Assembly: GCA_017561145.1 (NCBI GenBank)
Contig: JAFZDO010000011.1
Span: forward strand, 1 to 43,942
Length of the DNA stretch: 43,942 nucleotides
Direction: 5' to 3'
From: Clostridia bacterium
GTDB taxonomy: Bacteria > Bacillota > Clostridia > Oscillospirales > CAG-382
Shown here: in pieces, positions 1-43,942 of the stretch
Position numbering within the stretch: the first letter of the stretch is position 1
Layout: each line of letters starts with the position of its first letter
Notes under the pieces: generated by a model
What the model was told of the DNA's origin: nothing
The model's input: only the letters and a program-made list of their open reading frames with translations
The model's database searches: none
Made by a program: the position numbers and the translations under genes

Positions 1-148
1 AGTAATCAAGGCTCCCGTAGTTGAAGAGCCCTCCAAGCCCGGCGACGATCCTGTTAAACCCGGCGACGCTTCCAGCATGATCATCTTCGCTATCATCGCT
101 CTCGTTGCTATCGCAGGCTCTGCAGTTGTTATTAAGACTCGTAAATAA
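1..148 (+). CDS. C-terminal fragment of a membrane-anchored surface protein
   Basis: Only the last 48 codons lie in the window. The reading frame starts at base 2 and ends at the TAA at 146-148. The visible protein is a Pro/Asp/Gly linker (repeats around PSKPGDDPVKPGD), then one hydrophobic segment of about 19 residues (SMIIFAIIALVAIAGSAVV), then the basic tail IKTRK. This spacer, membrane span and positive-tail layout is typical of C-terminal anchors of clostridial cell-surface proteins. No LPXTG sorting motif is visible; the PGD just before the span only resembles the weak TGD motifs seen in such anchors. The function of the missing ectodomain cannot be inferred. A strong hairpin terminator follows at once. 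Confidence 0.75.
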   Translation, partial: VIKAPVVEEPSKPGDDPVKPGDASSMIIFAIIALVAIAGSAVVIKTRK

Positions 149-162
149 GTTTTAATATAATT

Positions 163-195
163 AAAGAAGACGGTTAACCCCGTCTTCTTTTTTTT
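163..195 (+). terminator. Intrinsic terminator of the surface-protein gene
   Basis: An 11-bp perfect stem (AAAGAAGACGG at 163-173 with CCGTCTTCTTT at 180-190) with a 6-base loop is followed by a T tract. It lies 14 bases after the stop codon. Confidence 0.9.
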
Positions 196-229
196 GCTCT
201 TTTTTCGGACGCTCTTTTTGGTCATTTCC

Positions 230-258
230 TTGACAAAATGCAACGGCTCCATTATAAT
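230..258 (+). promoter_or_regulatory. Sigma-A promoter of the kinase gene
   Basis: Perfect consensus: TTGACA at 230-235, a 17-base spacer, TATAAT at 253-258. The predicted start lies about 36 bases before the TTG start codon. Confidence 0.85.
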
Positions 259-301
259 AAATGTGAACAAATATACATTATTATGTTAAGGGGGTCTTTT
301 C

Positions 302-2557
302 TTGAAATACTGTCCCTACTGTATGGAGCCCATATCGGACGACTACAGCTTTTGCACACGTTGCGGCAAAAATAAAAATCACATCGCCCCGATACATCAG
401 CTTTTGCCCGGTACGGTTTTACAAAACCGTTATCTTATCGGTGCGGCGCTTGGCGAGGGCGGTTTCGGTATAACGTATATCGGTCGTGACCTTAACCTTG
501 ATATGATCGTTGCCATTAAGGAATATTTCCCCAACGGCTACGTCAGCAGAAGCAACAAGCTTTCTTGTACCGTCGATCAGCCCACGACCACCGACAGAAA
601 AGAGTTTTTCGAAAAGGGCTGTGAAAAGTTCCTTCAGGAAGCACGTGTTCTTGCCAAATTTTCGAGCGAAGCGGGTATCGTTAACGTCCGCGACTTTTTC
701 GAGGCGAACAACACCGCTTATATAGTGATGGAATACCTTAAGGGCGAAACTCTCAAGGAGCATCTGAAGCGCCGCAAGCGTCTTGAACCGAGCGAGGTAT
801 TATCCATTCTTATGCCTGTAATGGCTTCGCTCAAAAAGGTGCATGCCGAAGGACTTATCCACCGCGACATCAGCCCCGATAACATCATGCTTATCCCCGG
901 CGGTGCGAAGCTGCTCGATTTCGGAGCGGCAAGAGATATTTCTTCGATGGGCAACAAGAGCCTTTCGATAATGCTCAAGCCCGGCTATGCCCCTGCGGAG
1001 CAATACCGCACTCACGGCGAGCAAGGACCTTGGACCGATATTTACGCGCTTTGCGCAACCGTTTATAAGTGTATCACCGGCATCACTCCCGATGATTCGA
1101 TCGACCGCAACTTTAACGACACCTTAAAATCCCCCTCGTCGCTCGGTATTGCCATCAACCCCTCGGTCGAAGCGGCTATACTCCACGGTCTTTCGATCGA
1201 CCACAGAAACAGATATCAGAATATCGACGAGCTTATAAAGGGCTTCAACGGTGCTCCCGTTCCCAACAAGCCCAATTCCGAAGGAACCGTGATCATCCCC
1301 AAAAGCCAAGCTAACGGTCAACCCGTCAACAACTCATCTCCTAACCTCAACTACAACCAAGGCGGTTCTTCAAATTACGGCGAATTCCGTCAGCCCCAAG
1401 CAGCCCCGCAACGTCCCGTTCAGCAACCCGTTCAACAGCCCGTTCAACGCCCCGTTCAGCAACCCGTTCAGCAACCCGTTCAACAGCCCGTTCAACAGCC
1501 CGTTCAACAGCCCGTTCAACAGCCCGTTCAACGCCCCGTTCAGCAACAGTTCGTACCGCAGCAACAGCCTCAACCCGTTTACCGTGCACAGCCTATGCCT
1601 GTTGCCCCCGTTGCGGCAATGCCTGCACGCGTGCTTAACAGATCTGCGTTTGCCGCACAGCCGGCTCCCGTCAATTTCGGCGCAGGAAGCATCTGGGGTC
1701 CGCTCGTTTACTGCTTCGTTGCAATTTTCTGCGGATTGATCAATCCTTCTATGTTCGGCTGGATATGTGCAGGTATCGCATTGACAGTCGGAATCTTCTC
1801 TGCGGTCTCCTTGCAGGTACGTGCAGTTCCGGTACTTGCAAAGGTGGCACGTTGGTCATGCTTCGCATGGCTTGCTTTTGTTCCGATTCTGGCAGCGTTC
1901 GGCCCCATCGAGCTTTTCGAGTTCGATACACCGATAATCGAGCTTTACGAATACGTTGATGAAGGTGCCGCTACGTTAATATGCAATATAGCGTACGTTG
2001 CGCAGATCATGTTCGCATTTGCGGGCGTAGGCGCTTATTTCAAGCGTTGTATGCAAAGCACGTCCGCGATCACTCAATTAAGAGTTTCTTCGATCACGGG
2101 TGCGATCGTGGGACTGTCGTTCATTACTCTCGCAGCCGCTAACGGATTGCCGATAGCGACCTACTTCCTTTTCGAATCGACAATGGTGCTCCAGCCGATC
2201 GGATTTATCCTGGTTTGGCTCGTTCCTGTCTTGCATATCACACTTCCCGAAAAGCATATCCCCAACGTGATATGGTTAATTCTTAAGATCTTTGCCATCA
2301 TAATGGTCGTATTCTTCGGCATCATCCTCTTCGACTGCGTGATATATATGATCACCGACGAAAGCTTTACAAACGTTGCCGATTACTCGATGCTTTATGA
2401 AGCCTTCTACTCCTTTGAAATACAAGTTGAGGAAATAACCTATTTCCCCTATTTCTATTACGTACTCAGCCAGCTTATTATAGAGTTCCTCTATTTCACG
2501 GCAATGATATTCAATATTGATATTTCGCATTCGAACATTTTCAAGAAGTCACGCTAA
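302..2557 (+). CDS. Zinc-ribbon Ser/Thr protein kinase with Pro/Gln repeat and multi-pass membrane domain
   Basis: This is a 751-residue Hanks-type (PknB-like) kinase. A zinc ribbon comes first, with C4, C7, C18 and C21. The kinase domain spans about residues 43-310: glycine loop GEGGFG at 51-56, catalytic lysine in VAIKEYFP (K73), HRD at 187-189 inside HRDISPDN, and DFG at 206-208. A low-complexity linker follows with 11 tandem PVQQ/PVQR units (residues 372-415), then about eight hydrophobic spans from residue 464 to the end. The kinase therefore faces the cytoplasm and is tethered by the C-terminal membrane region. The TTG start is supported by AAGGGGG at 288-294, 7 bases upstream, and the zinc ribbon starts directly at it. 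The gene is monocistronic. A PP2C phosphatase at 25816 is a possible antagonist, but it is not adjacent. The membrane part has no family I can name. Confidence 0.9.
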   Translation: MKYCPYCMEPISDDYSFCTRCGKNKNHIAPIHQLLPGTVLQNRYLIGAALGEGGFGITYIGRDLNLDMIVAIKEYFPNGYVSRSNKLSCTVDQPTTTDRKEFFEKGCEKFLQEARVLAKFSSEAGIVNVRDFFEANNTAYIVMEYLKGETLKEHLKRRKRLEPSEVLSILMPVMASLKKVHAEGLIHRDISPDNIMLIPGGAKLLDFGAARDISSMGNKSLSIMLKPGYAPAEQYRTHGEQGPWTDIYALCATVYKCITGITPDDSIDRNFNDTLKSPSSLGIAINPSVEAAILHGLSIDHRNRYQNIDELIKGFNGAPVPNKPNSEGTVIIPKSQANGQPVNNSSPNLNYNQGGSSNYGEFRQPQAAPQRPVQQPVQQPVQRPVQQPVQQPVQQPVQQPVQQPVQQPVQRPVQQQFVPQQQPQPVYRAQPMPVAPVAAMPARVLNRSAFAAQPAPVNFGAGSIWGPLVYCFVAIFCGLINPSMFGWICAGIALTVGIFSAVSLQVRAVPVLAKVARWSCFAWLAFVPILAAFGPIELFEFDTPIIELYEYVDEGAATLICNIAYVAQIMFAFAGVGAYFKRCMQSTSAITQLRVSSITGAIVGLSFITLAAANGLPIATYFLFESTMVLQPIGFILVWLVPVLHITLPEKHIPNVIWLILKIFAIIMVVFFGIILFDCVIYMITDESFTNVADYSMLYEAFYSFEIQVEEITYFPYFYYVLSQLIIEFLYFTAMIFNIDISHSNIFKKSR
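1415..1546 (+). repeat. 12-bp in-frame tandem repeat (PVQQ/PVQR), 11 units
   Basis: Eleven consecutive 12-base units (cccgttcaacag, cccgttcagcaa and close variants) encode PVQQ or PVQR. They form the flexible linker between the kinase and membrane domains. Near-identical units of this type can gain or lose copies by slippage without breaking the frame. Confidence 0.95.
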
Positions 2558-2560
2558 AGC

Positions 2561-2589
2561 AAAAAGGTGTCCAGATGGACACCTTTTTT
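2561..2589. terminator. Bidirectional terminator between kinase and GH2 genes
   Basis: AAAAAGGTGTCC (2561-2572) pairs with GGACACCTTTTT (2577-2588) around the loop AGAT. T tracts on both strands let it serve both convergent genes. It overlaps the stop codon of the GH2 gene. Confidence 0.9.
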
Positions 2590-4294
2590 ATTGCTTTTCA
2601 AATGCGGAAAAGATTTCGTCGGCAACCCTTTTCATAACGTCGGGGCTTACCTTCAAGACCCTTCGGTCGTAGGTCAAAAGTCCGTTTGTTTCATCCTCAA
2701 CGTCGCTTACCTGAGTGTAAACCGTGGCGCAAAGTCCCTTTTCTATCGCAGGGATGACCTCGTTTTCATAAAGGCTTACAAGCGCGTCTTCGTAATCGCG
2801 TAGGTATTGGAACGTCCTATATCCGTAATTGTTTGAAAGGTTGAATATATGACCCTCGACGCGGTGGGAATATCCTCCGAATTCGGACAGCACTATCGGC
2901 TTGTCGGATTTTTTAAGCTTTATCTTCTTGAAATAGATATGCTCACTCTCTACGTCGGTCTTCTTTGCCTTGAACCAACCCGAGGTGGTATCGAAAATAC
3001 GCGTTTTATCGAGCGGCTTTAGTTCATCGTAGCAATTATCCGCGTCAAATTGCCCCCAGCCCTCGTTGAATATCGTGTAATAAACAACGCTCGGATGGTT
3101 GTAAAGCGTTTTGATTATTCCCTTTGCGGTATCGAGGAAAAATCCGCGTCTTAATTCCGACGCCTTATGACTTATCCCCCTGCGGAGGAAAACAGTAGGA
3201 AGTGCAGTATCGATCAAAAAGCTGTATTTTCCGTTGTTGATAAAATCCTGCCAAACGAGCATACCGTGAACGTCGCAGTAGTAATAGAAAAGCTCGGGTT
3301 CAAGCTTGATATGCTTTCGAAGCATATTAAATCCGCATTGCTTCATACGGACGATATCGTCCTCAAAGCCTTTGGGCGTTGCGGGCAAAAATATGCCGTC
3401 GGGGAAATAGCCTTGGTCGAGCAAGCCGTGCATAAATATCGGCTTTCCGTTAAGGCAGATAAGCTTTTTGCCGTTTATCTCTTTGATCTCGACCGTACGC
3501 ACGCCGAAATAGGATTCGACCCTATCCTCACCCGAAATAACCGAAAAACGGTAAAGATGCGGATCATCGGGCGTCCAAAGGACGGGATCGTCGATATCGA
3601 TTCGAATCTTTTCGCCCTTGAAGGAATATTCATTTTCGCCGAGAACGACCGTCTTTTCATCTTCGCCGCCGAAAACCTCAATATCAACGCCCTTTAAATC
3701 GGGTGTGATCTTTATATCCGTGATATATTTTTCGGGTACGCTTTCAAGCCAAACCGTTTGCCAAAGACCGCTGACCTTCGTATACCACATACCGCCGCGA
3801 TTTTTCGTTTGCTTTCCGTAAGGCATATTAATATCGAGATCGTCCCTTGCAACGATTCGAAGCGAATTTTCACCGTCACAGAGAAGCTCGGTAATATCGC
3901 TCGACGAGGGCAGATATCCGCCTACCCAACCGACGTTTTTTCCGTTAACAAAAAGATCCGCCCATTGATCGCAAGCACCGATATGCAAAATTATACGTCC
4001 CTTGTTGAACCCGTCGGGCAATGTGATTTTTCTTTCATACCAAATAAGGTCGCCGTCATTAATATCGATCTTCACACCCGAAATTCGGCTTTCGGGCACA
4101 AAGGGGACGAGAATTTGACCGTCGTAGGTGATATCTCCATTGTTCCTTATACTGAAATCCCAATATCCGTTAAGACAAAGGTAAGAATCTCTTTTTAACT
4201 GCGGACGGGGATATTCCGAAAATGGAACGGTTTCGTTTTTTAATTCGGCTTCATATTCTGTATATAAATCTACCGTTTCGGTCTTCTTTGCCAT
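2588..4294 (-). CDS. Glycoside hydrolase family 2 protein (beta-galactosidase/beta-glucuronidase type)
   Basis: This is a 568-residue retaining beta-glycosidase. The N-terminal sugar-binding jelly roll (GYWDF, then HIGACDQWADLFVNG and the GGYLPSSSDIT region) is followed by an Ig-like domain and a TIM barrel. The barrel carries NEGW, whose E411 is the expected acid/base, and SEFGG, whose E471 is the expected nucleophile. At under 600 residues it is the compact three-domain form. No signal peptide is seen, so it is probably cytoplasmic and acts on imported oligosaccharides or glycosides. I chose the ATG at 4294 because AGGAG (4304-4308, minus strand) is 9 bases upstream of it; an in-frame ATG at 4303 directly abuts AGGAG and is too close. 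The substrate cannot be read from sequence. The gene is monocistronic. Confidence 0.88.
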   Translation of the reverse strand: MAKKTETVDLYTEYEAELKNETVPFSEYPRPQLKRDSYLCLNGYWDFSIRNNGDITYDGQILVPFVPESRISGVKIDINDGDLIWYERKITLPDGFNKGRIILHIGACDQWADLFVNGKNVGWVGGYLPSSSDITELLCDGENSLRIVARDDLDINMPYGKQTKNRGGMWYTKVSGLWQTVWLESVPEKYITDIKITPDLKGVDIEVFGGEDEKTVVLGENEYSFKGEKIRIDIDDPVLWTPDDPHLYRFSVISGEDRVESYFGVRTVEIKEINGKKLICLNGKPIFMHGLLDQGYFPDGIFLPATPKGFEDDIVRMKQCGFNMLRKHIKLEPELFYYYCDVHGMLVWQDFINNGKYSFLIDTALPTVFLRRGISHKASELRRGFFLDTAKGIIKTLYNHPSVVYYTIFNEGWGQFDADNCYDELKPLDKTRIFDTTSGWFKAKKTDVESEHIYFKKIKLKKSDKPIVLSEFGGYSHRVEGHIFNLSNNYGYRTFQYLRDYEDALVSLYENEVIPAIEKGLCATVYTQVSDVEDETNGLLTYDRRVLKVSPDVMKRVADEIFSAFEKQ

Positions 4295-4323
4295 ATTTTT
4301 CATCTCCTAAAATTACACGAACT

Positions 4324-4352
4324 ATTATACACCGATGAATATCATTTTGCAA
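4324..4352 (-). promoter_or_regulatory. Promoter of the GH2 gene
   Basis: On the minus strand: TTGCAA (4347-4352), a 17-base spacer ending in GGTG, TATAAT (4324-4329). Confidence 0.75.
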
Positions 4353-4396
4353 CCTATTAATTGTGGATTAAGAAACAATGAATTGTTTGTAAACTG

Positions 4397-4425
4397 TTGC
4401 AATTTATACTCGGATATGGTAATAT
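4397..4425 (+). promoter_or_regulatory. Promoter of the GT80-like lipoprotein gene
   Basis: TTGCAA (4397-4402), a 17-base spacer, TAATAT (4420-4425). It is divergent from the GH2 promoter; the two -35 boxes are 44 bases apart and share the same hexamer. Confidence 0.6.
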
Positions 4426-4470
4426 TATGTTGGATTAAGTCAATCAACATTAAACAGGAGAAAAACGATC

Positions 4471-6195
4471 ATGAAAAAATCTTTTGCTATCCTTGCACTG
4501 ATCCTTGCTTTTTCAATGCTCTTTTCGGCTTGCACCGAAGGAACTGTTGAAGTAAGCACCATTCATTCCGATTTCGTTTGCGTTTTCGTTATCAATCAGG
4601 TTAACGAAGACCAGAAGCTCAACGTTTCCTACAACAGCGACGAAGCTATCGAAAAGGTTGAAATTACCGTTAAGCATGGCGAACAAGTAGTTTCCAACAA
4701 CGTTTTCGAAGGCGATGCGCTTAAGGAAAACAACGTTACCGTTGACGCATATTACGGTAAGCATACCGTGAATATCCGCGCTACCTCCGAAAACGGCGGC
4801 GTCGCAGAGGTATTCAAGGAGGTTTCTCTTTCTGCGAGTGAATACGTTATCGCGCCTATTTCCGGCTCGATGCCCCAGCTTTATTTCACTCTTAATATGA
4901 ATGAGATCACCAACGATCATCAGATCCCCGCATTCGTTTGGCTTGCGCGTCCCGACAGCTGGAACTGGGATAAGCTTCCCGAAAACGTTTATGCAATGCC
5001 CAACGCTCCTATCGAAGAGGTTCTCACCCACAACAATTACGACAAGATGGTCGAAGCAACCGATGCTTACATCGAAGAGCTTTACAGCATCAACAGCGGC
5101 TCGAAGTTCAATCTTTATATCAACGACTACAACTCCTACCTCTATTTGAAGCTCTTGGCAGGTAACGGCATCCCCGAAAGCAACTATTACGTTACCCTCC
5201 TTTCCGACGGCGGCGCTTCCTACAAGTCCTTCAACGAAGCGTTCAATATCGAAGAAGAAGGCTTTGACGCAGACGCTAAGTATGCCGATATGGCTGCAAA
5301 GCTTCAAACCCTTTACACCGAGGTACGCGAAGCTAAAGATTACAACGGCGACGGAAGCAAATTCTCGATCGACGGCAACGCGTTCAGACAGTATTCCTAC
5401 GTTGCCGCTAAGGAAATGAACAACGTTGAATGGTGGATCCTCCGTCCGAGATCCGGCGTTCTTTGCTCCCCCGATGAAGAATTCATCAATATGGTTCTTA
5501 ACGACGACAAAAAAGAAGGTGTTATCGAAGAACGTAACTTCGCTAACCCTCTTAAGGGAATGACCGACGACGAAAAGACCGCTCTTAAATCGCTTTACAA
5601 CTTCAACAACGAAATGTTTGAAGCGGCTGACGAAGCGAACAAGAAGGCGATGATGATCCTCGGCTCGTGGGCTTACGCTGAAAACGAACCCGATTTCAAC
5701 GACTACGTAAATCTTGTTAAGGCATATTACGGCGAAGAAGAATTCGTTTACTACTATAAGGGACACCCCAACACCCCCACCAGCAACCATCCCGACAAGC
5801 AGGATCAGCTCGAAGATCTCGACCTTATCGACGTTGAATCCTCGATCAACGCAGAGCTTATCCTCTTCTTCTACCCCGACATTTATATGTGCGGCTACAA
5901 CTCCTCGACCTTTATGTCGGTCGAAAGCCCCGAAATGGCTTGCGCGATGTTCAATATGACCTATGAACAGGCAAAAGCAAACGAAGGCACCGAGGGTTAT
6001 CGCGAGCTTATCGGTATTTATCTCTCGAAGATCACCGCTGAATCGGCTTATGCAAAGCATTGCGACCTCGAAGAAGGCAACTTCTATCTCGTTGAATTCA
6101 ACAACGAAGAATCCAATGCCGCTTACGGTATCTATAACGCAGAGGAAAACACCTTTAAGTATTACACCGCAGAAGGTGCAGAAACCACCAAATAA
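4471..6195 (+). CDS. Surface lipoprotein with GT80 (PM0188-type) sialyltransferase-like domain
   Basis: This 574-residue protein starts with a lipoprotein signal peptide and a lipobox ending at C21 (LFSAC), so it should be lipid-anchored outside the cell. RBS AGGAG lies 10 bases before the ATG. The C-terminal two thirds carry, in order and with sensible spacing, the motifs of family GT80 sialyltransferases as in Pasteurella PmST1 (PF11477): an Asp in LLSDGGASY (D246, general base), KGHP (H432, general acid), INAEL (E462) and a serine pair in GYNSSTF (S478, S479, nucleotide phosphate binding). The spacings here are 186, 30 and 16 residues; in PmST1 (D141, H311, E338, S355) they are 170, 27 and 17. 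About 140 residues precede the domain and may be a beta-rich spacer. Transferase activity outside a Gram-positive cell is puzzling because CMP-sialate is cytoplasmic. It may use another donor, act as a hydrolase or trans-sialidase, or only bind glycans. The gene is monocistronic. Domain assignment is from remembered motifs. Confidence 0.72.
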   Translation: MKKSFAILALILAFSMLFSACTEGTVEVSTIHSDFVCVFVINQVNEDQKLNVSYNSDEAIEKVEITVKHGEQVVSNNVFEGDALKENNVTVDAYYGKHTVNIRATSENGGVAEVFKEVSLSASEYVIAPISGSMPQLYFTLNMNEITNDHQIPAFVWLARPDSWNWDKLPENVYAMPNAPIEEVLTHNNYDKMVEATDAYIEELYSINSGSKFNLYINDYNSYLYLKLLAGNGIPESNYYVTLLSDGGASYKSFNEAFNIEEEGFDADAKYADMAAKLQTLYTEVREAKDYNGDGSKFSIDGNAFRQYSYVAAKEMNNVEWWILRPRSGVLCSPDEEFINMVLNDDKKEGVIEERNFANPLKGMTDDEKTALKSLYNFNNEMFEAADEANKKAMMILGSWAYAENEPDFNDYVNLVKAYYGEEEFVYYYKGHPNTPTSNHPDKQDQLEDLDLIDVESSINAELILFFYPDIYMCGYNSSTFMSVESPEMACAMFNMTYEQAKANEGTEGYRELIGIYLSKITAESAYAKHCDLEEGNFYLVEFNNEESNAAYGIYNAEENTFKYYTAEGAETTK

Positions 6196-6202
6196 GTAAA
6201 AT

Positions 6203-6252
6203 AAAAAAAGAAAACTCGCAGAGATTTGAATCTCTGCGAGTTTTCTTTTTTT
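6203..6252. terminator. Bidirectional terminator
   Basis: A stem of about 14 bp (AAAACTCGCAGAGA at 6211-6224 with its complement at 6231-6244) is flanked by A and T tracts. It serves the lipoprotein gene and the convergent RACo gene, and overlaps the RACo stop codon. Confidence 0.92.
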
Positions 6253-7711
6253 ATTCAAAATCGATCGCACTTATAAATCTGTTGTAAAACTGCTCGCTTC
6301 CGCCCAATTGAATATGCTTTGAATTTTTTGCGATATATTCTGCCTTTTTGATGTTCGCACTGTCAAAAAGGATGTCTGCCGCGCCCTTTAAAGCCGCGTT
6401 TCCGATGGATTTTGCTTTATCTTCAAGCCCCTTGGGTATCAAGCCGATCCTTACCGCCGACGGAATCGAAAGATTACTGCCGAACGAGCCCGCTATTAAA
6501 AATTCGTCGATATCGTTAATTTTCGTATCGGTCGATTCAAGAAGCGTTTCGATTCCGGCGCGTATCGCCGCCTTTGCAAGCTGTAACGCGCGGATATCGT
6601 CCTGCGTAAGCTCGATATCGTTTCCGTTTGCGGTCAATATAAGCGTCTTTTCGGCATAGCCGGTTTTGTCGATATACCCAAGCTCCAAAAACGAAGCGAC
6701 CGCGTCGATAAGTCCCGTACCGTTAATGCCGATAGCGGCTTCGTTGCCGACCGTTTCGGCAATAGGCATGCCATTTTCAACTCTTACCCTATTCACCGCA
6801 CCGCGAATATTCTGACAGCCGCAGCTTATCTGACCTCCCTCAAAGGCAGGGCCTGCCGCCGCAGAGGTAGTGATAAGAGAACCGTTTTTCCATAACGCCA
6901 TCTCGCCGTTCGTACCGATGTCGCAAAGAAGAACCGTCTTGTCACCCTCGCACATTCCCGACGAAAGAACGGCGCAGGTAATATCACCACCGACGTACGC
7001 GTTCATACAAGGAGTTAAATAGGTTTTTTCGTCAAGCCAAGCTCCGAAAAGCTCGTCCGCTTCGAAGGGATAGACCGAGATAGATTCGGGATTGCGGTTT
7101 GTTAAAAAGTACATCATCGCGGTGTTGCCCGTGATAATTACGCGGTTGATATCATTTTTTGAACGGTCAACGCTAACGCATAAACGCGTCGCCAAATCAT
7201 CGATACATTCAACGATTTTTCCGCGCAACGCTTCCCCTTTACCGCGCAAAGCGGCATCTATCCTGCCGATAACGTCGGCAGAAATACTGCTTTGCGGATT
7301 CAAAGCAAAAGACTCGCCCAACAGCTTACCGTCACCGTCAAAAAGCTTCAAAACGACCGTCGTCGTGCCGATATCTATCGCCGCACCAAGACCCGACCAA
7401 TCGCTTTTCTTTTCATACCCTTTTGCTTCATCGCTCTTATCGAAAACGTATTTACCGCGTTTTAATTCAACGAAAGCATCACCGAGCAGTCTTGTTCTGC
7501 AGGAAAGACGAGTTTCAAGCTCGACTTCCCTATCGTCGGGCGGAGTAATCTCGCCGTTTACGTCAACGGCACATTTACCGCAAACGCCCTTACCGCCGCA
7601 CGGCGAAATAACGGCAAAACCGTTTTCTGCCAAAACGTCACGCAAGATCGGCGTACCGAAAAATTCAACGGTTATTACATTTTCGCTGTTTTTTATCGTC
7701 AGGTACGGCAT
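6251..7711 (-). CDS. RACo/RamA-type reductive activator of corrinoid proteins (2Fe-2S ferredoxin plus ASKHA ATPase)
   Basis: This 486-residue protein has an N-terminal plant-type 2Fe-2S ferredoxin domain with cluster ligands C38, C44, C47 and C71 (PCGGKGVCGKC, then LSC). A linker and an ASKHA-type nucleotide-binding domain with AIDIGTTT and CDIGTNGEM follow, matching the DUF4445/RACo C-terminal family. Such proteins couple ATP hydrolysis to reduction of inactive Co(II) corrinoids in methyltransferase systems. I chose the ATG at 7711 because a GGGGGGAG Shine-Dalgarno precedes it and a longer in-frame start reaches back over the promoter. No corrinoid protein, methyltransferase or uroporphyrinogen-decarboxylase-like partner is nearby, so its target lies elsewhere. 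It is cytoplasmic and transcribed alone. Confidence 0.88.
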   Translation of the reverse strand: MPYLTIKNSENVITVEFFGTPILRDVLAENGFAVISPCGGKGVCGKCAVDVNGEITPPDDREVELETRLSCRTRLLGDAFVELKRGKYVFDKSDEAKGYEKKSDWSGLGAAIDIGTTTVVLKLFDGDGKLLGESFALNPQSSISADVIGRIDAALRGKGEALRGKIVECIDDLATRLCVSVDRSKNDINRVIITGNTAMMYFLTNRNPESISVYPFEADELFGAWLDEKTYLTPCMNAYVGGDITCAVLSSGMCEGDKTVLLCDIGTNGEMALWKNGSLITTSAAAGPAFEGGQISCGCQNIRGAVNRVRVENGMPIAETVGNEAAIGINGTGLIDAVASFLELGYIDKTGYAEKTLILTANGNDIELTQDDIRALQLAKAAIRAGIETLLESTDTKINDIDEFLIAGSFGSNLSIPSAVRIGLIPKGLEDKAKSIGNAALKGAADILFDSANIKKAEYIAKNSKHIQLGGSEQFYNRFISAIDFE

Positions 7712-7742
7712 ATTTCTCCCCCCATTGCGGTTTATTAAGAAT

Positions 7743-7771
7743 ATTATAGCGAAAGCAAGAAGAAAAATCAA
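7743..7771 (-). promoter_or_regulatory. Promoter of the RACo gene
   Basis: Minus strand: TTGATT (7766-7771), a 17-base spacer, TATAAT (7743-7748), about 30 bases before the chosen start. Confidence 0.7.
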
Positions 7772-7826
7772 TATTTCTTTCGATTTAAGGGCTTTTCATA
7801 TCATACCCCGACGCAAAATACAAGTC

Positions 7827-7854
7827 TTGTTTTAAAGTTTTTTTCAAATATAAT
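7827..7854 (+). promoter_or_regulatory. Promoter of the DUF6323/DUF6179 pair
   Basis: TTGTTT (7827-7832), a 16-base spacer, TATAAT (7849-7854). The -35 box is weak. Confidence 0.5.
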
Positions 7855-7872
7855 AGTTTTTGAGGTGATGAT

Positions 7873-8298
7873 ATGAGCAGGCTTGAATTATTCAAATCAA
7901 ACGGACTGATGCTACGAAACGCAAGCAACATACTTAAATATAACGAAATAAGTAAAAATTTCGGACTCGTGCTTACGCAAAAGCAAGCGTTAATGCTCGC
8001 ATACGTGCGTGCCGACGAGCTTAGATACCACGGCAGACTCGAATTCGGCGAGGGAATATTCGGCAAGCTTATCGAATCCTTTTGCGATTCGCCTTACATA
8101 ACACAGCAAAGCTATTTTGAAACGCTTTGTGCATTGACCGAAATATTTTATTACTATAAAAACGAAACCGAGGAATATTTAAGCGATGCCGAGCTGATCG
8201 ACTGTATGAAACGATATTTCAACGGAAGCTGTAAAGGCTCGACCGAGCTGCTTTCAACGCGCGAAATGGATGAATTGGCGAGGAATTTAAAGCGATGA
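7873..8298 (+). CDS. DUF6323 family protein
   Basis: This 141-residue soluble, helical protein matches the Firmicutes DUF6323 family as I remember it: an N-terminal LTxKQALMLA-type segment, a conserved RADELRYHGRLEFGEGIFGK block, then CDSPYI and the IFYYYKNET block. No catalytic motif, signal peptide or membrane span is visible. RBS GAGGTGATG lies just upstream of the ATG. Its stop overlaps the next start by four bases (ATGA), so translation is coupled to the DUF6179-like gene. In other Firmicutes the two families tend to occur side by side. Their role is unknown. Confidence 0.7.
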   Translation: MSRLELFKSNGLMLRNASNILKYNEISKNFGLVLTQKQALMLAYVRADELRYHGRLEFGEGIFGKLIESFCDSPYITQQSYFETLCALTEIFYYYKNETEEYLSDAELIDCMKRYFNGSCKGSTELLSTREMDELARNLKR

Positions 8299-8894
8299 AT
8301 ATTGAAAAATTTACACTTATCAAAAGGCAAGACCTTAATGAAGGCGCATATTTCGAAAGCCTGATGGAAAAAGCGCTCGAGTTAAAGCTTATAACCGATA
8401 ACGCTATCGAAGCCATTCAAGACGAATGCCTAAATCTCCTCGCGCAGAATCTCCGACGCGCCTACGGCGATACGAGCGATTCGGTTTCAGAGGAACGCGC
8501 CAAATCGATGATGGATTCGATAATTTACACACTCGGTGTCGGATTAAAGACCTTGGTTTATCCCGACGAAGCATTGGATTTTCTTTTAAAAAACGGAGTC
8601 AACACCCTTTATTTACGCGGCGTTAAAAGAATCAACGAAATGCTTTTGGGTATCCGTGAAATGCTTGACATTCTGCAAAATACACTCAAGCCCAACGCAG
8701 ACGCTTTGCTTATCTGCACGGTTACAAAAACACTTCCGACGTTTTTAAAAAAATACAACCCCGAAATCGCGGCTCACGACAGTGTCGTTTTGCCGATCTG
8801 TCCCGTTGATTTTAATTTTGAAAAATATAACGGAATCGAATATATCTTCGCATATACCGCAGCTCTTTTAAGTGAAACAGAAAAGCAGGCATAA
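8295..8894 (+). CDS. DUF6179-like protein, short form
   Basis: This 199-residue soluble helical protein is translationally coupled to the DUF6323 gene. The AYGDTSDSVSEERAKSMMDSI segment, LGVGLKTLVYPDEALDFL, and a C-terminal block with KYNPEIAAHDS and NGIEYIF resemble the N-terminal half of DUF6179 proteins. From memory, full members are around twice this length, so this copy seems to lack the C-terminal part. The gene ends inside its own terminator with no decayed coding sequence after it, which suggests a natural short version rather than a recent break. No function can be assigned. Confidence 0.6.
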   Translation: MNIEKFTLIKRQDLNEGAYFESLMEKALELKLITDNAIEAIQDECLNLLAQNLRRAYGDTSDSVSEERAKSMMDSIIYTLGVGLKTLVYPDEALDFLLKNGVNTLYLRGVKRINEMLLGIREMLDILQNTLKPNADALLICTVTKTLPTFLKKYNPEIAAHDSVVLPICPVDFNFEKYNGIEYIFAYTAALLSETEKQA

Positions 8895-8904
8895 ACCTGC
8901 TTTT
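8881..8904. terminator. Short bidirectional terminator
   Basis: AAAAGCAGG (8881-8889) pairs with CCTGCTTTT (8896-8904) around CATAAA, which contains the DUF6179 stop codon. The T run is short, so termination may be partial. It also lies at the 3' end of the convergent XRE gene. Confidence 0.6.
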
Positions 8905-8909
8905 GTAGC

Positions 8910-9758
8910 TTAATCATTATAGCTTGTATATTCACTGGTAGAAAAGTTAGTGCGCTTTCCAAGTATCGATGCCATAGCGATAACCATATAAGCGACAATA
9001 CCGTAATGAGCGCAGATCTTATATCCGGGTGCGCGGTTGGGCGTAAGGTATAACATATTGTTGCCCGAAATGTATTCCACAATCTGACCTTCGGTAAACA
9101 GCAACAAAAGCTCATTCAAGCGCGAAATCTCAACGCCGCATTTTTCGGCAAGCTCGTTTTTCGAAAGTCTGCCGTGACAGTCAAGTGCTTTGATTATTGC
9201 AAAGCCCTCGGGCGTGCAAAGCTCACGCATAAGCTGCAACGTATGCTCGTTTACGTTATCAAGATGATCCTTTAAGGTGTTCTTCACAATACAGGCAACG
9301 CCGTCATCATCCCAAATCTTCATTCCGTAGTCACTGCAAATACGAAGACTTCCCAAATCGTAGTCCCGCTTTTGTATTTCCTTGTTCCCGACCTCTATAA
9401 AGTAAAGCCCCTTCCACATTTCCCAAAGATCGTTTCCGAGGTCGCGGTGGGCGTTTTCGGCATCTCGATTGGCTTTCGACCATACAAATTCGTCGCCAAG
9501 CTGTTCGATCTTCTTCGAAACGGCTTTTATATCGTCGTTCTCCTCGGTTTTCAAAAGTATATCAAGAGATACATCGTATACCTCCGCTAACGCCTTTAAA
9601 TTAAAGCAATCGGGCAGGCATTCGCCCATTTCCCATTTAGAAACCGCTTGTGCGGAAACCCCTATTCGTTCAGCAACCACCTCTTGGGTAAGCGAAAGAT
9701 TTTTGCGATGATGCTTTAATTTTTCGCCGAACGTTTTTATATCAAGTGTAGTACTCAT
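8910..9758 (-). CDS. XRE-family transcriptional regulator with C-terminal winged-helix-like domain
   Basis: This 282-residue protein has an N-terminal Cro/C1 helix-turn-helix at about residues 10-65 (LSLTQEVVAERIGVSAQAVSKWE). A middle region rich in Asp/Glu/Trp follows. A second putative DNA-binding or MarR-like winged helix sits near residues 190-225 (ALDCHGRLSKNELAEKCGVE then LLLLFTEGQIVEY). The middle block may sense a ligand or partner. RBS GGAGA lies 8 bases before the ATG. Its targets are unknown; neighbours are the unrelated DUF pair and the sigma-factor fusion. Confidence 0.85.
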   Translation of the reverse strand: MSTTLDIKTFGEKLKHHRKNLSLTQEVVAERIGVSAQAVSKWEMGECLPDCFNLKALAEVYDVSLDILLKTEENDDIKAVSKKIEQLGDEFVWSKANRDAENAHRDLGNDLWEMWKGLYFIEVGNKEIQKRDYDLGSLRICSDYGMKIWDDDGVACIVKNTLKDHLDNVNEHTLQLMRELCTPEGFAIIKALDCHGRLSKNELAEKCGVEISRLNELLLLFTEGQIVEYISGNNMLYLTPNRAPGYKICAHYGIVAYMVIAMASILGKRTNFSTSEYTSYND

Positions 9759-9796
9759 ATCAATTCTCCAAAAAATTATTTGCAGCTGCTATTCTA

Positions 9797-9824
9797 ATTA
9801 TATCACATTAAATTCAACTTACAA
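9797..9824 (-). promoter_or_regulatory. Promoter of the XRE regulator
   Basis: Minus strand: TTGTAA (9819-9824), a 16-base spacer ending in TGTGA, TATAAT (9797-9802). The extended -10 compensates for the weak -35. Confidence 0.65.
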
Positions 9825-9849
9825 TAGTGTTTTTGTTGAAGAACACGAA

Positions 9850-9885
9850 GAAAAATCAACCCACGGTTGTTACTCCGTGGGTTGA
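9850..9885 (-). terminator. Terminator of the sigma-factor fusion gene
   Basis: On the minus strand an 11-bp stem (TCAACCCACGG and its complement, at 9875-9885 and 9856-9866) is followed by a T run. Confidence 0.88.
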
Positions 9886-9892
9886 ACTGTTA

Positions 9893-12493
9893 TTAAAGCG
9901 TCTTTTTCCAGTCCTCGTATTCGTCAACGCTTCCGCGCCAGGTGAACATTTGGCTGTCGGCGAGGAGATACCTGCCGTCGTTACCGCTTATTACCTTATA
10001 ATCGCGCCTTGCGATATAATTTTCGTCGGTAAGGTTCTTTTCGTCATACCGCCAGGTGTTTCCGATATGTATCGGCATCATTTCGTTTTCGTTTGCAACG
10101 GTACGGTAAGAGGTCAAATAGCAATCCGATTCCAAATGCTTGCCCCAAACGCACTTAAAGCGCACAACGCCGACGCCTTTGGCGAACCAATATTCCTTAA
10201 CTCCGCACTCGGTGTTATTATAAAAATAGTGGCCGTAATCGTTGATATTGCCCTCTTTGGCTACCGCCTCGACGGTTACGCGCACCGTATTTTCAAAAAC
10301 GCCGCTCGGCGCTTCGACCCTGCCGCCGTCGGTAACCTTGATTTCGATCTCGCCATCCTTCCAAGGATGCGTTTTCTTTTCGGTATAACCGTCGACCCAT
10401 TTATCGTCCCAAAGCGTACCGCAAAGCTGTTGCAGATATCTGAACGGCTTGACACCGAAGATTCGGTTTTCCTCGCCCCTTGAGCCCCAAACGCCGATAT
10501 CAAGGCTCAATTCCGTAGCCTCGTGATAGGAGATCAAGCTGTCTTTTTTGGTGATCCTGCTTATGTTTGCCGACGAGGGACAAAAACGCCACGACTTATC
10601 GTCAAAAGAAAGCTTTTCCTCCATAACGTCGATGGCCGAAAGCGCCATATCGACCGATTCGCGATCGCGGTTAAGAAGCACGATGCTTTTCAGAATGCGC
10701 AACGCTTCGGCATACTGCTTTTTAGCGCAAAGATCGTCAACAAGAATAAACAGTATCGTCGGGTCCTCGGTATTCTTTTCCCAATCCTTATTAAGCGCAA
10801 AATAGTTGAGCGCGGAAATACAAACCGTTTCCTCGGTGTTGGGGTTAACTCCCATACGCTCGACAACGTATTCGTTGATCTCGTGCATAATATCGGGCTT
10901 AACGGGGTTTTCGTAATTCCAACGGTTGCCGACTGCGATAGGAAGCCAACCTTCTCCGCCCTTAATATCGTAATCGCAAAGCACCTTGTCGGCAATAGGG
11001 TCCTCCTTGTTTGCGATCTTTACCAAGCCGACACCCTGCTTATACCACATATGATCGCCTTCGCCGACGTTGTTTGCCTTTTCGATATGAAGACAGTTTT
11101 CAAAAACACCCGCAGGCGTAACGACCGTTTCATCGGTGGCTATCACGCGGCGAATACCCACAAATTTACCGTTTTTATCAAGCATCTCCTCTTCTCTGCC
11201 CGCCTCAAGGGGTATAGTGCGAGGGAAGAAATATCTGTCGCCGTTGTGTCCTGCATCCATAAACACATATCTTTGGAACTTATAAAGCTCGTTACCGTAG
11301 CGGTAATTACATCCCGGCTCGTTAAAAAGATAAACATTGTCGCCTTCTATTTTCCAGCCCTCACCCGTGACGAGCGCCCACGAGGGATCCTCGCTGTTTT
11401 CGAGTAGGTCCAACGCCTTCTTCGCGGCTATTGTGTTGCCGTAATAAGCGCAAGGCGCCGTTGTGTGCTTATATTCCTCCAATGCGGAATCAAGCAATTG
11501 TCTTGCCTTATCGATTCCCTCTTTTGTTGCTTTATCAACGTAATAAGCCATCCAGAATTTATGCGAAGCAATTTCAAGATACCTTGCTTCGTTTTCGGGA
11601 AATGCCAAAAGCGAAGGGATAACCGTTTTTTCGGTGTATTCGTATTTTTCGTTACCGCTTCCCAATTCCCAACACAAATCGAGATAAAGCCAGGATGCTT
11701 TTTTCGTTTCACCGTATTTTTTATAGGTTTCGATAGCCTCGGAGGAATATTTGTTAATATTTGCCTCTGCGGCAATCTTAGCCGCCTTGACCGAATAATC
11801 CTTTGCTTCCTTTTCCTCGGGAATTTTAGAAATAAGCTCCTTTATCGCCTTATATGCATCGTCGAAATCCGATTCCGTTGTATAGGTTTTGTTGTAATCT
11901 TCAAGTTTTTTAATACGTTCGGTAAGCTCAGTTACAAAAGCTTCCGATAAAGTATGTACCTTTTCGCTCATATAATGCTCCTTTCTAAGCTTTTCGCGCG
12001 CATCATGAATGCGCCGCTTAACAGTGCCTAACGAAACACCCAAGCAATTTGCGATATCATTCATCGGCAATCTATGCCAAAAATAAAGCAAAGCAGTTTC
12101 ACGCAATGCAGGTGAAAGCAAATTTATCCTTTTTTGCCATTCTGCCAAGCTTTCCTTTTCGATAAAGCAGGATTCGGGTGATTCGTTCTCCAAAACGGTT
12201 TCGCATATTTCATCAAGCGAAACGCTTTGCTTGGTTCGTGCTATATAGTTAAACGCTTTGTTTTTAAGGATGCGAAGAAGCCAATTTTCGATTTTTTCCG
12301 GCTCACGCAAAGAGGAAAGCTGAAGATACCCCGCAATAAGCGTTTCTTGGACAATATCCTCGGCATCGGCTTGATTACGACAAACCGATAACGCATATTT
12401 ATAAAGCCTTTGCGCATATTCCCGAACAATAATACCGTATGCATCGGTATTTCCGTTAAGCGTGTCGCCAATTGCTTTAATTATATAGTCCAT
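9893..12493 (-). CDS. ECF-type sigma factor fused to a long duplicated C-terminal region
   Basis: This protein has 866 residues. Residues 1-90 are sigma-70 region 2 (DAEDIVQET at 43-51, then the helix with ENWLLRILKNKAFNYIART). Residues 121-172 are region 4 (LPMNDIANCLGVSLGTVKRRI), so the first 175 residues are a complete ECF sigma factor. The next 200 or so residues are helical and TPR-like. The remainder contains two copies of a beta-rich module: one with TPAGVFEN near residue 457 and LPIAVGNRWNYE near 521, one with APSGVFEN near 727 and MPIHIGNTWRYDE near 807. No membrane span or anti-sigma gene is present, so the extension may act in cis as sensor or regulator. RBS AAGGAGG lies 6 bases before the ATG. 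Known ECF groups with C-terminal extensions (such as ECF41, ECF42 and ECF56) have much shorter or different tails. I know no named family with this layout. Confidence 0.85.
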   Translation of the reverse strand: MDYIIKAIGDTLNGNTDAYGIIVREYAQRLYKYALSVCRNQADAEDIVQETLIAGYLQLSSLREPEKIENWLLRILKNKAFNYIARTKQSVSLDEICETVLENESPESCFIEKESLAEWQKRINLLSPALRETALLYFWHRLPMNDIANCLGVSLGTVKRRIHDAREKLRKEHYMSEKVHTLSEAFVTELTERIKKLEDYNKTYTTESDFDDAYKAIKELISKIPEEKEAKDYSVKAAKIAAEANINKYSSEAIETYKKYGETKKASWLYLDLCWELGSGNEKYEYTEKTVIPSLLAFPENEARYLEIASHKFWMAYYVDKATKEGIDKARQLLDSALEEYKHTTAPCAYYGNTIAAKKALDLLENSEDPSWALVTGEGWKIEGDNVYLFNEPGCNYRYGNELYKFQRYVFMDAGHNGDRYFFPRTIPLEAGREEEMLDKNGKFVGIRRVIATDETVVTPAGVFENCLHIEKANNVGEGDHMWYKQGVGLVKIANKEDPIADKVLCDYDIKGGEGWLPIAVGNRWNYENPVKPDIMHEINEYVVERMGVNPNTEETVCISALNYFALNKDWEKNTEDPTILFILVDDLCAKKQYAEALRILKSIVLLNRDRESVDMALSAIDVMEEKLSFDDKSWRFCPSSANISRITKKDSLISYHEATELSLDIGVWGSRGEENRIFGVKPFRYLQQLCGTLWDDKWVDGYTEKKTHPWKDGEIEIKVTDGGRVEAPSGVFENTVRVTVEAVAKEGNINDYGHYFYNNTECGVKEYWFAKGVGVVRFKCVWGKHLESDCYLTSYRTVANENEMMPIHIGNTWRYDEKNLTDENYIARRDYKVISGNDGRYLLADSQMFTWRGSVDEYEDWKKTL

Positions 12494-12539
12494 ATCTTTC
12501 CTCCTTCCTTAAAGCTTGTGAACTGCAGTCATTCATAAA

Positions 12540-12564
12540 GACACTGATCGACTTCAAAAGGTTC
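12540..12564 (-). promoter_or_regulatory. Possible ECF-type promoter of the sigma fusion gene
   Basis: On the minus strand GAACC (12560-12564) is followed after 16 bases by TGTC (12540-12543). This resembles the GAAC/CGTC pattern of ECF promoters, 40-50 bases before the start codon. No good sigma-A promoter is seen here. It suggests autoregulation but could be chance. Confidence 0.3.
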
Positions 12565-12614
12565 GCTTTATAATAACATTTTTTTCATTTACCTTCAAGT
12601 TTTTTTAAAAGCAC

Positions 12615-12643
12615 TTGACCTTATAACGAAAAAGGAGTATTCT
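12615..12643 (+). promoter_or_regulatory. Promoter of the DUF4886 lipoprotein gene
   Basis: TTGACC (12615-12620), a 17-base spacer, TATTCT (12638-12643). Confidence 0.65.
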
Positions 12644-12668
12644 TTATACGTTAGAAAGGAGATTGATT

Positions 12669-13616
12669 TTGAAAAGAATTTTTACATTTTTATTGGCATT
12701 TGCATTTTTGATTTCTATTGTTGCTTGCTCGGAGGAAACAACAACCGAAAGCAGCGTTACCGAAATCGCAACAAGCTCCCAACCCTCGGATTCGGCAAGC
12801 ATTGAATCAAGCGTTGAATCAACCGACGAATCCTTAAACGAAACAAGCGAGGACGAAGAAATGAGCTTTGATAAAACCAAAACCTACAATATACTTTTCA
12901 TCGGCAACAGCTATACCTATTACAGCGATATGCCCGAAAAGATTTTTGACCCTATTGCAAAAAGCGCAAACGTTGATTTTAAGGTCAGCAGCCTTACAAG
13001 GGGCGGCTGGTATCTTATCGATACCGCAAACCCCGAAGATGAGCTTGGCAAATTAGTAGATGCGGCACTTAAAAATAACAAATACGATTATGTAGTGCTT
13101 CAAGAGCAAAGCACCTGCCCCGCACAATTTCCGGGCAAGTTTTACGATGGAGTTCGCAAGCTTGTCGAAAAGATAAAGGAAAACGGAGCAACGCCAATAC
13201 TTTATTCAACTTGGGGCAGAAAAACAGGAAGTGCAACGCTTCCGAATCTTGGTTGGACCCACGAAAGCATGACGTGGAAGATCGGCGCTGCATACGAAGC
13301 CATCGCAGACGAGCTTGATATAGAAGTTGCCCACGTTGGTTTTGCATTCCATGACGTTTATACGAACAACCCGAATCTTACCGATATTTACGCCGACGAT
13401 CTCACCCACCCCTCTTACAGCGGCAGTTATCTCGCGGCTCTCACCATTTTCACAAAGATAACCGGAATCGATCCCTCGGAGGTAACCTATAACGGTAACC
13501 TTAGCGGCAATATCACCTCGGTTTTGAAGGAATCGGCAAGAAAAGCGGTTTTTGAAACCCCCGAAATTCCCGATGAATATAAAACAAAATCCGAAGGCAT
13601 AGTTTTCGTTGAATAA
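12669..13616 (+). CDS. Surface lipoprotein with DUF4886 (SGNH-hydrolase-like) domain
   Basis: This 315-residue protein begins with a lipoprotein signal peptide ending at C20 (ISIVAC) and a Ser/Glu/Thr-rich spacer to about residue 70. The DUF4886 domain has block I FIGNSYTYY (G79-N80-S81, S81 the likely nucleophile), LTRGG, VVLQEQS, and a C-terminal DLTHPSYSGSY block whose D244 and H247 fit the D-x-x-H of SGNH hydrolases. It probably removes acyl or acetyl esters from extracellular glycans; the substrate is unknown. I chose the TTG at 12669 because AAAGGAG (12656-12661) is 7 bases upstream; an in-frame TTG at 12663 is too close. The gene has its own promoter and no obvious terminator before the next promoter. 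Confidence 0.85.
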   Translation: MKRIFTFLLAFAFLISIVACSEETTTESSVTEIATSSQPSDSASIESSVESTDESLNETSEDEEMSFDKTKTYNILFIGNSYTYYSDMPEKIFDPIAKSANVDFKVSSLTRGGWYLIDTANPEDELGKLVDAALKNNKYDYVVLQEQSTCPAQFPGKFYDGVRKLVEKIKENGATPILYSTWGRKTGSATLPNLGWTHESMTWKIGAAYEAIADELDIEVAHVGFAFHDVYTNNPNLTDIYADDLTHPSYSGSYLAALTIFTKITGIDPSEVTYNGNLSGNITSVLKESARKAVFETPEIPDEYKTKSEGIVFVE

Positions 13617-13625
13617 GAAAAGTCG

Positions 13626-13654
13626 TTGACATCATTCGACATATGTGATATAAT
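13626..13654 (+). promoter_or_regulatory. Consensus promoter of the small membrane protein gene
   Basis: TTGACA (13626-13631), a 17-base spacer ending in TGTGA, TATAAT (13649-13654). It is one of the strongest promoters in the window. Confidence 0.9.
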
Positions 13655-13690
13655 TACCTACAGTTATTGAAAAATCTCAAGGAGCTTGTT

Positions 13691-14224
13691 ATGAACGAAC
13701 AATTTGAACCCAATTTCACCGGCAACGAACCCGAAAACACAATCCCACCTGTACAACCTATTGAACAAAAAAAGGAAAACGTTCCTGCAGGTATCTTTGG
13801 CGCGTTTCTTTTCTCGCTTGCAGGCGGTATTGTTTGGTTTTTGCTTTATCAGGTCGGATTTTTGGCGGCAATCAGCGGTATTGTCGGCGTTATCTGCGCA
13901 ATTAAGGGCTATGCCATCTTCGGCAAGCGTGAAAGCGTAAAGGGCGTTATAATTTCAACCGTTATGGCATTTATTGTTATCGTGCTCGCGTGGTATCTCT
14001 GCATCGGTTATGACATCTATAACGCATATCAGGAATGGTTTGCAAACGGAGAAATCGATTTCACCGTATCTTTCTTTGAAGCACTCGGCGAGGTGCCGCT
14101 CTTCTTTGAAGAGTCCGAAATCGCCTTGGCTTACCTCAAGGACCTCGGCATCGGCTTGCTCTTCTGCGTTCTCGGTGCGTTCGGTTACGTAAAGGCGGCT
14201 CTCAGCAAAGCAAGAAACAAATAA
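13691..14224 (+). CDS. Small multi-pass membrane protein, function unknown
   Basis: This 177-residue protein has a hydrophilic Asn/Pro/Glu-rich N-terminus of about 35 residues, then four likely membrane spans. Two are near residues 35-75 (FGAFLFSLAGGIVWFLLYQV and LAAISGIVGVICAIKGYAIF), one near 85-105 (VIISTVMAFIVIVLAWYLCI), and one at the end (LGIGLLFCVLGAFGYVKAAL). A conserved-looking GYAIFGKR turn follows span 2. I recognise no family. I chose the ATG at 13691 because AAGGAG (13679-13684) is 6 bases upstream; an in-frame TTG at 13667 lies only 13 bases after the -10 box. The strong promoter suggests good expression. Confidence 0.75.
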   Translation: MNEQFEPNFTGNEPENTIPPVQPIEQKKENVPAGIFGAFLFSLAGGIVWFLLYQVGFLAAISGIVGVICAIKGYAIFGKRESVKGVIISTVMAFIVIVLAWYLCIGYDIYNAYQEWFANGEIDFTVSFFEALGEVPLFFEESEIALAYLKDLGIGLLFCVLGAFGYVKAALSKARNK

Positions 14225-14233
14225 ACATAAAAC

Positions 14234-14262
14234 AAAACCGAAGGCATAAACCTTCGGTTTTT
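14234..14262. terminator. Bidirectional terminator
   Basis: AAAACCGAAGG (14234-14244) pairs with CCTTCGGTTTT (14251-14261) around CATAAA, with T tracts on both strands. It serves the membrane-protein gene and the convergent trxB. Confidence 0.88.
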
Positions 14263-14265
14263 ATT

Positions 14266-15192
14266 TTACGATCTCGACAGATATTCTTCTGCGTAATGGG
14301 CGGCTACTGCGCCGTCGGAAACGGCGGTAACGACCTGCCTGAGCGCCTTCGTTCTTACGTCACCGACCGCATAAACGCCGTCGATATTCGTTTTCGTCGA
14401 TTCGTCTGCGATGATATAGCCTTGACCGTCAAGAGTAACCGAGCCGTTAAGAAACTCGGTTATCGGCTGTCTGCCGATGCTTACGAACAATCCGTCGCAT
14501 TCGATCTGCCTTTTATCATCGCTTTGAACGCTTTGAACGGTTATACCGTTTGCTCTGCCGTTGCCTTCAAGTACTTCCGTAACACGGCTGTTCCAAACGA
14601 ACTCGACGTTTGAAGCTTTCAAAAGCGGCTCGTGATAGATTTTGGTTGCACGAAGCGTATCGCGTCTGTGAACGAGATAGACCTTTTTCACGATACGCGA
14701 AAGGTAAAGCGCGTCGCTTACGGCGGAATTGCCGCCGCCGACTACAACAACGGTTTTGTCCTTATAAAATCTGCCGTCGCAATGCGCGCAGTAATGCACA
14801 CCTCTGCCGACAAGCTTTGACTCGTTTTCAAGCCCAAGCTCACGCGGATTTGCGCCCGTTGCGATAACGACGGTTTTGCCGCAAAAGGTCTTTGAAGCCG
14901 TTTTGACCGCTTTAACGGCATTCGAAAAATCAACGCCGACAACCTCGCCGTATTCGGTTTTTGCACCGAAGCGGGTTGCACCCTGTTGCATTTTCATGCC
15001 CAGCTCAAAGCCGTCGACACCGTTTTCAAAGCCGGGATAGTTGTCGATAATATCGGTCAGCGCCATTTGTCCGCCTGCCGACATACGCTCGATAACAAGC
15101 GTATCCAGGCCTGCGCGCGAAGCATAAAGCGCCGCCGAATATCCCGCCGGCCCGCCGCCGACGATTATCATATCGTAAATACGTTCTTCCAT
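14266..15192 (-). CDS. trxB: Thioredoxin reductase
   Basis: This 308-residue cytoplasmic flavoprotein has the normal length for NADPH-thioredoxin reductase. FAD-binding GGGPAG lies at 12-17, the redox-active pair C135-x-x-C138 in HYCAHCDG, and the NADPH-binding GGGNSA in the second Rossmann fold. The FAD-contact GDVR is near the C-terminus. The dithiol reads CAHC instead of the common CATC, a substitution seen in other Clostridia. It should reduce the thioredoxin encoded at 15913-16221. It is transcribed divergently from the Crp/Fnr gene and its start region overlaps that gene's promoter. The RBS is weak (AAAGG). Confidence 0.95.
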   Translation of the reverse strand: MEERIYDMIIVGGGPAGYSAALYASRAGLDTLVIERMSAGGQMALTDIIDNYPGFENGVDGFELGMKMQQGATRFGAKTEYGEVVGVDFSNAVKAVKTASKTFCGKTVVIATGANPRELGLENESKLVGRGVHYCAHCDGRFYKDKTVVVVGGGNSAVSDALYLSRIVKKVYLVHRRDTLRATKIYHEPLLKASNVEFVWNSRVTEVLEGNGRANGITVQSVQSDDKRQIECDGLFVSIGRQPITEFLNGSVTLDGQGYIIADESTKTNIDGVYAVGDVRTKALRQVVTAVSDGAVAAHYAEEYLSRS

Positions 15193-15196
15193 AATG

Positions 15197-15225
15197 TTGA
15201 CATACCTTTAAAAGCGTGATAAAAT
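15197..15225 (+). promoter_or_regulatory. Promoter of the Crp/Fnr regulator
   Basis: TTGACA (15197-15202), a 17-base spacer ending in TGA, TAAAAT (15220-15225). The -35 begins 5 bases from the divergent trxB start, so transcription of the two genes may interfere. Confidence 0.8.
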
Positions 15226-15249
15226 TTAATTAAACGGAGGTGGTTTTTC

Positions 15250-15924
15250 GTGGCACGAGCAATGTTCGAACCGATTTTTAAGAATATTTTTCCGTTTTGG
15301 AATGAAATAAGCGAATCCGATCGCGATTATATTTGCCAAAATACCTATGCCCTCACCTACCGTAAGGGTACAACAGTACATAACGGCAACGAATGCTCGG
15401 GTGTTTTCTTTGTACGCAAGGGAAGCTTGCGCGTTTATATTCTGTCGGAGGAAGGTAAGGAAATAACACTTTACCGACTTCACGAGGGTAATTTTTGTAT
15501 GCTTTCGGCATCCTGCGTTTTGCAGACCGTCACCTTTGACGTTTTCGTTGATGCCGAGGAGGATTGCGAATGCTACGTTGTCGACGGCGGTGCTTATTCA
15601 AGCGTTGCCGAAAATAACCCGAACATAAAAATTTTCACGCTTGAAACAGCTATAAGCCGCTTTTCCGACGTTATGTGGGTTATGCAGCAAATTCTGTTTA
15701 TGAGCATTGACAAGCGCCTTGCGATATTCCTTATCGATGAATCGGCAAGAATCGGCTCGGACAGAATAGAATTAACTCACGAGCAGATCGCAAAATACAT
15801 CGGATCTGCCCGTGAGGTCGTATCCCGTATGTTAAAGTACTTCACAAACGAGGGAATCGTCGAATCATCACGAAAGGGTGTTTTGATCCTTGATAAGAAG
15901 CGTTTAAGAGCTTTAACCCTTTAA
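15250..15924 (+). CDS. Crp/Fnr-family transcriptional regulator
   Basis: This 224-residue protein has an N-terminal cyclic-nucleotide-binding-type beta roll (residues 30-110; GVFFVRKGSLRVYILSEEGK and the LHEGNF turn) and a long dimer helix. The C-terminal helix-turn-helix is at about 165-205 (LTHEQIAKYIGSAREVVSRMLKYF). There is no N-terminal Fnr-type cysteine cluster; the scattered cysteines (C29, C49 and around 83-109) do not form an obvious iron-sulfur motif, although a redox role is possible. The GTG start at 15250 follows GGAGG by 9 bases; an ATG at 15262 is the alternative. Lying between trxB and trxA, it may control redox genes. Its 3' end overlaps trxA by 12 bases. Confidence 0.88.
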   Translation: MARAMFEPIFKNIFPFWNEISESDRDYICQNTYALTYRKGTTVHNGNECSGVFFVRKGSLRVYILSEEGKEITLYRLHEGNFCMLSASCVLQTVTFDVFVDAEEDCECYVVDGGAYSSVAENNPNIKIFTLETAISRFSDVMWVMQQILFMSIDKRLAIFLIDESARIGSDRIELTHEQIAKYIGSAREVVSRMLKYFTNEGIVESSRKGVLILDKKRLRALTL

Positions 15925-16221
15925 CATCGCCAAAATCTGTTCCTTGGGTCTTGCGCCGACCGACTGTGCGACGATTGCGCCGTTTTGCATCACGACGAGC
16001 ATCGGAATGCTCGAAACACCGAATTCGGCTGCCAATTCGCCCTCTTCATCGACGTTGACCTTTGCAACGAGATATTCGCCGTATTCCTCGGCGATTTGGT
16101 CGACGATAGGAGAAACCATTCTGCAGGGGCCGCACCAATCGGCATAGAAATCGATAAGAACCTTTTTCTCGCTTTTCTTAACTTCATCGAAATTGCTTTT
16201 ATTTAACTTTAATACAGACAT
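15913..16221 (-). CDS. trxA: Thioredoxin
   Basis: This 102-residue protein is a standard thioredoxin: FYADWCGPCRM with C30 and C33, the cis-proline in SIPM, and the C-terminal GARPKEQI segment. It is a cytoplasmic protein-disulfide reductant, recycled by the reductase at 14266. RBS AAAGGAAG lies about 9 bases before the ATG. It converges on the Crp/Fnr gene with a 12-base overlap and no visible terminator between them. Confidence 0.96.
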   Translation of the reverse strand: MSVLKLNKSNFDEVKKSEKKVLIDFYADWCGPCRMVSPIVDQIAEEYGEYLVAKVNVDEEGELAAEFGVSSIPMLVVMQNGAIVAQSVGARPKEQILAMLKG

Positions 16222-16322
16222 TGTTAATTACTTCCTTTCTTTATTTTACGTCTTTATTATAACCGATAAATTTCGATATTTCCGTGACTTAGTTACAAAA
16301 AAACGTTTTTCGAGGATAAAAA

Positions 16323-16877
16323 ATGCTTATTGACATCACTTTAAAGGTAACTAAAAAAATTGCAAGCGATCCCGTTCACAGCAAGCCGTCGCTTATCGGT
16401 CATCTCGGCACCCATTTCGACGTGATGAACAAGGAATTTCCGCTTGAATATACCAAAAGAAAAGGGATTGTTTTTGACGTTTCGGGTGTTAAAGACCGCG
16501 ACATCGACGTTTCCGATATCAACCTTGATGACGTAAAGCAAAATATGTTCGTCGCATTTTACAGTGGTTACATCGAGCGTGTACCCTATGGCGAAAACGG
16601 TTATTTTTCAGACCATCCTCAGCTGTCATATAACCTTATCGAGTCATTGCTCGAAAAGGGTGTTTCGGTCATCGGCTTGGATTTTGCGGGTATTCGCCGC
16701 GGCAAGGAGCATACCCCAACCGACCGGTACTGCGCCGATAAGGGCACCTTTATTATCGAAAACCTTTGTAATCTCAAATCAATTCTTGAACTGTCAAAGG
16801 AATTTACCGCAAACGTGTATCCGATGAATTTCGTTGATATAACGGGGCTTCCCTGCCGAGTTATCGCTGAAATATAA
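16323..16877 (+). CDS. Cyclase-family (kynurenine-formamidase-like) metal hydrolase
   Basis: This 184-residue protein carries the metal-binding HLGTHFD (H27, H31, D33) of the cyclase family PF04199, and later LDFAGIRRGKEHTPTDRYC and the C-terminal VDITGLPCRV block. Family members hydrolyse amide, ester or lactone bonds (for example N-formylkynurenine), but the substrate here is open and no tryptophan genes are near. It is slightly shorter than the common 200-220 residues. RBS GAGGA lies 7 bases before the ATG. It is monocistronic and ends at a strong terminator. Confidence 0.82.
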   Translation: MLIDITLKVTKKIASDPVHSKPSLIGHLGTHFDVMNKEFPLEYTKRKGIVFDVSGVKDRDIDVSDINLDDVKQNMFVAFYSGYIERVPYGENGYFSDHPQLSYNLIESLLEKGVSVIGLDFAGIRRGKEHTPTDRYCADKGTFIIENLCNLKSILELSKEFTANVYPMNFVDITGLPCRVIAEI

Positions 16878-16880
16878 AGC

Positions 16881-16917
16881 AAAAGTGTACTTTCGCGTTT
16901 TGAAAGTACACTTTTTT
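16881..16917. terminator. Bidirectional terminator
   Basis: A 14-bp stem (AAAAGTGTACTTTC at 16881-16894 with 16902-16915) is flanked by A/T tracts between convergent genes. Its core resembles the terminator at 21185. Confidence 0.92.
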
Positions 16918-16920
16918 CGT

Positions 16921-18261
16921 TTAGTTTTTATAACCGGGATGAATGGTTACTCTTTCGCCGCCGAGGCTCGATTCAACGCCTTCGAAATCAACGTCGAAAT
17001 ATTCATCATACGGTGCGTTGGTAACGCCACGTCTGTCCTCGCTCATCGGTACGCGGTAAAGCGTGCCGTCGATCTCGCGGTAAAGATAGGTTTCGTGCCA
17101 AATAATATCGCTTATAAGCGTATCGCCGAAAATTGCAGTGCCGCCCTCGTTGCTTACCTGGTCGATAGCGTTAACGCGCTTGAATTCGGCATCCATACCC
17201 GTTCCGTGTCCGGGGGATGTGAATATAGGGCTTAGAAAGTCTTCGGGGTCCTTCCAGCCGTATTTTTCACGCATTGCAACCGATTCGGGAAGAGTCGAAA
17301 CCTCAAGCACCTCGATCTGAAGCTGCATTTTGCCCTCCTCGGGAACGTAAACGATCATACGGAGCTTATCGCCCGGGAGATAATAATATTCGGTATACTT
17401 CCAATGGTAGTTTGCAATACAGTTGTTTCCGTTTGCGGAAACGGCATATTCACCGCCGTGTGCGTCATAACCGCCAAGATCCTGATCCTTATCGGTGATA
17501 TATCGCCAGAAGGGACGGAAGGCGATACAACCGGTGCTTAAGGTGTTGGACTTGGTGTCGATCAACGCTTTCGAGAACGAAAGTCCGACGTCGGATTCGC
17601 TCAACGCATTACCGCCCATATAAACCGAGGGATTATCGAGATTTTTAACGTCGGGGTCTACCTTGAGCGATTCATCGAAATCGCCGCTGTAACGGCGTAT
17701 GGTCACGTCGGGCAAGGTTACCGTCGCTTCGATACCCACCCATTTATCCTTGGAGGAGACCGCCTTGTGATACCAAGCGCCGCCGAAAACGGCAGGAGCC
17801 TTGGGGTTTAATTTTTCGCCGTCGATCGCGCCTTCCCAAACAGGGGGAGCCGCAAGCACGTCTGTTTCGCGAACAGTGATCTTTTTAAATTTCGGGTCAG
17901 CTACGTTACCCGCGTTATCTGATAAAAAGTAGGTCACGGTATATTCTCCTGCAACAGACGGATCAAAGCCTCCGTCGTTTATTTGAATTTTATCTGTGAT
18001 AATGCCGTCGACCTTATCGTATCCCGTAACGTTTTGCATAAGGTCGTAATCATCGCCTTTATTGATGATGACCTCTTTCGCACCGGTAGGGATTCGGATC
18101 GAGGGCTTTTCGGTGTCGGGGACAGTGCTTTCTGCTTCGGAGGATAGGCTTTCGGTCGCTGCGTCAGAAGACTCGGGCGCAACCGAGGAGCTTTCGCCCC
18201 CGTCGGTACAAGCAGTGAGCAGAGCCGCAAGCACAAGCATAAACAGAACGAGCTTTTTCAT
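16921..18261 (-). CDS. Surface lipoprotein with an Ig-like (DUF5011-type) domain
   Basis: This 446-residue protein has a lipoprotein signal ending at C18 (LLTAC) and a Ser/Glu-rich spacer to about residue 50. The DUF5011-like Ig domain (about 55-130) has the typical GEYTVTYFLSDNAGNVADP strand pattern. A large beta-rich C-terminal domain of unknown type (about 140-446) follows, with many Trp/Tyr residues and VGIEATVTLPD and GGEYAVSANGNN segments. That domain could be lectin-like; I do not recognise it. It is the second gene of an operon, 17 bases after the similarly built lipoprotein at 18279. Both probably sit on the cell surface and may bind glycans or act together. Confidence 0.78.
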   Translation of the reverse strand: MKKLVLFMLVLAALLTACTDGGESSSVAPESSDAATESLSSEAESTVPDTEKPSIRIPTGAKEVIINKGDDYDLMQNVTGYDKVDGIITDKIQINDGGFDPSVAGEYTVTYFLSDNAGNVADPKFKKITVRETDVLAAPPVWEGAIDGEKLNPKAPAVFGGAWYHKAVSSKDKWVGIEATVTLPDVTIRRYSGDFDESLKVDPDVKNLDNPSVYMGGNALSESDVGLSFSKALIDTKSNTLSTGCIAFRPFWRYITDKDQDLGGYDAHGGEYAVSANGNNCIANYHWKYTEYYYLPGDKLRMIVYVPEEGKMQLQIEVLEVSTLPESVAMREKYGWKDPEDFLSPIFTSPGHGTGMDAEFKRVNAIDQVSNEGGTAIFGDTLISDIIWHETYLYREIDGTLYRVPMSEDRRGVTNAPYDEYFDVDFEGVESSLGGERVTIHPGYKN

Positions 18262-18278
18262 CGTTTATACCTCGAAGC

Positions 18279-19301
18279 TCAACCGAGCTTAACGATCGCA
18301 CCTGCGAGCGAAACGTCGCACTGGTCAAGGGTAACGGGACCGCCTGCATAGCCGGAGAAGAATATCTGCTTAACAAGCTCGGCACGGCAGACAGCGTCGC
18401 CGGGGTTGCCTACGAACATAATATAACCGCCGTCGGGAAGAAGCGATTTGATGTCGTTAACGATATTCTTGAACATACCGCCGCCGTTGGTCGCATCGAT
18501 AGAGTTAGTCCACGAAAGATCCGAATTTGTAAGGTTGCCCTCGGAATCGATCTGAACGTTTTCGCCAACCGCAAAGCGAGCCTGTACGAGATTATAATCC
18601 TTGTCGGTGATAAGGATTATACCGTTGGGGAAATAAGGCACCTGACCGTTGTTGGTGTGGTCCTTATAATATTCGTTATATTGGTTAAGGAAGAAATCCT
18701 TGTCCATTACCTGAACCTTATCGGCAGTACGGAACTTGGTACCCGCAGGGGTGTAGGAAAGAGCCTCTGCTTCGTTCTTAATGTAAGGGATCTTGCCGCC
18801 CAAGACGATCTCCTTTTGGGTAGACATCGCCTTAACGGTGATCTCAACGGTAACGGTTGCGGTGTTGCCTGCCTCGTCCTTCGCTTCGATGGTAACGGTG
18901 TAGGTACCTGCAACGTCAGCCTTATAACCGCCGTCGTCGGAAATTGCAACAACGATATCTGCATCTGCCGTAACGTTATCGCGTACGGTAAGACCGCTTA
19001 AAATATCAATTTCTTCGCCCGCATTATGGGTAATGGCTTCTAATTTGCCGTTGTCTGCATCAACGAATGCAGGGGGGATCTTGTCGCTTTCATCCTTGCT
19101 TTCTTCAGCGCTTGCTTCCTTGCTTTCTTCAGCCGATGCTTCGACACTTGCATCGCCAGATACGCTGTCGGATGTAGCTTCGATTTTCGATTCAGCACCT
19201 TCGGATATAGCACCCGAATCGGTTTCGGTAGTGTCTCCGCACGCTACTGCGAAAACGAGTGTGGAAAGTATCAAGAGAACTGCTATGATTTGCTTTAACA
19301 T
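18279..19301 (-). CDS. Surface lipoprotein with an Ig-like (DUF5011/HYR-type) domain
   Basis: This 340-residue protein has a lipoprotein signal ending at C21 (FAVAC) and an acidic Ser/Ala/Glu spacer with the imperfect repeat EASAEESK (residues about 54-70). An Ig-like domain follows (about 75-155; GTYTVTIEAKDEAGNTATVTVE). The C-terminal domain of about 180 residues has IILITDKDYNLVQARFAVG and GGYIMFVGNPGD, and no family I can name. It is the first gene of the two-lipoprotein operon, with its own promoter. RBS AGGAGG is upstream of the ATG. Confidence 0.78.
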   Translation of the reverse strand: MLKQIIAVLLILSTLVFAVACGDTTETDSGAISEGAESKIEATSDSVSGDASVEASAEESKEASAEESKDESDKIPPAFVDADNGKLEAITHNAGEEIDILSGLTVRDNVTADADIVVAISDDGGYKADVAGTYTVTIEAKDEAGNTATVTVEITVKAMSTQKEIVLGGKIPYIKNEAEALSYTPAGTKFRTADKVQVMDKDFFLNQYNEYYKDHTNNGQVPYFPNGIILITDKDYNLVQARFAVGENVQIDSEGNLTNSDLSWTNSIDATNGGGMFKNIVNDIKSLLPDGGYIMFVGNPGDAVCRAELVKQIFFSGYAGGPVTLDQCDVSLAGAIVKLG

Positions 19302-19334
19302 AATATTTCCTCCTAATTATATCTGATTGGTTAC

Positions 19335-19363
19335 ATTATATCATATAAATAATAACATTACAA
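19335..19363 (-). promoter_or_regulatory. Promoter of the two-lipoprotein operon
   Basis: Minus strand: TTGTAA (19358-19363), a 17-base spacer ending in ATGA, TATAAT (19335-19340). Confidence 0.75.
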
Positions 19364-19424
19364 GATGATTATTCTCGTTTTGCACACCATTACAAATAGT
19401 TTTGAAAATTATTTCATTTAGGTA

Positions 19425-19453
19425 TTGAAATTAGTTGTAAGATGATGTATAAT
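19425..19453 (+). promoter_or_regulatory. Promoter of the acyl-CoA synthetase gene
   Basis: TTGAAA (19425-19430), a 17-base spacer, TATAAT (19448-19453). The -10 overlaps upstream in-frame ATGs, which excludes them as starts. Confidence 0.8.
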
Positions 19454-19483
19454 AGCCTCATTCGATCTATAAGGGGTATTTCA

Positions 19484-21178
19484 ATGACTGTTTACGAAGA
19501 ATTTCTTACGAAAAAGCATAAAACGCGTCCCGTTTACGATTTCCGCGAGCTTGTTTATGAAAGCGAAAAGGATTTTCAAGGTCTTCCCGCATTCGTCTTG
19601 CGCGAAAGAACGGTAACCTATTCGGATTTTGCAAACGACTACCGTGCGCTTTGCACCTATCTTTTGTCGCACGGTTATGGCGGAAAGCGCATCGCGGTAA
19701 TCGGCGCTAACAGCTATAATTGGATACTTTCCTATCTCGCCACCGCAACCGTCGGTGTTGCGGTGCCTATAGATAAAGAGCTTGACGCCGCCGATGTGGT
19801 CGGCTTTATGAATGCCGCAGAATGCTCGGCAGTCTTTGGCGACAGCGCGATTCTCGCAAAGCTCGAGACCGATGATGCGGTTGCCAAATTCACCATCGCC
19901 GAAAGCAAAAAATGCTCCGAATCCTTTGAAACGATCGAATCTGCCTTAACGGAAGGCGCACTTGCATATAAAAACGGCAATTACTCTATCGACACAATGG
20001 AAATAAACGCCGAGGAAATGAGCATTCTCATCTTTACCTCCGGCACTACCGGAAATTCAAAAGGCGTTTGCCTTTCTCAAAAGAACATTTGCGCGAATAT
20101 CAACCAGACGTCAACGATGGTCAAGATCGATCCCACCCTCCACTCGCTTTCGGTCCTTCCGCTTCACCACACCTATGAAACTACGCTCGGACATCTTTTG
20201 CTTCTTTCGGGCGGTTCCTGCATTTCCTATGCGGACGGCTTGCGTCAGGTTGCAAAAAACATCAACGAATATCAACCCAGTGTCCTTATCGTCGTTCCCC
20301 TGCTCTTGGACTTTATTCTTAAAAGGATCGATGCTTCTATCCGCGAATCGCTCCCCAAATTCCTCCTTCCCGAGGAGGGCGCGACCTTGAAGCAGGTGCT
20401 CAGAAAGCTCCCTGCGCCCTTAAGATTCGTTGTAAAACGCAAGGTCAAAAAGTCCTTGGGCGGAAAATTACGTCTTCTTATCGTCGGTGCGGCACCTATA
20501 AAGCCCGAAACCATCGAGTCCTTCTGCGAGCTCGGCATTACCACCTATCAAGGCTACGGTCTTACCGAAACCTCACCGCTCGTTGCGGGCAATAACGATT
20601 TCTTTATGAATCCTGCCGCCGTCGGTCTTCCCATCCACGGCGTTGAAATAAAGATCGAAAACCCGAACGATGAAGGCATCGGAGAGGTGATCGTTCGCGG
20701 CGACAACGTTATGCTCGGCTATTATAACGATCCCGAGGAAACCGAACGCGTTATGCGCGGCGGTTATTTCCACACAGGAGACCTCGGCAGATTCGACGAG
20801 GACGGCTTCCTTTATATCACCGGCAGATGCAAAAACGTTATCGTTGCACAAAACGGCAAGAACATCTACCCCGAGGAGCTTGAAAACCGTCTTACCGAGG
20901 AGACTTTCGTCGAAGAAGCGCTTGTTCTCGGCGTATCCAACGCAAAGGGCGGCGAAGCAGTAAAGGCAAAGATATTCCCCTGTATCGAAAAGATCAAGGA
21001 GCTTTACGGCAAGATACCGAGCGAGGACGAGATCAAAAAAGAGATCGCTTCGGTCGTTGCGAGGATCAACGAAAAGCTTCCGACCTACAAAAAGATCATT
21101 ATTACCGAGATCGTCAGCGAGGCTTTTGAAAAAACCACCACGAAAAAGATCAAACGGTTCGGCAAAAACGTTATATAA
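19484..21178 (+). CDS. Long-chain fatty acid--CoA ligase (AMP-forming)
   Basis: This 564-residue ANL-superfamily enzyme activates a fatty acid to acyl-AMP and then acyl-CoA. The AMP-binding motif is IFTSGTTGNSKG, followed by GYGLTETSPL, YFHTGDLGRFDEDGFLYITG with the GRCKNVI hinge, and a C-terminal TTKKIKR lysine region. I chose the ATG at 19484 because AAGGGG lies 7 bases upstream and the promoter -10 covers the earlier ATGs. It is cytoplasmic or membrane-associated and monocistronic. It is the most canonical of three adenylating enzymes in the window; the other two are in the operon at 29-37 kb. It could use fatty acids from phospholipid turnover or the host. Confidence 0.9.
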   Translation: MTVYEEFLTKKHKTRPVYDFRELVYESEKDFQGLPAFVLRERTVTYSDFANDYRALCTYLLSHGYGGKRIAVIGANSYNWILSYLATATVGVAVPIDKELDAADVVGFMNAAECSAVFGDSAILAKLETDDAVAKFTIAESKKCSESFETIESALTEGALAYKNGNYSIDTMEINAEEMSILIFTSGTTGNSKGVCLSQKNICANINQTSTMVKIDPTLHSLSVLPLHHTYETTLGHLLLLSGGSCISYADGLRQVAKNINEYQPSVLIVVPLLLDFILKRIDASIRESLPKFLLPEEGATLKQVLRKLPAPLRFVVKRKVKKSLGGKLRLLIVGAAPIKPETIESFCELGITTYQGYGLTETSPLVAGNNDFFMNPAAVGLPIHGVEIKIENPNDEGIGEVIVRGDNVMLGYYNDPEETERVMRGGYFHTGDLGRFDEDGFLYITGRCKNVIVAQNGKNIYPEELENRLTEETFVEEALVLGVSNAKGGEAVKAKIFPCIEKIKELYGKIPSEDEIKKEIASVVARINEKLPTYKKIIITEIVSEAFEKTTTKKIKRFGKNVI

Positions 21179-21184
21179 CAAAGA

Positions 21185-21223
21185 AAAGAGTACTTTCGCA
21201 AAACGAAAGTACTCTTTGTTTTT
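21185..21223. terminator. Bidirectional terminator
   Basis: AAAGAGTACTTTCG (21185-21198) pairs perfectly with CGAAAGTACTCTTT (21204-21217). It lies between the convergent acyl-CoA ligase and FAD-protein genes. Confidence 0.92.
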
Positions 21224-21239
21224 AAAGTGAATAACGGTT

Positions 21240-22604
21240 TTAACGAGCGATGCTTCTTGCAACGTAAACGCCGCTTGCGGATGCGTGCGAGAGCGAGTGC
21301 GTGATACCGCTGCCGTCGCCGATGATGTAAAGTCCCTTATGCTTGGTTTCGAGGTTTTCGTTAACCTCGACCTCCATATTATAGAACTTGACCTCAACGC
21401 CGTAAAGCAGAGTATCATCGTTTGCGGTACCGGGAGCAACCTTATCGAGTGCATAAAGCATTTCGATAATACCGTCGAGAATACGCTTTGGAAGCACAAG
21501 GCTAAGATCACCCGGAGTCGCATTGAGCGTGGGCGTGATAAACGCCTCCTCGATACGCTTGTGATTAGAGCGCTGACCGCGTATAAGATCGCCGAATCTT
21601 TGAACTATAACACCGCCGCCGAGCATATTGGAAAGACGTGCAATGCTTTCACCGTAGCCGTTCGAATCCTTAAACGGCTCCGAAAAGTGCTTTGCAACCA
21701 AAAGTGCAAAGTTGGTGTTATTCGTCTGCTTTGCGGGATCTTCATAGCTGTGACCGTTAACGGTAATAATACCGTTGGTATTTTCGGTAACGACCGCACC
21801 CTTGGGATTCATACAGAAGGTCCTTACCCTGTCGCCGTATTTTTCGGTACGGTACATTATCTTACTTTCATAAAGCTCGTCGGTGATATGAGCGAAGACC
21901 TCTGCAGGAAGCTCAACACGGACGCCGATATCAACACGGTTCGAGTTGGTGGTGATATCGAGCTCCTTGCAGACGTTCTCCATCCATTTGCTTCCGCTTC
22001 TTCCGACCGAAATTATGCAGTCCTTACAAGTGAATTCATCCTTATCGCAAACAACGCGGTATCCGTTTCCGTCAAGCGAAACCGTTCTTACGGGTGTGTT
22101 AAAGAAGAATTCAACCTTTTCCTTAAGATACGCATAAAGATTTTCAAGCACGATATAGTTGATATCTGTGCCCAAATGTCTTACCGAAGCATCCAAAAGA
22201 TGCAGATCGTGCTGAATACAGGTTGTTTTAAAACGGCTTCCTGCGGTGGTATAAAGCTTTGTGCCCTCTCCGCCGTAGCGAAGATTAATCTCGTCGATGT
22301 AGTACATCAGATCGAGCGCCTGCTTTTTGCCGATATACTCGTAAAGAGTACCGCCGAAATCGTTCGTGATGTTATATTTGCCGTCGGAGAATGCGCCTGC
22401 ACCGCCGAATCCGCTCATTATCGAGCAGCTTTTACAGCTGATACAGCTTTTGATCTTTTCCCCGTCGATAGGACAGCGTCTTTTGCTCAATTCGTTGCCG
22501 GCCTCAAACACCGCAACCTTAAGCGACGGATCGCGCTGCATAAGCTCGTAAGCGGCGAAAATACCGCCGGGACCCGCACCTATGATTATTACGTCGTAAT
22601 TCAT
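21240..22604 (-). CDS. FAD-dependent dehydrogenase of the COG2509 type
   Basis: This 454-residue flavoprotein begins with a Rossmann FAD motif IIIGAGPGGIFAAYEL. It then has the cysteine group CPIDGEKIKSCISCKSC (six residues after a KRR), GFGGAGAFSDGK, and a C-terminal FAD-contact YIIGDGSGITHSLSHASASG. These features mark the uncharacterised COG2509 family, related to GidA/HI0933-like proteins. The clustered cysteines may bind metal or iron-sulfur, but this is untested. It is the last gene of the uracil operon, 18 bases after upp, with RBS AAGGTAGA. No link to pyrimidines is known to me, so co-transcription may be incidental. Confidence 0.85.
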   Translation of the reverse strand: MNYDVIIIGAGPGGIFAAYELMQRDPSLKVAVFEAGNELSKRRCPIDGEKIKSCISCKSCSIMSGFGGAGAFSDGKYNITNDFGGTLYEYIGKKQALDLMYYIDEINLRYGGEGTKLYTTAGSRFKTTCIQHDLHLLDASVRHLGTDINYIVLENLYAYLKEKVEFFFNTPVRTVSLDGNGYRVVCDKDEFTCKDCIISVGRSGSKWMENVCKELDITTNSNRVDIGVRVELPAEVFAHITDELYESKIMYRTEKYGDRVRTFCMNPKGAVVTENTNGIITVNGHSYEDPAKQTNNTNFALLVAKHFSEPFKDSNGYGESIARLSNMLGGGVIVQRFGDLIRGQRSNHKRIEEAFITPTLNATPGDLSLVLPKRILDGIIEMLYALDKVAPGTANDDTLLYGVEVKFYNMEVEVNENLETKHKGLYIIGDGSGITHSLSHASASGVYVARSIAR

Positions 22605-22622
22605 TAAAAATCTACCTTAAAA

Positions 22623-23264
22623 TTATTTTGTACCAAAAAGTCTGTCGCCCGCATCGCCGAGACCGGGAAGGATATATCCGTGCTCGTTAAGGCAGCGATC
22701 GAGAGTGGAAACGAAGATGTGTACGTCGGGATGTGCCTCCGCAACGCGCGAAACACCCTCGGGTGCGCCGATAACAGCCATAAACTTAATGTTCTTGCAA
22801 CCGCGTTGCTTAAGCTTTTCGATAGCATCACAGGCACTTCCGCCCGTTGCAAGCATAGGGTCGACCACAAGCACAAGCTTTTCCTCGATTCCCTTGGGAA
22901 GCTTGCAATAGTATTCCATAGGCTCAAGCGTTTCTTCGTCGCGGTAAAGGCCGATATGGCCTACTCTTGCCGACGGGAAAAGCACGTGGATACCGTTTAC
23001 CATACCCAAGCCTGCACGGAGAATGGGAACGATAACGATAGCGTTATCCTTTACCATCTGCTGAGTGCAAAGCTCAAGCGGAGTCTGAACCTCTACGTCA
23101 ACCGTGGGAACGCCCTCACGAAGACATTCAAAGGTCATAAGTGTGGTGATCTCCTCGATAAGCTCGCGAAATTCCTTCATGCTGGTATTTTCGTTACGAA
23201 GTATCGCAATCTTATGATTTATCAGGGGGTGATTGAATATTGTAACGTTATTAAAATCTTTCAT
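22623..23264 (-). CDS. upp: Uracil phosphoribosyltransferase
   Basis: This 213-residue enzyme converts uracil and PRPP to UMP. The PRPP-binding loop VVDPMLATGGSA is at 133-144, and the uracil-site segment HGYILPGLGDAGDRLFG closes the C-terminus. Length and motifs are standard. It starts 6 bases after the uracil permease gene, so uptake and salvage are co-expressed. Confidence 0.97.
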   Translation of the reverse strand: MKDFNNVTIFNHPLINHKIAILRNENTSMKEFRELIEEITTLMTFECLREGVPTVDVEVQTPLELCTQQMVKDNAIVIVPILRAGLGMVNGIHVLFPSARVGHIGLYRDEETLEPMEYYCKLPKGIEEKLVLVVDPMLATGGSACDAIEKLKQRGCKNIKFMAVIGAPEGVSRVAEAHPDVHIFVSTLDRCLNEHGYILPGLGDAGDRLFGTK

Positions 23265-23270
23265 CGTTAA

Positions 23271-24650
23271 TTAGTCCTTTTTTCTGTGGAGAAGCGCATT
23301 TACTACGATACCGAGGATAAGTGCGCATGCAACGGTGGTGATGTAAACCTCACCGATGTTCATTGCCATACCGCCTATACCGGGGATAAGAATAGCCGAA
23401 ACGGTGAAGAGGTTAGCGTTATCGTTAAGGTCGACCTTTTGGATCATCTTAAGACCCGAAACAGCGATAAAGCCGTAAAGAGTGATACAAACGCCGCCCA
23501 TTACGCAACCGGGAATAGAATCGAGGAATGCAACGAACGGAGAAACGAATGCGATAAGCATTGCGATAATTGCGGTGGTGGTGATAGTAGCAACAGATGC
23601 GTTTCTTGTGATAGCAACACAGCCAACCGATTCGCCGTAGGTGGTGTTGGGGCATCCGCCGAAGATCGCGCCTGCGATAGAGCCTACGCCGTCGCCGAGA
23701 AGGGTTCTCGAAAGGCCGGGATCCTTAAGAAGGTCGCGGTCGATGATGCTCGAAAGGTTCTTATGGTCCGCAAGGTGCTCTGCGAATACGACCAATGCAA
23801 CGGGAACGTACGCAACCGCAACGGTAGCGATGTAAGAGCCGTCGAGATCCTTAAAGCCGTCGATCGCTTCGATAAAGGTAAAGTCGGGAACTGCAAAGAA
23901 GGTAGCAAGACCAACGCCGCCCTCGGTAAGTGCCGCAAAGGGAGCGAAGTCGATGATCTTCAAAGCGTCATTTTCGGTAGCATAGCCGATACCCGTAAAG
24001 ATAAGGCCTACAGCGTAGCCTGCTGCGATACCGATAATAAAGGGGATGAGCTTGGCCATTTTCTTGCCGTAAGTAGAGCAAAGGACAACAACAAAGAAGG
24101 TAACGAGCGCACAAACCACAGATACCCACAAAGCGGTATCCATTACGTAGTAAGAATTGGTACCGAAGCTTTCCTTGGGGCCGTAGGAAAATACGTCGCT
24201 TATAGCTGCGCCTGCAAGCGAAAGTCCGATAAGTGCAACGGTCGGGCCGATAACTACTGCGGGCATGATCTTGTCGATCCAGTTTGTTCCGACAAGCTTA
24301 ACGATCAATGCAATGATAACGTAAATAAGTCCTGCGAAAACCGCACCGAGGATAATACCGAGAAAACCGAGTGCCGCGGAAGCCGCACCTGCAAAAGCCG
24401 CGCTCATCGAGCCGATAAACGCAAAGGACGAGCCAAGGAAAACGGGGCTGCGGAATTTTGTGAAGAGCTGATAAACGATCGTGCCCACACCTGCGCCGAA
24501 CAGTGCCGCAGAAGAGGACATACCGTTACCTACTATTACAGGTACAACGATAGTTGCCGCCATAATTGCAAGCAATTGCTGCAACGCGAAAATGATCATT
24601 TTACCGAATTTCGGTCTGTCGTGGATGTCGTAAACGAGTTTCTTTTCCAT
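23271..24650 (-). CDS. uraA: Uracil permease (NCS2/nucleobase:cation symporter-2 family)
   Basis: This 459-residue membrane transporter with about 14 hydrophobic spans fits the UraA fold. It has VVPVIVGNGMSSSAALFGAG near the N-terminus, the family FGGCPNTTYGESVGCVAITR motif (the N-T-T-Y-G-E substrate-site segment), and VFAEHLADHKNLSSII. It imports uracil. The ATG at 24650 follows GGAGG by 5 bases; an earlier in-frame ATG includes that RBS, and the longest possible start lies inside the promoter. It leads the operon with upp and the COG2509 gene. The leader of about 55 bases is AT-rich with a weak AT-only hairpin; I see no clear PyrR or attenuator structure. Confidence 0.93.
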   Translation of the reverse strand: MEKKLVYDIHDRPKFGKMIIFALQQLLAIMAATIVVPVIVGNGMSSSAALFGAGVGTIVYQLFTKFRSPVFLGSSFAFIGSMSAAFAGAASAALGFLGIILGAVFAGLIYVIIALIVKLVGTNWIDKIMPAVVIGPTVALIGLSLAGAAISDVFSYGPKESFGTNSYYVMDTALWVSVVCALVTFFVVVLCSTYGKKMAKLIPFIIGIAAGYAVGLIFTGIGYATENDALKIIDFAPFAALTEGGVGLATFFAVPDFTFIEAIDGFKDLDGSYIATVAVAYVPVALVVFAEHLADHKNLSSIIDRDLLKDPGLSRTLLGDGVGSIAGAIFGGCPNTTYGESVGCVAITRNASVATITTTAIIAMLIAFVSPFVAFLDSIPGCVMGGVCITLYGFIAVSGLKMIQKVDLNDNANLFTVSAILIPGIGGMAMNIGEVYITTVACALILGIVVNALLHRKKD

Positions 24651-24711
24651 TTTTTCCTCCATAAGACATATTGTTTTGTTAAGAAATTTTTGTTTTTTCT
24701 TATTACAAGAT

Positions 24712-24740
24712 ATTGTATCACACCTTTTAACAAATTTCAA
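24712..24740 (-). promoter_or_regulatory. Promoter of the uraA-upp operon
   Basis: Minus strand: TTGAAA (24735-24740), a 17-base spacer ending in TGTGA, TACAAT (24712-24717). Confidence 0.8.
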
Positions 24741-24767
24741 ACATTTTTCAAAATTTTTCTACAATCT

Positions 24768-24796
24768 TTGACATTTTTGTGCATTTGTGCTATAAT
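24768..24796 (+). promoter_or_regulatory. Consensus promoter of the membrane protein/PP2C operon
   Basis: TTGACA (24768-24773), a 17-base spacer ending in TGTGC, TATAAT (24791-24796). Confidence 0.9.
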
Positions 24797-24832
24797 GACC
24801 AAAAAGCAAGAATTTTCATATCGGAGAACAAA

Positions 24833-25804
24833 ATGATTAAATATATTTTGATTAAAAAAATACTTAAGATCGCGCTTACCGTCCTCGCCGCTTTGCTCTC
24901 GCTTGTAATAGTCGTATGGGGCGCATTGAATATATTGAAGTTTGCCATATATTCGGATTACTACTCTATCGAAAGCACGCTTTGCGACAACCCCGGACTT
25001 TCCGACGGATTCGTATGCCAAGGCATTTGCGCTTTGGAGAACGAAGGTAAAATATTCGTTTCGGGCTATATGACCGATAAAAGCGCAAGCCGAATTTACG
25101 TTACCGATTACGAAAGCAATTCATATTTCGTAAATCTCTCCCTTGAAAACGGCAAAGCCTTCACCGGTCACGCAGGCGGTATTGCCGTTTGGGGCGACAG
25201 AGTTTATATCGCGAACGGAAGCAAGCTTTACTTCGCATCGGCAAAAAGCATTTTAAACAGCAAGGACGGCGACAGCGTAACGATCACCGTCGGTGCCGAG
25301 GTCAACAATTCCGCCTCGTTCGTATTTGCCGATGAAGAACACGTTTACGTCGGTGAATTTCACGACGGCGGCGCATATATAACCGACCACCCCTATGAAA
25401 CGAAAAACGGAACACAGTATGCGATCGTTTCAAAATATACTCACAACGATCTGACCGCCCCTGTAAGGATCTACTCTATTCCCGACAAGGTACAGGGAAT
25501 GTGCATTACCGACAGCGGCAAAATAATTTTCTCCACCTCTTACGGGCTTACCGATTCGGAATATTTGGTTTATGAAGAAGACTCCGCGAGGGATTCGGGC
25601 TTGACGCTTGACGGCGCAAGCGTTTATCTTCTCGAGGATCGCATAAAGCAGATAAGCGGCCCTGCAATGGGAGAGGAGCTTGATTTCAGCAACGGCAAGG
25701 CAATAACCCTTACCGAAAGCGCATCCGACAAATATATCTTCGGCAAATTCTTCTTTGCAAACGATATCGTTGCACTTGATTTTGAATCCGCACTCGAGGA
25801 ATAA
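24833..25804 (+). CDS. Membrane-anchored extracytoplasmic protein, beta-propeller-like, function unknown
   Basis: This 323-residue protein has one N-terminal membrane anchor (residues about 10-35, ALTVLAALLSLVIVVWGALN) and then a secreted beta-rich domain. That domain has repeated short strand patterns: GKIFVSGYM, SRIYVTDY, DRVYIANGSKLYFAS, EHVYVGEFH, GKIIFSTSYG and ASVYLLED. The spacing suggests a propeller of 5-7 blades, but no family is recognised. The ATG at 24833 has a CGGAGA RBS; longer in-frame starts lie within the promoter. It is followed after 11 bases by a PP2C phosphatase, so the two may form a signalling or envelope unit. Confidence 0.7.
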   Translation: MIKYILIKKILKIALTVLAALLSLVIVVWGALNILKFAIYSDYYSIESTLCDNPGLSDGFVCQGICALENEGKIFVSGYMTDKSASRIYVTDYESNSYFVNLSLENGKAFTGHAGGIAVWGDRVYIANGSKLYFASAKSILNSKDGDSVTITVGAEVNNSASFVFADEEHVYVGEFHDGGAYITDHPYETKNGTQYAIVSKYTHNDLTAPVRIYSIPDKVQGMCITDSGKIIFSTSYGLTDSEYLVYEEDSARDSGLTLDGASVYLLEDRIKQISGPAMGEELDFSNGKAITLTESASDKYIFGKFFFANDIVALDFESALEE

Positions 25805-25815
25805 GAGGACTTGTT

Positions 25816-26526
25816 ATGATAAGACCCGATTTTTATCTCCGCTCAAGCATAGGCGGACGCGAAAATAACGAAGACGCCTGTCTTGCAAAAAGCAGGTTCA
25901 AAAGGCATCTGTTTATCGTTGCCGACGGGCTCGGCGGACACAAGGACGGACAGATCGCTTCGCGCACAGCTGTAAACTCGATAGCCGACTTTTTGTGGAA
26001 AAACAAAAGAAGCGAGGTTACCGAAGCGATAGAAATCGCAAACGAAGCAGTAAAAGCCGCACAAGAAACACATAACTCGCGAATGAAAACAACGGTTGCG
26101 GTTGCATATTATAACGGCGACCAAGCCTTTCTCGCTCACGTGGGCGACACGAGGATATATGCCTTTTCAAACGGCAAGATATCCTTCCGCACCGTCGATC
26201 ACAGCGCTTCCCAGCTTGCCGTGTTTTCAGGCGAGATAACCGAAGATCAAATACGCGGTCACGAGGACAGGAATCTTCTTATCCGCACGGTCGGCGCGGC
26301 AGATACCGTAAAAGCCGACGTAACCGTTGCTTCGGTTTCGCAATTCGACGCGCTTCTGCTTTGCACCGACGGCTTTTGGGAATATGTTTTCGAAAACGAA
26401 ATGGAAGAAACGCTCGCACGGTCCAAATCGGCAAAGGCTTGGGTCAACGCGATGACCGAAATACATTCGAGCCGCGCACCGAGCGATTGCGACAACAGCA
26501 CGGCTCTCGCCGTAATTTTCAGGTAA
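25816..26526 (+). CDS. PP2C-family (PPM) Ser/Thr protein phosphatase
   Basis: This 236-residue enzyme has the bacterial PP2C motifs in order: RENNEDAC (E19, D20), VADGLGGHKDG (D37, G38), MKTTV, AHVGDTRIYAF, LLCTDGFWEY and DNSTALAV. The metal-binding acids are all present. It should remove phosphate from Ser/Thr of proteins modified by a Hanks kinase; the only one visible is at 302-2557, about 23 kb away. Instead of the usual prkC-type neighbour it is paired with a membrane-anchored beta-rich protein. RBS AGAGG. A small hairpin (CTACC/GGTAG, 26530-26542) follows the stop. Confidence 0.9.
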   Translation: MIRPDFYLRSSIGGRENNEDACLAKSRFKRHLFIVADGLGGHKDGQIASRTAVNSIADFLWKNKRSEVTEAIEIANEAVKAAQETHNSRMKTTVAVAYYNGDQAFLAHVGDTRIYAFSNGKISFRTVDHSASQLAVFSGEITEDQIRGHEDRNLLIRTVGAADTVKADVTVASVSQFDALLLCTDGFWEYVFENEMEETLARSKSAKAWVNAMTEIHSSRAPSDCDNSTALAVIFR

Positions 26527-26553
26527 CTGCTACCAACGGTAGATATTTGTTTC

Positions 26554-26582
26554 TTGACAGCGACCGAGAATAGTGTTAAAAT
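26554..26582 (+). promoter_or_regulatory. Promoter upstream of the leader ORF and small XRE regulator
   Basis: TTGACA (26554-26559), a 17-base spacer ending in TGT, TAAAAT (26577-26582). Confidence 0.85.
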
Positions 26583-26651
26583 CAATACGTAGCCGAAACG
26601 TACTGCAGGCGTTTTGAGTTATATAATTTATTTTGAAAGGAGGGGCAGTAT

Positions 26652-26717
26652 ATGATTATTTGTTGCGCACTGCATTTCGCAAGTGTCGTATTGCTCGCCC
26701 CGAACAGTTGCCGTTAA
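26652..26717 (+). CDS. Possible 21-residue cysteine-containing leader peptide
   Basis: The frame is ATG to TAA, 21 codons: MIICCALHF followed by ASVVLLAPNSCR. It has a strong RBS (AAAGGAGGGG, ending about 5 bases before the ATG), three cysteines and a hydrophobic middle. It lies about 60 bases after a consensus promoter and ends 30 bases before a stable hairpin. It may be a regulatory leader, a small secreted or membrane peptide, or a chance frame; the strong RBS argues against chance. Confidence 0.4.
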   Translation: MIICCALHFASVVLLAPNSCR

Positions 26718-26747
26718 TTCGGAAACTAATGCGAGTAATAGCAATAA

Positions 26748-26775
26748 CCGAGCCGTTTTTTAAAATACGGCTCGG
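26748..26775 (+). other. Stable hairpin in the leader of the small XRE gene
   Basis: CCGAGCCGT (26748-26756) pairs with ACGGCTCGG (26767-26775). A and T runs inside the loop can extend the stem. No T tract follows, so it is not a normal intrinsic terminator. It may be an RNA processing or regulatory structure. Confidence 0.6.
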
Positions 26776-26844
26776 CTATTGTCACGTTTAAATGTGCGAC
26801 ACTCCACAAACAGTAAACGTTTATTTCGGAGGAAAGCACAAATT

Positions 26845-27042
26845 ATGAATCTGCCTATCGGCAAAAACATCAAGGATCTTCGCACAAGCTCGGGACTGAC
26901 TCAAAGAGCGCTCGCTTATCAGCTTCAGGTCAGCGTCCAAGCCGTGTCGAAATGGGAGCAGGAGCGCTCCTACCCCGACGTTACCCTGCTTCCGCGCATC
27001 GCAAAGCTTTTTTCGGTAACGATAGATCGATTATTCGATTAG
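26845..27042 (+). CDS. Small XRE-family regulator (single HTH domain)
   Basis: The 65-residue protein is almost entirely one Cro/C1 helix-turn-helix: IKDLRTSSGLTQRALAYQLQ, then VSVQAVSKWEQERSYPDVTLLPRI and the closing LFSVTIDRLFD. There is no effector domain. I chose the ATG at 26845 because CGGAGGAAAG precedes it; a longer TTG frame starts inside the upstream hairpin region. A strong terminator follows. It is probably a DNA-binding autoregulator or a partner of an unlinked system. Confidence 0.9.
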   Translation: MNLPIGKNIKDLRTSSGLTQRALAYQLQVSVQAVSKWEQERSYPDVTLLPRIAKLFSVTIDRLFD

Positions 27043-27048
27043 CTTAAT

Positions 27049-27084
27049 ACACCCGAGTGTTATTGGCTCTCGGGTGTGTTTTTT
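27049..27084 (+). terminator. Terminator of the small XRE gene
   Basis: ACACCCGAG (27049-27057) pairs with CTCGGGTGT (27069-27077), followed by a T tract. Confidence 0.9.
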
Positions 27085-27085
27085 A

Positions 27086-27114
27086 TTGACACGCTCACTT
27101 TTCTGTGGTAAAAT
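27086..27114 (+). promoter_or_regulatory. Promoter of the deacetylase-like gene
   Basis: TTGACA (27086-27091), a 17-base spacer ending in TGTGG, TAAAAT (27109-27114). It directly abuts the preceding terminator. Confidence 0.85.
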
Positions 27115-27141
27115 GATAAAAAATCGTACGGAGGATCAAAA

Positions 27142-28125
27142 ATGAAAACACCTATCAGCTGGATCATCGACGACCCCGCTCCTATAATTTCGGTCTATCA
27201 CGAGCATTCCCGTAAAGGTCAAACCGCAGACGGACGTCCGCTCATCCCCACCTACCCCAACGAATCGCTCTATACCTTCTGCGATATTATCGAAAGAAAC
27301 GGCATCCGCGGTAAATTCAGCGTGGTTCCCATGCCCGGCAACAAGGGCGATATCGTAAACGGTCTCGACGGCGTTGCCAAAGAAGATCTCGACGCTTGGC
27401 TCGAATGCGTTAAGACACGCGTTATGCCTGCGTTTTCGGTCGGACCCGAAATGCTTACCCACCACAAGGCAGTCGATTTGGAAACGGGAAACGCACTTTC
27501 GATGAACGAGCGCGATTGGGCATCCACCCAGGACCGCAAAACGCTTGTGCCCTATATCGAAAAAGCCGTTAAGCTTGTTAACGATGCAGGACTTTATTCT
27601 ATCGGTGTTACCTCCCCTTGGGACTTCGGTATCGAGGTCGAGGACGAATACGAGCATTCCATCTCGCTTGCGGTAGAAAAGGCAACCGGCAGTAAAAAGG
27701 CTTGGTTCTTCCTTCGCGGACTGCGTGACCGCCCGAAGGCAAAGCCGTGGGTCGCACGTGAGGAGGACGGCAGAACGCTGGTTTCCATCCCCGCTACAAC
27801 GCGCGATTATATCTGGCAAACCATCGACACGACACGCTCGGATGACGATTACGTAAACGAGATCGCTGATAACCTTATTACCGCAGACGGCAAGGAGGGC
27901 CATATCCTCCGTGTGCTCGAGGCAGAGGGTTATCCGATACTTATCACCCACTGGCAAAGCTTGATGTCAAACGGTCTTTACACGGGACTTCGCGTTATGG
28001 ACGAGGTCGGCAGAAGAATCAAAGAGCACCTCTCTGACCGCGTCGAATGGATGAGCTTCGAGCAGATACTCGATCTTGTTCTTTCAAACAAAGAAGATTA
28101 CCCGAAGCCGATATTCAATGACTAA
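27142..28125 (+). CDS. Polysaccharide-deacetylase-like beta/alpha-barrel protein
   Basis: This 327-residue cytoplasmic protein without a signal peptide has features of the glycoside hydrolase/deacetylase barrel superfamily. Near the start is an Asp pair, WIIDDPAP (like motif 1 of CE4 enzymes); then come GIRGKFSVVPMPG, EMLTHHKAVD (a possible metal-binding His-rich motif 2), GVTSPWDFG and, late, PILITHWQSL. It lacks a classical TFDDGP motif and I know no characterised member, so activity is uncertain. RBS GGAGG lies 7 bases before the ATG. It converges on the GH172 gene at the end of the lipid operon and shares its terminator. Confidence 0.65.
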   Translation: MKTPISWIIDDPAPIISVYHEHSRKGQTADGRPLIPTYPNESLYTFCDIIERNGIRGKFSVVPMPGNKGDIVNGLDGVAKEDLDAWLECVKTRVMPAFSVGPEMLTHHKAVDLETGNALSMNERDWASTQDRKTLVPYIEKAVKLVNDAGLYSIGVTSPWDFGIEVEDEYEHSISLAVEKATGSKKAWFFLRGLRDRPKAKPWVAREEDGRTLVSIPATTRDYIWQTIDTTRSDDDYVNEIADNLITADGKEGHILRVLEAEGYPILITHWQSLMSNGLYTGLRVMDEVGRRIKEHLSDRVEWMSFEQILDLVLSNKEDYPKPIFND

Positions 28126-28130
28126 AACAA

Positions 28131-28160
28131 AAAGAACCGCTGATTAAGCGGTTCTTTTTT
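28131..28160. terminator. Bidirectional terminator ending the acyl-lipid operon
   Basis: AAAGAACCGCT (28131-28141) pairs with AGCGGTTCTTT (28147-28157), with T tracts on both strands. It is the first convincing terminator downstream of the minus-strand operon that starts at 37.2 kb. Confidence 0.9.
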
Positions 28161-28163
28161 ACG

Positions 28164-29216
28164 TTAAATTATTTCCAATTCGTTCACCGAAGGAAATTCG
28201 GGATAAACGTCGTTCAAATTATCGGAATACCAATAAGCTACCGATGAGATATCGTCCTGCAAGGGCAGATAGCGGTTTCCGCTTCTCCAGCCGAGCGCTT
28301 GGACGGTGACCTTAAGATCCTTCTCGAAATAAATCGGGTCGGTGATATGCCAACGGTAGAGATTGAAATATCTTTGCGAGCGATACAGACCGTCGGTAGT
28401 GCTTATCTTATGCATACCTGCATAAGGCGTGCAGAATTCTTGATATTTTCCGTTAACGTCGAAATTATAAGCGCCGCAAAAATAATCCTCGGTGCCTGTG
28501 CCGCAGATAGTGGGATAGTCGGTATCGCCGTCGATATAGAACTTGACCTCTCCCTCGCCCCACCAGCCGTTGCTTTTGACGCCCCAATTCAAATAGGTGC
28601 CGACGTAATGTCCCTTGCCCTTGATATTGTCAAGAATAACGTAGGGCTCCATATACGGCAGAGGGTTCACACGGCGGAACTGCGCGTGGAAATACAAGGT
28701 GTCGGGAGATAATTCCCTCTCCTCGCAATCGATCTGGTAATAAATATTACATTCGTGTCCAAGGTTTTCGACCTCAACGCGAAAGCTCTTGAAAAAGGGC
28801 ATTTCAAAATAGCAGTTAAGCCCCTTTGCAGGGTTTACGCACATTGCAAGGCTTGAAAGCTGACGAAATTCTTTATAATCGGCGTTGCAGAAGAAATCCG
28901 AAAGAGGACATTCGATATTCGGCTTTTCCTGACCGTCGAAATATATTCTTAAAATAAGCTGACGGCTTGCAAAAGCGCAATCGGTCATCCAGATATGCTT
29001 TATCGCACCCTGGCCCTTATAATCGGCAAGAGTGATCTTACTGTGCGCTTCTATCCTTAAATAGGGGTTTACCTTCCAGCCCACGCCAAGCTCGCGCGAT
29101 GCCTCCGAGGCACTGCCGACAACGTCTCTTCCTCCGCAGCCCTTTTCACCCGTTAAATTCTCGGGCGAGATAGAAAAGGATTTTATATTCTTTTTCGTGG
29201 TCAGATTGTTAAGCAT
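28164..29216 (-). CDS. GH172 (DUF2961) glycosidase
   Basis: This 350-residue protein matches DUF2961, now glycoside hydrolase family GH172, whose studied members are alpha-D-fructofuranosidases or difructose-anhydride synthases and D-arabinofuranosidases. Family signatures are the GIKHIWMTD-like segment (KHIWMTDCAF), WWGEGEVKFYIDGD and GTGTEDYFCGAYNF. Two glutamates in the last two motifs are the expected catalytic pair. No signal peptide is seen, so it is cytoplasmic. It begins 20 bases after the LRAT/PPTase gene with its own RBS (GGAGCG) and no terminator between, so it looks like the last gene of the lipid operon. A sugar-containing product or precursor would explain this. Confidence 0.85.
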   Translation of the reverse strand: MLNNLTTKKNIKSFSISPENLTGEKGCGGRDVVGSASEASRELGVGWKVNPYLRIEAHSKITLADYKGQGAIKHIWMTDCAFASRQLILRIYFDGQEKPNIECPLSDFFCNADYKEFRQLSSLAMCVNPAKGLNCYFEMPFFKSFRVEVENLGHECNIYYQIDCEERELSPDTLYFHAQFRRVNPLPYMEPYVILDNIKGKGHYVGTYLNWGVKSNGWWGEGEVKFYIDGDTDYPTICGTGTEDYFCGAYNFDVNGKYQEFCTPYAGMHKISTTDGLYRSQRYFNLYRWHITDPIYFEKDLKVTVQALGWRSGNRYLPLQDDISSVAYWYSDNLNDVYPEFPSVNELEII

Positions 29217-29236
29217 ATCAAACGCTCCGTTTTTAT

Positions 29237-30238
29237 TTAAATAATAACGTTTTCAAAAAATCTGATTTTTTCGGGGGTTTCGGTTGCGACCGAAACGGTA
29301 TATTCCCTGCCGTCCACCGATTTGATAAAGCTTTTATAACCGCCGTTTTCGGTATCGATAGCATAAGGGTTGAACGCACCCTTGTGCGACGCCTTGAAAA
29401 GCGCCTCCTTTGCGGTCCATACCCTAACGAAAAAGTCCTGCTTTTCGCTTTTATCAAGCTTTTCAAATACAGAATATTCACTGTCGTTCATAATACGCCT
29501 TGCAAGACCGTCGGAGCATTCGGTATCCATCGGCTCGATATCAACACCTATCGCATTGCGCGATACCGCAACACATAAAGCGCCCTTGCTGTGTGAAAAG
29601 GAAAATTCCGCACGGTCGGTCATATATCTTCCGTTTTCATCGCGGATAAATTTCAAATCCGCAGCCTTCAGTCCCAGACTGCGCTGCAAAGCATACTCAA
29701 AAAGCTTCCACACGTAATACTTTTCGCGTTTTACCTTTTCGTTGGTGACCGAATCGATCTCCTTTTGGCGCAGATCGCAGGAAAGCGCTTCGCCGATTTC
29801 GCCATCGGGAAGCTTTGCAAGATAAACGTCGGCAACGGGTAGACTTCTTATAAAATCACGCACACGGTCAGCCTGATTGCATACCGCCGTGCCCGAAACA
29901 CATTCATTGGCAAAATGCTCGCAATTGTAGTAAAGAACACTGTAGCCGCGCATACCCATTTTAGAACGCGCATATTCGACGATCTCATCGGGAGTGCGGT
30001 TCTTTTTTCTTTCTTTTCGGTCAAATTCGCAGGTTTCAAGAAAACCGCCAGCCAAAAAGCCGTCTATATCGGTTGCAAGTACCTCTACGTCGCTGTCCTT
30101 CAAAAGATTGCGGCGCGACGGCGCAAGACCGAACTGAATCACCTCTTCATCCGAAACGTAGATTCCGAAATGATAAATTCCGCCCAATTCAACGCGGATC
30201 ATATCCCCTCTGGAGGGATTTTTTATAAGCCATTTCAT
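29237..30238 (-). CDS. Fusion of an LRAT/NlpC-like domain with a 4'-phosphopantetheinyl transferase
   Basis: This protein has 333 residues. The N-terminal part (1-125) has the lecithin:retinol-acyltransferase/NlpC-P60-like signature: GDMIRVELGGIYHFGIYV with H23, and YYNCEHFANEC with C106 in NCEHF. LRAT-fold enzymes use these to move acyl groups from phospholipids or to cleave amides. The C-terminal part (about 140-333) is an Sfp-type PPTase: FSFSHS (212-217), GVDIEP (D233, E235) and WTAKEALFK (274-282). It would attach the phosphopantetheine arm to the operon's own carrier proteins. The start overlaps the ACP stop (ATGA), indicating coupling; an ATG at codon 13 with a better RBS exists but would cut into the LRAT motif. 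I know of no characterised protein with this fusion. Confidence 0.85.
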   Translation of the reverse strand: MKWLIKNPSRGDMIRVELGGIYHFGIYVSDEEVIQFGLAPSRRNLLKDSDVEVLATDIDGFLAGGFLETCEFDRKERKKNRTPDEIVEYARSKMGMRGYSVLYYNCEHFANECVSGTAVCNQADRVRDFIRSLPVADVYLAKLPDGEIGEALSCDLRQKEIDSVTNEKVKREKYYVWKLFEYALQRSLGLKAADLKFIRDENGRYMTDRAEFSFSHSKGALCVAVSRNAIGVDIEPMDTECSDGLARRIMNDSEYSVFEKLDKSEKQDFFVRVWTAKEALFKASHKGAFNPYAIDTENGGYKSFIKSVDGREYTVSVATETPEKIRFFENVII

Positions 30239-30489
30239 ATTTTCTTTTCTATGTAGTCGATAACGTCCTTTATGGTTTCGAAATCGGCAAAACCAACGTC
30301 GTCAAAGCGTATGCCGAAGAATTCCTCAATTGCAATAACAACGTACAAAATGCCGACCGAGGAGAGTCCGATATCGTTGACGAGATTCGAATCCTCGGTA
30401 ATTTCGGTTTCGGTAACGTCCAACGCGGGCATTACCATATTGATAACCTCGTTAAGCTTTTCGAAAATCTCACTTCTTGACATTGCCAT
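30235..30489 (-). CDS. Acyl carrier protein
   Basis: The 84-residue acidic helical protein has the carrier motif NDIGLSSVG, with S44 the predicted phosphopantetheine site (the common motif is DSL, here SSV). The helix after it, IEEFFGIRFDDVGFADFETI, is typical of ACPs. It differs from the housekeeping AcpP in the SSV motif. It overlaps both neighbours (20 bases upstream, 4 downstream), so it is tightly coupled. It most likely receives acyl groups from the adenylating enzyme just upstream and is activated by the fused PPTase just downstream. Confidence 0.92.
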   Translation of the reverse strand: MAMSRSEIFEKLNEVINMVMPALDVTETEITEDSNLVNDIGLSSVGILYVVIAIEEFFGIRFDDVGFADFETIKDVIDYIEKKI

Positions 30490-31981
30490 TTAAATTCCTC
30501 GCGATCTTCATTGCAGGGGTACGGATAAAATCGGTATCCCTGATGACAAGTTTGTTGATTCTTTCAAAGGTGGGAAGGGTTTTGTTCACCCGTTCGAATT
30601 CTGCCTTGATATGTGCGTTGATATCCTCGATGCCCAATTCCTTTACCTTTGTAAATCTCGGATATACCTCAAGCACAAGCTGATGCATACCGTTTTCGGT
30701 GGTGTCGTACACAAGGCAATCCTGAACGGTATCTATAGCGCAGAATTTAACCTCGAGTTCGGCAGGCGAAACCTTTTCGCCGCTCGAAAGAACGATAATG
30801 TCCTTGATCCTGCCGGTTATGTAAAGATATCCGTCTTCATCGATACGAACCAGATCGCCGGTCTTGAAATAGCCGTCTTCATACGCGATATCGTTTTCTT
30901 CATCGGAAACGTATCCCGACATCATATTTACGCCCTTCAGCCAAAGCTCGCCGTCGACTATTTTATATTCCATTCCGCCGTATATCAATCCGACCGATTC
31001 GGGCTTTTTCAACGGCTCGATATTGCCGCTTACAAGGTTTGCCGATTCGGTAAGGCCGTAACCGGGAAGAAGCGCAATGCCGCGCTTCGCATATTCGGTA
31101 ATAAGATACTGCGCGACGGGTGCGGCACCGCAAATGATGGTTTTAAGATCGGGTCCCCACATATTTCTGCCGAACTGCACAGAAAGTGTAAGCGCCATTT
31201 CAGCCAACGCGGGAACAAGCACCATAATAGTCGGCTTAAAAATCGCAACGTCGCGGAACATATCCTTGTTGTTTCTGCAGATGAACAGGGTACTGCCGGT
31301 ATAAAGGCTCGTCATAAGGTTTCTTATAAGTCCGAAAACGTGAGTCAACGGTAAAACGAGAAGATAGCGTTGACCGAAAATTTCGCGAACGCCGTAGCAG
31401 CCGTTTTTCGTGCCCGCCATAAGCGCACGCTGACTAATCTTTGCTCCCTTGCTCTTGCCGGTCGTACCGCCGGTAAAGAGCACTGCTGCCGTTGCTTCGG
31501 CAGGTACGGGGATCATAGCGGTTTTTTCGGAAGCGGTTGCCGACGAGGGGATCAATGCAACCGAAGGATTTTTTTCTCTGAGAAGAGCAACCCTGTCCTC
31601 CAACGATTCATCATAAACGACCGCCTTCATTCCGAATTTGGTTGCAACACCGAAAACGGTGTTCACGTCCATATGTGCAGGAAGCAAAACTGCTGCAACG
31701 CCAAGCGTCGTTGCGGCAAGAAACGCCTTTACGAATCCATAGGAATTAGGGCAAAGTATGCCGATAAGCGAGCCTGTGCCCGCATTATTTTCCTTAAGCA
31801 CGGTTCTGAAACGGGATACGTCCTCATCCAATTGTGCGTACGTATAATTTTCGCCGTCTACAATAGCGATATCGTTCGCATATTCCGAAATACAGCGTGT
31901 CCACATTTCGGTAACGTTTTGAAAATCTACGATTCTTTCAAAGGTTTCGGGTGTGGTGTATTTTCTGAATTTTTCGTTCAT
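30470..31981 (-). CDS. Class I adenylate-forming enzyme (acyl-ACP/acyl-CoA ligase)
   Basis: This 503-residue ANL-family protein has the AMP-binding VLFTGGTTGKSKGAKIS, PGYGLTESANL, YFKTGDLVRIDEDGYLYITG with GRIKDIIV, and near the end the catalytic lysine region TPAMKIARN. It should activate a carboxylic acid and load it on the ACP encoded right after it, although CoA as acceptor is possible. The ATG at 31981 shares one base with the preceding stop (TGATG) and follows AGGGGAG by 8 bases; a GTG one codon earlier is less well placed. The acid it uses cannot be read from sequence. Confidence 0.9.
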   Translation of the reverse strand: MNEKFRKYTTPETFERIVDFQNVTEMWTRCISEYANDIAIVDGENYTYAQLDEDVSRFRTVLKENNAGTGSLIGILCPNSYGFVKAFLAATTLGVAAVLLPAHMDVNTVFGVATKFGMKAVVYDESLEDRVALLREKNPSVALIPSSATASEKTAMIPVPAEATAAVLFTGGTTGKSKGAKISQRALMAGTKNGCYGVREIFGQRYLLVLPLTHVFGLIRNLMTSLYTGSTLFICRNNKDMFRDVAIFKPTIMVLVPALAEMALTLSVQFGRNMWGPDLKTIICGAAPVAQYLITEYAKRGIALLPGYGLTESANLVSGNIEPLKKPESVGLIYGGMEYKIVDGELWLKGVNMMSGYVSDEENDIAYEDGYFKTGDLVRIDEDGYLYITGRIKDIIVLSSGEKVSPAELEVKFCAIDTVQDCLVYDTTENGMHQLVLEVYPRFTKVKELGIEDINAHIKAEFERVNKTLPTFERINKLVIRDTDFIRTPAMKIARNLNGNVKK

Positions 31982-32676
31982 CACTCGTTCTCCCCTTTTT
32001 TGCTCTTATTTTTCGGATAGTTATTGTCGAGATATTTGCGAAGCTCGATCTCCTTTTCCCTCAGATACTCGGTCGTTTCGTTCACCGCCTGCATAGAGGG
32101 GATCCTGCCGAGCCTTTCGGAAATATCTATCGGCGCGCCCATAACGATGCGCTGTCTGTGATACCATTTCTTTCTTTTGGAAAGATATATCGGGAGCACC
32201 TTTGCGCCGCCTCTGTGTGCCATAAGCACAACGCCCGATTTAAAATCGAGCACCGAGCCGTTTTCCTCCCTCTCGTTTATCTTTCCTTCGGGGAAAATGC
32301 CGATTATCCTGCCCTGCTTAAGACGGTCGGTAACCTCGTGGAAGGAAGAAATATTGAAATTTTCCCTGTCAACCTCAACGCAATGCATTCGGGTGAAGAA
32401 AAATCTTGTTATTTTCGTAGCGAAAAGCTGCTTTGTTGCAAGGATATTTACGCGGTGCTTAGGGAATGACAAAAGCACCGAAACGGGGTCCATCGCGCCG
32501 TAATGGTTTGCGGCAACGAGAAGCGGACCGTCCTTGCACGGCTTGCCGAAGGGATAATAATACTTAGGACGAAGCCACAACCATGCGGGCAAAGCACCCG
32601 TAACCTTTACAAAATCGTAAACAAGATTGTCAAAGGGCTTTTTCTTTTGTTTTTTCGATTTGTTGTCCGAGTTCAA
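31981..32676 (-). CDS. PlsC-type acyltransferase (first of two)
   Basis: This 231-residue protein of the 1-acylglycerol-3-phosphate acyltransferase family has AANHYGAMD (H58-x4-D63, the catalytic motif) and GIFPEGKI (128-133, acceptor phosphate-binding motif). The N-terminus is basic (SKKQKKK), suiting membrane association. The start is TTG at 32676, with GAGGAG 8 bases upstream; it overlaps the previous PlsC gene by 47 bases. It transfers an acyl group from an acyl-ACP or acyl-CoA to a hydroxyl. With a second PlsC copy beside it, stepwise double acylation of one head group is a natural reading. Confidence 0.9.
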   Translation of the reverse strand: MNSDNKSKKQKKKPFDNLVYDFVKVTGALPAWLWLRPKYYYPFGKPCKDGPLLVAANHYGAMDPVSVLLSFPKHRVNILATKQLFATKITRFFFTRMHCVEVDRENFNISSFHEVTDRLKQGRIIGIFPEGKINEREENGSVLDFKSGVVLMAHRGGAKVLPIYLSKRKKWYHRQRIVMGAPIDISERLGRIPSMQAVNETTEYLREKEIELRKYLDNNYPKNKSKKGENE

Positions 32677-33277
32677 TAATCTTACTCCTCACATAGTCGT
32701 TGATTATACGGATGTTTTCTCTTTCCGATAAAGCTTCGTCATAGAGCGAAGAAACGTCGATCGGCTTGCCGATAACAACACGTCTGCGCCCGCCGCACAT
32801 CATCTTGCCGTTGTTATATACCGGAATAACAGGCGCACCCGATTCCAGAGCAAGAAGAACATAGCTCGGCTTGAATGCGATCGGCTTTTCTTCTCCCTTG
32901 TTCGGTATCCTCGCTTCGGGATATATCTCAACAACGCCGCCGTTATGTAATATCTTCTTCATTTTGTCGAGGAAGACCATATCATAGCTGTCGCGGTCGA
33001 CCCTGACACAACCGAACGGCTTTAAGATAAGCTTAAGGAATATATTTTTATCAAGGGTTATCTCCGCAACGGCACACCGCAGAGTGCGACTCCAGAAAAC
33101 AAACAAAAGCACGGCAAAATCCATCAACCCGTTATGGTTGGACGCCACTATTGCCTTTGAGCGGATAAAACGCCCCTGAACCGACTTATCCTCGTAATGC
33201 ACCTTGGTGCGGAAAAGGATAAGCTGAGGTATGTAGCCTGTGATTCTTACGAACCAATGATAGATCGCATAAAGCAT
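32630..33277 (-). CDS. PlsC-type acyltransferase (second of two)
   Basis: This 215-residue paralogue of the neighbouring acyltransferase has SNHNGLMD (H48-x4-D53). Its second motif reads EIYPEAR (119-123) in place of the usual FPEGT/R, with Ala replacing Gly, which hints at a different acceptor. A hydrophobic N-terminal stretch (WFVRITGYIPQLILF) may dip into the membrane. It starts 3 bases after the transporter stop, with a distant GAGG RBS, so translation is probably coupled. The two PlsC genes diverge clearly and are not a recent duplication. Confidence 0.9.
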   Translation of the reverse strand: MLYAIYHWFVRITGYIPQLILFRTKVHYEDKSVQGRFIRSKAIVASNHNGLMDFAVLLFVFWSRTLRCAVAEITLDKNIFLKLILKPFGCVRVDRDSYDMVFLDKMKKILHNGGVVEIYPEARIPNKGEEKPIAFKPSYVLLALESGAPVIPVYNNGKMMCGGRRRVVIGKPIDVSSLYDEALSERENIRIINDYVRSKIIELGQQIEKTKEKAL

Positions 33278-33280
33278 TAA

Positions 33281-35182
33281 TTACTTGTCCTCGTGTGCAA
33301 ATATCTTGTTCATTCCGCGCTGCAGGATGATAAGAGCGGGAACGTTTACGAACAGAACGGGGAAAATACAGCAGAAAATTATCAAAGGAAGCTTGCTCAT
33401 CTTAAAGGCAATGCCTCTTTCATCTGCGATACGCATCATCGTCTTGCGCATTTTAAGAACGCAGATAATATGCGCGTAAGGGATAAAGCAGGATGCGAGA
33501 TAGGTGATAACGCTCGGGAATTTCTTTGCGAAGCCCTTGATAGATCTTACGAGAATACCGAGCCAGATAAATCCGAATATAAATCCCGAAAGAACGGTAA
33601 GACCGACCTGAACGAAAATAATCTCGGAGCGTTCTCTTTTTTCCTCGGAGTTTTCAAACGCGCTTATATCAAGAGAGGGGTCCATTTCCTTGAATTCTCT
33701 TGCGAGGATCGCGGGAGTAAAGTCACGCGGCATCTTAAACGCAATGACAAAGCCGATAACCATGGCGATCACCACGATAAAGGGAACCAGCAAATTGCCG
33801 AGGTTGAATATCGAATCCGCAACGGCATCTTCGCTTCCCAAAGCGCCGAAAAGCTCGCGGTATGCTACCTCGGAAGCAGAAAGATCGCCCTCTGCCTCTG
33901 CCCAGACAATGCCCTTGCCGCTTGCGAAGAAGAGGTTCTTTATGTACTCGTAAACGAGAGAGCCCGAAATCGCGCCAGCGATCGAGGTCGCAACGGCGTT
34001 GCCTGCAAAATACATTGCCGAATGGTTTCTGCCGGTAAGCTTTTCTTCAACACTCGATATCTGTGCAGGTGCAAGATAAGGAAGCATAAAGAACGCGCCG
34101 ATAGACCAGCTTCCCAAAAGACCGCCAACGATACCGATTGCCATTTTGGCGGTAAGGTTATCGTTGCCGAGAACGAAGCGCGAACCGATAAAGAAGTTGA
34201 GCATCGCAATACCGAAAACGAGCAGACAGCTTTGGTATATCTTTCTTACACCGAATCTCGCCTTTGCTTTGTTGAAAAGATAAAGCATAATAGGCACGGG
34301 TGCAAACGCACAGGTGTTGAATATCGCCATCTGGAAGCCGTTCAAGCCCATTCCGCCGATAATAAGTCCGTTCATCGATGCCAAAAACATCTGAAGACCG
34401 AAATATGCGCAGGTGTTGACAAGCAGCCAACGTCTGAAAATTCTGTTTTTAAAGGTCAAAGCAATGCTTTGACGAAGCGTTGCCTTTTCCTCAAGCATAC
34501 CCTCGTTTTCGGGGTATCCGTATTTTTCGCCCTCCTTGATAAGAAAGAGAGGGATAAGCATTGTGACCATCATGGGAACACAAACGAATGCAAGCGTATC
34601 GATATGCATCTCGAATGCGGAAAGGATAACGGGAACGAGCGCATATACCAAGCAATAGGAAATGGTATCGAAAAACGCCTTATAGCCCGAAACTCTCAAG
34701 CGCTGAGGCTCGTCGGTGCAAACCGTCGAAAACGAGCCGTAGAACGCGATAAGACACATTGTGTAAGCCGCGAAAAAAACAAGGCTGAAAACGGTGATCC
34801 ATATCGTGTTCAAAAGCTTGCCGTCGGCACCGCCGATCGGGATCCAACACATAATATAGCTTATAAGCATGGGAAGGAAGCAGACCGCTATCGCAGGGCG
34901 GCGTCTTCCCCATTTTGTAGAAAGCGTATCGGCGATATGAGCAAAGGGAATATCGATTATTCCGTCAAACACCTTGCCGAGCGCAAAAAGTATCGGAAAA
35001 ACCGCAGGAAGGATAAAGCAAACACCCGGCACGATCGCCTGAAACTGCTCGCCCATTTCAAGCGAAGCAGGGTTAAGCGCATCCGAAAAATACGAGCCCA
35101 TAAGAATCATCAGAAGATTCGGCCCGAATCCCGAAAACGCGAACAAAAACTCTTTCCATTTTGTGTTAAGCGATTTAACCAT
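33281..35182 (-). CDS. GPH-type MFS transporter with extended C-terminus
   Basis: This 633-residue membrane protein belongs to the glycoside-pentoside-hexuronide/MelB branch of the major facilitator superfamily: GKVFDGIIDIPFAHIAD and TKWGRRRPAIAVC follow the MelB-like DPxxG and RxGRRR motifs. Twelve spans cover about residues 1-480. After a hydrophilic segment (about 490-540) a further two to four spans follow, making it 130-180 residues longer than typical members. In this operon it could export or flip the product, or import its sugar or head group. RBS GGAGG lies 6 bases before the ATG, 21 bases after the ligase-carrier gene. Confidence 0.85.
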   Translation of the reverse strand: MVKSLNTKWKEFLFAFSGFGPNLLMILMGSYFSDALNPASLEMGEQFQAIVPGVCFILPAVFPILFALGKVFDGIIDIPFAHIADTLSTKWGRRRPAIAVCFLPMLISYIMCWIPIGGADGKLLNTIWITVFSLVFFAAYTMCLIAFYGSFSTVCTDEPQRLRVSGYKAFFDTISYCLVYALVPVILSAFEMHIDTLAFVCVPMMVTMLIPLFLIKEGEKYGYPENEGMLEEKATLRQSIALTFKNRIFRRWLLVNTCAYFGLQMFLASMNGLIIGGMGLNGFQMAIFNTCAFAPVPIMLYLFNKAKARFGVRKIYQSCLLVFGIAMLNFFIGSRFVLGNDNLTAKMAIGIVGGLLGSWSIGAFFMLPYLAPAQISSVEEKLTGRNHSAMYFAGNAVATSIAGAISGSLVYEYIKNLFFASGKGIVWAEAEGDLSASEVAYRELFGALGSEDAVADSIFNLGNLLVPFIVVIAMVIGFVIAFKMPRDFTPAILAREFKEMDPSLDISAFENSEEKRERSEIIFVQVGLTVLSGFIFGFIWLGILVRSIKGFAKKFPSVITYLASCFIPYAHIICVLKMRKTMMRIADERGIAFKMSKLPLIIFCCIFPVLFVNVPALIILQRGMNKIFAHEDK

Positions 35183-35203
35183 AACGGTCCTCCCGTTTTA
35201 AAA

Positions 35204-37129
35204 TCATTGTTTTTTCTGTATGTATGACGCAAACTCGCCTACCGTAGAAATATGCTCGTTGCCGCCGTCAAAAATTTCAATTCCGAACCTTTCCCTTATC
35301 CTGCCGAGCAGAATATGGTAATCTATGCTCGTTCCGCCGAGATCCTGAAAAAATCGGCTGTTTTTCCCGATATCGCCCGGATCCTTACCGAGCACCTCGG
35401 CAAAGCAATCGCGCAGCTCTCTTTCAAGGCCCAACAAAAGCTCCTCCGAATGTGCGTGAACCGAATTCGGATCGAAGGTAGAAAGCGTTCCCTCGGCGAT
35501 ACGAAGCGCAAGTCCCTTGCGCGATATCTTGATCTCGCCCGATGCAAGAAGACTGTCGTTCGTGAAGTAGATCCTGCTCACCGTTCTGTCAAGCTTTGCC
35601 GATGCGAGCGCTCTTTGAAGAGCTTTATTGATCGAAGTCAGTCTTTCCACGGCATAACAGCCGGGCACCGACACGATGACCGCCACGCTTCCGTCGACAT
35701 CTGTAAATATGCAAGCACGGTCTACGTGTTCGACCGTAAGCGCCTTTTCGACAAGCTGAGGCGCGATATTTTCGCCGTTTTCGCATATTATCATATCGTC
35801 AACGCGCCCGCTTGCATAATATCTTCCGTTTTCGAAGCGCATCATATCTCCGGTAGAAAACCATTCGTCCTCATACGAGCCGACCGTTTCCCCATCGACA
35901 AGTATGCGCGTTGCGCGCGTTTTGCCGCCGATCAACAATATGCCGTTTTCGTCGATGCGATGCTTCGTATATCCGAACGGAGCGCCGATAGCGCCCGAAT
36001 TAAGTATCCTTTTGCTTTTCGACCTTTCGACCGAAACGATTCCTATCTCCGTCATGCCGTAGCCGTTTGCAAGATGATAGCCTATTCCGTTGAAGAAGCT
36101 CAACGTCGAAGTGCTTATTTCACTTCCGCCGCTGATCATAAACATAATGCTGTCGCCGAACAGACCGTCGCGCACCTCGGAAAGCAAACGCTTTGCAATA
36201 ATATCGCCCAATCTGCCGTTTGAATTGACAAGCTTGCTGATGCTTACAAAGCGATTATAGGTTTTAATGCCGCGCGCCTTGATCTTGTTGGTTGCCGCCT
36301 TGGCAACCGCATCCCACACCATCGGAACTGCAAAAATATGCGTTACCTCGTGCTTTTTGACGGTGCGCTGAATCGTTGTAGGATTCAAATCTCTTGGAAA
36401 AACGAAGGTTCTCGAGAAAAATCCGAACCACAAATAAACCGCGATAAACCCAAAAACGTGACAAAGCGGCAAAAGGACAAGCTGCTTCAATTCACCCTTG
36501 TAATGCCGTCTTATATCGGGACAGGTAGAAATGATATTCGCACTGTCGCATATCTGATAATAAAAATTCTCTCCCGTATATTCGCAAAGCTTGACCTTGC
36601 CCGAGGTTCCCGAAGACATAAAATATATTCCGTTTCCGAATTCTTCAATGCAAGCATCCTCTTCCGAAGGTGCGATCGCATCCTCCTTCAAAACGGTTTT
36701 TACTTCAAAAACGTTCCCGTCGGAAATAACTCCCTTAACACCGTATTGCTTTAAGAGCCCGTTTAAAACGTCATTGGAAAGACGGGTGTTCATTAAAAGC
36801 GGCTTATAGCCCGCGGCAAGGATCGCCCAGAAGCAAACAAGCCATTCGGGACAGTTGGACATATAAAGTCCGATAATTTCACCCGCAGGCAGATCGGCAA
36901 AAGCCTTTTTTACCGAGCCGACGGCTTTGAGTATTTTATTTTTAAACTCACCGTAGGTCACCTTATGAATACGGTAACCGTCGGTAGTTTCAACCATCAC
37001 GTTATCACGCTCGTCAAACATCAATTCGAAAAGCGTGCCTAAGGTCTTTTCCCTCTTCGAATAAACGTCGAGCTTGTATTTAACGTAATCGTCTATATTG
37101 TCAAAACCGCGTACGTTGCGAAGCTTCAT
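35204..37129 (-). CDS. Adenylating enzyme fused to a C-terminal carrier domain
   Basis: This protein has 641 residues. Residues 1-540 are an ANL domain: FMSSGTSGKVKLCEYTG (P-loop), NGYGMTEIG, WFSTGDMMRFENGRYYASGR with the hinge GRVDDMII, and SGEIKISRKG with the catalytic lysine. Residues about 560-641 are a carrier domain with FFQDLGGTSIDYHIL, where S601 is the phosphopantetheine site. The GGTS form is closer to nonribosomal-peptide carriers than to AcpP. It activates an acid or amino acid and loads it on itself. It is the first gene of the operon, with RBS AAGGA 8 bases before the ATG. The enzyme has no condensation or ketosynthase domain, so downstream acyltransferases must use its thioester. 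Confidence 0.9.
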   Translation of the reverse strand: MKLRNVRGFDNIDDYVKYKLDVYSKREKTLGTLFELMFDERDNVMVETTDGYRIHKVTYGEFKNKILKAVGSVKKAFADLPAGEIIGLYMSNCPEWLVCFWAILAAGYKPLLMNTRLSNDVLNGLLKQYGVKGVISDGNVFEVKTVLKEDAIAPSEEDACIEEFGNGIYFMSSGTSGKVKLCEYTGENFYYQICDSANIISTCPDIRRHYKGELKQLVLLPLCHVFGFIAVYLWFGFFSRTFVFPRDLNPTTIQRTVKKHEVTHIFAVPMVWDAVAKAATNKIKARGIKTYNRFVSISKLVNSNGRLGDIIAKRLLSEVRDGLFGDSIMFMISGGSEISTSTLSFFNGIGYHLANGYGMTEIGIVSVERSKSKRILNSGAIGAPFGYTKHRIDENGILLIGGKTRATRILVDGETVGSYEDEWFSTGDMMRFENGRYYASGRVDDMIICENGENIAPQLVEKALTVEHVDRACIFTDVDGSVAVIVSVPGCYAVERLTSINKALQRALASAKLDRTVSRIYFTNDSLLASGEIKISRKGLALRIAEGTLSTFDPNSVHAHSEELLLGLERELRDCFAEVLGKDPGDIGKNSRFFQDLGGTSIDYHILLGRIRERFGIEIFDGGNEHISTVGEFASYIQKKQ

Positions 37130-37146
37130 AATCGAAATCCTTTTTA

Positions 37147-37172
37147 ACCGTTTCGCACGTGGCGCAAACGGT
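37147..37172 (-). promoter_or_regulatory. Inverted repeat in the 5' leader of the acyl-lipid operon
   Basis: ACCGTTT (37147-37153) and AAACGGT (37166-37172) form perfect 7-base arms, extended by a 3-bp inner stem around CACGTG. It lies between the promoter and start codon, so it may be an operator or an RNA hairpin. Confidence 0.5.
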
Positions 37173-37189
37173 CGAATTTTGTCAAAATA

Positions 37190-37217
37190 AGTATAACATA
37201 AAACCGCCGATTTTCAA
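37190..37217 (-). promoter_or_regulatory. Promoter of the acyl-lipid operon
   Basis: Minus strand: TTGAAA (37212-37217), a 16-base spacer ending in TATGT, TATACT (37190-37195). No other good promoter is seen within the following eight genes. Confidence 0.7.
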
Positions 37218-37332
37218 TACATATTATGAATTTTCTTTCTATAAATATATGAATTTTCCGTTTTCTTCCTGCACTTTTCTCTCCCCGAATAACCGTTTTT
37301 CACCCTTTTTTTCAGATTGCTAAAGCTTAAAT

Positions 37333-37362
37333 AAAAAAGCACCTTAAAACCGGTGCTTTTTT
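37333..37362 (-). terminator. Terminator of the VUT/SDR operon
   Basis: GC-rich stem AAAAGCACC/GGTGCTTTT (within 37333-37343 and 37352-37362) is followed by a T tract on the minus strand. It separates this operon from the acyl-lipid operon on the same strand. Confidence 0.88.
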
Positions 37363-37371
37363 ATTTCCTGT

Positions 37372-38025
37372 TTATTCCTTCCAGATGAAGTTGTAGTTTA
37401 TCGATTCTCCGCCGTCGACCAGAATGCTTTGACCGGTGCAGAAGGTGTTTGTTACCGTAAGGAAATACGCCCATTCGGCAATCTCCTCGGCAGTCGCCCA
37501 CCTTTTAAGCGGCGTTTCGTTCATTATCGCTTCCCAAAGAACGGGATCGTTGATAACGCAATCGTTAAGAGGGGTTTTAACTCCTCCCGGATCAAGGCTG
37601 TTGCAGGTGGCGTTAAAGGGTGCGACACGCATTGCGACGTTCTTGGTATAAGCCAAAATTCCCGCCTTGCTCGCGCAGTATTCGGGAAATTCCGCGCCCG
37701 TATGCGCGCTTGCCGAGCCGATATTAAGTATCGAGCGGATATCCTTTTGTATACCGTATTTTTCGGTGATATGGATAAGCGCCTTTAAATTAACGTCAAT
37801 ATCCTGCTCGTTCTGCGTGCCTGCGTTGTTAACGAGCACGTTAATACCCGATAGCTCGGGAAGATGAGCGTAATCACGCACGTCGCATTGATAATGCGTG
37901 TAATTTTCGTCTGTGATGCTCTTATCCTGCCTGTCAATGCCTATGACCGTGTGATTTTCCTTAAGAAACCTTTCGGCGATCGCCTTGCCGATGCCCTGCG
38001 ACGTTCCCGTTATTAAAACCTTCAT
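37372..38025 (-). CDS. Short-chain dehydrogenase/reductase
   Basis: This 217-residue classical SDR has the NAD(P)-binding TGTSQGIG (residues 6-13), NNAG (66-69), and the catalytic Y116-x3-K120 in EYCASKAG with an upstream serine at 104-106. It ends in the usual GQSILVDGGE. IGIDRQD after strand 2 suggests NAD(H) preference because of the acidic residue. Its start overlaps the VUT transporter stop by four bases, so it falls under the preQ1 riboswitch. No SDR is established in queuosine metabolism to my knowledge. It could act on a queuine-related compound or just be co-transcribed. Confidence 0.9.
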   Translation of the reverse strand: MKVLITGTSQGIGKAIAERFLKENHTVIGIDRQDKSITDENYTHYQCDVRDYAHLPELSGINVLVNNAGTQNEQDIDVNLKALIHITEKYGIQKDIRSILNIGSASAHTGAEFPEYCASKAGILAYTKNVAMRVAPFNATCNSLDPGGVKTPLNDCVINDPVLWEAIMNETPLKRWATAEEIAEWAYFLTVTNTFCTGQSILVDGGESINYNFIWKE

Positions 38026-38768
38026 TTTTTGCCTCCGTCAACAAATTCAAGATATTGCTCTCCGACGCTTTGCCTTTTCCACTTTTTGACAACTCTGTAA
38101 CCGATCGGCGAGAAAATCACTTCCATAATAAGCTCCGCGACCGCTCCCGTAAGCGCACACGTCGTGCATTGCAATAAAGTCCAGCAAAAGCCGTCCCAAT
38201 ATATCGGTGCAAACACCGTAAAAACGATGACCGAGAATATAAGATTGTCGATAAACTGACCTACAAACGTTGAAACGTAGCACTGTGTGACGTACGCCAA
38301 TTTGCCGTCGGGATTTTTCGAAAACGCCTTGCCGATAAGCCAATTCAGAAAATTGTTTATCAGCGCGGATATCAAAAAGGCAATAGTACTGCCAAGCAGG
38401 ATAAACCAAGTGCCGCCCAAAATTCCGTTAAGCGCGGTATAATCGTTCGCATTCGAGGGGATAGCGCTTGCGATATAAAACAGCAAGCAGGTAAGCAAAT
38501 TTATGCCCGAAGCAAGTATCGCCACCTTGTTCGATGCCTTGGGGCCGAAATATTTCGTAATAATATCCATACACATAAAGGATAGCCAGGATATCAAAAC
38601 CCCTCCGTCGAGTGCGATAATTTCGGTCTGCACAAGCGTCTTATTAGCCAAAAGGTTCATACATATAACGCTTACGACAAACAACGACACGACCGTCGAG
38701 GGAATACTTCTGAGAAGGAGTGAGGTTTCTTCCCTCTCTCTTTTTATCCAATTTGAAATCGTTTTCAT
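38022..38768 (-). CDS. VUT-family (YhhQ-type) queuosine precursor transporter
   Basis: This 248-residue membrane protein with about six spans matches the VUT/COG1738 family of queuine or preQ transporters: LDGGVLISWLSFMCMDIITKYFG after span 2, GGTWFILLGSTIAFLISALI, and YVSTFVGQFIDNLIFSVIVF near the end. The preQ1 riboswitch directly upstream strongly supports uptake of a queuosine precursor. I chose the ATG at 38768 because AGGTGA precedes it; an earlier in-frame start would lie in the riboswitch terminator hairpin. It is co-transcribed with the SDR gene. Confidence 0.9.
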   Translation of the reverse strand: MKTISNWIKREREETSLLLRSIPSTVVSLFVVSVICMNLLANKTLVQTEIIALDGGVLISWLSFMCMDIITKYFGPKASNKVAILASGINLLTCLLFYIASAIPSNANDYTALNGILGGTWFILLGSTIAFLISALINNFLNWLIGKAFSKNPDGKLAYVTQCYVSTFVGQFIDNLIFSVIVFTVFAPIYWDGFCWTLLQCTTCALTGAVAELIMEVIFSPIGYRVVKKWKRQSVGEQYLEFVDGGKK

Positions 38769-38778
38769 TTTATCACCT

Positions 38779-38813
38779 AAAAAGAAAGCGGCATTGCAAA
38801 ACGCAAAGCCGCC
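38779..38813 (-). terminator. Regulatory terminator of the preQ1 riboswitch
   Basis: On the minus strand GCGGC and TTGC pair with GCAA and GCCGC (38788-38812, one internal mismatch), followed by TTTCTTTTT. It lies between the aptamer and the RBS of the transporter gene, as expected for a transcription-terminating switch. Confidence 0.8.
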
Positions 38814-38839
38814 AATCAACAAATATTTATGATAAGCAG

Positions 38840-38882
38840 TCCTGGTTTTGTTTAATGACAGGATGGTACAAGCGAACTGTCA
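38840..38882 (-). promoter_or_regulatory. preQ1 class I riboswitch aptamer
   Basis: On the minus strand, stem P1 is TGACAG/CTGTCA and its loop begins TTCG. Loop CTTG can pair with CAGG in the 3' tail to make the pseudoknot. An A-rich tail, ATTAAACAAAACC, follows P1 and closely resembles that of the Thermoanaerobacter tengcongensis switch. A cytosine just before the 3' P1 strand fits the preQ1-contacting base. The 15-base loop is slightly longer than in classic examples. Genomic position, in front of a queuosine-precursor transporter, is as expected. Confidence 0.78.
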
Positions 38883-38890
38883 GCAAAGTA

Positions 38891-38918
38891 ATTATAACAC
38901 ATTACAGCAAAAAAGCAA
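38891..38918 (-). promoter_or_regulatory. Promoter of the riboswitch-VUT-SDR operon
   Basis: Minus strand: TTGCTT (38913-38918), a 16-base spacer ending in TGTGT, TATAAT (38891-38896). The aptamer begins about 10 bases after the -10 box. Confidence 0.7.
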
Positions 38919-38945
38919 GTGTTTTTTCTTATTTATAAAGCTATC

Positions 38946-39314
38946 TTACATCCGATAACGCTTACCTCGGCGGTAAGATTGCCCAAAAACGGAATAAAAA
39001 ACAGTGGTTTTTCCATCCTTGACGCATTCCGCCGTCGCGTAAAGCCTTTCACCCCTTGCGGCTTTCAGAAAGGAAATATCCGAATGCATCGAAACGCAAC
39101 CCATATTCTCGTGATTTGCGGCAACGGCGAATGCAAAATCCGCAAGCATAAAATAGGTGCCGCCCATAACAGCTCCCAACGCGTTTCGGTGCGAATCGGT
39201 GATCACAAGGCTGCATTTAGCACTTTTCTCCCCGATTTCCTCAATGACCGCTCCGTTTTCGGTTGCAAACCTGTCGCCCTCAAACATTTTTCTTACTTCT
39301 TCGATCGTCCTCAT
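38946..39314 (-). CDS. PaaI-type hotdog thioesterase, 3' end frameshifted
   Basis: This 122-residue acyl-CoA thioesterase-like protein has the hotdog helix segment NALGAVMGGTYFMLADFAFAVAAN and the strand CVSMHSDISFLKAARGERLYATA. The family's last strand is missing in this frame, which ends in the basic tail SYRRGKRYRM. In the +1 frame the next bases read LGNLTAEVSVIGCKI and stop at 38933, which is the expected family ending. The break is at a run of five T (minus strand, 38985-38989). It is either a real mutation that shortens the fold's edge strand or a sequencing/assembly error. It is monocistronic with a good promoter. Confidence 0.8.
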   Translation of the reverse strand: MRTIEEVRKMFEGDRFATENGAVIEEIGEKSAKCSLVITDSHRNALGAVMGGTYFMLADFAFAVAANHENMGCVSMHSDISFLKAARGERLYATAECVKDGKTTVFYSVFGQSYRRGKRYRM

Positions 39315-39352
39315 AGCTTCCGTCAGATCCTTACAGCATTGAATTTTGCTAT

Positions 39353-39381
39353 ATTTTACTCCCCTTCCGCACAGATGTCAA
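39353..39381 (-). promoter_or_regulatory. Promoter of the thioesterase gene
   Basis: Minus strand: TTGACA (39376-39381), a 17-base spacer, TAAAAT (39353-39358). Confidence 0.82.
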
Positions 39382-39427
39382 GACAAGTTATCGCGGCTTT
39401 ATATAGCGGCTCCAAAAAATACCGTTA

Positions 39428-39456
39428 TTGAAAAAGTCAAAAATATGTGATATACT
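39428..39456 (+). promoter_or_regulatory. Promoter of the glycyl radical enzyme operon
   Basis: TTGAAA (39428-39433), a 17-base spacer ending in TGTGA, TATACT (39451-39456). Confidence 0.8.
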
Positions 39457-39497
39457 GCACTCAGAAAATATCACGAACATGCAATCAGGGTAGATTT

Positions 39498-41615
39498 ATG
39501 GAATTCTATACTCAAAACGGAATGAAAAGGCCAATACGCCTGTCAGAATCGACGCGCAAATTCGCACGCGATTCCTTGGCGCGCAAATACGGACTCGACA
39601 CAATGAAGGTCGATTCGGTTTCGGTTGACGATATCGAAAATTTCGGTAATATGTCGGAGCTTGCCCGTTATGACGCGGCAATAAAAAGGATAGCCGCCGA
39701 ATCGCCGTTGCGCATCTGCCCCGACGAAAAAATAAGCGGTGCCGCAACCCTCGGCATGGCGATAAGGCACTATATTCCCGCAACCTATAGCGGAAAATCG
39801 GTATCCTACGGCATGAGCCACCTTACCGCCGATTTTGAAACGGTGGTAAAATACGGTGTAAATTCCATCAAAGCAAAGGCTTTAAAGGCTTATTCTGAAT
39901 ACAAGGGCACCGAAAGCGAGGAGTTCATAAAAAGCTGTCTTAATTGCATAGAAGCATTTGAAATATGGCATAGCCGCTATCTTGACGCATTGAGCAATAT
40001 GCCCGAATATAAGGCAAATTACGAAAACCTCAAGCGCGTACCGTTCGAGCCTGCAACAAGCTTTTACGAAGCGGTTCAAAGTATTTGGTTTGCTTTTGCC
40101 TTTATGCGGCTTTGCGGAAACTGGCCTGGTATAGGAAGAATAGACCACCTTCTCGGCGATTATTTAAAAAAGGATTTAAAAAACGGCTCGATAACGCTTG
40201 ACGAAGCACGCGAAATACTTGCCCACTTCTTTATAAAGGGCTGTGAATGGGTAAACGGTCAGTATATCGGAAGCGGCGATGCACAGCATTATCAAAATAT
40301 TTTGCTCGGCGGTATCGACGAAGACGGGAAGGAAATAACCAACGAGGTATCCTATCTCGTTTTGGATATATTGGAGGAGCTTGGTATAAGCGATTTTCCC
40401 ACTACGGTTCGCGTTAACAAAAGCACTGACGGTAAATTCCTGCGCCGTGTGGCAGAGGTGATGCGGTACGGAGGCGGAACGCTTGCCGTTTATAACGAGG
40501 ACTTGGTTATCAAAGCTCTTGTTAACGACGGATATCCCGAGCGAGAGGCACGTAAATTTGCCAACGACGGCTGTTGGGAGGTTCAGATACCGGGCAAGAC
40601 CTATTTCACATATATACCGTTCGATTCCTTGCAGATACTTCAAAAAAGCACTCTTAACGGATATGAGCAAGGCGTTGCCTTTGACAGCTTCGAGGAGCTG
40701 TATAACGCGTTTGTTTCCGACCTTTACAAGAAGGTCGAGGAAATATATATCGATAAGATCAGCTCGCTTACCGATACTACCTCGCTTAGGCACTGTTGGG
40801 AATGGCCCTGCACCGTTATTTCTCTTTTCGAGCAGGGCTGTATCGAAAAGGGCGCGTCATATGTCGACGGCGGCCCGATTTATAATATAATCTCGCCCCA
40901 CATCGGCGGTCTTGCCGATACCGTCAATTCGCTTTATGCCATAAAAAAGCTCGTATATGACGACAAAAGGGTTACTCTTTCCGATCTGCTTAATATTCTG
41001 CATAACGATTGGAATGGCGAGGAGGCATTGCGCCAATACGCTCTTAACCGATACGTATATTACGGAAACGATAACGACGAGGTGGACGAATTAGCCGCAA
41101 GGCTGCTTTCGGATTTTGCCGATATCTGCACATCTTTTAACGGAAAATGCGGCTACCGCTTCCCTGCGGGAGTAAGCACCTTCGGCCGTCAGCTCGAATG
41201 GGCACATATGCGTCTTGCCGTTCCTTACGGCAGAAAAGCAGGCGTGGTCTTGGCGGCAAACTGCTCGCCTACCCCCAACACCGACAAAGAAGGCGCTACC
41301 GCAATAATCCGCTCCTACTGCAAGGCAGACCTTTCAAAGCTCGCCACGGGCGCGGCGCTGGATATTAAGCTTTTGCCCTCAAGCGTAGAGGGTGAAAACG
41401 GCTTGCAGGCATTAATTTCCTTGCTCCGCGGCTTTGTGTCGCTCGGCGGCTTCTTTATGCAGCCCGACGTGGTGGACGCCTCGGTGCTTAAGCAGGCGCA
41501 GGAAAATCCGGAAGACTACCAAACGCTGTCGGTGCGCGTTTCGGGCTGGAACGCCCGTTTCGTCACGCTCGATAAGGAATGGCAGGACATGGTGATAGAG
41601 CAAAATGAGCATTAA
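39498..41615 (+). CDS. Glycyl radical enzyme of the pyruvate formate-lyase superfamily, unknown substrate
   Basis: This 705-residue glycyl radical enzyme carries the radical site RVSGW with G683 (22 residues from the C-terminus), followed by NARFVTLDKEWQDM. The thiyl-radical cysteine is C359 in ANDGCWEVQIPG. Most dehydratase/lyase members (choline, glycerol, propanediol, hydroxyproline, isethionate) have GCVE at this place. The Trp here and the absence of the following Pro point to another subfamily. The protein is shorter than the usual 780-850 residues and has no encapsulation peptide. I chose the ATG at 39498 (RBS CAGGG); an earlier in-frame start lies within the promoter. It overlaps its activase gene by 11 bases. 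Confidence 0.9.
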   Translation: MEFYTQNGMKRPIRLSESTRKFARDSLARKYGLDTMKVDSVSVDDIENFGNMSELARYDAAIKRIAAESPLRICPDEKISGAATLGMAIRHYIPATYSGKSVSYGMSHLTADFETVVKYGVNSIKAKALKAYSEYKGTESEEFIKSCLNCIEAFEIWHSRYLDALSNMPEYKANYENLKRVPFEPATSFYEAVQSIWFAFAFMRLCGNWPGIGRIDHLLGDYLKKDLKNGSITLDEAREILAHFFIKGCEWVNGQYIGSGDAQHYQNILLGGIDEDGKEITNEVSYLVLDILEELGISDFPTTVRVNKSTDGKFLRRVAEVMRYGGGTLAVYNEDLVIKALVNDGYPEREARKFANDGCWEVQIPGKTYFTYIPFDSLQILQKSTLNGYEQGVAFDSFEELYNAFVSDLYKKVEEIYIDKISSLTDTTSLRHCWEWPCTVISLFEQGCIEKGASYVDGGPIYNIISPHIGGLADTVNSLYAIKKLVYDDKRVTLSDLLNILHNDWNGEEALRQYALNRYVYYGNDNDEVDELAARLLSDFADICTSFNGKCGYRFPAGVSTFGRQLEWAHMRLAVPYGRKAGVVLAANCSPTPNTDKEGATAIIRSYCKADLSKLATGAALDIKLLPSSVEGENGLQALISLLRGFVSLGGFFMQPDVVDASVLKQAQENPEDYQTLSVRVSGWNARFVTLDKEWQDMVIEQNEH

Positions 41616-42501
41616 AACAAAACTGACGGTATCTGAAATACAGCGCTTTTGTATGCACGACGGCCCGGGCATCCGCACAACGGTTTTTTTAAAGGGCTGT
41701 CCCTTGCATTGTGAGTGGTGTCATAATCCCGAAACACAAAAATTCAGCCCCGAGCTTCTTTATTACGGCAACAGGTGCATCGGTTGCTTTTCCTGCGCTG
41801 ACGTGTGTCCGAACGGAGTACACGGCGGCGAAAACGAGCATATAATCGACCGAAGTAATTGCACCGCCTGCGCTTTATGCGCCAACGACTGCCCAAGCAC
41901 TGCTTTAGAGATTTGCGGCAAGGAAATGACGTTTGCCGATATACTGTCGGTCGCGGAAAAGGATAAAGCCTTTTACGGCGAAACGGGAGGCATCACGCTT
42001 TCGGGCGGCGAGCCGTTTGCCCAAAACGAGGCGACGGTAGAATTTTTAAAGGCTTGCAGAACGCAACGTATTTCCACGGCGGTCGAGACCTGCGGCTATT
42101 GCGATACCGATATCTTGCTTTCGGCAATCCCCTTTGTCGACCTGTTTTTATGGGATATCAAGGACACAAACCAAGCGCGGCACAAGAAGTACACCGGCGC
42201 TTCAAACGAACTGATACTTAAAAACCTGAACGCCGCAAACGAAAAGAACGCAAGGATACGCCTGCGCTGTATTCTTGTCAACGGCGTGAATACCGACGAA
42301 GAGCATTATAAAAGCATCGCAAGGCTCGCATCGGGGATAAATAATTTTGACGGAATCGATATCCTTCCCTACCACGCCTACGGCGGAAGCAAGGCTTTGC
42401 TTTTGGGTCTTCGGGATAACGGCAAAAAGGAATGGATCCCCGATCAGACCCAAATCGACCGTTTAAATAGCATACTGCGCGATCACGGCATTATCGTGTA
42501 A
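41605..42501 (+). CDS. Glycyl radical enzyme activating protein (radical SAM)
   Basis: This 298-residue radical-SAM activase has the SAM cluster GCPLHCEWC (C32, C36, C39) and then an inserted ferredoxin domain with two further 4Fe-4S sites (C58, C61, C64, C68 and C86, C89, C92, C96). This is the layout of activases for non-PFL glycyl radical enzymes. GGITLSGGEPFAQ and the later ILPYHAYGGSK are typical. It installs the radical on G683 of the upstream enzyme; the 11-base overlap supports a dedicated pair. The pair requires strict anaerobiosis. Confidence 0.95.
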   Translation: MSIKTKLTVSEIQRFCMHDGPGIRTTVFLKGCPLHCEWCHNPETQKFSPELLYYGNRCIGCFSCADVCPNGVHGGENEHIIDRSNCTACALCANDCPSTALEICGKEMTFADILSVAEKDKAFYGETGGITLSGGEPFAQNEATVEFLKACRTQRISTAVETCGYCDTDILLSAIPFVDLFLWDIKDTNQARHKKYTGASNELILKNLNAANEKNARIRLRCILVNGVNTDEEHYKSIARLASGINNFDGIDILPYHAYGGSKALLLGLRDNGKKEWIPDQTQIDRLNSILRDHGIIV

Positions 42502-42563
42502 CTTTAAAAGCAAAAAAATCCCGTACGGCGCTTGATAGTATAACTCACCAAGAACAAAAAGAA

Positions 42564-42591
42564 AAACCACCCGATTGGGTGGTTTCTTTTT
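42564..42591. terminator. Bidirectional terminator
   Basis: AAACCACCC (42564-42572) pairs with GGGTGGTTT (42577-42585), followed by CTTTTT. A/T tracts on both sides allow it to end the activase transcript and also the minus-strand YeiH transcript. Between it and YeiH (42592-42707) I see nothing recognisable. Confidence 0.85.
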
Positions 42592-42707
42592 GGTACGTCG
42601 CACTGATTTAGATGTCGACACAAAACAATTTGACAAATTCTTATTTATAATACCGTGTAACTCGCATCGGATAATTTGTTCATTGTCTCTTATAGTGTTA
42701 TTTCTCT

Positions 42708-43736
42708 TTATACGATTCCCATTGCCATTTCTACCAACAACGCAACGACAACGACCAACGCCGAGATGATAAAACCGTGGATCATCGGACGGATACCGGC
42801 TTTCTTCATGCTTGAGAAGGATGTGTTCAAACCGATGGCTGCCAATGCACATACCATAAGGAATTTGCTTGCACTCTTGGTGCCGGATACAACAGCGGCA
42901 GGAATTGGGAACACGCTTGCTACAATAGACATTGCAAGAAATCCGAGAATAAACCAAGGGAATATCTTTGCAATGCTGAAATTTGCCTTCAATTCGCTTC
43001 CGTTTTTGCTGTTTGCAAGAGCTTCTTTTCGCTTAAGACGGAGCTGCACAAAAGCAAAGGTAATAACGGTAGGAATAATCGCAAGGGTTCTTGTGAGCTT
43101 TACCATTGTGGCAAAATCACCTGCGCCTTCCGAGAAGGCATAGCCGGTCGCAACAACGGAAGAAGTATCGTTAACTGCCGTTCCCGCCCAAATACCGAAT
43201 GCCTGATCGGTCATTCCCATCGCTTGTCCCATAATGGGAAACAATACGATCATTGCCATATCGAACAGAAAAGTAGCAGACATAGCATAAGCTACATCGT
43301 TATCGTCTGCATCGATAGTCGGGGCAATAGCGGCAATGGCAGAGCCACCGCAAATACCTGTACCGGCAGAGATAAGGTTGGAGAGCTTCCAATTGAGTCC
43401 CAACGCCTTACCGATAAAATAACCACCGCCAAAACAAGTAAGTAAAGTAAATATCATAACGGTAAGGGACATTTTACCTACGTTGAGGATAGTCGTAATA
43501 TTGAGGGACAAGCCAAGCAGAATAATGGCAAATTTCAAAATCTTCTTGGATGTAAATTTGAGACCCGATGCAAAGACTTTTGTATTCCTCAAAAAGTGGT
43601 TGAGAACCATACCGATGAACATTGCAATAACGGCAGAGCCGATAAGGTGGATAGGCAGAAGACTTTCAAGCCAGCATGCAAGAAGTGCAACACCTACAGA
43701 TAATATTATTCCGGGAAATACTTTTAACATTTTCAT
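42708..43736 (-). CDS. YeiH-family membrane protein (putative sulfate exporter, UPF0324)
   Basis: This 342-residue membrane protein with about ten spans matches the YeiH/PF03601 family: FPGIILSVGVALLACWLE, LKFAIILLGLSLN, the conserved SAGTGICGGSAIAAIAP and the WAGTAVNDTSSVVATGYAFS block. The family is annotated as sulfate exporter on limited evidence. The ATG at 43736 has AGGAG 7 bases upstream; an in-frame TTG at 43742 does not. It is divergent from a LysR-type gene with an operator-like repeat between them, the usual arrangement for this family. Confidence 0.9.
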   Translation of the reverse strand: MKMLKVFPGIILSVGVALLACWLESLLPIHLIGSAVIAMFIGMVLNHFLRNTKVFASGLKFTSKKILKFAIILLGLSLNITTILNVGKMSLTVMIFTLLTCFGGGYFIGKALGLNWKLSNLISAGTGICGGSAIAAIAPTIDADDNDVAYAMSATFLFDMAMIVLFPIMGQAMGMTDQAFGIWAGTAVNDTSSVVATGYAFSEGAGDFATMVKLTRTLAIIPTVITFAFVQLRLKRKEALANSKNGSELKANFSIAKIFPWFILGFLAMSIVASVFPIPAAVVSGTKSASKFLMVCALAAIGLNTSFSSMKKAGIRPMIHGFIISALVVVVALLVEMAMGIV

Positions 43737-43768
43737 AATCAATCTCCTACTTTCGCTTATACCCCTTG

Positions 43769-43797
43769 ATTATACTACGGGTTTGTGATAAAACCAA
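43769..43797 (-). promoter_or_regulatory. Promoter of the YeiH gene
   Basis: Minus strand: TTGGTT (43792-43797), a 17-base spacer, TATAAT (43769-43774). The weak -35 suits an activated promoter. Confidence 0.65.
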
Positions 43798-43823
43798 ATT
43801 ATCGTTTATTATCAACCGATAAT
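43796..43823. promoter_or_regulatory. Candidate LysR-type operator
   Basis: ATTATC (43808-43813) and GATAAT (43818-43823) form a perfect inverted repeat and include a T-N11-A LysR box. A half-site TTATCG lies next to it, near 43799. It sits directly upstream of the YeiH -35 box and just before the LysR RBS, so the regulator may activate YeiH and repress itself. Confidence 0.6.
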
Positions 43824-43844
43824 ACGAATTAATTGGAGGTTGCT

Positions 43845-43942
43845 ATGTTAGATTACAGAGTACTTACCTTTCTTGCTCTCTATGATGAGATGAATTATCG
43901 CAGAACTGCTGAAAAACTGAATATGACTCAGCCGGGTGTCAC
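43845..43942 (+). CDS. LysR-family transcriptional regulator (5' part only)
   Basis: Only 32 codons are present before the window ends. They read as the N-terminal helix-turn-helix of a LysR regulator: DYRVLTFLALYDEMNYRRTA, then AEKLNMTQPGV, where LNMTQPGV is the start of the recognition helix. RBS GGAGG lies 5 bases before the ATG. The divergent YeiH gene and the shared operator suggest YeiH as target. Confidence 0.88.
   Translation, partial: MLDYRVLTFLALYDEMNYRRTAEKLNMTQPGV

Follow-up and report, generated by a model that had tools for sequence, protein, structure and literature searches.

What does a bacterium do with a cluster of genes that encodes two acyl ligases, two acyl carriers, two acyltransferases and a transporter, and that has no ketosynthase? 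We studied such a cluster in the window, i.e., the whole analysed stretch of 43,942 nucleotides (positions 1-43,942 of contig JAFZDO010000011.1, assembly GCA_017561145.1) of a probably gut-dwelling Clostridia bacterium of CAG-382.

Gene content and boundaries of the locus

Seven densely packed genes occupy positions 29237-37129 of the minus strand. The first, ligACP (35204-37129, 641 aa), encodes an AMP-binding acyl ligase with a fused C-terminal acyl carrier domain (Pfam AMP-binding 2.6e-33, PP-binding 3e-10). It is followed by an MFS_2 transporter, GPH (33281-35182, 633 aa; Pfam MFS_2 9.8e-35), and by two acyltransferases, PlsC1 (32630-33277, 215 aa; Pfam PlsC 5.3e-17) and PlsC2 (31981-32676, 231 aa when counted from the first TTG, the real start being possibly further downstream; Pfam PlsC 3e-20). 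Then come a second acyl ligase, lig2, a proposed acyl-ACP synthetase (30470-31984, 504 aa; Pfam 1e-54), a stand-alone ACP (30235-30489, 84 aa; Pfam 6.5e-9), and a fusion of an LRAT domain (permuted NlpC/P60, PLAAT-like) with an Sfp-type PPTase (29237-30238, 333 aa; Pfam LRAT 3.3e-18, PPTase 3.2e-14). A neighbouring DUF2961 (GH172) gene on the same strand (28164-29216; Pfam 7.1e-89) is probably not a functional part of the unit.

Pfam recovered all the minus-strand genes and families named in an earlier note on this DNA, and the overlaps and short gaps that it described are borne out by a spacing of -47 to +21 nt (+21, +3, -47, -4, -20, -4 and +20 nt, in order from ligACP through DUF2961). Its report that ketosynthase, condensation and reductase domains are missing also holds, for the eight proteins including DUF2961, in Pfam and NCBIfam. 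Without a ketosynthase or condensation domain, the operon does not fit a polyketide or nonribosomal peptide cluster. None of the operon proteins reached an NCBIfam cut-off (both ligases were judged on their best 25 models), and we therefore assign no exact function to them. An antiphage role was rejected, as the three proteins tested (LRAT-PPTase, ligACP and GPH) gave no PADLOC-DB match at E<=0.001.

The promoter and terminator assigned by the same note to the ends of the unit stand in part. The minus-strand scans gave a promoter-like site at 37190-37217 (TTGAAA-16-TATACT, with TG ahead of the second hexamer; 10/12 match) and a terminator-like hairpin of 13 pairs between convergent genes at 28129-28159. 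Both are the top-scoring sites of their kinds on this strand within 28000-38900, but such sites are close to chance in number, with counts barely above those of shuffles (18 versus 15.1, sd 4.1, and 20 versus 14.4, sd 4.0, for promoters and terminators, respectively). The two assignments are plausible from the sequence, not proven. An SDR gene lies upstream of the unit and outside it, at 37372-38025.

Conservation of the unit across genomes

The order ligACP-GPH-PlsC1-PlsC2-lig2-ACP-LRAT/PPT, which we call type A, is common to the window, the loci L032 (89-96% identical) and L033, and the genome G208 (36-52% identity). Just PlsC2-lig2-ACP-LRAT/PPT of the seven genes are found at a further locus, L034. 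GH172 is not part of this pattern: a xanthine/uracil permease (PF00860) separates it from LRAT-PPTase in L032, and L033 has no GH172 match at the locus and a PF12146 hydrolase directly after LRAT/PPT. On these two loci we rejected the membership that the earlier note had given to GH172, and the conserved unit is the seven genes at 29237-37129. Gene order is thus upheld for the seven genes, in four genomes, and not for the eighth.

Among the 245 sampled genomes of the order, 18 have a ligACP match. The linked set comprises 12 of these; the others (G076, G130, G016, G057, G119 and G200) were excluded because the matching gene is apart from other operon genes or has a different domain layout. The second ligase is much rarer, with lig2 matches at E<=1e-60 in 2/245 genomes, one of them the window's own. 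Two further arrangements were found. In type B (five genomes of two genera), ligACP-PlsC1-PlsC2-ACP-LRAT, without GPH, adjoins FakA, two DegV/FakB genes and a second PlsX. In type C (G137, G230 and G171, of one genus), FakA-GPH-ligACP-PlsC1-hydrolase are consecutive, the FakA of G230 being truncated by the contig end. The transporter gene hence lies between ligACP and PlsC1 in four type A loci and between FakA and ligACP in three type C loci. In G200, PlsC1 and LRAT form a single ORF, which adjoins a hydrolase and DegV.

Linkage to the fatty-acid kinase

Ten of the linked carriers possess FakA. In nine of these it is no more than ~10 kb away from ligACP, against an expectation of 0.25. Pfam finds neither FakA nor FakB inside the operon, and three of the five type A carriers (G000, G245 and G208) have no FakA or DegV match; G246 and G247 have both in addition to the type A genes. 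PlsX and PlsY are retained in G000, G245 and G208, and are found in 26/26 genomes (a set that leaves out type C and G126) and 20/20 genomes, respectively. As outlined in PMC10146087, the FakA/FakB-PlsX route of Gram-positives brings exogenous fatty acids into PlsXYC phospholipid synthesis, and the PlsX/PlsY pathway starts from acyl-ACP where FakAB supplies no acyl phosphate. The operon would resemble this route in feeding outside fatty acid to PlsXYC, and its relatives are physically linked to it; type A would differ in using acyl ligases and ACP in place of the kinase.

Ketosynthases in the carriers

Of FASII, the search in the hosts covered two ketosynthase models, PF00109 and FabH. PF00109 is absent from 5/5 type A carriers (including the genome of L034), from 5/5 type B carriers, and from G137, G230, G171 and G126, and is present in 14/14 controls. 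FabH is absent from all 14 of these genomes and present in 10/14 controls, an absence that is weak alone because the other four controls, and the PF00109-positive G187, also lack FabH. Within the order, PF00109 is absent from 15/18 genomes with a ligACP match versus 91/227 without (Fisher p 4e-4, overstated because genomes are not independent), where genomes lacking PF00109 are those outside the 139 listed positives, a few of which are weak (e.g., G071, G167 and G224). The three ligACP genomes with PF00109 are G112, G119 and G200, and four of the six genomes excluded from the linked set have none. The host seems, from these searches, to make no fatty acids of its own; the genome G000 is 68% complete.

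Conserved residues and closest relatives of the proteins

The carrier serine S601 and K534 of ligACP are unchanged in 12 aligned orthologs, as are H48-x4-D53 of PlsC1 in 10 and H58-x4-D63 of PlsC2 in 7, and the stand-alone ACP has its carrier serine in 10/10 aligned sequences. lig2 aligns to residues 356-684 of E. coli Aas (28% identity, E 6e-28), and PlsC1 and PlsC2 are weakly similar to the N-terminal domain of Aas (E 8e-6 and 1e-6). We infer that lig2 loads ACP rather than CoA, with the reservation that its closest solved relatives are feruloyl-CoA and fatty-acyl-CoA synthetases.

The LRAT domain keeps H23 and C106 in 9/9 aligned rows, with the Cys motif NCEHF in eight and NCRDF in G200. 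The second polar position, residue 35, is Gln in eight rows and Ala in L034, whereas HRASLS proteins have His or Asn (motif and catalytic residues as given in PMC4624172). Among known enzymes PLAAT/HRASLS are the closest: it shares with them the LRAT Pfam domain, the NCEHF motif and the His at position 23, matches HRAS-like suppressor 2 in phmmer (E 9e-4), and differs in being bacterial, in this polar residue and in its fusion partner, which is PPTase in the type A loci and PlsC in G200. Its phospholipase A/acyltransferase activity is putative. The structure model of LRAT-PPTase is confident in the PPTase part only, residues 1-133 being below 50.

In a profile comparison with three E. coli proteins, the transporter matches MelB (E 3e-7) better than LplT (E 0.16). 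It shares with MelB the MFS_2 Pfam domain and the Asp, Asp and Thr equivalent to cation-site residues D55, D59 and T121; it differs in the sugar-site residues D124, W128 and R149, replaced in all six aligned sequences, as are K18, D19 and W342, where the alignment is weaker (roles of the residues as described in PMC8437787). N58 of MelB corresponds to Ile and K377 to Ser/Gly, which makes sodium coupling doubtful. A kept cation site without the sugar site suggests that GPH works in uptake. With MFSD2A it has the MFS_2/GPH family in common. An extra C-terminal region of the operon transporter, not present in MelB, is also missing from the type C relatives (443-446 aa). No PDB chain matched the transporter even at E 10, and its structure model (pLDDT 33.5) is unusable.

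A proposed role in lipid salvage and its alternatives

The linkage to Fak genes, often with a PlsX paralogue, the absence of matches to two ketosynthase models and the cation-symporter site together suggest that lipid is imported and that the phospholipids of the membrane are acylated. We consider it probable that bacteria which do not synthesise fatty acids de novo use the seven genes to salvage and reacylate lipid from outside. The shared gene order, the retention of PlsX and PlsY in carriers without Fak matches, and the hydrolase after LRAT/PPT in L033 also count in favour of this reading. GPH, as a cation-coupled symporter of the MFS_2 family, would import a lysolipid or a related building block. 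Judging from gene order, ligACP would put a fatty acid on its own fused ACP, and lig2, also given its similarity to Aas, would do so on the stand-alone ACP, both carriers being presumably armed by the fused PPTase. PlsC1 and PlsC2, acyltransferases by family, may act on the two positions of a glycerophospho backbone, and LRAT may strip or swap phospholipid acyl chains, as mammalian PLAAT does. LRAT and PlsC could thereby form a deacylation-reacylation cycle, with which the PlsC-LRAT fusion is consistent. The acyl-ACP could also supply the PlsX and PlsY of the genome.

By analogy, the best reading is that the operon works like E. coli LplT-Aas, a lysophospholipid remodelling system (function as outlined in PMC11416262), with different parts, relying on acyl-ACP and scavenging both fatty acids and lysolipids. 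Both have an MFS transporter, a PlsC-type acyltransferase and, with lig2 in its proposed role, an acyl-ACP synthetase acting with ACP. Unlike LplT-Aas, the operon has a transporter that matches MelB weakly and not LplT, PlsC and ligase in separate genes instead of the one polypeptide of Aas, and two ligases, two PlsC, a private ACP and PPTase, and an LRAT domain. It is conceivable, if open to real doubt, that these form a third Gram-positive route to a membrane from outside lipid: a private ACP system of two split Aas-like units (PlsC1 with ligACP; PlsC2 with lig2 and ACP), one per acyl position, would be coupled to LRAT as phospholipase/transacylase and to GPH as an importer of lysolipid driven by cations, would replace FASII and the fatty-acid kinase, and would take in and rebuild host or dietary phospholipid. 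We found no such operon in the literature on LRAT, lysolipid transport, FakA/FakB and fatty-acid auxotrophy, in the titles and abstract openings of the matches listed.

The closest competitor of this reading confines the operon to fatty-acid activation: the ligases would make acyl-ACP for PlsX/PlsY/PlsC, and GPH would carry a head group or unrelated cargo and import no lysolipid. The ubiquity of PlsX and PlsY agrees with it, and so does the type B locus, which has ligACP, both PlsC, ACP and LRAT without GPH. We nevertheless hold it to be rather unlikely, since plain activation would not need two additional PlsC genes, and GPH is kept beside ligACP in the type A and type C loci. The earlier note saw the activation and transfer of pre-made acyl groups, which families and context support, as they support a conserved unit. 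It went on to an exported product, be it a diacylated lipid, an N-acyl amide or an acylated glycoside; GPH would then be the exporter of a specialised lipid. With its paired ligases, carriers and acyltransferases and a PPTase of its own, the operon does look like a small assembly line, and rarity such as that of lig2 is often seen in specialised pathways. This export is weakened by relatives that adjoin FakA, FakB and often PlsX, by the ketosynthase searches and by the kept cation site; no head-group enzyme is conserved among the loci examined, nor is GH172, which leaves it unlikely.

LRAT could instead be an N-acyltransferase, the operon serving lipoprotein or N-acyl phosphatidylethanolamine formation. 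LnsA of S. aureus, which acts on lipoproteins, is a precedent, and HRASLS enzymes have N-acyltransferase activity (as described in PMC7387801 and PMC4624172). Pfam finds no LnsB-like partner of the CAAX family in the operon, and the fusion of LRAT to PlsC in G200 favours phospholipid O-acyl exchange over N-acylation, so that we regard this explanation as quite improbable. Each single domain belongs to a common family, as would suit a chance clustering of general lipid genes with no joint role; the overlaps between genes, the fused domains and an order that four genomes share, even at the 36-52% identity of G208, make this extremely improbable.

If lipid salvage and reacylation is the role of the unit, Clostridia of the gut and rumen that are uncultured and lack ketosynthases would have a route to membranes from the lipids of the host, the diet or neighbours. 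A growth requirement for fatty acids or lysolipids would be predicted when culturing carriers, and the bacterial LRAT domain would take its place beside PlsC and ACP in the ordinary metabolism of phospholipids.

Acyl supply beyond the unit

PF00109 has no match in 106/245 genomes of the sampled order, which makes acyl-chain supply in such bacteria a broad question. In G155 and G225, two genomes of the same genus (97 and 95% complete), PF00109, FabH, FakA and DegV are all missing, and neither ligACP nor lig2 was found (5 or 6 candidates scored per such genome). The operon is therefore not required for the state without ketosynthase and Fak. It was also rejected as the sole path of acyl activation, since FadD-like ligases are common (67/245 genomes at E<=1e-60), with at least three at this threshold in each of G000, G155 and G225.

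Gene content and conservation of the operon

The window spans the entire contig (G000:C14) of a 1.55 Mb genome (68% complete) and carries seven genes on the minus strand, from 37129 to 29237: a ligase–ACP fusion (ligACP), an MFS_2/GPH transporter, two acyltransferases (PlsC1 and PlsC2), a second ligase (lig2), an ACP, and an LRAT–PPTase fusion. The successive intergenic spacings are +21, +3, -47, -4, -20, and -4 nt. A promoter-like site (37217–37190) and a terminator-like hairpin of 13 pairs (28159–28129) flank the gene set; the motif scan as a whole was near chance. Relatives of the LRAT–PPTase protein were gathered in a single scan of named genomes, with three loci as the result, and in the 245 genomes sampled from the order. 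The complete gene order is kept in L032 (a buffalo caecum MAG, 89–96% identity), in L033 (51–78%), and in locus L043 of genome G208 (36–52%). The gene set is real and conserved. Locus L034 keeps PlsC2–lig2–ACP–LRAT/PPTase alone, preceded by an HD-domain gene. A DUF2961/GH172 gene, which had been counted as a member, lies 20 nt past the LRAT–PPTase gene; we left it out of the operon because a xanthine/uracil permease separates the two in L032 and GH172 has no match within the L033 locus. The next gene past LRAT/PPTase in L033 encodes a PF12146 hydrolase. None of the operon proteins reached an NCBIfam cut-off among the models listed, which leaves domains, neighbouring genes, and motifs as the grounds for assigning exact functions.

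Relatives and linkage to the fatty-acid kinase

Related loci have other layouts. In five genomes from two genera of the window's family (type B: G166, G143, G103, G197, and G060), the order is ligACP–PlsC1–PlsC2–ACP–LRAT; these loci have no GPH transporter, lig2, or PPTase, and their neighbours are two DegV/FakB genes, FakA, a PlsX paralogue, and a hydrolase (PF12146 in a domain scan of the L037 copy). The end of the contig cuts the ligACP gene of G197, and the ACP of G166 (L005) was found by tblastn, an antisense ORF having taken its place in the gene listing. Three genomes of one genus (type C: G137, G230, and G171) have a row of FakA, GPH, ligACP, PlsC1, and hydrolase, with DegV genes too; the G230 contig stops inside FakA, visible as a domain fragment. 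A 15.5 kb contig of G126 holds an end-cut ligACP plus PlsC, ACP, PlsX, DegV, and FakA; G112 has ligACP, a double PlsC, and LRAT; in G200, PlsC1 and LRAT form a single 325 aa ORF (L042:331–1308) adjoining an alpha/beta hydrolase relative and a DegV gene. From these layouts together, we infer that the window operon may be the union of two modules, GPH–ligACP–PlsC1 and PlsC2–lig2–ACP–LRAT/PPTase, each of which combines a PlsC with a ligase and a carrier and would resemble a split Aas. Genome G019, of the window's genus, has a row of FakA–PlsX–DegV–unknown–ACP (L077:6722–11649), in which the ORF preceding the ACP (404 aa) has no NCBIfam match at E≤0.001.

FakA is present in 10 of the 12 linked ligACP carriers of the order sample. 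Gene coordinates place it at most about 10 kb from ligACP in nine of these ten owners, against 0.25 expected under random placement, G112 being the single exception. The nine cases span four genera and so cannot be counted as independent; a rough bound worked out by genus is 3e-6. Relatives of the operon are physically linked to the FakAB–PlsX route (as outlined in excerpts of PMC10146087). G246 and G247 hold FakA and DegV besides genes of the window's layout (type A). FakA was unmatched in 5 of 20 genomes searched (the window's genome, G245, G208, G155, and G225), and DegV in 9 of 26, including the same five.

Fatty-acid synthesis and acyl supply

Evidence on FASII covers two ketosynthase families, PF00109 and FabH. 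PF00109 had no match in any of the five type A genomes (including that of L034) or the five type B carriers; it was found in 7 of the 26 genomes searched, with 14/14 controls positive. FabH was unmatched in 18 of 20 genomes (positives: G112 and G200; controls, 10/14 positive), and its absence alone is a weak sign because G187 lacks it yet has PF00109. Across the order, PF00109 is present in 139 of 245 genomes. It is unmatched in the other 106, and in 66 of the 184 genomes with a completeness of 90% or more and no more than 5% contamination, so that members of the order may commonly have lost de novo fatty-acid synthesis. Genomes with ligACP (E≤1e-25) lack a PF00109 match in 15 of 18 cases versus 91/227 of the others (Fisher p = 4e-4, kinship ignored), the exceptions being G112, G119, and G200; for linked carriers the figures are 11/12 versus 95/233 (p = 5.5e-4, kinship again ignored). 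PlsX occurs in 26/26 genomes searched, a set outside which type C and G126 fall, and PlsY in 20/20. G208 (97% complete), G245, and the window's genome keep PlsX and PlsY with both ketosynthase models and the fatty-acid kinase unmatched, which would leave ligases as the source of acyl-ACP.

Because FadD-like ligases could also activate fatty acids, the operon can be no more than one among several such routes. One such ligase, of 578 aa, is encoded in the window outside the operon (19442–21178, plus strand), with matches at E≤1e-60 in 67/245 genomes; at the same threshold lig2 is found in two of 245, the window's genome and G208. Searches for ligACP, lig2, and FadD-like ligases scored 5 or 6 first-look candidates in genomes that had more. 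Among those scored, neither ligACP nor lig2 was found in G155 (97%) and G225 (95% complete), genomes of the window's genus in which PF00109, FabH, FakA, and DegV are all unmatched. At least three FadD-like ligases (E≤1e-60) occur in each of these two and in the window's genome; in G155 and G225 they are the sole candidates seen for acyl-chain supply.

Conserved residues and predicted function

Across 12 ligACP orthologues neither the carrier serine S601 nor K534 varies, H-x4-D is kept in PlsC1 (10 sequences) and PlsC2 (7 sequences), and 10/10 ACPs keep the carrier serine; we take these to be working motifs of their families. The LRAT domain keeps H23 and C106 in 9/9 rows, with Gln at residue 35 in eight and Ala in L034. 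It agrees with HRASLS enzymes in NCEHF and His23 but differs at residue 35, which is His or Asn in those enzymes (PMC4624172, in part). Bacterial permuted NlpC/P60 proteins act on lipids: LnsA requires LnsB for lipoprotein N-acylation (PMC7387801, excerpts), and another member cleaves phospholipids (PMC12994826, excerpts). The chemistry proposed earlier, in which ready-made acyl groups are joined to a head group, is likely to hold. The PPTase part has a second weak match in the genome (G000:C8:17300–17824; 27%, E 1e-5), possibly another Sfp-type PPTase, which may make the fused domain an additional copy.

The earlier note had the product exported; lipid salvage and membrane building account better for direction and purpose. 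The transporter's top Pfam match is MFS_2, a family that includes MelB and the lipid importer MFSD2A (PMC8437787, in part). With three sequences searched, a six-sequence GPH profile gave an E of 3e-7 for Escherichia coli MelB, against just 0.16 for LplT. The MelB cation site (D55, D59, and T121) is kept in all six aligned GPH sequences, which is compatible with uptake by this putative transporter; N58 is replaced by Ile and K377 by Ser or Gly. The sugar-site residues D124, W128, and R149 are replaced in 6/6; the same holds for K18, D19, and W342, which fall in a weaker part of the alignment. In predicted function the operon would work most like LplT–Aas, in which lysophospholipid flipped inward by the transporter is reacylated by Aas, which also makes the acyl-ACP (PMC11416262, in part). 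lig2 aligns with Aas residues 356–684 (28%, E 6e-28), and PlsC1 and PlsC2 show weak similarity to the Aas N-terminal domain. The operon is not a member of that system, since its transporter is of another branch and its components are split up and present twice. Because feruloyl-CoA and fatty-acyl-CoA synthetases are the closest relatives of lig2 with a solved structure, its use of ACP is presumptive. That point counts against the salvage reading, as do the state of G155 and G225, the PF00109 matches in three ligACP genomes, the FakA and DegV genes of G246 and G247, and the restriction of the FASII evidence to two families. Overall, we consider lipid salvage somewhat probable, and are less confident of a lysolipid as the imported substrate and of the exact role of LRAT.

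Other features of the window

A glycyl radical enzyme and its activase (39447–42501, plus strand) lie in the window; the enzyme scores 337 bits against the PFL2-3 model, below the cut-off of 678. An 866 aa protein (9893–12493, minus strand), in which no 19-residue stretch has a mean hydropathy >1.8, carries sigma-70 regions 2 and 4 in residues 1–171, followed by a long C-terminal part.
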